From a virus, in IMG/VR virus record IMGVR_UViG_3300045454_000009, positions 1 to 30,339 of that record: a stretch of 30,339 nucleotides of DNA. The stretch is one strand, 5' to 3'. Under the pieces are notes generated by a model that made no database searches, was not told the origin of the DNA, and worked only from the letters and a program-made list of their open reading frames with translations. Of this stretch, positions 1-30,339 are shown piece by piece. Positions within the stretch are counted from its first letter, which is position 1; each line of letters starts with the position of its first letter. The position numbers were made by a program, and so were the translations under genes.

Positions 1-1
1 T

Positions 2-358
2 GCGGTGGCGGCGCAACCGGCCCTGGCCCCGCTCATGGGCGAGATGATCAAGTGGGGCGCGCGCCGGTTCCGCGCTGGCCGTGAGCTTGAAGACATCATC
101 GACCGCACGATTGACCAGATCGTGGAGCAGGGCGCGCAACAGCCCCAAGGCGAGGCCGCCGCGCCACCCCCGGACAAGACGCCGGTCGAGGTGGCGCAAA
201 TCAACTTCCAGCGCGAGCAGGTCAAGCAGCAGGGCGAGAACCAGCGGGCGGCGATTGAGGCGCAAGTCCAGCAGGGCGACCAGGCCATCCGAGCGCAGGA
301 CAACGAGCTGAAGGTCATCATGGGTGGACGTGACCCGGTTCCACAGGTGAGCGTGTAG
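2..358 (+). CDS. Probable portal protein, C-terminal end (5' truncated by the window edge)
   Basis: The reading frame is open to the left edge, so this is most likely the last ~118 codons of a longer gene; a GTG at 5 is probably internal. The visible part begins with an amphipathic helical stretch (LMGEMIKWGARRFRAGRELE) and continues as a Gln/Glu-rich, coiled-coil-like tail with an alanine/proline break (AAAPPPDKTP). Portal proteins of P22/Bcep22-like podoviruses often end in this way, with a helical barrel followed by a Gln-rich tail, and a portal is expected just upstream of the structural genes. The assignment rests on tail style and position only, because the conserved portal core is outside the window. 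It could be another large head protein. Confidence 0.5.
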   Translation, partial: AVAAQPALAPLMGEMIKWGARRFRAGRELEDIIDRTIDQIVEQGAQQPQGEAAAPPPDKTPVEVAQINFQREQVKQQGENQRAAIEAQVQQGDQAIRAQDNELKVIMGGRDPVPQVSV

Positions 359-376
359 GGCAACGGAGAGAAGACG

Positions 377-691
377 ATGCAGGAAGCCACCACTCCAAGC
401 TTTGAACGCCTGTGCAAAGAGCATTTTGCCAAGTCACCCTGGTCCGCGCAAAGCACGTGGGAGGGCATGACCGAGCAAGGCCGCCAGATGTTCAGCTGGG
501 GCGTCCTGTCTGTCATCGTGGGAACGAAGGTGGACGTCTACGACCGAGACGCCGTCCGCGCCGCTGCGATTGAGCGGGTGCGGGACCTTGAGGCAGACGG
601 TTCGACCGCGACGGACGCGGAAATCGAAGCCGCGGTGGACTTCGCGATGGCCAACATCAGCCGCTGGCCCGCTCGACCGCTCGCCGCCTAG
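377..691 (+). CDS. Hypothetical phage protein, 104 aa
   Basis: I do not recognise a family. The start has a good Shine-Dalgarno (GGAGAGAAG) 3-5 nt before the ATG, and the gene follows the upstream stop by 18 nt, so it is probably co-transcribed with it. The product is small, acidic and apparently soluble, with no membrane segment or signal peptide. The centre contains a hydrophobic stretch (WGVLSVIVGTKVDVYDRDAV) and the C-terminal half reads as two helices. Position between the portal and the tail fibre suggests a minor structural or assembly role, but that is inference. Confidence 0.75.
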   Translation: MQEATTPSFERLCKEHFAKSPWSAQSTWEGMTEQGRQMFSWGVLSVIVGTKVDVYDRDAVRAAAIERVRDLEADGSTATDAEIEAAVDFAMANISRWPARPLAA

Positions 692-700
692 CGCGACGGG

Positions 701-728
701 CTGAGAACGCCAACAGACACGCGATTAT
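701..728 (+). promoter_or_regulatory. Phage-type promoter for the tail-fibre gene (predicted leaderless)
   Basis: A CTGAGA box at 701-706 is followed after 16 nt by GATTAT at 723-728, and the ATG of the fibre gene starts 6 nt later at 735. The same geometry occurs before the genes at 5328 and 6741. No Shine-Dalgarno precedes the ATG. The arrangement predicts transcription starting at or very near the A of the ATG. The boxes are read from the sequence; promoter function is inferred. Confidence 0.6.
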
Positions 729-734
729 GGCGTC

Positions 735-3608
735 ATGAGCCAACAAGGTCTGCGCCAAGCCAGCATCCGCGCTGTCACCGGGTCTGCGGAGACCTACGAG
801 GGCGATTGGCACCGGCTGTTCGACCTGGCCGACATTCCGGCCGGTCCGTTCAACGGGCGCATGCTGGCATGGATCAATATCAAGCTGTCGGCGGCCTACA
901 CGAACCTGGCGGAGGCGCAGCAATCGCTGGCTGACGCAAACGCCGCCTTCAATTTCGCGTCCATGGGCACGTTCGACGCCAGCACCTTCGACTACATCGT
1001 CACCGACGATAGCGAGCTGGCCGCTGTCATTGCGTTGGGTTCGGCGACGCTATCCGGCAAGCGCGTGGGCGTCATGGCGGGGACCTACACCACGCCTGAC
1101 TTCAACGGCCTGACGCCCGCCTCGACCTGTGAAATCGTAGGTGTGGGGACGCCGCGCTTTGAGCGGGCGATCATCCGTGCGTCGGGCAACCTGTCGTTTG
1201 ACGGGATCAAGTTCACGACCGCGCAATGGGATACGGCGAACGGCCCGTGCATCCGGCTTGGTCTTGAGATCGGCGACGTCACCCTGCGCAACTGCCAGCT
1301 ACGGGGCAACTGGGAAGGCGACATCGACTTCGCCTTCGATCCCACGGACCTGAGCGCGACGACCGCGAACGGGTTCTTCGTGGACAACCGCTACACGCAA
1401 TTTGCGGCGCTGTGGCCGACCGTCGATGGGTCGGGGACCATCACGGCCCTGGTGGCGTCGCGGCGGAACGTGGACCTGGCGGACGGCAACTACGCGGTCA
1501 TCTTCGATGGCAGCGCGGGCGGGGCGTCGGGTACGGGAGCGTCCGCGGACTTCGACGTCGTGAGCGGTGTCATCACGTCGATCAACAACCTTGTTGGCGG
1601 TTCTGGCTACGTCCAGTCGGGCGTCGGGCGCATCTGTAGCTGGACGGGCCAAGAGAAGGCCGGCGAATACTTCAAGTACGGCATCCAGGCCTACAACCCA
1701 GGCGGCGACGGCGGGCCGCCGAACATCACGGGGCAACTGACCATCGAGGACTGCACGTTCTCTCTGCTGGGCGAGGGCGTGAAGATCGGCGCATGGATGG
1801 CGAGCACGGGCCGCATGCAAATCCGCCGCAACACCTTCGATCTGATCTATCAGGACAGCGTATCCTTCGCCATCGGCCTCGCGCCGCCTGAGAACATCGA
1901 CGTCAGCTTCAATTTCCGAACCCGGCCGATCTTCTCCCCCGGCGATCCTGGCGACCCGCACGCGGACGTGGTGCAGGTCTTCGCCGACGACGACGTGACG
2001 ATCCCGTCACCGGAGATCACCGAAGGCCTGATCCCGATCGACATTTACGGTAACGTCGGGATCATCGGCGCCGCCCGCGGCCAGTTCCAGGGCGTCATGC
2101 TGACCGACATCCCGGCCGGCGATCCCGACACGGCCTTCACGGCGGGCGCGCTGGGCCTGGGTGTCACGGCGAACTTCTTCCTGATGAGGGGCCACGGCAA
2201 CGGTGTGTCATGCTCGGGCTCGCGCTGGCTGCCCTTCGCGGCGAATACGATCGTGGCCTGGGACACGGCCGAGAGTGGGAACACGATCGTCATCTCCAGC
2301 GACGCCTCGGTCTATCCGGGGACCATCGTCGCGAACAACATCAGCGAGGGCTATGCGGGCGCCTCGGACCCCGACAGCGACTTCCTGACCTGGCCGAACG
2401 TCACAGTGGATCGGGACGGCTCGCCGCTCAGCTATGCGACGGTCTTCGATGACCCCGACAGCCTGCCCGCGACGGTCGCGGCGGCGCAGACTGCCTACAC
2501 CCCCCTCGTGGCCTACGAAGGCAAGGGCGCGGTGGGACTCGTGGACTTCGCCGCCCAAACCATCGACCTGTCGCAGATGCCGACCATGACGTGGTTCCCG
2601 GTGGAAACGGGCGCGACGGTCGATACGGTTTACACGTCGGCAGCCTCTCGCATCCTGGGCGGGACGGCCAGTGTGACGATCACCCCGGGGACTGGCACGG
2701 AATGGCGTGTGGCCGACAACGAGGCTATGGACTCCAATCCGACGTCCTGGTCGTCGTCGGTGGCGACGGGCGATTATCGCGGCAAGTTCCTGCAACTGCG
2801 TCGGACGTCCAGCGCCAGCGGCTCCACGACGGTTTACGCAACCGCCGACCTCAACGGAACCGAGGCCAGCTTCTCGATCACCACGGCCAGCCTCGCCAGC
2901 TTCAGCGAGGTCAACAACGACAGCGCGGCTTACTCGGTTCGCACGGCGCCCACGCTGGAAAGCAGCCTGACGCGGTTCATTCTGGTGTTCCGCTATCGCG
3001 GGCCCACAACCCCGACGTCGAACATCCGCATCCTGGGCGGCGGAACCCCGGCGCAGTTCCAGATCTACAACCCGAGCGCCACGACCCTTCGGGGCCAACT
3101 CGGCAGTTCGACCATCTGGCAATATCGCGCCGATACGACGCCGGACGATGAGTGGCACACCCATTTCATCAAGGGCGACGTGCATCTTGGCGACACCGAC
3201 CTTTCGGCGCAGCAATGGTGGCTGGACGGGACGCTTCTCGGAAAAGTCGACCCGAGCGCCTTCGCCTCGGGATCGACCTTCACCACGGCGAACATCTTCT
3301 CCGGCGCGGGCCTCGGCATCTTTGCCGAAGGCGACGGGGCGTCCGTGGTCAACGGCGGCGACATGGCCTTCGTCTGGATGCATTGGGGCGACAACACGCT
3401 GACCATGCCGGATTTCAGCGACGCCGGCGTGCGCGACGGCTTCACGGCGGACAACATCAACCTGACGAACGGGTCGGGCGCGCTCGGCTACCAGCCGAAG
3501 ATTTTCCTCACCGGGGATGCGGCGGCCTGGAACGCAGGCCTATCGAACGGCGGCTCGCTCGGCGGCACGTTTACGAAGGGCGCGGGGACCTATATCGCCT
3601 CGACCTGA
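735..3608 (+). CDS. Tail fibre / receptor-binding protein with beta-helix-like middle and LamG-like C-terminus
   Basis: At 957 residues this is the largest rightward gene of the left part. Residues ~1-75 form a helical N-terminus that would anchor to the virion (repeated Ala/Gln-rich turns around LAEAQQSLADANAAFNF). From ~90 to ~560 short beta-strand/turn units resemble right-handed beta-helix phage spikes. About 600-720 looks like a small beta-sandwich. Residues ~730-957 resemble a concanavalin/LamG-type jelly-roll (FILVFRYRG, WWLDGTLLGKVD, IFLTGDAAAWNAG), common at the tips of phage fibres. It probably recognises or degrades a surface glycan. Chosen start: the ATG at 735, which sits exactly where the conserved promoter module predicts. 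Its 3' end overlaps the convergent PEP-CTERM gene by 38 bp. Confidence 0.75.
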   Translation: MSQQGLRQASIRAVTGSAETYEGDWHRLFDLADIPAGPFNGRMLAWINIKLSAAYTNLAEAQQSLADANAAFNFASMGTFDASTFDYIVTDDSELAAVIALGSATLSGKRVGVMAGTYTTPDFNGLTPASTCEIVGVGTPRFERAIIRASGNLSFDGIKFTTAQWDTANGPCIRLGLEIGDVTLRNCQLRGNWEGDIDFAFDPTDLSATTANGFFVDNRYTQFAALWPTVDGSGTITALVASRRNVDLADGNYAVIFDGSAGGASGTGASADFDVVSGVITSINNLVGGSGYVQSGVGRICSWTGQEKAGEYFKYGIQAYNPGGDGGPPNITGQLTIEDCTFSLLGEGVKIGAWMASTGRMQIRRNTFDLIYQDSVSFAIGLAPPENIDVSFNFRTRPIFSPGDPGDPHADVVQVFADDDVTIPSPEITEGLIPIDIYGNVGIIGAARGQFQGVMLTDIPAGDPDTAFTAGALGLGVTANFFLMRGHGNGVSCSGSRWLPFAANTIVAWDTAESGNTIVISSDASVYPGTIVANNISEGYAGASDPDSDFLTWPNVTVDRDGSPLSYATVFDDPDSLPATVAAAQTAYTPLVAYEGKGAVGLVDFAAQTIDLSQMPTMTWFPVETGATVDTVYTSAASRILGGTASVTITPGTGTEWRVADNEAMDSNPTSWSSSVATGDYRGKFLQLRRTSSASGSTTVYATADLNGTEASFSITTASLASFSEVNNDSAAYSVRTAPTLESSLTRFILVFRYRGPTTPTSNIRILGGGTPAQFQIYNPSATTLRGQLGSSTIWQYRADTTPDDEWHTHFIKGDVHLGDTDLSAQQWWLDGTLLGKVDPSAFASGSTFTTANIFSGAGLGIFAEGDGASVVNGGDMAFVWMHWGDNTLTMPDFSDAGVRDGFTADNINLTNGSGALGYQPKIFLTGDAAAWNAGLSNGGSLGGTFTKGAGTYIAST

Positions 3609-4116
3609 CCATGGCGCCCGCGCCGAAGAACCCGCCGATCAGCATGGCCCACGTCGAGGGCTCTGGGAGAACGCGCGGAATTTCCGTGACGCGGACGTGG
3701 TAGCTCACGCCGGATGGCTGATCGAAGAAGAACGCAAGATAGGCGTCAATGTCGTCGAAGCTGTAGTAGGTCGTAAGGCCGCGATCCGTGTGGCGGGTCC
3801 TGGCCCCAAACACCTTGAAGTGCGCGCCGTCAATTCGGCGCATGTGGTCGAAGCCAAAGAAGTCAAAGTCGTTGGCGTCGATCAGTGTTGGCCCGCGATA
3901 GGTGTAGTAAGCCCCCTGCGAATTGTGCCCCCGGTCCACTTGGATAGGGCGCTCGCCGAATGACGTCTCCAAAAGGTAGTGCTGGCGGTTGTCAGCGTCG
4001 AAGGTGAAGACCAGAACGTCGTCCGACGTGAAGCCGCTCTGGTCCAGAATGACGGCGGCGCTGGCGGGCGCGGCGCACATGACCGCAGCCCCCAACGCAG
4101 CGATGAAACGTCGCAT
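3571..4116 (-). CDS. Secreted PEP-CTERM (PEPxxWA-type) sorted protein
   Basis: The 181-residue product has a classic signal peptide (MRRF then a hydrophobic core, cleavage likely after PASA at residue 20). It ends with a PEP-CTERM sorting tail: PEPSTWAMLIGGFFGAGAMV at 151-170, then an Arg-rich end (RSRR). In known PEP-CTERM systems a host exosortase processes this tail so that the mature protein is exported, usually in bacteria that make exopolysaccharide. The mature domain is unrecognised, ~130 residues, rich in Asp/Phe/Tyr. The start at 4116 is preceded by GGAGGG at good spacing; an upstream in-frame ATG at 4146 is less likely. It lies on the strand opposite to the virion genes, so it is probably cargo (a moron) that alters the lysogen's surface. 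The PEP-CTERM identification is firm; the role is inferred. Confidence 0.85.
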   Translation of the reverse strand: MRRFIAALGAAVMCAAPASAAVILDQSGFTSDDVLVFTFDADNRQHYLLETSFGERPIQVDRGHNSQGAYYTYRGPTLIDANDFDFFGFDHMRRIDGAHFKVFGARTRHTDRGLTTYYSFDDIDAYLAFFFDQPSGVSYHVRVTEIPRVLPEPSTWAMLIGGFFGAGAMVRSRRYRSPRPS

Positions 4117-4157
4117 GGCTTGCCCTCCACAAGGGGGCGCAGCCAACTCCCGCTGAC

Positions 4158-4172
4158 GGGTTGCGTCAACCC
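4158..4172. repeat. Perfect inverted repeat upstream of the PEP-CTERM gene
   Basis: GGGTTG and CAACCC flank a 3-nt spacer. The element lies in the 78-nt gap between the stop of the leftward membrane-protein gene (4195) and the start of the PEP-CTERM gene (4116). It could be an operator, or a weak attenuator within the leftward transcript; no T-tract follows on either strand. Confidence 0.5.
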
Positions 4173-4194
4173 GCTACACGCGCGAGGCGAGAAT

Positions 4195-4482
4195 TCAGCC
4201 CGGCTTGCGCAAGGCGGAGAGGTCAGGCGCGCCGAATATCAGCCAGCCGATCAGGCCGATTAGGGCGGCGATGATGAAGAACGCGGTCATCAGGAGCGCG
4301 TCATCAAAGCCCTTGGCGTCGGTGTCGAGGATCGGGCGCCGCTCGCCTTCGAGAGTTGGACGGTCGTGGGCGTCACAGATCGCAGCGGCGCGGGCCTCTT
4401 CGGCGGTCTCGCCTTCGCCGTAGCCCTTGAGGCCGTCGCGGGCCTTGTGAGTCGCACGGTAGAGTTTTGGTTTGGTCTTCAT
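4195..4482 (-). CDS. Small membrane-anchored protein, 95 aa
   Basis: No family is recognised. The N-terminal ~60 residues are hydrophilic and charged (KLYRATHKARDGLKGYGEGE, then an alanine-rich helix). The C-terminus carries one clear membrane segment (LLMTAFFIIAALIGLIGWLI) followed by a short polar tail. The start at 4482 is preceded by GAGGG about 8 nt upstream; an in-frame ATG further upstream (4527) would run through the operator palindromes. It is the first leftward gene of the cargo block, 78 nt before the PEP-CTERM gene, and probably co-transcribed with it. It faces the ribbon-helix-helix gene across the shared regulatory gap. Confidence 0.75.
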   Translation of the reverse strand: MKTKPKLYRATHKARDGLKGYGEGETAEEARAAAICDAHDRPTLEGERRPILDTDAKGFDDALLMTAFFIIAALIGLIGWLIFGAPDLSALRKPG

Positions 4483-4497
4483 AGGCGGCCCTCTTTT

Positions 4498-4590
4498 CGT
4501 ATCTACGATTGAGCCGGTAACGTACATATGCTATCCCGTCAATAACGTGCATACGAAATAGGTGAGCGTTGACGGATATTCGTACATACG
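4498..4590. promoter_or_regulatory. Operator array: four CGTA-type palindromes between divergent genes
   Basis: Four 10-bp near-palindromes occur at 4498-4507 (CGTATCTACG), 4521-4530 (CGTACATATG), 4546-4555 (CGTGCATACG) and 4581-4590 (CGTACATACG). Three lie between the leftward start at 4482 and the rightward TTG start at 4569; the fourth is just inside the RHH frame. Arrays of short palindromes beside a small ribbon-helix-helix gene are typical autoregulatory operators, so the RHH product at 4569 is the likely ligand. The repeats are seen directly; the protein partner is inferred. Confidence 0.6.
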
Positions 4591-4778
4591 GCAAGGCCAC
4601 GGTGATGGGCCGCAAGAAGAAGTACGACGTGCGGATTACGCTTCCGCTCTCGGCCGAAATGGCGGCTCGACTTGACGCTGCCTTGAAGGCGAAAGAGGCG
4701 AGGGTGGACTACGTCCGCGACGCGATTGACGAGAAGCTGGCGCGGGACGAGGCGCAGCAGCGGAAGGTGGGGCGGTGA
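4569..4778 (+). CDS. Ribbon-helix-helix (CopG/Arc-like) DNA-binding protein
   Basis: The 69-residue product fits an RHH fold: a basic N-terminus (GRKKKY), a short strand VRITLPL at ~21-27, helix A at ~29-42 (EMAARLDAALKAK) and helix B at ~46-60 (VDYVRDAIDEKLARD). RHH proteins bind DNA as dimers through the strand and usually repress their own promoter. The TTG start at 4569 has AGGTGAG just upstream. An ATG at 4605 would give 57 residues, keep the whole RHH core and leave all four palindromes upstream of the gene, but its ribosome site is weak. The stop overlaps the next gene (GTGA), suggesting coupling. Helix B closely matches the C-terminus of that next protein. Confidence 0.75.
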   Translation: MTDIRTYGKATVMGRKKKYDVRITLPLSAEMAARLDAALKAKEARVDYVRDAIDEKLARDEAQQRKVGR

Positions 4779-5281
4779 CGGCGCCCGCACGGCTAACCGC
4801 TACCGAGTGCGTCTACGTCTTAGGCGTCGAGGGCGGCCCCTGCAAAGTGGGCCGCTCGGTCGAGCCGGAGGAGCGCGCTAGGCAGTTGCAGATCAAGTAC
4901 GGGTCCCGGTTCATTCTGCTGGGCGTCTCGCGTATGGCCCAAGTGAAGGCGATCTCAGCCGAGCGATATGCGCACTGGCTGCTGAGAGATCGGCACCTGT
5001 CGGGCGAATGGTTTGACGCGACACGCGAGGAAGCTCTCGCCGCCGTCAACAAGGCGCTGACTGACGAGATGGACCCGGAATACGTGCTCCCCTCGCTGGA
5101 CGAGATCGCGCTATCAGACGGCATGGCAGAGCGGATCGAGACTCGGTTCCCAAGAGGCACCCGCGAGCGGCTGCGAAAAGTCTTGGGCAGTACCGGGCAC
5201 GCGCAGTTCATCCGCGACGCCATCGAAGAGAAGTTGGCCCGCGAGGAAGCCACCCAAAGGGCCACTCCTGACGCTGAGTAG
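4775..5281 (+). CDS. T5orf172/GIY-YIG-like domain protein with C-terminal RHH-like segment
   Basis: The 168-residue product begins with a domain like the T5orf172 branch of the GIY-YIG superfamily: a strand VYVLGV at 13-18, KVGRS at 24-28 (Arg27), R/Q-rich helix to ~40, then Glu63, His67 and GEWF at 77-80. These positions match conserved ones in the family. After a linker (~100-115) the C-terminus (FIRDAIEEKLAREEATQR, 145-162) nearly duplicates helix B of the preceding RHH protein. This suggests a nuclease-like domain tethered to a DNA-binding or dimerisation module. GTG start overlaps the upstream stop (GTGA) and is preceded by GGAAGG/GGTGGGG. Catalytic activity is not certain from sequence alone. 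Confidence 0.7.
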   Translation: MTAPARLTATECVYVLGVEGGPCKVGRSVEPEERARQLQIKYGSRFILLGVSRMAQVKAISAERYAHWLLRDRHLSGEWFDATREEALAAVNKALTDEMDPEYVLPSLDEIALSDGMAERIETRFPRGTRERLRKVLGSTGHAQFIRDAIEEKLAREEATQRATPDAE

Positions 5282-5293
5282 CGACGCACCCCG

Positions 5294-5321
5294 CTGAGAA
5301 CGCGCAAGGCGGACCGATACT
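5294..5321 (+). promoter_or_regulatory. Phage-type promoter for the second fibre gene (predicted leaderless)
   Basis: CTGAGA at 5294-5299, 16 nt, GATACT at 5316-5321, then 6 nt to the ATG at 5328: the same geometry as at 701-735. The first ten bases (CTGAGAACGC) are identical to that site. No Shine-Dalgarno precedes the ATG. Confidence 0.6.
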
Positions 5322-5327
5322 CCGCCC

Positions 5328-5996
5328 ATGGCCGATAAGGACTATTCCCAGCTCACGTCGCTCGGATCGTTCACAGCGACGGACCTTTTCGCGGCCTACC
5401 CGACAGGCGGCCCGCTGAAAAAGGTGACCTACGCCGACTTTACGGCGGCGGTCGCGTCCTCGATCTCGTCGACCTACCTGACCGTCGCCAGCAATCTGAG
5501 TGATCTGGCCAGTGCGTCCTCGGCCCGCGCCAATCTGGGCCTGGGGTCGGCGGCGGTCCTGGCTGCGTCTGCGGTCTTTCAGGTGGCCAACAACGGGTCG
5601 GAGGTCGCCAACGCGACCACGTTCCGCACGAACATCGGGGCTGCGGCCTCGAATGCACCCACAATCACCGGGGGCATGACGTTCTCAGGGTCGACCACGG
5701 CGAACGTCCAGGCGGTGGCGTCCACTTCCATCGACGTAAGCGTGGCGGAGTGGTTCACCAAGTCGATCAGCGGCAACACCACCTTCACCTTCGACAATCC
5801 GACCGCGTCAAAGGGGATGGGATTCATCCTTGAGCTGACGATCAGTTCAAGCGCGGTTCCGACCTGGCCAGCCAGTGTCGATTGGGCCGGGGGCTCTGCG
5901 CCCTCGCTTGGGGACGGTAAGCACGTCCTCGGCTTCATCACCTTCGACGGCGGAACCAACTGGCTGGGCTTCCTAGGGGGCCGTGCGTTCTCGTGA
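5328..5996 (+). CDS. Tail fibre / virion appendage protein with repeat segment
   Basis: The 222-residue product starts with a short N-terminal module (YSQLTSLGSFTATDLFAAYP). A shaft-like stretch follows with the fibre-type repeat phrases NLSDLASASSARANLGLGSA and ATTFRTNIGAAAS, common in collar and shaft regions of trimeric phage fibres. The C-terminal ~100 residues are beta-rich and end in FITFDGGTNWLGFLGGRAFS, resembling small phage tip domains. The stop overlaps the GTG of the glycine-rich adhesin gene (GTGA), so the two are translationally coupled and probably form one appendage. Its promoter predicts a leaderless mRNA. Confidence 0.75.
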   Translation: MADKDYSQLTSLGSFTATDLFAAYPTGGPLKKVTYADFTAAVASSISSTYLTVASNLSDLASASSARANLGLGSAAVLAASAVFQVANNGSEVANATTFRTNIGAAASNAPTITGGMTFSGSTTANVQAVASTSIDVSVAEWFTKSISGNTTFTFDNPTASKGMGFILELTISSSAVPTWPASVDWAGGSAPSLGDGKHVLGFITFDGGTNWLGFLGGRAFS

Positions 5997-6703
5997 GCGT
6001 CCTTCGTCTTCTCGCGCTGTTCAGCGGACTGCTACAGGTCGATTACCTTGTGGTGGCAGGTGGCGGCGGCGGGGGCACAGCCGTTCCGCTAAGCCTCGGT
6101 GAGGGCGGCGGTGGCGGGGCGGGTGGCCTCAAGACCGGACCCGCAGGCCTAGCGCGCGGCAACATCTACGCCATCACGGTCGGGGCCGGAGGCGCAATCC
6201 AGAACAACGGTGGCGCCAGCGCGATTGCGGGCGTCGTCAGCACGACCGGCGGCGGCGCGGGGGGAACTCCACCAGACGACGGCGAGGCGGGCGGATCGGG
6301 CGGCGGTGGCGCGAACGGTGCGGTGACCACGGGCGGCGCGGGCGTGCCCGGCGAGGGCTATGACGGCGGTGCGGGGCCGGGTGGTGGTGGTGGTGCTGGC
6401 GGGGCAGCGCCGGGCGCCCCATCCCTGGCGGGTGGCGTGGGTGTGGCCAGTTCCATTTCAGGGTCCAGTGTCACCTATGCAGTCGGCGGCGCGGGTGCAG
6501 GCGGTTCGGCGTCCGCGACACCGGGGTCAGGCGGGAATGGCGGGGTCGGAGGCGACGAATACGCGGGGTCTGCCGGCCAGGACGGCATCGTCATCATCCG
6601 CTACCTCGGAGCGCAGAAGGCGACGGGCGGCACGATCACGTCGTCTGGTGGGTACACCATCCACACGTTCACCTCGGACGGCAATTTCGAGGTCACGGGC
6701 TAA
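5993..6703 (+). CDS. Glycine-rich phage tail adhesin
   Basis: The 236-residue protein is dominated by long glycine-rich runs. It has the signature YLVVAGGGGGG near the N-terminus and a C-terminal cap DGIVIIRYLG plus GGYTIHTFTSDGNFEVTG. These flanking elements are characteristic of Gly-rich phage adhesins, where polyglycine type II helices form a receptor-binding tip. It begins at a GTG that overlaps the stop of the upstream fibre gene. The N-terminus is hydrophobic (VLRLLALFSGLLQ) but lacks a convincing signal-peptide cleavage site; it may instead pack on the fibre. Confidence 0.8.
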   Translation: MSVLRLLALFSGLLQVDYLVVAGGGGGGTAVPLSLGEGGGGGAGGLKTGPAGLARGNIYAITVGAGGAIQNNGGASAIAGVVSTTGGGAGGTPPDDGEAGGSGGGGANGAVTTGGAGVPGEGYDGGAGPGGGGGAGGAAPGAPSLAGGVGVASSISGSSVTYAVGGAGAGGSASATPGSGGNGGVGGDEYAGSAGQDGIVIIRYLGAQKATGGTITSSGGYTIHTFTSDGNFEVTG

Positions 6704-6706
6704 CTG

Positions 6707-6734
6707 CTGAGTAGGGCGAAAGGACCGCTATCGT
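6707..6734 (+). promoter_or_regulatory. Phage-type promoter for the 79-aa gene (predicted leaderless)
   Basis: CTGAGT at 6707-6712, 16 nt, TATCGT at 6729-6734, then 6 nt to the ATG at 6741. It has the same spacing as the modules at 701 and 5294, although the boxes differ at several bases. No Shine-Dalgarno is present before the ATG. Confidence 0.5.
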
Positions 6735-6740
6735 CTCGCC

Positions 6741-6980
6741 ATGGACCGCTCACCATACCTGACGCAGGCCCTCCAGAGCATGAGCGCGGCCCCGGCCCCG
6801 CAATCGGCTCCCGGCCTCGACCCGCAAGCCATCGCAGCGGCGGTGCGCAAGCGTGACCAGTGGAAGGCCGCCAACCCCGGCCAGAGCTACACGGCGCACA
6901 GCATGGGGCAGGCCGGTCAGTCCCTCATGGCCGCCCCCGGACGTATGGTTGACGGCTTCAAGGGCATGTTTGGGCGCTGA
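6741..6980 (+). CDS. Small hypothetical phage protein, 79 aa
   Basis: Unrecognised. The sequence has an Ala/Pro/Ser-rich N-terminal half and a basic central helix (AIAAAVRKRDQWKAANPGQS), ending in a Gly/Met-rich tail (GRMVDGFKGMFGR). There is no membrane segment. It stands alone between two copies of the promoter module and has no ribosome-binding site, so it is probably leaderless. Small basic proteins at this place in podovirus genomes are often minor head or assembly factors, but I have no domain evidence. Confidence 0.7.
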   Translation: MDRSPYLTQALQSMSAAPAPQSAPGLDPQAIAAAVRKRDQWKAANPGQSYTAHSMGQAGQSLMAAPGRMVDGFKGMFGR

Positions 6981-6994
6981 CCAACGGCGCGAAC

Positions 6995-7022
6995 CTGAGA
7001 AACCCTCTCCCGGCCTGATCAT
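6995..7022 (+). promoter_or_regulatory. Phage-type promoter upstream of the capsid operon
   Basis: CTGAGA at 6995-7000, 16 nt, GATCAT at 7017-7022. By the geometry of the other modules, transcription would begin near 7029. That gives an 11-nt leader that is little more than a Shine-Dalgarno (AGGAGAG) before the ATG at 7040. The stretch AACCTGAGAAACCC is shared exactly with the module at 10029. Confidence 0.55.
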
Positions 7023-7039
7023 GGGGTCAGGAGAGCTAT

Positions 7040-7351
7040 ATGCCGCGCGCCAGTTTCCGAGTTTGCCGAGTTTGCCGGGGTCTTCATGACCTCGCCGAAC
7101 CGTGGCCGGAAGCCTGCGAGGCCCACTATCCGAACGCTTTCGGCGCAGGCCCCATGGTCATCGGAGATTCTATCGCCCCGTTCCGGTCCATGGCCGACGG
7201 GAAGATTTACGAATCCAAGAGCCAGTACCGGGCCGACCTGAAAGCGCGCGGCCTCGTGGAAGTCGGGAACGAGAAGGTGACGGCCAAGCCCGCCGCCCTC
7301 CCGCCCGTCCGCGAAACTCTCCGACAAACCCGTCAACAGCTGGGGTTCTGA
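7040..7351 (+). CDS. Small phage protein with Cys-pair N-terminus, 103 aa
   Basis: The N-terminus contains a possible metal-binding cluster (CRVCRGLHDLAEPWPEACEA, a CxxC plus a later Cys and His). The C-terminal half contains the phrase MADGKIYESKSQYRADLKAR followed by GLVEVGNEKV, a pattern I associate with small proteins encoded near scaffold/capsid genes in podoviruses. Function is not known. It has a good ribosome site and is 7 nt upstream of the scaffold gene, so the two share a transcript. Confidence 0.75.
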   Translation: MPRASFRVCRVCRGLHDLAEPWPEACEAHYPNAFGAGPMVIGDSIAPFRSMADGKIYESKSQYRADLKARGLVEVGNEKVTAKPAALPPVRETLRQTRQQLGF

Positions 7352-7358
7352 GGAGAGC

Positions 7359-8585
7359 ATGGCCGATCATCCGAGTGTCCGCGAAAGCCTTGAGGCGACG
7401 ATGGCGTCCCTCAAGGATACCGAAACCGACCCGCTGACCCCGGAGCCGGAAACCGGCGCTGCGCCCGATGCCGGCGACGCCCCGGAGCCCAAGGCCACGA
7501 GCGCCCCGGCTGATCCCCTGGCCGCGAAGGCTGCGGAGATCGAGCCAGACGCCAACGGTCGCCTGCGTGACCCGACAGGCAAGTTTGCGCCCAAAACGGC
7601 GCCCGACCCCAACACCTCGGAGGGCGCGAAGCCGGCCGATGCCGCCGCCCCGACCGAAGACCAGAAATCCGAGCCCGCAACGCCGGCGCCCACGGAAGCC
7701 CAGGGAACTGAGCCGATCCGTGTCCCGCCGTCTTTGCCCGCAGCTGTGAAGGCGAAGTTCGCAACCCTCGACAAGGACGTCCAAGCGGCGTTCACCAAGC
7801 TTGAGGACAGCGTTCAGACCTCCAAGGCCGAGTGGGGAAAGAAAGGCGAACGGCTCAACCGCTTCGATGAGATTCTTGGGCCACGCCGAGAACAGCTCGC
7901 GATCCGCGGCATTGATGAGTTCCAGGCCATCCAGACGCTGTTCGCGGCGCAGGACTTGCTGGACCGCAATCCCGTGAACGGGCTTCTTGAGCTTGCCCGG
8001 TCCTACGGAGTGGCCCCTGCGCAGTTGGCGCAGGCTCTTGGACAGTCGCCTTCCGGCGGCCACTTCCAGGGAGGCCCGGGGCAGTCGAACCCCGGCGCGG
8101 TCCCGGATCTGGCGAGCGCCCTGAAGCCGGTCCTTGAGCCGCTGCAACGGCAGGTCCAGACCCTTCAGCAACAGATCGAATCCGAGAAGCAGACTTCCGC
8201 CCAAAGCATGGTCGAGGAGTTCGCGTCACGGTCTGAGAACATGTACTTCGAGAATGTCCGTGAGGACGTCGCGGTGCTGATCGAGACCGGAAGGGCCAAG
8301 ACCCTTCAGGACGCCTACGACATGGCCTGCTGGATGAACCCGGAAATCCGCGAACTCCGCCAGGCCGAAACGGTCAAGGCTGCGAGCGATGCGGCGGCCC
8401 GGGCACAAGCCGAAGCGGCCAAGAAGGCCGAAGCGGCGGCGCGGGAGAAAGCAAGATCGGCAGCGACTGCGGCGGGGTCTGTCACCGGGGCACCGGCGCC
8501 GGGCGCACAAGCGCCGGCCGGGCCTCCAGGTTCCGTCCGCGACACCCTGGTAGCCGCCATGCGAGAGCACGGCATGCAGGTGTGA
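7359..8585 (+). CDS. Capsid scaffolding protein
   Basis: The 408-residue product lies immediately upstream of the major capsid gene, as scaffolds do. It has a disordered Ala/Pro/Glu-rich N-terminal ~130 residues, a helical middle beginning VPPSLPAAVKAKFATLDKDV, and a Gln-rich helix (LKPVLEPLQRQVQTLQQQIE). A long alanine/lysine coiled-coil follows near 345-375, and the tail is Gly/Pro-rich. This composition is typical of podovirus scaffolds, which assist procapsid assembly and then leave. The start has GAGGAG 4 nt upstream. No protease motif was seen. Confidence 0.8.
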   Translation: MADHPSVRESLEATMASLKDTETDPLTPEPETGAAPDAGDAPEPKATSAPADPLAAKAAEIEPDANGRLRDPTGKFAPKTAPDPNTSEGAKPADAAAPTEDQKSEPATPAPTEAQGTEPIRVPPSLPAAVKAKFATLDKDVQAAFTKLEDSVQTSKAEWGKKGERLNRFDEILGPRREQLAIRGIDEFQAIQTLFAAQDLLDRNPVNGLLELARSYGVAPAQLAQALGQSPSGGHFQGGPGQSNPGAVPDLASALKPVLEPLQRQVQTLQQQIESEKQTSAQSMVEEFASRSENMYFENVREDVAVLIETGRAKTLQDAYDMACWMNPEIRELRQAETVKAASDAAARAQAEAAKKAEAAAREKARSAATAAGSVTGAPAPGAQAPAGPPGSVRDTLVAAMREHGMQV

Positions 8586-8622
8586 TCGCCCAGCGTCCCT
8601 GAGGGGACATGGAGCGTGACAG

Positions 8623-9594
8623 ATGGCCTCTCCCGGCCTTTCCGAAATCGTCACGACCACCCTGCGCAACCGTAGCGGGGTGATCGCTGACAACATGTCG
8701 AAGAACAACGCGATCCTCATGCGTCTGTCGAAGAGGGGCAAGGTCAAGCCCGTCTCCGGCGGTCGGACGATCGTGCAAGAGCTGAGCTACGCCGAGAACT
8801 CGACCTTCCAGCGCTACTCCGGCTACGAGACCCTGAACGTCAGCCCGTCTGACGTCATCTCGGCTGCCGAATTCGACTGGAAGCAGGCCTCGGTCGCCGT
8901 GACCATCAGTGGTCTGGAGCAAGCCCAGAACTCCGGCCCCGACGCGCTGCTCGACCTGCTCGACAGCCGCATCGAGGTCGCTGAGAAGACGATGCAGAAC
9001 AACCTTTCCGAGGACATGTACTCGGACGGGACGGCGTCGTCGGGCAAGCAGATCGGCGGTCTTCAGCTCCTGGTGGCCGACACTGTGTCCTCGGGCACGG
9101 TTGGCGGCATCAACCAGGGGACCTACACCTTCTGGCGCAACCAGACGTTCCACGCCACGACCGAGATTTCCTCGGCTGTGAGCGCCGCGAACATCCAGCG
9201 CTGCATGAACACCCTCTACCTGCGGTGCATGCGCCAGTCGGACAAGACCGACCTGATCATGGCCGACACCAACTACTACCAGTTCTACTGGGCGTCGTTG
9301 CAGGCCATCCAGCGCATCACCTCTGACGAGATGGCGTCCGCGGGCTTTACGAGCCTGAAGTTCATGAACGCTGACGTTGTCGCTGACGGCGGCATCGGCG
9401 GCGGTTGCCCCAGCAACCACATGTACTTTCTTAACACGGACTACCTCTTCTGGCGCCCGCACCGGGACCGGAACATGGTGCCGCTCGACACGGTCCGGTC
9501 GCTGAACCAGGACGCCACCGTGCAGCTGATCATCTGGATGGGGAACATGACCGCATCCAACCGTCAGCTTCAGGGCGTGATCTACCAGACCTAA
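8623..9594 (+). CDS. Major capsid protein
   Basis: The 323-residue product follows the scaffold gene and has the expected length for a podovirus major capsid protein. The N-terminus (LSEIVTTTLRNRSGVIADNM, then NNAILMRL) is characteristic of a podovirus capsid group assumed to have the HK97 fold. An E-loop-like region lies around 45-80 (SGGRTIVQELSYAENSTFQR). A long central 'spine'-like helix region (DALLDLLDSRIEVAEKTMQN) and a C-terminal beta-rich part ending in GNMTASNRQLQGVIYQT follow. It assembles the icosahedral head. GGAG lies 9 nt upstream of the ATG. Family membership is judged by eye. Confidence 0.85.
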   Translation: MASPGLSEIVTTTLRNRSGVIADNMSKNNAILMRLSKRGKVKPVSGGRTIVQELSYAENSTFQRYSGYETLNVSPSDVISAAEFDWKQASVAVTISGLEQAQNSGPDALLDLLDSRIEVAEKTMQNNLSEDMYSDGTASSGKQIGGLQLLVADTVSSGTVGGINQGTYTFWRNQTFHATTEISSAVSAANIQRCMNTLYLRCMRQSDKTDLIMADTNYYQFYWASLQAIQRITSDEMASAGFTSLKFMNADVVADGGIGGGCPSNHMYFLNTDYLFWRPHRDRNMVPLDTVRSLNQDATVQLIIWMGNMTASNRQLQGVIYQT

Positions 9595-9613
9595 GCGTCG
9601 GCTCTGAACCAGT

Positions 9614-9639
9614 CCCGCGGTTGCGTGATGCGCCGCGGG
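9614..9639 (+). terminator. Hairpin between capsid and decoration genes (possible partial terminator or attenuator)
   Basis: CCCGCGG (9614-9620) and CCGCGGG (9633-9639) can form a 7-bp GC stem with a 12-nt loop. No T-tract follows, so it would be a pause, RNA-processing or mRNA-stability element rather than a full terminator. Its place just after the capsid stop suggests tuning of capsid versus downstream expression. Confidence 0.35.
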
Positions 9640-9673
9640 GCTACCGCTCAAACTGAACAAGGAGGGCCATCCC

Positions 9674-9967
9674 ATGGCCGCCAATACTTCCGCAGAGGTG
9701 TTCAGCGTCGACCCGCTCCTGGGCTTCGACGTTGGCGAAGTGTCCTCGACCCCGTCTCAGCGTCTCAAGACGAAGTTCACGGGATCGGATGGATACGTCT
9801 ACATGTACGTCCAGGCCAACGAGGCGATTGGTTCCGTCGGAACCGTTGTGATCACCTCGGCCGGCTCGGCTTCGACCGACTCCGGGTCGGCGGGCTGGAC
9901 CGCGAATGCTCCCGGCGGCGCTGCCGCAGGTGAGTATTTCTGGGCGCGTCGCACGTCGCTCGCCTAA
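9674..9967 (+). CDS. Probable capsid decoration or head-associated protein, 97 aa
   Basis: The gene directly follows the major capsid gene and has a very strong ribosome site (AAGGAGG), so high expression is expected. The product is small and beta-rich (YVYMYVQANEAIGSVGTVVI), with Gly/Ser/Ala-rich turns and an aromatic C-terminus (GEYFWARRTSLA). Position, size and strong translation fit a decoration or cement protein, but no family is recognised. The strong terminator 20 nt downstream ends the capsid transcript here. Confidence 0.6.
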   Translation: MAANTSAEVFSVDPLLGFDVGEVSSTPSQRLKTKFTGSDGYVYMYVQANEAIGSVGTVVITSAGSASTDSGSAGWTANAPGGAAAGEYFWARRTSLA

Positions 9968-9986
9968 GCGCGAACGGCACAGATCG

Positions 9987-10014
9987 GGGCGGGGTCTTCG
10001 GGCCTCGCCCTTTT
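9987..10014 (+). terminator. Strong intrinsic terminator ending the capsid operon
   Basis: A 10-bp stem (GGGCGGGGTC with GGCCTCGCCC, one G-T pair) closes a TTCG tetraloop at 9997-10000 and is followed directly by TTTT. It lies 20 nt after the decoration-protein stop and 15 nt before the next promoter module, so it marks a clean transcription-unit boundary. Confidence 0.85.
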
Positions 10015-10028
10015 CCGTGGGCGCAAAC

Positions 10029-10056
10029 CTGAGAAACCCCCGCGCGGGCGCAACAT
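10029..10056 (+). promoter_or_regulatory. Phage-type promoter for the connector/ejection operon
   Basis: CTGAGA at 10029-10034, 16 nt, CAACAT at 10051-10056. The -10-like box is the weakest of the five. Upstream flank and the bases after the -35-like box (AACCTGAGAAACCC) are identical to the copy at 6993-7006. The predicted start near 10063 gives a ~24-nt leader containing a small hairpin (AGCTTG, GG, CAAGCT) before the ATG at 10087. Confidence 0.5.
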
Positions 10057-10086
10057 GCTCTCGAAGCTTGGGCAAGCTGAGAGCAG

Positions 10087-10449
10087 ATGAGCACCATCAA
10101 CGGTCATGGGGCCAAGCCGCCCCCCGAGGAACCCGCCGCAGAGATTGCGCGGTGGGTCTACGAAGCGAACCTTGAAGAGGGTGACGCCGCCTGGGCGGAC
10201 CTGTCGGATCCGAACCGCGAAGCCCTGACCGACTACGCCCGCGTCTACATCGGGGCTCACGTCCAGTGGCTGTCACAGACCGGCTATCGGATCATCTCGC
10301 CCGACGCGGTGGAGCGCCCGACGTCGCAGGAACAGGCGCTGGCGATGGTGCAGGTCGCGAAGGAATTCTTCGACGCACAGAAGCGCAAGGGGAAGCTGGT
10401 CGGGGCTGTGGCGCCGACGAAGCTGATCCTGCCGAAAGGGGTGCATTGA
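10087..10449 (+). CDS. Hypothetical phage protein, 120 aa
   Basis: This is the first gene of the long operon after the terminator. The soluble, mostly helical product has a Pro-rich N-terminus. A central segment contains EIARWVYEANLEEGDAAWAD and REALTDYARVYIGAHVQWLS, and a lysine-rich helix (AKEFFDAQKRKGKLV) lies near the end. No domain is recognised. Its stop overlaps the next start (TGATG), so translation is coupled to the small membrane protein that follows. Confidence 0.75.
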   Translation: MSTINGHGAKPPPEEPAAEIARWVYEANLEEGDAAWADLSDPNREALTDYARVYIGAHVQWLSQTGYRIISPDAVERPTSQEQALAMVQVAKEFFDAQKRKGKLVGAVAPTKLILPKGVH

Positions 10450-10598
10450 TGTTCGATCTGCACGCCGCGTTGGTGGTCGCAACCGTGTTCGCGGGAGCCG
10501 CGTGGGCCGGGGCGGCCATGTCAGATTGTGGGCCGCTGACGTGGTTCCTGTTCTTCCTCTTCGGCGCCCTCTTCGCCATCCAACAGGGGCTGGCCTGA
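10449..10598 (+). CDS. Small two-helix membrane protein, 49 aa
   Basis: The ATG overlaps the preceding stop and its own stop overlaps the next ATG (TGATG at both ends), which strongly supports translation. The product contains two hydrophobic segments (AALVVATVFAGAAWAGAAM and LTWFLFFLFGALFAI) separated by a short polar turn with one Cys. Size and topology resemble tiny holin-like proteins, but it lies far from the lysis genes, so a role in membrane-associated assembly or entry is equally possible. Confidence 0.65.
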   Translation: MFDLHAALVVATVFAGAAWAGAAMSDCGPLTWFLFFLFGALFAIQQGLA

Positions 10599-10828
10599 TG
10601 GGCGGCATCCCAACCCCCGGCGCGTCGGCCGATATCGTCGCGGCCTCGAAAGTCCGCGCCATGGCTGTCCCGGCTCTGCTTGTGGCGGCATGGGGAAAGG
10701 CGCGCTGGGAAGGCCTTCGCGACGAGATGCAGCGTAGCGCCGAACGCCAGACCGGCCAGCCGCATGTGTGGCGCTCGCGTCACTACAGCGACGTCTATGA
10801 ACTTGTTCCCGTGGGGTCGCCCGAATGA
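10598..10828 (+). CDS. Hypothetical phage protein, 76 aa
   Basis: Start (ATG 10598) and stop are both coupled to their neighbours by 1- to 4-nt overlaps. The product has a hydrophobic N-terminal helix (DIVAASKVRAMAVPALLVAA) and then a basic, aromatic C-terminus (HVWRSRHYSDVYELVPVGSP). Unrecognised. The layout suggests a small soluble or peripherally membrane-bound phage protein. Confidence 0.65.
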   Translation: MGGIPTPGASADIVAASKVRAMAVPALLVAAWGKARWEGLRDEMQRSAERQTGQPHVWRSRHYSDVYELVPVGSPE

Positions 10829-11010
10829 GCAGCGTTCAAGACGAGGTGGTCATGTGGCGCGGGCGCTTGGTGTCAGAGATGACGCGAGACGAGTTGGCGG
10901 CGGCTTTCCAACAGCTGGCGAGGATTCATCGCGACCAAAAGGAGGCGGCGGAAGAGCATTTTACCACGTTCCGACGCTTCCGGGAGGCCAGAATGAGCGG
11001 CCCGCTATGA
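10825..11010 (+). CDS. Hypothetical phage protein, 61 aa
   Basis: A short, highly charged helical protein (TRDELAAAFQQLARIHRDQK, then EEHFTTFRRFREAR) starting at an ATGA overlap with the upstream gene and ending at an ATGA overlap with the glycosyltransferase gene. It probably forms a small coiled coil. No family is recognised. Confidence 0.65.
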   Translation: MSSVQDEVVMWRGRLVSEMTRDELAAAFQQLARIHRDQKEAAEEHFTTFRRFREARMSGPL

Positions 11011-12593
11011 GCAGCGCCCCAGCCCGCGACTCGCGATCCGACACCATTGAGGCCGGAGGGTGCGCGCCCCCGATCCTCACCGAGACCCCCATGCGGGTGA
11101 ACATCGTCTGCGTGAACGTCGATGCGTACTACGACATGGAATATGTCGAAGTGCTCTTTGACATGGTCCTGCGCAACGCCAGCCGCACGACGCACGAACT
11201 GGCCTTCTGGTGCATCACCGACCGGCCAGACGAGTTGCCCAAGGGCGTGAACCCGATCCTGTCTGACCCAAACCTTCCGGGGTGGTGGCAGAAGCTCTAC
11301 TGTTTCTCGCCCGACATGCCCTGGCAGGAAGGCGAGCGGGTCATTCAACTTGACCTTGATATCGCGGTCACCGGGCGGCTTGAAGACCTCCTCGACACCA
11401 AGGGGATCATCCGCGACTGGCATTGGGAAGGCGCGAAGAACACCTCCGTCATGTCGTGGGACCACGGCGAGCACCGGGGCGCATGGGAGCATTTCAGCCG
11501 GTCATTCCTCGATTGGAACCCGGGGCCGCTGATCCCCAAGGCGTGGCTTCCGTCGCACGCCAAGAATGCCGGCGACATGGAATACCTCATGTACGCATCG
11601 GCCATGGGGTGGGACCCGGACCCGTGGGACCACTACCCGGACCCATGGTTCCCGTCGTACCGCAGTTGTCACGCATGGCCGGCGGAAGGCTCAAAGGCGG
11701 TCATCTTCCACGGTCGGCCGAAGCCGCACGAGATCACCGATGGCTGGGTGCCGAATGTCTGGAAGGTCGGCGGCTTCACGTCGCTTCCCGTCATGGGTGG
11801 GGCCAATGTCAGCACCGAACACCTGCTGACCAACGTGCGGTCCGCCGTCCAGCGCGACCTTGAATGGTTCACCGGCTTTGGCCCGCACAATGGTCGTGCG
11901 GTTCTCGTGGCGGGCGGCCCGTCGGCAAGGGAGCGGATCTCCGAAATCCGGGCGCACTACAAGCGCGGGGCCAAGGTCATCACAGTAAATAACGCCTGGC
12001 GGATGATGGCCGAGGCGGGGATCAAGCCGCATGCCCACGTCATGCTGGACGCGAGGCCGGAGAACGCCGACTTCGTGAAGGACGCCCCGGACGGCGTTCG
12101 CTACCTGATCGCCAGCCAGTGCCACCCGGATGTGTTCGACGCCCTGGCCGGTAAGGAAGTCGTGGTCTGGCACAACGGCTTTGGCGACAATGCGGAAATG
12201 AAGGAAGCGCTCGCCCCCTGGTGGGGTGAGGGACCGAACCAGAAGCCCTGCGTCCTCGTGCCGGGCGGGGGGACGGTGGGCCTCCGCACGCTCTGGCTCC
12301 TGACCTTCTCCGGCTTCCGCACGGTCCATGTGTACGGCATGGACTCCAGCTACGCCGACGACGGCAAGCATCACGCCTATGCGCAGGCGCTCAACGACAC
12401 CGACCAGACGATTGAAGTGGTCATGGGGGGCAAGCGCTACCGGGCCGCCCTCTGGATGGTCAGGCAGGCGAACGAATTCCGGGAGACGTGGCGCGCGCTG
12501 AAGGACGAGGGCGTGACCGTCCACGTCCACGGAAGCGGCCTGATCCCCGATATGGCCAAGCGCCTTCGGTCTGACGAGAGGGCCGCCGCATGA
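11007..12593 (+). CDS. Glycosyltransferase-like / DUF115 fusion protein
   Basis: The 528-residue product appears to have two domains. Residues ~29-260 look like a GT-A glycosyltransferase: MRVNIVCVNVDAYYDMEYVE at the start, and VIQLDLDIAV with a DLD metal/nucleotide-sugar motif at 116-118. Residues ~295-500 match the DUF115 (MAF/MptE-like) pattern: VLVAGGPSARE, VITVNNAWRMM, PHAHVMLDARPENADFV and a late GMDSSYADD. MAF-type DUF115 proteins transfer nonulosonic acids to flagellin. It probably sugar-modifies a virion or host surface protein. The start at 11007 couples to the upstream stop; an ATG at 11091 begins right at the conserved domain and is an alternative. An FkbM methyltransferase follows with a 4-nt overlap. 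Confidence 0.8.
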   Translation: MSSAPARDSRSDTIEAGGCAPPILTETPMRVNIVCVNVDAYYDMEYVEVLFDMVLRNASRTTHELAFWCITDRPDELPKGVNPILSDPNLPGWWQKLYCFSPDMPWQEGERVIQLDLDIAVTGRLEDLLDTKGIIRDWHWEGAKNTSVMSWDHGEHRGAWEHFSRSFLDWNPGPLIPKAWLPSHAKNAGDMEYLMYASAMGWDPDPWDHYPDPWFPSYRSCHAWPAEGSKAVIFHGRPKPHEITDGWVPNVWKVGGFTSLPVMGGANVSTEHLLTNVRSAVQRDLEWFTGFGPHNGRAVLVAGGPSARERISEIRAHYKRGAKVITVNNAWRMMAEAGIKPHAHVMLDARPENADFVKDAPDGVRYLIASQCHPDVFDALAGKEVVVWHNGFGDNAEMKEALAPWWGEGPNQKPCVLVPGGGTVGLRTLWLLTFSGFRTVHVYGMDSSYADDGKHHAYAQALNDTDQTIEVVMGGKRYRAALWMVRQANEFRETWRALKDEGVTVHVHGSGLIPDMAKRLRSDERAAA

Positions 12594-13234
12594 AGCCGAT
12601 TGTCCAGCATGACGGGGTGTGGTGGCCGGAAGACGACGTGACCGCCCGGACCATTGTCGGCGGGGACTGCCTGTCGGACGTGCGGGAGTTCCTGACCCAT
12701 GTGCCCGAACGGGACGTGGTGATCCAGGCGGGCGGGAACGTGGGCCTTTACCCCGCCGCCCTGGCCGACCACTTCAGCATGGTCGCCACCTTCGAGCCCG
12801 ACCCGACCAATTGGGAGTGCCTGCAGCGGAACGTGAAGGCCCGCGACCCTCTCCGCCGCGTCGTGGCGACGCAGGCCGGCCTCGGAGCCGAAGTCGGGTT
12901 CTGCGCCCCGCACGAGGTCCACAAGAACAACTGCGCCGCCCATCGGGTCGACTACGGGACCGGCGATGTTCCGGCGACCACCATTGACGCGCTCAACCTC
13001 GCCAAGTGCTCCGCAATCTGGCTGGACATCGAAGGCGGGGAACACTTCGCCCTGATCGGCGGGGCCAAGACCATTGAGCGGTTCAATCCGACCATCGTGA
13101 TCGAGGACAAGGGCCTCGAAACCACCTTCTACGGCGTTCCGCGCGGCGCGATGCACGGGTGGCTTGCCGAGCGCGGATACCAGCCTGTCGCCCGTCTTGG
13201 GCGCTGGGACACCGTTTTCAGGAGAGCGAGATGA
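12590..13234 (+). CDS. FkbM-family SAM-dependent methyltransferase
   Basis: The 214-residue product carries a class-I methyltransferase glycine motif (VVIQAGGNVGLYPAALA, near 42-58) and an acidic motif II (VATFEPDPTNWECLQRNV). It also has the FkbM-type late segment (ATTIDALN, then IWLDIEGGEHFALIGGA). FkbM enzymes O-methylate sugars or small molecules and are often next to glycosyltransferases. The coupling (ATGA overlap) to the GT/DUF115 gene suggests it methylates the transferred sugar. The usual Asp of the first motif is replaced by Gln (IQAGGN), so its SAM binding may differ slightly. Confidence 0.82.
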   Translation: MKPIVQHDGVWWPEDDVTARTIVGGDCLSDVREFLTHVPERDVVIQAGGNVGLYPAALADHFSMVATFEPDPTNWECLQRNVKARDPLRRVVATQAGLGAEVGFCAPHEVHKNNCAAHRVDYGTGDVPATTIDALNLAKCSAIWLDIEGGEHFALIGGAKTIERFNPTIVIEDKGLETTFYGVPRGAMHGWLAERGYQPVARLGRWDTVFRRAR

Positions 13235-13497
13235 GTGGACGTCTGGACCACGAGGCCAACGCTAGAGTGTGGGCCAACCAAGGGATGATCGGGGGCGGCG
13301 GCCTCCTGTCGGCCACTACGCGTCCGACCCCAGCCGAGGACGTGATCGAGGCGGTGACTCGGCTCAATCGCGCTCTGGCCGACGTCGCCAAGGCGGGCTG
13401 GCTGGTCAGCCTCTCAGTCGACGAACAACGCCCATCATTCGCGGGGGAGGGCGCTGTCGTGCCCGTCGTCCGCGCCAACCTCCAGAAGCAGGTCTGA
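13231..13497 (+). CDS. Hypothetical phage protein, 88 aa
   Basis: The ATG overlaps the FkbM stop (ATGA) and has a good Shine-Dalgarno (AGGAGAG). The product shows a glycine-rich loop (NQGMIGGGGLLSATTRP), then an amphipathic helix (AEDVIEAVTRLNRALADVAK) and a beta-like C-terminus (VVPVVRANLQKQV). No function is recognised. It is within the connector operon. Confidence 0.7.
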   Translation: MSGRLDHEANARVWANQGMIGGGGLLSATTRPTPAEDVIEAVTRLNRALADVAKAGWLVSLSVDEQRPSFAGEGAVVPVVRANLQKQV

Positions 13498-13499
13498 CC

Positions 13500-14078
13500 A
13501 TGTCCTTCACCGACGCACCCGAGTTCGACACCTCCGCCCGCGACCGCGACGGCGCCATCCCCCGGTTCTTCATGGACACCATCCAGGACAAGGCCCGGTC
13601 CGAAGCCGAGGGCGTGCCCCGCTTCATCGACGTGGAGATGGTCGAGGTCATCATTCCCGGTGACCGGCTCAACACCCCGACGTTCATCGTCGGCGAGCGC
13701 CACCGGAAGCGCTGGCCGAAGCAATACGCCGCGTTCAAGGCCGACCAGGAAGCCCCGGTTGACGGAACGCCCATCGACCAACTGCCCGGCGTCACCAAGA
13801 GCCAAGTTCAGGAACTGGCCTATTTCCACGTCCGCACCATCGAGGCGCTGGCCAACCTGTCCGACGAGCAGATGGGCAAGGTCATGCCCATGGGCGGCCG
13901 GCAGATGCGCGAGAAGGCCCAGCGGTGGGTCAAGAACGCAGAGGGCGACGCCGGTAACGAACGGCTGGCCGCTGAGAACCGCCGTCTGGAGGACAATATG
14001 ACCCTCATGAAGCAGCAGATGGAAGACATGCAGCGCCAGATGGCGGAGATGGCGACGCAGGCGAAGGGCGCGGACTGA
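13500..14078 (+). CDS. Conserved podovirus structural-region protein with C-terminal coiled coil, 192 aa
   Basis: The N-terminal ~90 residues contain a conserved-looking segment (FIDVEMVEVIIPGDRLNTPT, then RHRKRWPKQYAAFK). A helix-hairpin-like region follows (IDQLPGVTKSQVQELAYFHV, then TIEALANLSDEQM). The last ~45 residues are a strong heptad coiled coil (ERLAAENRRLEDNMTLMKQQ). The middle resembles the 'gvt..Q...L...gi.Tv..La' motif of helix-hairpin-helix proteins. Such proteins sit between capsid and adaptor genes in related phages with unknown role. The start at 13500 (AGG a few nt upstream) fits the gene spacing better than upstream ATGs in the same frame. Confidence 0.75.
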   Translation: MSFTDAPEFDTSARDRDGAIPRFFMDTIQDKARSEAEGVPRFIDVEMVEVIIPGDRLNTPTFIVGERHRKRWPKQYAAFKADQEAPVDGTPIDQLPGVTKSQVQELAYFHVRTIEALANLSDEQMGKVMPMGGRQMREKAQRWVKNAEGDAGNERLAAENRRLEDNMTLMKQQMEDMQRQMAEMATQAKGAD

Positions 14079-14080
14079 TC

Positions 14081-14506
14081 ATGGACCCGCGCACCGTCAA
14101 CCGTGACCGGAACATGCTGCCTCAGGTCGGCCCGAAGTTCTTTCGGGACGGCGATGCGGTGATGTTCGAATTCGTCATCGACTCGGGGAACGTGATCGGA
14201 CCCCGGGAGGCGACGCGCGGCGACCAGGCGAAACACCCCACGGCGTGGTCGGCGTTCGTCGAGGCGGGCGGGTTGGACCCGCTGGACCGGGACGGCCAAG
14301 GCGGGATTGGCGGGAGCCTCCCGGTAGAGAGCCAAGAGGTCGTCCCGGTCGAAGCCGCACCGGAGCCGCCTGCGTTCGTAGTGGCGAGCGAGGACGAGCC
14401 GGAGGGCGTGCGTCCCGCGACCGAGGCGGAAATCGCAGAGCGCTTCACCCCGGCGGACGAACCCGCGCCCAAGCGCAAATACACCCGCCGCAAGGTTGAC
14501 GCATGA
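14081..14506 (+). CDS. Hypothetical phage protein with disordered basic tail, 141 aa
   Basis: The ATG is 2 nt after the previous stop and its own stop overlaps the next gene (ATGA). The N-terminal ~55 residues look folded (FFRDGDAVMFEFVIDSGNVI, then RGDQAKHPTAWSAF). The rest is Pro/Glu-rich and probably disordered, finishing with a basic patch (KRKYTRRKV). Unrecognised; perhaps a head-associated or DNA-contacting minor protein. Confidence 0.7.
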   Translation: MDPRTVNRDRNMLPQVGPKFFRDGDAVMFEFVIDSGNVIGPREATRGDQAKHPTAWSAFVEAGGLDPLDRDGQGGIGGSLPVESQEVVPVEAAPEPPAFVVASEDEPEGVRPATEAEIAERFTPADEPAPKRKYTRRKVDA

Positions 14507-15219
14507 CCGTCTTGTCCATCGTTCAGAGCGTGATGGGCCGTCTCTCGCTGACGCAGCCCAGCATCGTTGTGACGTCGCCAGACCGCAACGTGCAGCAGAT
14601 GTTCGCGCTCCTGGTCGAGGAAGCCGAGTCGCTGTCCAAGGCAGGGTCTCCCGCAGGCTGGCAGTCCCTTCAAGCCGAGCATGAATTCATCACGGTCGCG
14701 GCCGAGGAACAGACCAACACGCCCATTCCGGCCGACCTTCGCCGGTTCGTGCCCGACTCGTTCTTCAATCGGTCGACGAACCGCAAGCTGACCGGCCCGC
14801 TCACGCCGCAGCAGTATCAGGCGGCGCAGGTCTGGCCGCAGCTCACCGCGCCATATCTGGCCTTCCGGGAGCGGCAGGGCAGCTTCCTGATCAACCCGGT
14901 TCCGCCAGCGGGCGAGACCATCGCGTATGAATACATTTCGTCCTATTGGGCCAAGTCGTCGGCGGACCAGCCCAAGGCGATGTTCACCGCCGATGACGAC
15001 ACGTCCTATCTGGACGAAGAGCTTCTGAAACTCGGTCTCCGCTGGCGGTGGAAGCAGGCCAAGGGCCTCGACTATGCCGAGGACATGGAGACCTACGAGC
15101 GCGCCGTCAGCCTAGCGCTTGGCGACGATGCTGGCTCCGGCGCCCTCGACATTTCCGGGCCGCCCGTGGGCGAGCCGATCTGGCGGGCGAATATCCCGGA
15201 AGGCAACTGGCCGTCGTAA
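14503..15219 (+). CDS. Head-tail adaptor / tail-tube-like protein
   Basis: The 238-residue product begins MTVLSIVQSVMGRLSL and shows a helical adaptor pattern: QMFALLVEEAESLSKAG, then FVPDSFFNRSTNRKLTGPLT. A beta segment (GSFLINPVPPAGETIAYEYI) and a C-terminal helix with LLKLGLRWRWKQAKGLDYAE complete it. The phrases 'LkLGlrWRwkqakGldYaed' and 'tng.f.i.P.P.aG.t..yeYis.yw' recur in podovirus adaptors that bind the portal ring (T7 gp11/P22 gp4 role). Position just before a gp10-like gene agrees. It starts by ATGA overlap. Confidence 0.75.
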   Translation: MTVLSIVQSVMGRLSLTQPSIVVTSPDRNVQQMFALLVEEAESLSKAGSPAGWQSLQAEHEFITVAAEEQTNTPIPADLRRFVPDSFFNRSTNRKLTGPLTPQQYQAAQVWPQLTAPYLAFRERQGSFLINPVPPAGETIAYEYISSYWAKSSADQPKAMFTADDDTSYLDEELLKLGLRWRWKQAKGLDYAEDMETYERAVSLALGDDAGSGALDISGPPVGEPIWRANIPEGNWPS

Positions 15220-15223
15220 TCGC

Positions 15224-16867
15224 ATGAGACGCGCCGTCAGACAGAACCCGGGGAAGGTGCAGACGGCGGTTCCGCGCGCCCTCCCGGCGCCCGTCCAGGG
15301 GTGGAACACGGAAGACGCCTTGTCGGCCATGAAGTCGACCTATGCCGTCATCCTCGACAACTGGATTCCGCGCGGTTCGTACATCGAAATGCGCCGGGGC
15401 CACATCGACCACGTCACTGGCACGACCGACCCGGTCGAAACCATCGTGACCTACGCCGGGGGCGCGGGTGACACCATCCTGGCTTGCGCCGGGTCGGCCA
15501 TCTACGACGCCACGACCTCCGGGGGGCTTCCGTCCGCCCTCTACGGCTCCGCAGCCTCCGCCCGCTGGAATTGGACCAACTACGCCAACGACGCGGGCCG
15601 ATACGCCCTCATGGTCAATGGGGAGCAAACCCCGATCAAGTACGACGGGTCGGCCATCTCGACCAACGCGATCACCGGCTCGTCGGGGTCAATCACGCTG
15701 TCGGACGCGAACCTCAAGTTCGTCATGGCGCACAAGGGGCGGCTGCATTGGGGTGAGAAGTCCAACCTCCGGGTCTGGTATCTGCCTGTCGCCTCGATTG
15801 CCGGCGCCTCAAACCTCCTCGACCTTGGCCCGGTCCTGACCAGCGGGGGCAACCTCGTGGGCATGGCCACATGGTCCCGGGATAACGGGGCGGGCGGCGC
15901 CGATGACCTGGCCGTGTACGTCACGACCGAGGGTCAGGCCGCAGTCTATCAGGGATCGAACCCGGGCGACGCCAACGACTGGTCCCTTGTCGGCGTCTAT
16001 GACTTTGCGAGACCCGTCGGGGACCGCCCGCTTATTCGAGACGGAGGCGAACTCTGCATCATCACGGAAGAGGGGGTGTTGCCCCTGTCTATCGCGCTGG
16101 CCTACAGCCGGGCGGACCAGAAGCCGCAGATGTTGAGCGCCAAGGTGGCCACGGCGTTCGCGGATGCGTCCAGCAGCTACGGCGCCCTCTTCGGCTGGCA
16201 GGCGACCCACTATTCCGGGCGCGGCTCCATGATGATCATAAATGTCCCGACGGAAGAGGGCGTCTCTGCGATGCAGTACGTCCGCACGTCTTCCGGGGCG
16301 TGGTGTCGGTTCACGGGCCTCAGTGCGATTTGCTGGGGGACGGCCAATGGGCAGGTCTATTTCGGCGGCCCCGTGGGGGTGTATCGCTGGGATATCGGGG
16401 CCAGCGACAATGGCCAGCCCATCGTCCCGGACGTCCTTCCGGCCTTCTCCGACTTCGGCAACAGAACGGCGACCAAACAGGTTACGATGGTCCGCGCGCT
16501 GCTCTACGCGCCATCCATCGTCAGGCCCGCTCTGGACGTCGTCGCCGACTACGACAAGACCACGATCCCGACCTCGATTCAGAACCTCGTGCAGCCGGGC
16601 GATATCTCGTCGGACGATGAAACCACCATCCGCGACGAGTGGACCGCGGCAGGCGCCGTCGGGTACGTTTTCGCACCCCGCATGCGGTTCGCCCTGACCG
16701 GGGAAGACGACACGGACCGGGTTGCGGTCACCTCCGATCTCTCTGAATTGCTCCTGGTGGGGCCGGGCGGGACCGACAACGTCCTGACGCGCCCCAACCT
16801 CCCGCTTGACGTCTCGGTCCGCTGCGTCGGCTGGGATCTGATGTTCAACCCGGGCGGCCCGCTATGA
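15224..16867 (+). CDS. Tail hub / packaged-DNA stabilisation protein (P22 gp10-like)
   Basis: The 547-residue product starts at the ATG 5 nt after the adaptor stop. It is nearly all beta structure with propeller-like repeats (AGGAGDTILACAGSAIYDAT, YALMVNGEQTPIKYDG, LAVYVTTEGQAAVYQG, ITEEGVLPLS, GQVYFGGPVGVYRWD). This matches podovirus tail-hub proteins such as P22 gp10, which close the tail and hold packaged DNA. The N-terminus (PVQGWNTEDALSAMKSTYAV, then ILDNWIPRGSYIEMRRGH) is a familiar feature of that family. It is the central piece of the short tail. The family call is by pattern, not by search. Confidence 0.8.
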   Translation: MRRAVRQNPGKVQTAVPRALPAPVQGWNTEDALSAMKSTYAVILDNWIPRGSYIEMRRGHIDHVTGTTDPVETIVTYAGGAGDTILACAGSAIYDATTSGGLPSALYGSAASARWNWTNYANDAGRYALMVNGEQTPIKYDGSAISTNAITGSSGSITLSDANLKFVMAHKGRLHWGEKSNLRVWYLPVASIAGASNLLDLGPVLTSGGNLVGMATWSRDNGAGGADDLAVYVTTEGQAAVYQGSNPGDANDWSLVGVYDFARPVGDRPLIRDGGELCIITEEGVLPLSIALAYSRADQKPQMLSAKVATAFADASSSYGALFGWQATHYSGRGSMMIINVPTEEGVSAMQYVRTSSGAWCRFTGLSAICWGTANGQVYFGGPVGVYRWDIGASDNGQPIVPDVLPAFSDFGNRTATKQVTMVRALLYAPSIVRPALDVVADYDKTTIPTSIQNLVQPGDISSDDETTIRDEWTAAGAVGYVFAPRMRFALTGEDDTDRVAVTSDLSELLLVGPGGTDNVLTRPNLPLDVSVRCVGWDLMFNPGGPL

Positions 16868-17388
16868 GGGTGCTCTGGGGCCACAGCGACGAAGTCTCGT
16901 TCTGGGTTGGCTGGCAGATACCCTACGTCCGCAGGCGGCTTGAGCGCGATCCGGCCAGCCTTCCATTTGGCCAGTGTCAGGCGGCCGGGGTCCTCAACAA
17001 CGACGGCGAGCTGATCGCGGGCGTGGTCTTTCACAACTACGATCCGGACTGCCCAAGCTTCGAGGTGTCGTTCGCGGCGACCAGTGCGAAGTGGCTGACG
17101 CGGCCCATCATATGCGAGTTACTGAGATACCCCTTCGATCAGATAGGCTGTCGTCGGTTGACCGCTGTAACACCGCGTAAAGCGACGAGCGCGCGGCGGT
17201 TCCTCGACAAGTTCGGCTTCCGAAGAGAAGGGGTCGCGACGGAAGGGTTCGGGGACGATGACGCGATCATCTCCCGGCTTCTGAAGCGCGAATGGCTGGC
17301 GACCAAATGGGTCGTGGATAGCCCCTCTGACCGACGCGAGGCCCGCGAGAGGCAGAATGGGAAAGCCCAAAGCTCCAAAGCCGCCTGA
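16864..17388 (+). CDS. GNAT-family acetyltransferase-like phage protein
   Basis: The 174-residue product has a GNAT-like outline: N-terminal strand/helix, AAGVLNNDGELIAGVVFHNY, then a central strand (FEVSFAAT) and the acetyl-CoA-side region CRRLTAVTPRKATSARRFLD with KFGFRREGVATEGFG. The phrase 'v...N..a.rfl.klGFr.EG' is standard for GNATs. Such genes are frequently placed beside the tail-hub gene in podoviruses and their substrate is unknown. ATGA start overlaps the hub gene. Its 3' end overlaps the next gene by 32 nt in another frame, so the C-terminal Arg/Ser-rich tail is encoded over the S74-protein start. Confidence 0.82.
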   Translation: MRVLWGHSDEVSFWVGWQIPYVRRRLERDPASLPFGQCQAAGVLNNDGELIAGVVFHNYDPDCPSFEVSFAATSAKWLTRPIICELLRYPFDQIGCRRLTAVTPRKATSARRFLDKFGFRREGVATEGFGDDDAIISRLLKREWLATKWVVDSPSDRREARERQNGKAQSSKAA

Positions 17389-18739
17389 TCCGGTCGTCAC
17401 CGCCAATGCGCAGGCGCAGGCGAACCAACAGACGGCGGAACTGCAACAGCGCCTGAACATGATTAATACCTCCGGCCCCCAAGGGTCCGTGAGGTACGAG
17501 GCCGACCCGACCGCTCCGGGTGGTTATCGGCAGGTCACGGCGCTGTCGCAGCCGGAACAGGACATCTACGACGCCAGCAAGCGAACCGAGCTTGGCGCCA
17601 CGAACATCGCCTACGACCAGCTGGGTCGCGTCCAGGGGGCGTTGCAGACGCCGCTTTCGACGGAGGGACTTCCGCAGCTTTCGGGCGGCATCGACATGTC
17701 GGGCCTGCAACCGGGCCAAATCCGAAACACGTTCGATAAGGGCGGTCAGCTTCAATACAGCTTCGACCCGGGCGGCCAGCTTCAGCAGGACGTCGGCGGC
17801 GACCTTGGCATGGCCCGGCTTGCGGCCAGTGAGGCGACCTATCGTCAGGCGGCGTCGCGTCTCGATCCCCGCTTTGCGCAGGCTGAGGAGCAGGCCCGAC
17901 AGCGGCTTGTGAACCAGGGATTCAGCCAGAACAGCCAGGGCTACAAGGACGCCATGGCCGAGTTCGAGCGCGGGCGCACCGACGCCTACGATCAGGCCAT
18001 CTTCGGTTCGATCCGCGAGGGCGAGGCGGCGGCGCAGGGGCAGTTCGGCCGGCAACTGGCGCAAGGCGAGTTCCGCAACGACGCGGTTGGCCAGCAGTAC
18101 CAGCAGAACATGGGTCAGGCGGCGTTCAACAACCAGACCGCCGGGCAGGACTACTCCCAGAACATGGGCGAGGCGCAGTTCGCCAATCAGGCGCAGGCGC
18201 AGCAGTACCAGCAGCAGTTGGCGGCGCTACAGGCGCAGATGGCCAATGCGCAGTTCGGCAACGAGGCTCGGAACCAGGGCCTGCAAGAGCGCGCCTATGT
18301 CCAGAACCAGCCGATCAACCAACTGACCGGACTGCTCTCGCTTGGCCAGGTGGGCATGCCACAGGGCATCAACTACTCCCCTACGCAGGTCGCGCCGACC
18401 GACGTCCTGGGCGCCTATGCCCTGAACCAGCAGGCGCAGAACGCGGCCTACCAAGCCAAGATGGGCAGCTACGGCGGCACGCTGGGCGGCCTGTTCTCGC
18501 TCGGCTCGTCGGCCATCATGGCGTCGGACGAACGGCTGAAGACCGAAAAGCGCCTGATCCGCCGCCGCGCGGACGGGGTCGGGGTGTGGGCCTTCCGCTA
18601 CCTCGACGATCCTGAGGGCGTGGTCCGCATCGGCGTCATGGCGCAGGAAGTCCGCAAGGTTCGTCCCGATCTGGTCGTGAGGGGCGCCGATGGCTTCCTG
18701 GCCGTCAACTACGCAGGTCTCGACATGGAGGCGGCGTAA
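17357..18739 (+). CDS. Virion protein with C-terminal S74 intramolecular chaperone domain
   Basis: The 460-residue protein has a Gln/Ala/Asn-rich body with repeated units around 225-290 (QQYQQNMGQAAFNNQTAGQD, then YSQNMGEAQFANQAQAQQYQ). Its C-terminus is S74-like: SDERLK (Ser390, Lys395), FRYLDDPEGVVRIGVMAQEV, then a short end with FLAVNYAGLD. In endosialidase-type chaperones the S-D-x-R-x-K motif provides the Ser/Lys dyad for self-cleavage after trimer folding. The chaperone is usually at the end of spikes, but here the gene sits among internal/ejection proteins, and the body resembles an ejection protein. The start has GAGG 4 nt upstream. Whether it is a fibre or an internal protein is open. 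Confidence 0.8.
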   Translation: MGKPKAPKPPDPVVTANAQAQANQQTAELQQRLNMINTSGPQGSVRYEADPTAPGGYRQVTALSQPEQDIYDASKRTELGATNIAYDQLGRVQGALQTPLSTEGLPQLSGGIDMSGLQPGQIRNTFDKGGQLQYSFDPGGQLQQDVGGDLGMARLAASEATYRQAASRLDPRFAQAEEQARQRLVNQGFSQNSQGYKDAMAEFERGRTDAYDQAIFGSIREGEAAAQGQFGRQLAQGEFRNDAVGQQYQQNMGQAAFNNQTAGQDYSQNMGEAQFANQAQAQQYQQQLAALQAQMANAQFGNEARNQGLQERAYVQNQPINQLTGLLSLGQVGMPQGINYSPTQVAPTDVLGAYALNQQAQNAAYQAKMGSYGGTLGGLFSLGSSAIMASDERLKTEKRLIRRRADGVGVWAFRYLDDPEGVVRIGVMAQEVRKVRPDLVVRGADGFLAVNYAGLDMEAA

Positions 18740-20839
18740 ATGGCGTCTCTCGTCTCCCCGCAAGACCTCGCCACGGCCCTTCGCTATGGGCCGCAGACGA
18801 CGCAGCTTATCCGCCGCTCCGGCTATCTGACGGACGCGCTGTCGGACATGGCCAAGTCAGGCGGCCAGAACATCAAGAGCCCGGTCGAGCTGGGCGCAAA
18901 GCTCCTGGCCACGGCGATCCTCAAGCGCGGGTCAGACAAAGCGCAGGACGCCACGCTTGGGGCCATCCAGGCGGACCGCATGGCGGAAACCGAACGGCTT
19001 CTGTCAGGGCTTCCGGGGTACGGCAACCAACCTCAGATGCCACAGCCGCAGCCGGAACCCGCACCCCAAGCTCCAGGGCCGCAAGCCGCCGCCCCCATTG
19101 TGCAGGGTCAACTTCCCCCGATGGCGCAACCCGCGTCGAACCCGGCCCCGCAAGGTCAGGGCGCCGACGCGGACCTGCTGTGGGCGGCGATGGTGGAACA
19201 GGAGAGCGGCGGCAGGCCGGGCGTTCTCGGTAAACCCACGCGGTACGGCCAAGCGCAGGGCCTGTCGCAGATGCTCCCGGCCACAGCCAGGGCGATGGCT
19301 GAGAAGATCGGCGTCCCGTGGCGGCCGGAAATGATGACCGGGACCTCGCCGGAGGCCGCCGCTTATCAGGACCAGCTTGGCCGCGCCTACATGCAGGAAG
19401 GATTGGAACGCTACGGCGGCGATCCTCGCATGGCCGCGCTCTACTATCACGGCGGCCCGAACCAAGAAATTTGGGGTCCGGACACGCGCGCGCACGCCGA
19501 CAAGGTCATGCGCAACCTCGACCGTCTGCAGAACCAGCAGCGCCCGACCCAACTCGCCATGAACGGGCCGATGCAGCCGGGCATGATGCCTGCGCCGCAA
19601 GTCCCGCCGCCCCCCTCTCCCGCGCCGGAAAGCTCTCCGACGGCCGCCGGAGCGCCCCCCGCTGCACAGCTTGCCCAAGCCGCAGCGGGGGGCAACCCGC
19701 CTCAACAGTCCTGGCCGACGTACCAGCCACGCCCCGAGGAGGTGCAGTACGTCCGCGACCTTCTGGCCAATCCGCAGACCTTCGAACAGGGCCGTGCGGA
19801 GGCGATGAAACTGCGCCAGAAGATGAGCCAGCCCGCTCCGGCCAAGATCGTCGAAATGAACGGGGTGCAGTTCTACGTCCCGGAGACGCCGGGGCAGGGC
19901 GGCCCGCCGGTCATGATCCCGGTTCCGCAGCAAGCGATGACTCGGAACATGCCCGCAGATCAGGCGGGGATCGCCGGGCCGCGCGGAACCATCGTGGCGG
20001 TCGACCCCTACAACAACATCAAGCCGGTCATCACGCCCCCGACCGGCCAGCAGGTGGCGTCCGACCCGGGCCAGCCGTACCGCGAAACCTACGTCCCGGG
20101 CGGTCAAAACGATCCGTTCCGCACACAGGCCCCGGCCCCTGGCTATCAGTACCAGGGCGGACCCGGGAACCTCTCGCAGACCCCAATCCCCGGCGGGAAG
20201 GAAGACCCGCGCAACATCCAGAACGTCATCGCCGGGTCGCAGCAGTACCGCGACATGGCCAAGACGGTCGTGGACGACGCGCTGAAGGTGAAGAAGAACT
20301 TCGAAGCCGTCCGCACGGGCTTTGCCCAGCAGAACGGCCCCGGCGATGTGGTGATCGTCAACGGCCTGCAACGGCTGATCGACGAGGGCGTGGTCCGCGG
20401 CGAGGATATCCGCACGCTAGCGCAGTCCATGGGCCTTCAAGGCACGGTTGACACCTGGAAGCAGTTTGTCACCTCGCAGGGTGCGTTCGACCCCGCGATG
20501 CGGAACAAGCTCTACACCATCGCGGAACAGCTCTACCGCAACGCCGACAACGTCTATCGCTCGCGCCTCATGGGCCTGCAACCGGGCTTTGAGGAACTGT
20601 ACGGCCCCGGCACCTTCGGCAAGTACGTGTTCCCGGCGCCGCTGGCGGAACAGATGGGGTGGGCGGGTCAGATGCCGACGCCGGGGGGCCAACCGCCCCC
20701 GGGACCCGGACGTCCGCAGGTTACGCCCAACTTCCAACCCGGAACCCCCGACGCCGGTCTGGCGGAGGCGGTCAAGCGCGGAATCCCCCTGACGCCGCAG
20801 CAGCAGAAGCGCGCCCGTGACCTGGGGCTGATCCGATGA
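18740..20839 (+). CDS. Internal virion protein with lytic transglycosylase (SLT) domain
   Basis: The 699-residue product carries an SLT-type domain at ~145-255. The catalytic-Glu motif QESGG has Glu155, then GQAQGLSQMLPATARAM, and ALYYHGGPN corresponds to the family's 'A..aYN.G'. The rest is disordered Pro/Gln-rich linker (80-140, 270-330, 400-480). A helical part from ~500 contains VVDDALKVKKNFEAVRTGF. Such proteins are ejected with the DNA and open a local hole in peptidoglycan. It starts directly after the previous stop (TAAATG) with GGAGG upstream. ATGA couples it to the second ejection protein. Confidence 0.85.
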   Translation: MASLVSPQDLATALRYGPQTTQLIRRSGYLTDALSDMAKSGGQNIKSPVELGAKLLATAILKRGSDKAQDATLGAIQADRMAETERLLSGLPGYGNQPQMPQPQPEPAPQAPGPQAAAPIVQGQLPPMAQPASNPAPQGQGADADLLWAAMVEQESGGRPGVLGKPTRYGQAQGLSQMLPATARAMAEKIGVPWRPEMMTGTSPEAAAYQDQLGRAYMQEGLERYGGDPRMAALYYHGGPNQEIWGPDTRAHADKVMRNLDRLQNQQRPTQLAMNGPMQPGMMPAPQVPPPPSPAPESSPTAAGAPPAAQLAQAAAGGNPPQQSWPTYQPRPEEVQYVRDLLANPQTFEQGRAEAMKLRQKMSQPAPAKIVEMNGVQFYVPETPGQGGPPVMIPVPQQAMTRNMPADQAGIAGPRGTIVAVDPYNNIKPVITPPTGQQVASDPGQPYRETYVPGGQNDPFRTQAPAPGYQYQGGPGNLSQTPIPGGKEDPRNIQNVIAGSQQYRDMAKTVVDDALKVKKNFEAVRTGFAQQNGPGDVVIVNGLQRLIDEGVVRGEDIRTLAQSMGLQGTVDTWKQFVTSQGAFDPAMRNKLYTIAEQLYRNADNVYRSRLMGLQPGFEELYGPGTFGKYVFPAPLAEQMGWAGQMPTPGGQPPPGPGRPQVTPNFQPGTPDAGLAEAVKRGIPLTPQQQKRARDLGLIR

Positions 20840-23250
20840 TGCAGCAGACCGGCTACGAAAACATGTCGGATGACGAACTGGCCCGCCTCCTGGCCGGTCA
20901 ATTCCAGCCGACGGACGCGCAAACCGGCCAGCCGCTTCCCGAGGCGCAGGCGCAGGCCTACCAGCAATTGAACGCGGCGGGCGGCCTCGACCCACGCCAG
21001 CCGCCGGGGAGCGCCCGTTTCCCCAAGGCGCAGGGCTCGCCGCAGGACGTACCGGGCGCGGGTGAATTCTACGTCACGCCGCAAGGCCTCGTGCAGCAGC
21101 AGCCGCAGAATGACGTCGACAACGTCATGGACGCCATCACGGGCGGCGTGCGGGCGTTCGCCCGGGGCGTCCCCGCGCTTGGAGCCTTCGCCGACGAGGC
21201 CAACGCGGCGACCGCGGCGACCGTTGCACCATTTATGGAGCCTATGCTGCGTAACGCACCAGGAATGGTGCAACAACTGGCCGGCTACGACCCCAACATG
21301 GAGATCGGGGACGCGGGCGACTGGCAGGCGCGATACGACGCGGCCAAGAGCCTTCAGACCCTCACCGATCAGCAGTACGACCAGGAAAACCCCGTCCTCT
21401 CGCCGTCGCTTCAAGTCGGAGGCGCCATCGGCGGCACGATTGCCGGTCTTCGCGTGCTCTCCCCGCTGTCAACGGCGGCGGTTGGGGCGGACGCAGGACT
21501 GCTCATGCGCTCCGGTGCCGCGGCGGTCGAGGGCGCGGGTCTGGGGGCCATTCACGGCTACGGCTCCGGTCAGGGCAGTTGGACCGATCCCAGCCGACTC
21601 AAGGGCGCGGGCGGGGGCGCGGTCCTTGGCGGTCTCGCCGGAGGCACGTTCCCGGTCGCCGCTCATGCGGCTGGCCAGGGGTGGCGTGCGACGGGTGGTC
21701 GGGTGATCGACGCCATCCGAGGTGAGCGCGCTGTCCAAGGGGGCGCTTCGGCGGAGGCGGAGCGAATTGCGCGGGCGCTGCGTGGAGACGCCCCGGCGGC
21801 CGAACGCGCGACCATGGAAGGCCAGATGGCGACGGCCATGCAGCCGGAATTGCGCGCCCGGGCCTCCGAAGTCGACGACGCCTATGTCCGCATCGCCAAG
21901 GCGCTTGAGCGGGGCAAGACCACGCCGGGTGAAGCGATTGCGCGGGTCGAGGCGCTTGGCCCCCATGGCGTCCTGGCCGACGTGAGCCCGGCCGCGCAAG
22001 ACCTCATGCGCGCCGCCATCAACCGGCCCGGTAAGGGATCGACCATCGCAGAGGCGAACCTGTCGCCCCGTCAGCGCGGCGTGTTCAACAAGGACACCGG
22101 CGAATACGACGTTCGCCCGTCGTCGCTGCGGATCACCGATGAGGCGGCCGAAGGGCTGGGCGTCGGTGGGCGTGGCTACAACGAGACCGCCGATGCGTTG
22201 CTGGCGACGCGAAAGGCGACGGCGGGACCGGCTTACGCCAAGGCCTATCAGGCGCCGCCGGCAGACCTTGGGGAGTTCCGCGACTTCGCCGGTTCGCCCC
22301 TGTTCAAAAAGGCCTACGAACGCGCCCGCTCAATCTCTGAGAAGGAGTTCGTGACCCTTCCCGATGGGACGGAGGTTATCCAGCCTCTTCCCCAGCGCCT
22401 GACGTCGAACGCGACCCTGGACTGGCGAACCCTGGATCTCATGAAGCAGGGCCTCGACGACCTGATCAAGGAGGGCAAGGTCCAGGGAATTGGGGTCAAC
22501 GAACAGGGCGCCATCAAGGGCTACCTGCAACGGTTTGTCGCCAAGCTGGACGGCCTGAACCCGGACTACAAGGTGGCGCGCGAGACCTTCGCCGGGCCGA
22601 CGGCCATGCGGGATGCCTTGGAAGAGGGCCGGGCTCTACTTCGAGAGGACGCCTACACCATCGGCAAGCGCCTTGGTGAGATGACGCCGTCGGAACAGGA
22701 GATGGTGCGCCTGGGCGCGCTACAGGAACTCCAGACCAAGCTCGGGAACGCGAACGTCACCTTCGACGCCGCCAACCAGGCAGGACTCCTGAAGCCGAAC
22801 CAACTGGCCAGGTTCAAGGAACTGTTCCCGACGCGAGAGGCCTTCTCGAAATTCATCACGACGCTTGAGAACGAGAAGGCGATGTTCTCGACCAATCAGG
22901 CGGCGTTCGGCAACTCGACCACGGCCAAGCAAATCCTCAACGTCATGGAGCCGTCTGACCCGCAGCTTGAGGGCGCGGGACTGGCGCTGACGGGTGTCGC
23001 CCAAGGCGGGAATCCGCTCGCGCTCATTCAAGCCATCCGCCGCATGGGCATGGAAAGCCCGATGAGCGAGCCGGTGGCCGAGACCATCGCCTCAGTGCTC
23101 ACCAACCCGGACAAGGCCCGTCTGGCGGAAGTCTTGCGGAACATGGAGGCCGCAGGCGTCAGGGGCGCCGCGCAAGACGTGATCCGTCGAATGCAAGGCA
23201 CAGGCGCAGCGCAGGCGGCGTCTGGCATGGCCAACCAACCGAGAAACTAG
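20836..23250 (+). CDS. Large ejection / internal virion protein
   Basis: The 804-residue product overlaps the transglycosylase gene by 4 nt. A polar N-terminus (YENMSDDELARLLAGQFQ) is followed by a Gly/Ala-rich, weakly hydrophobic stretch around 195-280 (VGGAIGGTIAGLRVLSPLST and AGGGAVLGGLAGGTFPVAAH). Such stretches are typical of proteins that insert into or span the host envelope during DNA entry. The long C-terminal part is helical. The N-terminal pattern DDELARLL...GQ is often seen in phage internal proteins. Its TAG stop shares the CTAG palindrome with the stop of the opposing gene at 23247. Confidence 0.75.
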   Translation: MMQQTGYENMSDDELARLLAGQFQPTDAQTGQPLPEAQAQAYQQLNAAGGLDPRQPPGSARFPKAQGSPQDVPGAGEFYVTPQGLVQQQPQNDVDNVMDAITGGVRAFARGVPALGAFADEANAATAATVAPFMEPMLRNAPGMVQQLAGYDPNMEIGDAGDWQARYDAAKSLQTLTDQQYDQENPVLSPSLQVGGAIGGTIAGLRVLSPLSTAAVGADAGLLMRSGAAAVEGAGLGAIHGYGSGQGSWTDPSRLKGAGGGAVLGGLAGGTFPVAAHAAGQGWRATGGRVIDAIRGERAVQGGASAEAERIARALRGDAPAAERATMEGQMATAMQPELRARASEVDDAYVRIAKALERGKTTPGEAIARVEALGPHGVLADVSPAAQDLMRAAINRPGKGSTIAEANLSPRQRGVFNKDTGEYDVRPSSLRITDEAAEGLGVGGRGYNETADALLATRKATAGPAYAKAYQAPPADLGEFRDFAGSPLFKKAYERARSISEKEFVTLPDGTEVIQPLPQRLTSNATLDWRTLDLMKQGLDDLIKEGKVQGIGVNEQGAIKGYLQRFVAKLDGLNPDYKVARETFAGPTAMRDALEEGRALLREDAYTIGKRLGEMTPSEQEMVRLGALQELQTKLGNANVTFDAANQAGLLKPNQLARFKELFPTREAFSKFITTLENEKAMFSTNQAAFGNSTTAKQILNVMEPSDPQLEGAGLALTGVAQGGNPLALIQAIRRMGMESPMSEPVAETIASVLTNPDKARLAEVLRNMEAAGVRGAAQDVIRRMQGTGAAQAASGMANQPRN

Positions 23251-23492
23251 CCATGCGGTTCGAAGGCGGACAGCACAGCGATCAGGAGGGCGAAGGCGCA
23301 AAGCAGCGCCGCGCCGTACTGCCATCGATTCAGGATCGGGCGGCGGTACCAAAGCGGCCGACCCCATGCATCGCGGCGGCCGGTGAAGACCCATCGCCGC
23401 AGCTTGCGGTCGCGGTGGCGCTCTCCTGGCCGGTAGTGCTCGTCAAGCACCACGAATTCGGCGTCGGTCCAGTCCCTCTTCACGGGGGCCAT
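23247..23492 (-). CDS. Small membrane protein on the opposite strand, 81 aa
   Basis: A hydrophilic, basic and aromatic N-terminal ~50 residues (VKRDWTDAEFVVLDEHYRPG, then many Arg/Trp) precede one C-terminal membrane helix (WQYGAALLCAFALLIAVLSA). The ATG at 23492 has GAGG ~10 nt upstream. The stop codon is the reverse strand of the neighbouring CTAG. It interrupts an otherwise rightward late operon, so it may be a cargo gene with its own promoter. No family recognised. Confidence 0.6.
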   Translation of the reverse strand: MAPVKRDWTDAEFVVLDEHYRPGERHRDRKLRRWVFTGRRDAWGRPLWYRRPILNRWQYGAALLCAFALLIAVLSAFEPHG

Positions 23493-23536
23493 TGTCTCAC
23501 GCCTCAACGCGAATTGGAACTGTCAGGGGGTCGGCC

Positions 23537-23905
23537 ATGGACCTAGCAACTGCAATCGGGGCCGTGGTCGGCGTCTTGGGGTTCGGCGCCACAGTCGCCG
23601 GGGCCTTCGTCGGCTATGGCAAGCTTAATGGCAAGGTGGAAGCCAACAACACGGAAATCAACGACCTCAAAGACGAGATCAAGCGCGTCTGGGTCGTCGC
23701 CACCGAGGCGCAGAAGTCGGCGCAGGCGGTGGATGGGCTCGCGTCGGCCGTCAGCCATTTGGGCCAACAGCTCACGAGCGAGATCAAGCATGTGGTCTCG
23801 ACGTTCGAGATTGAGACGCGGCACACCCGCGCGCAGCTGGCCGATATCAAAGACGAGTTGCGGGGACGATCGTCGCCGCGCTCGCGCTCGCAGGCGACGC
23901 AATGA
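23537..23905 (+). CDS. Membrane-anchored coiled-coil protein at the start of the lysis region
   Basis: The 122-residue product has an N-terminal membrane segment (AIGAVVGVLGFGATVAGAFV) followed by a long hydrophilic helical region (NNTEINDLKDEIKRVWVVAT, and KHVVSTFEIETRHTRAQLAD). The topology suggests a small membrane protein acting with the endolysin, such as a holin-associated or antiholin-like factor, but no family is recognised. The start at 23537 has AGGGGG upstream. Its stop overlaps the endolysin start (ATGA). Confidence 0.65.
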   Translation: MDLATAIGAVVGVLGFGATVAGAFVGYGKLNGKVEANNTEINDLKDEIKRVWVVATEAQKSAQAVDGLASAVSHLGQQLTSEIKHVVSTFEIETRHTRAQLADIKDELRGRSSPRSRSQATQ

Positions 23906-24438
23906 GCGCCGCAATTGTCACCCGAAAGCTTACCGTCCTGTTCTCGGGCATTGCGATCCTTGTCGGCGGCGGCTCCCTCTATGTGCGCGAGGGCTACAAG
24001 GAAAAGGCCTACAAGGACCCGGTTCACGGCGCGGCCAAGCCGACCGTCTGCATGGGCGTGACGGAAGGGGTTGTTCTCGGTCGCGTCTATAGTCCCGACG
24101 AATGCGCCCACATGCAGGCGCAGGCGCTGTTCAAGAACGGCGCGCCGATCATCGACTGTATGCCCGACAGCATCACGCCAGCCTTTGATCGCTACGTCTC
24201 CGAGCAAGTGGACCTCGCCTACAACATCGGAGGGCCAGGGGCCTACAAGCGGTCCAGCATGTGCCGGCGCTTCAAGGCGGCGGACTACAAGGGCGCCTGC
24301 GACGCGATCCTCCTCTACAAGTACGCTGGCAAGGTGGATTGCTCTCGACCGGGGAACCGCGTCTGCCCCGGCCTCTGGACCCGCCGACTGGAAAGCCACG
24401 CAGCCTGCATGAAGGCTATTCCCGAGGGGGCGCTCTGA
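23902..24438 (+). CDS. Endolysin, GH24 lysozyme, SAR (signal-arrest-release) type
   Basis: The 178-residue product starts with a weakly hydrophobic N-terminal segment (LTVLFSGIAILVGGGSLYV) directly before the catalytic region, as in R21-type SAR endolysins. The triad can be placed as Glu30 (REGYKEKAYKD), Asp39 (E-x8-D) and Thr48 (AKPTVCMGVT), with a three-residue insertion between Asp and Thr compared with T4 lysozyme. Several Cys residues (CMGV, DECAH, IDCM, MCRR, GACD) may form disulfides. It cleaves host peptidoglycan at lysis. It is coupled at both ends (ATGA before, TGATG after). Confidence 0.85.
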   Translation: MSAAIVTRKLTVLFSGIAILVGGGSLYVREGYKEKAYKDPVHGAAKPTVCMGVTEGVVLGRVYSPDECAHMQAQALFKNGAPIIDCMPDSITPAFDRYVSEQVDLAYNIGGPGAYKRSSMCRRFKAADYKGACDAILLYKYAGKVDCSRPGNRVCPGLWTRRLESHAACMKAIPEGAL

Positions 24439-25541
24439 TGCCCCAACCGGCCCGTCAAGAGGAGGGGACGCGGTCCTTCCAATCCGTCAGAGACCGCATC
24501 GAGGCCAAGCTTCGGGAAGGCTACCGGCCAAGAGGAATGGCTGGCTCCGGTCCTGGGGCGATCATCGCAGCGGCGGAGGAGTCCGTCCAAGAGGGCGAGT
24601 TCTCGTCGGTCGCTGCGTTTACGACCGCCGCTTACAAGCTCCCGCCCGCGTTTGAACCGGACTGGTCGCTCTACCGCCCCCAACGCTACCAGCAGCCCGT
24701 CCCGCTGTCCGTCGTGCAGCCTGCCATTGCGCCGGTTCCCGTGCTCCCATCGGGTCGCGCGCAACGGTTGCTGGTGATCGGGGATCTACACCAGGACCCC
24801 CGTCACCCCGACCGGCTGGACGTCATGACGTGGCTGGGTCGGATGGCGAGCGAGCATCGCCCCGAGCGGGTGATCCAGATTGGCGACTGGTCGACCAACG
24901 ACAGCGTCAACGCCCATGACGACAACTCAACCGAGGCCGCGCGCTACAAGCCGAAGATCAGGGACGATCTCGACAACCTGACAGCCTCCCACCAGGCGTG
25001 GCGCCGGGGCATGGCGGATGACTACCGGCCCAAGCTGGACGTGGTCCTAGGCAATCACGAGAATCGCCTGGAGCGCTTCGAGAACGCCAATCCCGAGGCG
25101 GTCGGAACCTACACGCGCGAGCGGGATCAGACCTTCGCGCAATTCGGCTGGCGGACCCGGCCCTATGGCGAGCTGTTCTATGTCGAGGGCGTGGCCTTCA
25201 CCCATCACCCTGTCAACGGGGCAGGGCGGGCGTTCGGCGGCAAGACCGGACCCCAGCGGGCGGCCAACGAAAGCACCGTCCCGGTTGTGTCAGGCCACAC
25301 CCATCGCCGGCAGGTTCACGACTCCCCCAAGATCGGCCCTATCGATGTCATTTCGATGGTCGAGGTTGGGTGCGGCCTCCCGTGGGGAACGGTCGAGGGG
25401 TACGCCAAGCATGCCCTGACGGGCTGGTGGTGGGGCACCGTCCTCATGACCGTCCAGAGCGGGGTGATCACCGACCTGAATTTCGTCAGTATGCTCACAA
25501 TCCGCGACCGTTACAGCGACGACGGAGGGGACCGGCAATGA
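24438..25541 (+). CDS. Calcineurin-like metallophosphoesterase
   Basis: The 367-residue product contains the five metallophosphoesterase blocks: VIGDLHQD near 113-120 (Asp116, His118), QIGDWSTND, VVLGNHENR, TFHHP-like AFTHHPVNG, and VVSGHTHRRQ. These bind the two metal ions. The N-terminal ~100 residues (RDRIEAKLREGYRPRGMAGS) look like a helical, possibly DNA-binding, extension. Phage members may act on nucleic acid or nucleotides; the substrate is unknown. It lies within the lysis region, which is unusual. ATG 24438 overlaps the endolysin stop. Confidence 0.85.
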   Translation: MPQPARQEEGTRSFQSVRDRIEAKLREGYRPRGMAGSGPGAIIAAAEESVQEGEFSSVAAFTTAAYKLPPAFEPDWSLYRPQRYQQPVPLSVVQPAIAPVPVLPSGRAQRLLVIGDLHQDPRHPDRLDVMTWLGRMASEHRPERVIQIGDWSTNDSVNAHDDNSTEAARYKPKIRDDLDNLTASHQAWRRGMADDYRPKLDVVLGNHENRLERFENANPEAVGTYTRERDQTFAQFGWRTRPYGELFYVEGVAFTHHPVNGAGRAFGGKTGPQRAANESTVPVVSGHTHRRQVHDSPKIGPIDVISMVEVGCGLPWGTVEGYAKHALTGWWWGTVLMTVQSGVITDLNFVSMLTIRDRYSDDGGDRQ

Positions 25542-25594
25542 AGGTGCTCCTCGCGCTCTGCCTGCTGCTGGTCCACTGCCGGGCGGGGTTTTGA
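25538..25594 (+). CDS. Tiny hydrophobic peptide, 18 aa (possible translational coupler)
   Basis: The ORF reads MKVLLALCLLLVHCRAGF. Its ATG overlaps the stop of the phosphoesterase gene and its stop overlaps the ATG at 25594, so it may serve only to couple translation between them. It is strongly hydrophobic with two Cys residues but too short for a sure gene call. Confidence 0.35.
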   Translation: MKVLLALCLLLVHCRAGF

Positions 25595-25779
25595 TGTGGC
25601 CCCTCCCGTTCTTCACCGAAGGGCTTCTGGTCGGCGTCTTCGCCTCCTGGCTCTGCTGGCGTGCGCCGTGGCGTGCGTCGCTACGTCGTGCGCGAAGCCG
25701 CCTGCGGAGACGTCTCAACCGTGGGGTCCGTGGCGTGGTGTCGATCCTTCGCGGGAGGTCGCGGCGTGACCACGGATGA
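25594..25779 (+). CDS. Small membrane protein with Arg-rich tail, 61 aa
   Basis: The N-terminus holds one hydrophobic stretch (WPLPFFTEGLLVGVFASWLC) and the remaining ~35 residues are very arginine-rich (RASLRRARSRLRRRLNRG). Positively charged tails after a single membrane helix are typical of small lysis-control proteins. ATG 25594 overlaps the tiny upstream ORF (TGATG). A TTG at 25591 would add one residue. Its 3' end overlaps the next gene by 14 nt. Confidence 0.5.
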   Translation: MWPLPFFTEGLLVGVFASWLCWRAPWRASLRRARSRLRRRLNRGVRGVVSILRGRSRRDHG

Positions 25780-25900
25780 AATCCTGGCCGTCCTCATCGG
25801 CGTCCTGATCGGCGTGGTGGTCGCCATCAAGATCATCGCCTGGCTGATGATCGCCGCCGGGAAGCTCCTCATGAGCTGGATTCACAAGGCAATGATATGA
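25766..25900 (+). CDS. Holin-like single-helix membrane protein, 44 aa
   Basis: GTG start at 25766 with a clear GGGAGG ~8 nt upstream. The product is almost wholly a long hydrophobic helix (ILAVLIGVLIGVVVAIKIIA, then WLMIAAGKLLMSW) and ends with a few polar residues. Size and single-pass topology fit a small holin or pinholin, and the spanin-like gene follows immediately (overlap at ATATGA). The function is inferred from context. Confidence 0.6.
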   Translation: MTTDEILAVLIGVLIGVVVAIKIIAWLMIAAGKLLMSWIHKAMI

Positions 25901-26298
25901 TCCCGTTCTCCTTCACCCCCCTGGCAGGCTACGCCCTAGCAGCGGCGATTGTCGTTGGCCTCTACCATGTGACGCCTGTCGTCGGGCCGGGGGCTAGGAT
26001 TGAGAGGCTGAGAGAAGACGTTAAGGCCGCGAAGGCTGAGACGTTGAAGGTGAGGGGAGAGCTTCAAACCTGCCAGCGGTCCCGCTCCACGCTGGAGGCC
26101 TCGATAGCGGCCCAAAATCAGGCCGTGGGGCGGCTTCGCGAGGAAAGCGAGGCCAGGGTAGCCGAGAGCGCCAAGGCCGTGCGCAGCGCCCGCGTTGTGG
26201 CCGAAAGCCATAGGCGGGAGATCGAGCGTCTGCGGGGCGTCAGGCTCGGGCCGGATGCGTGCGCCGAGGCGGATCGGCTGATTGTGGGAGCGCGATGA
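25897..26298 (+). CDS. Rz-like inner-membrane spanin
   Basis: The 133-residue product has one N-terminal membrane segment (LAGYALAAAIVVGLYHVTPV), then a long periplasmic coiled coil (IERLREDVKAAKAETLKVRG), and a C-terminal Cys (GPDACAEADRLI). That is the i-spanin pattern: it pairs with an outer-membrane lipoprotein (o-spanin) to fuse membranes in the last step of lysis. The likely partner is the lipoprotein at 26687, separated from it by one gene. Coupled to neighbours by 4-nt overlaps. Confidence 0.75.
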   Translation: MIPFSFTPLAGYALAAAIVVGLYHVTPVVGPGARIERLREDVKAAKAETLKVRGELQTCQRSRSTLEASIAAQNQAVGRLREESEARVAESAKAVRSARVVAESHRREIERLRGVRLGPDACAEADRLIVGAR

Positions 26299-26687
26299 TG
26301 CAGGTTTCAAGCAAGTTCCGCCGCTGGAAACATGAGGGCCGCGCCGGCCTGCACTATTGGTGCCAGGGCTGCGAGAAGATCCATGGCGTCGTCGTGGAGG
26401 GTTCCGCAGCGTGGAGCTTTAACGGCGACTACGAACGTCCGACTTTCACGCCTTCGGTGTTGGTCAGGAGCGGTCACTACGCGAGGGGCGGGGCGCCGGG
26501 GAACTGCTGGTGTGATTTCGAGGCGCGTACGGGCACGAAGTCGAACTTCACATGCACCGCCTGCCACACGTTCATCACCGATGGCCAAGTGCAGTTCCTG
26601 AACGATTGTAGCCACGTCTTGGCGGGGCAGACCCTGCCGCTGCCCGACCTGCCACCTGAGTATCAAGACGACGAGGAACCAACGTGA
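26295..26687 (+). CDS. DUF6527-like small phage protein
   Basis: The 130-residue product has the order I associate with DUF6527: HYWCQGCEKIHGVVVEG, WSFNGDYERPTFTPSVLVR, CWCDFEARTGTK, CTACHTFITDGQVQFLNDCS, then LAGQTLPLPDLP. The Cys/His pairs could bind a metal. The function is unknown. It stands between the i-spanin and the lipoprotein, with ATGA and TGATG overlaps on either side, so it is part of the lysis transcript. Confidence 0.8.
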   Translation: MMQVSSKFRRWKHEGRAGLHYWCQGCEKIHGVVVEGSAAWSFNGDYERPTFTPSVLVRSGHYARGGAPGNCWCDFEARTGTKSNFTCTACHTFITDGQVQFLNDCSHVLAGQTLPLPDLPPEYQDDEEPT

Positions 26688-26956
26688 TGCGCCCCTTGAT
26701 CGCAAGCCTTTTCGCCCTGACCCTCACCGCCTGCGCCACGCCGCGCGAGCCCGAGGTCCGAACGGTCGAGATCAAGGTTCCGGTCGCCGTCCCGTGCGCC
26801 GCGCCTCTGCCCGCCAAGCCTGACCTCGCCGACACCCCCGCCGCGCTCCAGGGCGCCGCGAACCTCGCCGAACGCGTCCGCCTTCTCCTGATCGGCCGCG
26901 AACAGCGCGACGGCTACATTGTCGAACTGGAGGCCAGCACGAAGGGGTGCCGCTAG
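26687..26956 (+). CDS. Rz1-like outer-membrane lipoprotein (probable o-spanin)
   Basis: The 89-residue product starts with a lipoprotein signal (MRPLIASLFALTLTACAT, lipobox LTAC, modified Cys16). A Pro-rich periplasmic region follows (PREPEVRTVEIKVPVAVPCA). The C-terminal helix ends in Cys. This matches o-spanin-type proteins of other phages, and it would pair with the coiled-coil spanin at 25897. GAGGA precedes either the ATG at 26687 or an in-frame GTG at 26684; the ATG has a good 10-nt spacing. It is the last rightward gene of normal size. Confidence 0.72.
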   Translation: MRPLIASLFALTLTACATPREPEVRTVEIKVPVAVPCAAPLPAKPDLADTPAALQGAANLAERVRLLLIGREQRDGYIVELEASTKGCR

Positions 26957-26989
26957 GGATTCCCCCGCCCCCATCCCTCCGCTATAGTG

Positions 26990-27085
26990 GGGGAGGTAGC
27001 TGCGGCGGGAGATTTCTATGCGCGAAGGTTGGGACGATATCGAAGGCTGGGGCGGCTCAACCCCTTAGGCCCGCAGCTACTCCCC
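26990..27085. repeat. Imperfect inverted repeat enclosing a mini-ORF at the convergent junction
   Basis: GGGGAGGTAGCTGCGG (26990-27005) pairs with CCGCAGCTACTCCCC (27071-27085) over ~15 bp with a single bulged G. The arms enclose 65 nt. A TATAGT -10-like hexamer lies at 26983-26988, just upstream. The right arm overlaps the end of the leftward gene at 27077. It may be a structured RNA, a bidirectional terminator or a processed element. Confidence 0.6.
27018..27068 (+). CDS. Mini-ORF inside the inverted repeat, 16 aa
   Basis: The ORF encodes MREGWDDIEGWGGSTP, with GGGAG 7 nt before the ATG and a TAG stop. It lies wholly inside the inverted repeat at 26990-27085. It is very short, so it may be a translated leader peptide, part of a structured RNA, or chance. 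The good ribosome site and the surrounding stem are the only support. Confidence 0.3.
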   Translation: MREGWDDIEGWGGSTP

Positions 27086-27283
27086 TCCCTGGTTGAGTGA
27101 GGCGCGGAGAAGGGACGAAAGCTCACGAACTTGGCCCTCCAGCGCCGCGATCCGGTCATCAGTCGATTCTTCATCAGGCCCGCAATAGCAGCACTCAGGT
27201 CCGCCATTCACGGCGCCCCAACAGCCAGGAAGGTGCCAGAGGCCGATCTCTGGATCGCTGAACCATTGGCAGCGTTCAATCAC
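27077..27283 (-). CDS. Small Cys-rich protein, 68 aa
   Basis: GTG start at 27283 with an excellent Shine-Dalgarno (AAGGAGG) and a 4-nt overlap with the gene upstream. The product has an aromatic/acidic N-terminus (CQWFSDPEIGLWHLPGCWGA), a Cys cluster (PECCYCGP) and a C-terminal helix (DDRIAALEGQVRELSSLLRA) like a short coiled coil. The Cys cluster may bind zinc. No family recognised. It is the last gene of the leftward operon, running into the inverted repeat. Confidence 0.7.
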   Translation of the reverse strand: MIERCQWFSDPEIGLWHLPGCWGAVNGGPECCYCGPDEESTDDRIAALEGQVRELSSLLRASLNQGGE

Positions 27284-27579
27284 CCCTCAACCTCCTTCGC
27301 CAGCGCGTCGATCATGGCGTACCGAATCCGAAGCGCGTTGAACGCGGTTAGTTGATCCGAAAGCAGACCGCCTTCGCCCCCTTCAAGGGATCGCAGCGCT
27401 TCGAGCGCCTTCGCGTCGGCCGGCGTCTTCGCATAACCGCGAATAGCCGCCAGCATTGCATCCATGTCCTGAAGGTTCGGCTTGCTTAGCACAGCCCTGA
27501 CGATATGCCCGATCTCCCGATCCGACTTCATCGCGTACCTTGGACCTAGACGGGCTCGGATGGACTGGATCATGGTCAT
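27280..27579 (-). CDS. Hypothetical helical protein, 99 aa
   Basis: The product is soluble and helical (SDREIGHIVRAVLSKPNLQD, AMLAAIRGYAKTPADAKALE, NALRIRYAMIDALAKEVEG). No domain is recognised. The start is uncertain: ATG 27579 and ATG 27573 both lack a clear Shine-Dalgarno, and an in-frame TTG lies at 27651. The 138-nt gap upstream may therefore contain a promoter or an unseen leader. Its stop overlaps the next gene. Confidence 0.65.
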   Translation of the reverse strand: MTMIQSIRARLGPRYAMKSDREIGHIVRAVLSKPNLQDMDAMLAAIRGYAKTPADAKALEALRSLEGGEGGLLSDQLTAFNALRIRYAMIDALAKEVEG

Positions 27580-27681
27580 TTCGGCGGGTCCGGTAGCAGA
27601 ACAGGGTTGAAATTTGGGGCCGATTACGCTAGCGAGTTGGTGTTGAGACAACTACGTCGCGGCTTCGGCCCCGGCTCAGGG

Positions 27682-27706
27682 TGGCCCCGCTTCGGTGGGG
27701 CCATTT
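27682..27706 (+). terminator. TTCG-loop hairpin with short T-run in the leftward operon
   Basis: TGGCCCCGC and GTGGGGCCA form a 9-bp stem with a TTCG tetraloop (27691-27694), followed on the plus strand by TTTCC. A second small TTCG hairpin lies at 27661-27670. The geometry reads as a rightward terminator, but the flanking genes run leftward. It may stop rightward read-through, or end an unannotated rightward RNA. This occupies most of the 138-nt gap at 27580-27717. Confidence 0.5.
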
Positions 27707-27717
27707 CCGTTTCAGGC

Positions 27718-27906
27718 TTATCTGCGAAATCCAGTCGGGCAGTCGCTTCGCGGGCAGACGTAACCCATAGCGTGACCCAACTCGATGCCACACACCGAGC
27801 ACCTGCCCTGCCCGACGAGCGAGGGAAGCATTGGACGTTCCAGAGGAAAGAGCGCCCGTTCAAGCCGCTCGACGCGACGCCGCAGTTCTGACAGCTCATC
27901 TTCCAC
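27718..27906 (-). CDS. Small coiled-coil / Cys-finger protein, copy A (62 aa)
   Basis: The N-terminus is a charged helix (EDELSELRRRVERLERALFP) and the C-terminus a Cys finger (CSVCGIELGHAMGYVCPRSD with a fourth Cys in DCPTG; spacing C-x2-C...C-x5-C). A paralogue lies at 28419 and shares 22 of the 25 N-terminal residues and 18 of 27 in the finger. Probably zinc-binding; function unknown. GTG start directly follows the upstream stop (TAGGTG) with GAGGGAGGG upstream. Confidence 0.75.
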   Translation of the reverse strand: MEDELSELRRRVERLERALFPLERPMLPSLVGQGRCSVCGIELGHAMGYVCPRSDCPTGFRR

Positions 27907-28086
27907 CTACCCGCCCTCCCTCTCAGCAAGCCCCCGGCCGATCTCTTCGCGGAGGGTTTGGATGATGCTGAGACCAAACAACATCAGCGCCTGTTTAGTC
28001 GGCTGCGACGTTTCGCGCGCCGTGGCCACTTCGATCCGCCTCTCCGCTCTCAGGCAGGCGTCGTATAGGAGTTGGGCGTCGGTCAT
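27907..28086 (-). CDS. Hypothetical helical protein, 59 aa
   Basis: A short, mainly helical product (TDAQLLYDACLRAERRIEVA, then KQALMLFGLSIIQTLREEIG). It starts by a 4-nt overlap with the gene upstream and has GGAAG before the ATG. Its TAG stop touches the GTG of copy A of the Cys-finger protein. No family recognised. Confidence 0.65.
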   Translation of the reverse strand: MTDAQLLYDACLRAERRIEVATARETSQPTKQALMLFGLSIIQTLREEIGRGLAEREGG

Positions 28087-28244
28087 GGGGCGTCGCTTCC
28101 GTGGTAGACTGCAACGGCGTGAATTTGCAGTTGATCGCGCCAATAAGCCTCTTCCTGCTCAGCCCAGTGCGCGTCCTCCATGGCCTTCCAGTAGGCGCGC
28201 TCCTCTTCACGGCGCCAGTATTCGGCCTCTTCCTGGCGTGCCAT
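28083..28244 (-). CDS. Small Glu/Trp/Tyr-rich helical protein, 53 aa
   Basis: A repetitive, charged helical sequence (RQEEAEYWRREEERAYWKAM, then EDAHWAEQEEAYWRDQL) in which E-x-x-Y-W units recur about every 15 residues. ATG 28244 lies 1 nt after the stop of the upstream gene (TGAAATG), favouring coupled translation. An in-frame ATG at 28280 would add 12 residues and overlap that gene. Unrecognised. Confidence 0.6.
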   Translation of the reverse strand: MARQEEAEYWRREEERAYWKAMEDAHWAEQEEAYWRDQLQIHAVAVYHGSDAP

Positions 28245-28245
28245 T

Positions 28246-28413
28246 TCAGCATAGTCCCCCACCCCCTTCCTCCCTCTCATGCACCGGGCACCGGGCGTTG
28301 AACCAGAACACGCGCTCGCCTTTGAGCATGATCCCCTCTCCGTGACGGTTATCCAGCACAGGACAGGTGCAGCCCTCTTCCAGGGCTTCGGGGGAGCCGG
28401 GGTTGGGGGTCAT
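28246..28413 (-). CDS. Small Cys/His phage protein with CxCPxxDNxHG motif, 55 aa
   Basis: The product reads GCTCPVLDNRHGEG at 14-27 (Cys15, Cys17, Asp21, Asn22, His24) and VFWFNARCPVH at 35-45 (Trp37, Cys42, His45). The same C-x-C-P-x2-D-N ... W ... C-P-x-H arrangement occurs in many small phage proteins of unknown function and suggests a metal-binding fold. Its start lies 5 nt after the upstream stop, with GGTGG ~10 nt before the ATG. An internal ATG at 28329 with GGAGAGG upstream gives 27 residues but would lose the first Cys pair. Confidence 0.72.
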   Translation of the reverse strand: MTPNPGSPEALEEGCTCPVLDNRHGEGIMLKGERVFWFNARCPVHEREEGGGGLC

Positions 28414-28418
28414 GACGT

Positions 28419-28634
28419 TTAGCCACCTAGGCCGGTTGGACAGTTATTGTGCGGGCAAACGTAGCCCATGGCGGGGCCTAGCAAGATGCCGCAAACAGCA
28501 CACTTCTGGCTGTGTCCCCAGGGGTATGGGGCGGGCTGAAGCGGCTGGTATGGCATCGGCCGTTCCAGCGGGAAGAGCGCCTGTTCAAGCCGCTCGATTC
28601 GGCGCCGCAGTTCGGAAAGTTCTTCCTCGCTCAC
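28419..28634 (-). CDS. Small coiled-coil / Cys-finger protein, copy B (71 aa)
   Basis: Paralogue of the protein at 27718: N-terminal helix EEELSELRRRIERLEQALFP, then a Pro-rich linker longer than in copy A, then CAVCGILLGPAMGYVCPHNN with the last Cys in NCPTG. GTG start overlaps the upstream gene (GTGA) with GGGAG before it. The four Cys suggest a zinc finger. The near-identity of the first 75 bases to copy A suggests recent duplication. Confidence 0.75.
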   Translation of the reverse strand: MSEEELSELRRRIERLEQALFPLERPMPYQPLQPAPYPWGHSQKCAVCGILLGPAMGYVCPHNNCPTGLGG

Positions 28635-28933
28635 TCGCTATCTCCCTGCTGGGGGTGGGGTGGTTCGCGACGCTGCTCTCGCAGGTGCTCGCGAAAATCG
28701 CTAATCCACCAAATCCACGGCTTGCCGGGGACGGCCTCAAACGCATCTTCGCCCAACGCGCGGAAGTGGTTTTGTTCGGAGACCCTGAGCCACTCGATAG
28801 TCGCACACACGTCTGGGAACTCGGCCAGCCAGCGGTAAGCCTCGCTCATGCAACTTCGTTGGTAGTGGTAGCGCTCGACGATGCGGAATGCCTCGGGCGC
28901 AAGCCAGCGGGCTAGGGCTTCACGAATGCTCAC
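28631..28933 (-). CDS. Hypothetical protein, 100 aa
   Basis: GTG start at 28933 with AGGGGGAAGG and a 4-nt overlap with the gene upstream. The product is helical and rich in aromatics (REALARWLAPEAFRIVERYH, then YRWLAEFPDVCATIEWLRV), with a Trp-rich middle (GKPWIWWISDFREHL). No family recognised, though the first ~30 residues look like a small amphipathic head. Confidence 0.7.
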   Translation of the reverse strand: MSIREALARWLAPEAFRIVERYHYQRSCMSEAYRWLAEFPDVCATIEWLRVSEQNHFRALGEDAFEAVPGKPWIWWISDFREHLREQRREPPHPQQGDSE

Positions 28934-29226
28934 GCCTTCCCCCTAACGGCATCAAGCGCTTCGATGGCGGCGCGGGCGATGTGTGACTGCGTCAGTTGCT
29001 CAAACACGGCTTCGGCCTCAGATCGGTCGTCGGATTCGAATACGGCCGAACCGTAGGCATCCGATGCTGGGTCGCGGAAGTCGCGCACGACGTACGGTTT
29101 GGACACGCCGTAGCCCGAATAGTCGTACCCGCCGTAAGGCCCCTCGCGACCAGCACAGCGCGCTCGATCAATCGCAGCCGCAACCGCTTCCACTTCTTCG
29201 TCTGTGGGGGTCAGGTTCTCGCTCAT
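28930..29226 (-). CDS. Hypothetical acidic protein, 98 aa
   Basis: ATG 29226 is preceded by AGGAAGGTGAG, one of the best ribosome sites on this strand. The product begins with TPTDEEVEAVAAAIDRARCA, passes through a Gly/Tyr-rich stretch (GPYGGYDYSGYG), and ends in two helices (SEAEAVFEQLTQSHIARAAI). Small phage proteins with the 'tdeeveavA.Ai..a' start are common, but their role is unknown. Confidence 0.72.
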   Translation of the reverse strand: MSENLTPTDEEVEAVAAAIDRARCAGREGPYGGYDYSGYGVSKPYVVRDFRDPASDAYGSAVFESDDRSEAEAVFEQLTQSHIARAAIEALDAVRGKA

Positions 29227-29248
29227 CTCACCTTCCTAGGATGGGGGG

Positions 29249-30142
29249 TCATGCGGCTTCCTCCTCTGGTCCGCACCACAGGCCGCATTCGGCGTCGTAC
29301 TCGTCGGATGCTTCATCGAACGGGAGCAGCCGTTGCGAGCGGGCGTCTCGCGCGATGAGTGTGAAGGGATCGCCCTCGCGAAACTGCGCGGCGGCAGCCG
29401 ATCGGGCGCCGTGTGCGGCGGCTTCCTGCGCGATCCACCAGTCCTCTACGCCTGGGTTATCGCGGATGATCTGGAGCAGCTTCCCGCGCCGCTTCAGGAA
29501 GCACAGGTCGCAATTTCCCTCGTAAGACATGAGCCCGAGGTCGAATGGCTGTTCGGCCCAGAACGCCAAGACGTCCCGCTCGGTGTGGCGCGCCTTCGCC
29601 ATCGGCATGGCCGCCTTGAACGGCTCCTTGTTGCTGTCGTTACGGGCAAGCGCCTTCAGAACCCGGTGGCCCTCGTCGTGGCGCAGGCCGATGACGTTCA
29701 CCCACTTCTTCCAGCCGTACTCGGCGCGGACGAACTCGCGCATGGCCCGCACCTTCAGCGTGACGGAGCAAAAACGACTGACGCTGTTCGGGACGAAGCC
29801 GCGCCGGGCGATCAGGGCGGCAAAAGGCTCCCCGGCCCGGCTCGCGGAGTTGTAACCGACCTCCGCGAACTTCTCCGGATCGTCACGCCACTCGACCCAC
29901 CGGATCAGCACGTTCCATCGGCTTCCGCACTCATGGACGAACCGAAGCGTTTCCTCCCGCTCCTTGCCGGTGTTGGCGAAGGCCACCACGACGTCAGGCG
30001 GTAGCGTCCCGCCATGCGCCTGGAGGATTTGGTAGAGCATGAAGGCCGACGTCCTGCCGCCGCTGAACGAGATCAGCGCGGGGCCTTCGATCAAGTAGGG
30101 GTTGGGAACGTCAGCGGAACTCGCTCCCCCGATTTCCCCCAC
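29249..30142 (-). CDS. PAPS-reductase-like (PP-loop) family protein
   Basis: The ~297-residue product has the ATP-pyrophosphatase loop LISFSGGRTSAFML (SGGxxS), then VVVAFANTGKEREETLRFV. Further conserved segments are PNSVSRFCSVTLKVRAM, VIGLRHDEGHRV and a late Cys pair NCDLCFLKRRGKLLQI. This fits phage members of the phosphoadenosine-phosphosulfate reductase/adenylyl-transfer superfamily, which may act in sulfur transfer to nucleic acids or in sulfate assimilation. The substrate cannot be told. The start is uncertain: the first plausible codon is GTG 30142, and TTG 30094 lies just before the loop; neither has a clear Shine-Dalgarno. It is the first gene of the leftward operon and the closest to the tRNA. 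Confidence 0.75.
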   Translation of the reverse strand: MGEIGGASSADVPNPYLIEGPALISFSGGRTSAFMLYQILQAHGGTLPPDVVVAFANTGKEREETLRFVHECGSRWNVLIRWVEWRDDPEKFAEVGYNSASRAGEPFAALIARRGFVPNSVSRFCSVTLKVRAMREFVRAEYGWKKWVNVIGLRHDEGHRVLKALARNDSNKEPFKAAMPMAKARHTERDVLAFWAEQPFDLGLMSYEGNCDLCFLKRRGKLLQIIRDNPGVEDWWIAQEAAAHGARSAAAAQFREGDPFTLIARDARSQRLLPFDEASDEYDAECGLWCGPEEEAA

Positions 30143-30185
30143 ATTGTTTGCGGGGTTTTGGATTCGTTCTCGGGGGTTTTCCGGT

Positions 30186-30216
30186 GGGGAGTGGGATGAG
30201 GTTATCCCAACTCCCC
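30186..30216. repeat. Strong inverted repeat between the leftward operon and the tRNA
   Basis: GGGGAG-T-GGGAT (30186-30197) faces ATCCC-AA-CTCCCC (30204-30216) around a 6-nt loop, making an 11-bp stem with one small internal bulge. It lies 10 nt beyond the tRNA 3' end. There is no T-tract. It may end the tRNA transcript, regulate the leftward operon, or be part of an attachment region. The 83-nt gap here holds nothing else I can support. Confidence 0.5.
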
Positions 30217-30225
30217 TAGGAAGAA

Positions 30226-30300
<75 letters not shown>

Positions 30301-30310
30301 GAAGGCGGGC

Positions 30311-30316
30311 GCTATA
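30311..30316 (-). promoter_or_regulatory. -10-like element of the tRNA promoter
   Basis: On the minus strand TATAGC lies 10 nt before the first base of the tRNA, inside a CGCTATAGCG palindrome. The spacing is right for a -10 box; the -35 region would begin near the window edge and cannot be judged. An independent promoter fits a host tRNA gene. Confidence 0.45.
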
Positions 30317-30339
30317 GCGGGAGCCGGGCGCGACGGGAA

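Follow-up and report, generated by a model that had tools for sequence, protein, structure and literature searches.

A two-box element before late genes of Mx8-like temperate phages: predicted late promoters, leaderless virion mRNAs, and a candidate winged-helix activator

Promoter-like elements in the analyzed window

The window is a 30,339 nt stretch of DNA (IMGVR_UViG_3300045454_000009), a genome fragment which lacks the winged-helix gene considered below. It carries fibre-type and head genes, with five copies of a two-box element located in front of genes or gene groups (Table 1). The initial annotation had described these as sites of the form CTGAG(A/T)-N16-(-10-like box), and all five are found where it had placed them. 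The pattern CTGAGW-N16-NATNNT has five matches in the window versus 0.13 expected, four on the plus strand (701, 5294, 6707, and 6995) and one on the minus strand (5661-5688). The site at 10029 fits only the looser NANNNT for its second box. A spacing of 6 nt between second box and ATG had been reported for three sites, and the pattern extended by N6-ATG indeed occurs three times in forward orientation, with no reverse match and none in the backwards control.

When ranked with a scoring matrix that had been trained without the window, the top four sites were 5294, 6995, 701, and 10029, followed by 13972. The site at 6707 scores weakly because of its unusual second box; orthologous genes in three relatives carry the module at the same position. 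For the fourth promoter, the reported 11-nt leader which is itself a Shine-Dalgarno proved to be conserved in relatives. A strong terminator had been placed ahead of the fifth. The hairpin present there is strong (fold z-score -3.4) but has a short T tail, and the terminator scan did not report it.

Table 1. Predicted promoters and associated features of the window, with equivalents in related phage records
Feature	Position	Strand	Composition	Equivalent in relatives
Putative late promoter 1	693..737	+	GC 693-694, CTGAG 701-705, -10 GATTAT 723-728, N6, ATG 735-737; score 24.2	N6 geometry before orthologue in G007, L120
Gene behind promoter 1	735-3608		957 aa, fibre-like position, MSQQGLRQASIR; predicted leaderless	
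Putative late promoter 2	5286..5330	+	GC 5286-5287, CTGAG 5294-5298, -10 GATACT 5316-5321, N6, ATG 5328; score 28.2 (best in window)	N6 kept before orthologue in G005, G006, G007, G008, L120
Gene behind promoter 2	5328-5996		Tail-fibre-type, MADKDYSQLTS; predicted leaderless	
Putative late promoter 3	6699..6743	+	GC 6699-6700, CTGAG 6707-6711, -10 TATCGT 6729-6734, N6, ATG 6741; score 7.3	N6 module before orthologue in G001, G003, G008
Gene behind promoter 3	6741-6980		Predicted leaderless	
Putative late promoter 4	6987..7042	+	GC 6987-6988, CTGAG 6995-6999, -10 GATCAT 7017-7022, predicted +1 7029, ATG 7040; predicted leader 11 nt, AGGAGAGCTAT, Shine-Dalgarno at its very start; score 25.5	AGGAG at or next to the corresponding point in G001 (641), G005 (3888), G006 (10048)
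Unit behind promoter 4			Head genes 7040, 7359, 8623 (major head protein), 9674	
Hairpin, terminator-like	9986..10012 (about)	+	Between gene 9674-9967 and promoter 5	
Putative late promoter 5	10021..10089	+	GC 10021-10022, CTGAG 10029-10033, -10 CAACAT 10051-10056, predicted +1 10063, predicted 24-nt leader, ATG 10087; score 22.7	Modules at equivalent place in G002, G004, G005, G006, G007, G008
Probable intragenic late promoter	13964..13999	+	GC-N6-CTGAG(13972)-N17-CAATAT inside gene 13500-14078; score 17.6	
Probable intragenic late promoter	17114..17149	+	GC-N6-CTGAG(17122)-N17-TAGGCT inside gene 16864-17388; score only 9.7	

Consensus and geometry

The full element reads GC-N6-CTGAG-N17-NANNNT. 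Its upstream GC, which the initial annotation had missed together with the near-invariance of CTGAG, the candidate regulator, the alternative boxes, and the two intragenic sites, is found exactly 8 nt 5' of CTGAG in all five listed window sites. The same GC (at -8/-7 of CTGAG) occurs in 47 of 48 clade seed sites, although the seed did not contain it. CTGAG is also the top de novo positional word, at -34, and in the genes with N6 spacing its C lies at -34 relative to the ATG. A -10 box with N17 spacing follows 37 of 41 copies of GCGC-N4-CTGAG; this box is sigma70-like, NA(T)N(A/C)T, with 7 nt to the predicted +1.

These features raise the question of whether ordinary RpoD promoters would suffice, with CTGAGA as a degenerate -35 box (4/6 to TTGACA), no dedicated activator, and a host that tolerates leaderless mRNAs. 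Caulobacter RpoD motifs are located at -34 to -37 from mapped transcript starts, so that position and spacing are RpoD-like, as is the -10 box. However, the box does not behave as the variant-tolerant -35 consensus TTGAC(A): the host consensus and every one-mismatch variant are avoided (CTGAG 73, TTGAG 3, CTGAC 1), variants resembling TTGAC(A) being almost absent. Moreover, the upstream GC at -42/-41 is outside the -35 hexamer, a sigma70-consensus scan misses the sites, the element is not in excess in a Caulobacteraceae genome, and distant relatives retain the geometry with an altered box (see below). We consider this explanation unlikely; the near-invariance of CTGAG favours a dedicated reader over plain sigma70.

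A reader of this kind might be an alternative sigma factor (phage or host, e.g. ECF) rather than an activator acting with RpoD. The two boxes with their rigid spacer of 16-17 nt would be compatible with this, and the Caulobacter ECF motif of SigT (GGAAC-N16-TGCT) is also located at -34. Nevertheless, sigma region 2 (PF04542) was not detected in ten phage records, which are fragments, while 10 control genomes were positive, and the region-4-like matches were below cut-off and came from other helix-turn-helix proteins. As the -10 box is sigma70-like and the host genome has no excess of the element, an alternative sigma factor appears very unlikely. The logo contains no sigma54-type GG/GC pair 10 nt apart (-24/-12), the box being at -42 to -30, and no clear palindrome or direct repeat was recognized in the box by eye.

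Distribution across phage records

The transcribed strand of nine related phage records, 250 kb in total, contains 59 copies of the element and the opposite strand none, compared to 7 versus 5 copies in 84 loci (1.26 Mb) from distant relatives. This clade consists of temperate Mx8-like phages. At least one member is from Caulobacterales, an isolate of that order carrying such a prophage (L116). Within the genome, the module is confined to the half with the virion genes, and in G004 it is found in the late half only. The strand bias, the fixed spacing between the boxes, and this restriction strongly support, at the level of sequence comparison, the earlier reading of the sites as promoters. Frequent occurrence inside genes would have argued against it, but 47 of the 59 clade sites are intergenic although intergenic bases make up only 12%, and most of the 12 genic sites show DNA-level conservation or overlap with a gene end.

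The two additional window sites which are within genes are probably real. A coding coincidence is disfavoured by the codons used in relatives: the CTGAG at 13972 is kept via the rare Ala codon GCT in 7/7 clade members, and at 17122 the rare Arg codons AGA/AGG are used in 4/4 clade members having that Arg.

Since the repeat is found at cassette borders, and fibre cassettes vary among relatives, it might be viewed as a recombination or packaging signal, or as a cassette boundary. The flanks of the sites are not conserved, however. Conservation affects promoter-like positions, the fixed distance to the -10 box, and often that to the ATG, and the repeat also occurs inside conserved genes. A role of this kind is thus highly improbable.

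Predicted leaderless transcripts

The distance between second box and ATG is bimodal: 25 of 72 sites have N6 and 5 have N5 or N7, with none thereafter until at least 11 nt. A Shine-Dalgarno is present in three of the 25 N6 genes versus about half of the leadered ones. In the N6 genes the promoter geometry is thus that of leaderless transcription, with the predicted +1 on the start codon and Shine-Dalgarno sequences being rare. The N6-ATG arrangement is retained before orthologous genes of diverged phages. This conservation, the empty N7-N11 gap, and the Shine-Dalgarno contrast speak for the leaderless mRNAs postulated in the initial annotation. At the leadered sites there is no clear purine preference at the predicted +1, which therefore gains little independent support. 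The bimodal distances, the rarity of Shine-Dalgarno sequences in N6 genes, and CTGAG at -34 strongly support a reading of the sites as late promoters, more than one third of which (about 35-40%) would be leaderless.

A candidate regulator

An uncharacterized winged-helix gene is located 5' of the terminase in 9/9 module-bearing records that span the early/late junction, and its product is the only non-packaging protein common to those nine, some of which hold few early genes. Among the 11 module records, nine encode the protein while the other two are fragments without that region. Conversely, all 10 loci found through the protein carry the module, including six contigs that are independent of the head-protein search. 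As the module-bearing phages are related, this co-occurrence partly reflects shared ancestry.

The structure model (pLDDT 82, core >90) has a winged-helix fold, with structural matches to MarR/MepR (1.7e-4) and ToxR (7e-3). The Pfam cut-off for Trans_reg_C (PF00486) is missed even by the best case (L086; 8e-5, 23.1 bits vs. 26.2 needed), scores in the CTGAG clade being 13.8-14.5 bits, and PHROGs and NCBIfam provided no useful match. MarR-like folds usually bind palindromes. The CTGAG box is asymmetric, which counts against the winged-helix protein as its reader.

Two distant carriers have the same geometry with the boxes CTTGG and CTAAG, in one genome each. Divergent versions of the winged-helix protein accompany both boxes, the regulator gene of G015 being on another contig. 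Nothing convincing emerged when five further distant carriers, G443, G435, G049, G302, and L086, were searched de novo for a module.

The sites might be late promoters that respond to another phage protein, in which case the winged-helix protein would serve some other function. The early region of G007 encodes a GcrA-like protein (4670-5233; PF07750, 1.4e-19) and another OmpR-like one (5230-5637). These are not in all module-bearing records, a point weakened by the incompleteness of several of them. GcrA is tied to GANTC sites, and the box does not contain GANTC. We regard this alternative as decidedly unlikely, and the winged-helix protein as the best candidate, from its gene position and co-occurrence, for switching the promoters on.

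Comparison with known systems

T7-type polymerase promoters are likewise present in many copies before phage gene groups. They are compact (about -17 to +6), whereas the element described here has two boxes 16-17 nt apart. PF00940, representing T7-type polymerases, gave no match here, and none in the control set either. OmpR/PhoB-type (Trans_reg_C) and MarR-type regulators resemble the candidate in predicted fold, weak PF00486 similarity, and the ToxR and MepR structural matches; the phage protein differs in lacking a receiver domain, in scoring below the Pfam cut-off, and in belonging to no PHROGs or NCBIfam family.

In T4 middle promoters (MotA; sigma appropriation, PMC7403470), a phage box replaces the -35 region while a sigma70-like -10 box is kept, as the sequence indicates here as well, and the reader is a small phage DNA-binding protein, as is proposed here. 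Differences are the box itself, the temperate lifestyle, the use for late genes, and the many starts on the ATG. By the searches done, the winged-helix protein is unrelated to MotA, and an AsiA-like partner was not identified. GafY/GafZ of the Caulobacter gene transfer agent is a dedicated activator of virion genes which acts via RpoD at a degenerate -35 box; GafY binds far upstream and requires IHF, and there is one main promoter with anti-termination (PMC11150451), whereas the phage promoters are numerous and short, and their box occupies the -35 region. Leaderless genes of alphaproteobacteria, including Caulobacter, share the start on the ATG and are efficient in the host group (PMC4117421), but here the arrangement is systematic, belongs to one phage promoter class, and is conserved before virion genes. 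The literature, searched for late promoters in Mx8-like phages or in those of Caulobacter, provided nothing relevant, and no published description of late-gene switching in temperate phages of Caulobacter relatives was found, the domesticated gene transfer agent excepted.

Proposed model and implications

We assign a probability of about 0.7 to the reading that the elements are late promoters of this clade, at which a phage activator replaces -35 recognition for the host RNA polymerase. The phage-specific, bipartite box GC(GC)-N4-CTGAG(AA), at about -42 to -30, is separated by a rigid spacer (N17 after CTGAG) from the -10 box, which is of the sigma70 type, (C/G)A-T-N-(A/C)-T, and would set +1 seven bases on. 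The product of the winged-helix gene, located immediately 5' of the terminase, would bind the box and, substituting for the usual -35 contact, hold the host polymerase (RpoD), so that the late units may be activated together upon synthesis of the protein. At about 35-40% of the sites, +1 would be on or beside the A of the ATG, giving a leaderless mRNA, a type well translated in C. crescentus, for which 375 efficiently translated leaderless mRNAs have been described. The remaining sites would produce a short leader carrying, or even starting with, a Shine-Dalgarno.

As the promoter and the start codon are parts of a single 45-bp unit, an exchange of fibre genes and accessory genes as self-contained cassettes might, speculatively, be possible. 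With slightly better than even confidence, we propose a dedicated late regulon of Caulobacterales temperate phages, with an undescribed family of winged-helix activators that would take over -35 recognition, a co-evolving box (CTGAG, CTTGG, CTAAG), many short promoters fused to start codons, leaderless mRNAs for a large share of the virion genes, and shuffled promoter-plus-gene cassettes. The analysis yields a late-promoter code at base resolution together with a single candidate activator, and the differing boxes within a constant geometry would constitute a directly testable code for activator-box recognition. These phages may also offer a natural setting in which to study leaderless translation when demand is high, as it is for virion proteins.

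Comparison set

The 30.3-kb virus record that forms the window is probably a fragment. Phage Mx8 is among the annotated relatives of its major head protein (53% identity). For comparison, 80 related viral loci were retrieved, and genes were called in nine close records (the window, L004-L010 and L034) together with their full contigs.

A rigid element upstream of virion genes

All five sites proposed in the initial annotation (701, 5294, 6707, 6995, and 10029) were found as described. CTGAGW-N16-NATNNT matches the window 5 times against 0.13 expected, and with N6-ATG appended there are three forward, no reverse and no control matches. A motif-free search of the nine close records for words at a fixed distance ahead of those start codons that follow an intergenic gap gave CTGAG at exactly -34 as the top word (15 of 97 genes). 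In a logo built from 48 intergenic CTGAG-N17-NANNNT sites, CTGAG is preceded at -8/-7 by GC in 47 of them, outside the seed pattern, and there are preferences for GC at -6/-5 and AA at +5/+6. The element is thus real and longer than first reported.

The full pattern, GC-N6-CTGAG-N17-NANNNT (the phage-specific box and the -10 box), has 59 forward matches and no reverse match in 250 kb of close records; 47 of the 59 are intergenic, intergenic DNA being 12% of the total. The more distant relatives, 1.26 Mb of sequence, have 7 forward versus 5 reverse matches. When the set is extended to 14 records, CTGAG in module context reaches 73/0 (forward/reverse), while each one-mismatch variant has at most 5 forward copies, the commoner ones being about equally frequent in reverse. 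The spacing is similarly strict: GCGC-N4-CTGAG alone is followed by the -10 box at N17 in 37 of 41 forward copies, with few at other spacings. A 17-base version scanned over the whole viral collection matched five contigs, all clade members. All these counts are drawn from related genomes and do not represent independent events. In the 38-kb related record G004, all sites lie within 23-36 kb, the virion half, and none in 1-22 kb.

Predicted leaderless transcripts

Across 72 distinct sites, the nearest downstream ATG that opens a long frame is at N6 in 25, N7 in 4, and N5 in 1; none is at N8-N10, and all others lie at 11 nt or more. By one loose definition, a Shine-Dalgarno sequence precedes 3 of 25 N6 genes versus 12 of 22 leadered genes. 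Diverged phages share the N6 spacing in front of orthologous genes (see Table). The 11-nt leader at 6995 begins with AGGAG, and AGGAG is found at this point or next to it in three relatives (G001, G005, and G006).

Of the RpoD motifs in Caulobacter crescentus, 93% have their first base 34-37 nt upstream of the mapped start (PMC4287350), and its 375 leaderless mRNAs are translated with about the same efficiency as mRNAs with a leader (PMC4117421). In the phage modules with N6, the C of CTGAG lies 34 nt before the ATG. Leadered sites show just a weak preference for particular bases at +1, so that the predicted +1 rests mainly on geometry. The initial reading as promoters with leaderless mRNAs is supported and extended by these sequence comparisons, with transcription predicted to start on the ATG.

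Intragenic copies

The window has seven full-pattern matches, all forward, two of them inside genes (13972 and 17122). At 13972, the alanine codon is GCT (11% of Ala codons) in 7 of 7 clade members; phages outside the clade that share the Ala-Glu-Asn residues have GCC or GCG there. At 17122, AGA or AGG (8% of Arg codons) is used in 4 of 4 clade members having that arginine, and non-clade phages have CGN or another residue. This retention of rare codons, seen among related genomes in both genes, points to selection on the DNA, and we thus consider both copies to be probable internal late promoters.

Table: Features of the window and of related records (N6, six nucleotides between -10 box and ATG)
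Feature	Record and position	Strand	Remark
MxQQGxRQASxR gene, N6	window 735; G007, L120
MADKDYSQLTS gene, N6	window 5328; G005, G006, G007, L120; G008		MADRDYSQLTS in G008
MDxxxYLxQAL-type gene, N6	window 6741; G001, G003, G008
Portal gene, N6	G006, G008, L116, L120
Intragenic module copy	window 13964-13999	+	DNA-level conservation via rare codons in relatives
Intragenic module copy	window 17114-17149	+	DNA-level conservation via rare codons in relatives
Two genes between late units	window 3571-4482	-	without module; probably accessory (moron)
Major head protein	window 8623-9594		member of phrog_9953 (1e-120)
Leader before gene 10087	window 10057-10084		dyad around CTTGGG(G); CTTGGGG at equivalent leader place in G002, G004, G005, G006
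Large glycosyltransferase-like and FkbM-methyltransferase-like proteins (by eye)	window 11007-13234		within head/tail gene order, kept in relatives
PAPS-reductase-domain protein	window 29249-30286	-	PF01507, 5e-5; right-end minus-strand block
tRNA-Thr	window 30226-30300	-	right end; may be a prophage attachment site or flanking host DNA
Winged-helix domain fused to N-terminal domain of unknown function	G006 313-1158 (L101)
Phage-encoded GcrA-like protein	G007 4670-5233 (L103)		PF07750, 1.4e-19; host cell-cycle regulator family
Shorter GcrA-like protein	G004 16866-17135
Phage genes with CTAAG module beside non-phage genes, one contig	L085 322-8850
Winged-helix and terminase pair, separate contig	L132 4803-6843		same MAG (G015) as L085

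A candidate regulator

A gene for a protein of 139-168 aa lies shortly before the terminase gene in four relatives (G003, G004, G007, and G008); two of the four proteins have weak OmpR-type matches. No useful match was found in PHROGs or NCBIfam, and none over the cut-off in Pfam. The fold model is a winged helix (mean pLDDT 82, core >90) with MarR/MepR as nearest structural neighbours and ToxR also among them.

Searching viral contigs with this protein returned ten loci, all with the module on the plus strand; the head-protein search had missed six of these contigs. Among 49 records examined, 9 of the 11 bearing the module encode the protein, and in the other two (the window and G005) that part of the genome is missing. 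The 38 other Mx8-like records hold no module sets, just scattered single matches on either strand; G014 has two reverse-strand matches. Besides terminase and portal, the candidate is the sole protein common to all nine records, some of which contain few early genes.

Box variants and host

Two carriers of divergent regulator versions have unchanged geometry and a different box. G016 (L058) has two copies of GCCTTTCC-CTTGG-N17-CATCAT-N6-ATG, and a leadered copy at 5115 with an identical 13-base box. G015 (L085) has GC-N6-CTAAG-N17-NANNNT followed by ATG at N6 (5163) or N7 (8824), and similar copies at 322 (GC missing at that place) and 8335 (N16). In the recognition-helix region, the CTGAG group has a conserved Glu and an insertion of 3-4 residues, both absent from the CTTGG and CTAAG carriers. 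In these few cases, the box appears to change together with the regulator protein. The G015 regulator gene adjoins a terminase on another contig than the CTAAG modules, an arrangement that is possibly a scattered, domesticated prophage.

The pattern is not enriched in the Caulobacteraceae genome G015 (9 matches versus 9 in the control). G203, of the same order, and prophage L116 have identical sites, which places the host of at least that member in the order Caulobacterales.

Proposed mechanism

What was observed directly is the element with its rigidity, its bias in strand and position, how it is conserved, and its association with a single protein family. We infer that the winged-helix protein would bind the box and recruit RpoD polymerase, substituting for the -35 contact, and that the expression so driven would be late. 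The closest mechanism is that of T4 middle promoters, where sigma is appropriated and the MotA box replaces the -35 (PMC7403470). In biological terms, the nearest system is GafY/GafZ, which likewise involves RpoD at a degenerate -35 but, unlike our proposal, acts from far upstream and with IHF (PMC11150451). Activator-type phage late promoters are known; what is unusual here is that a large minority is built onto the start codon.
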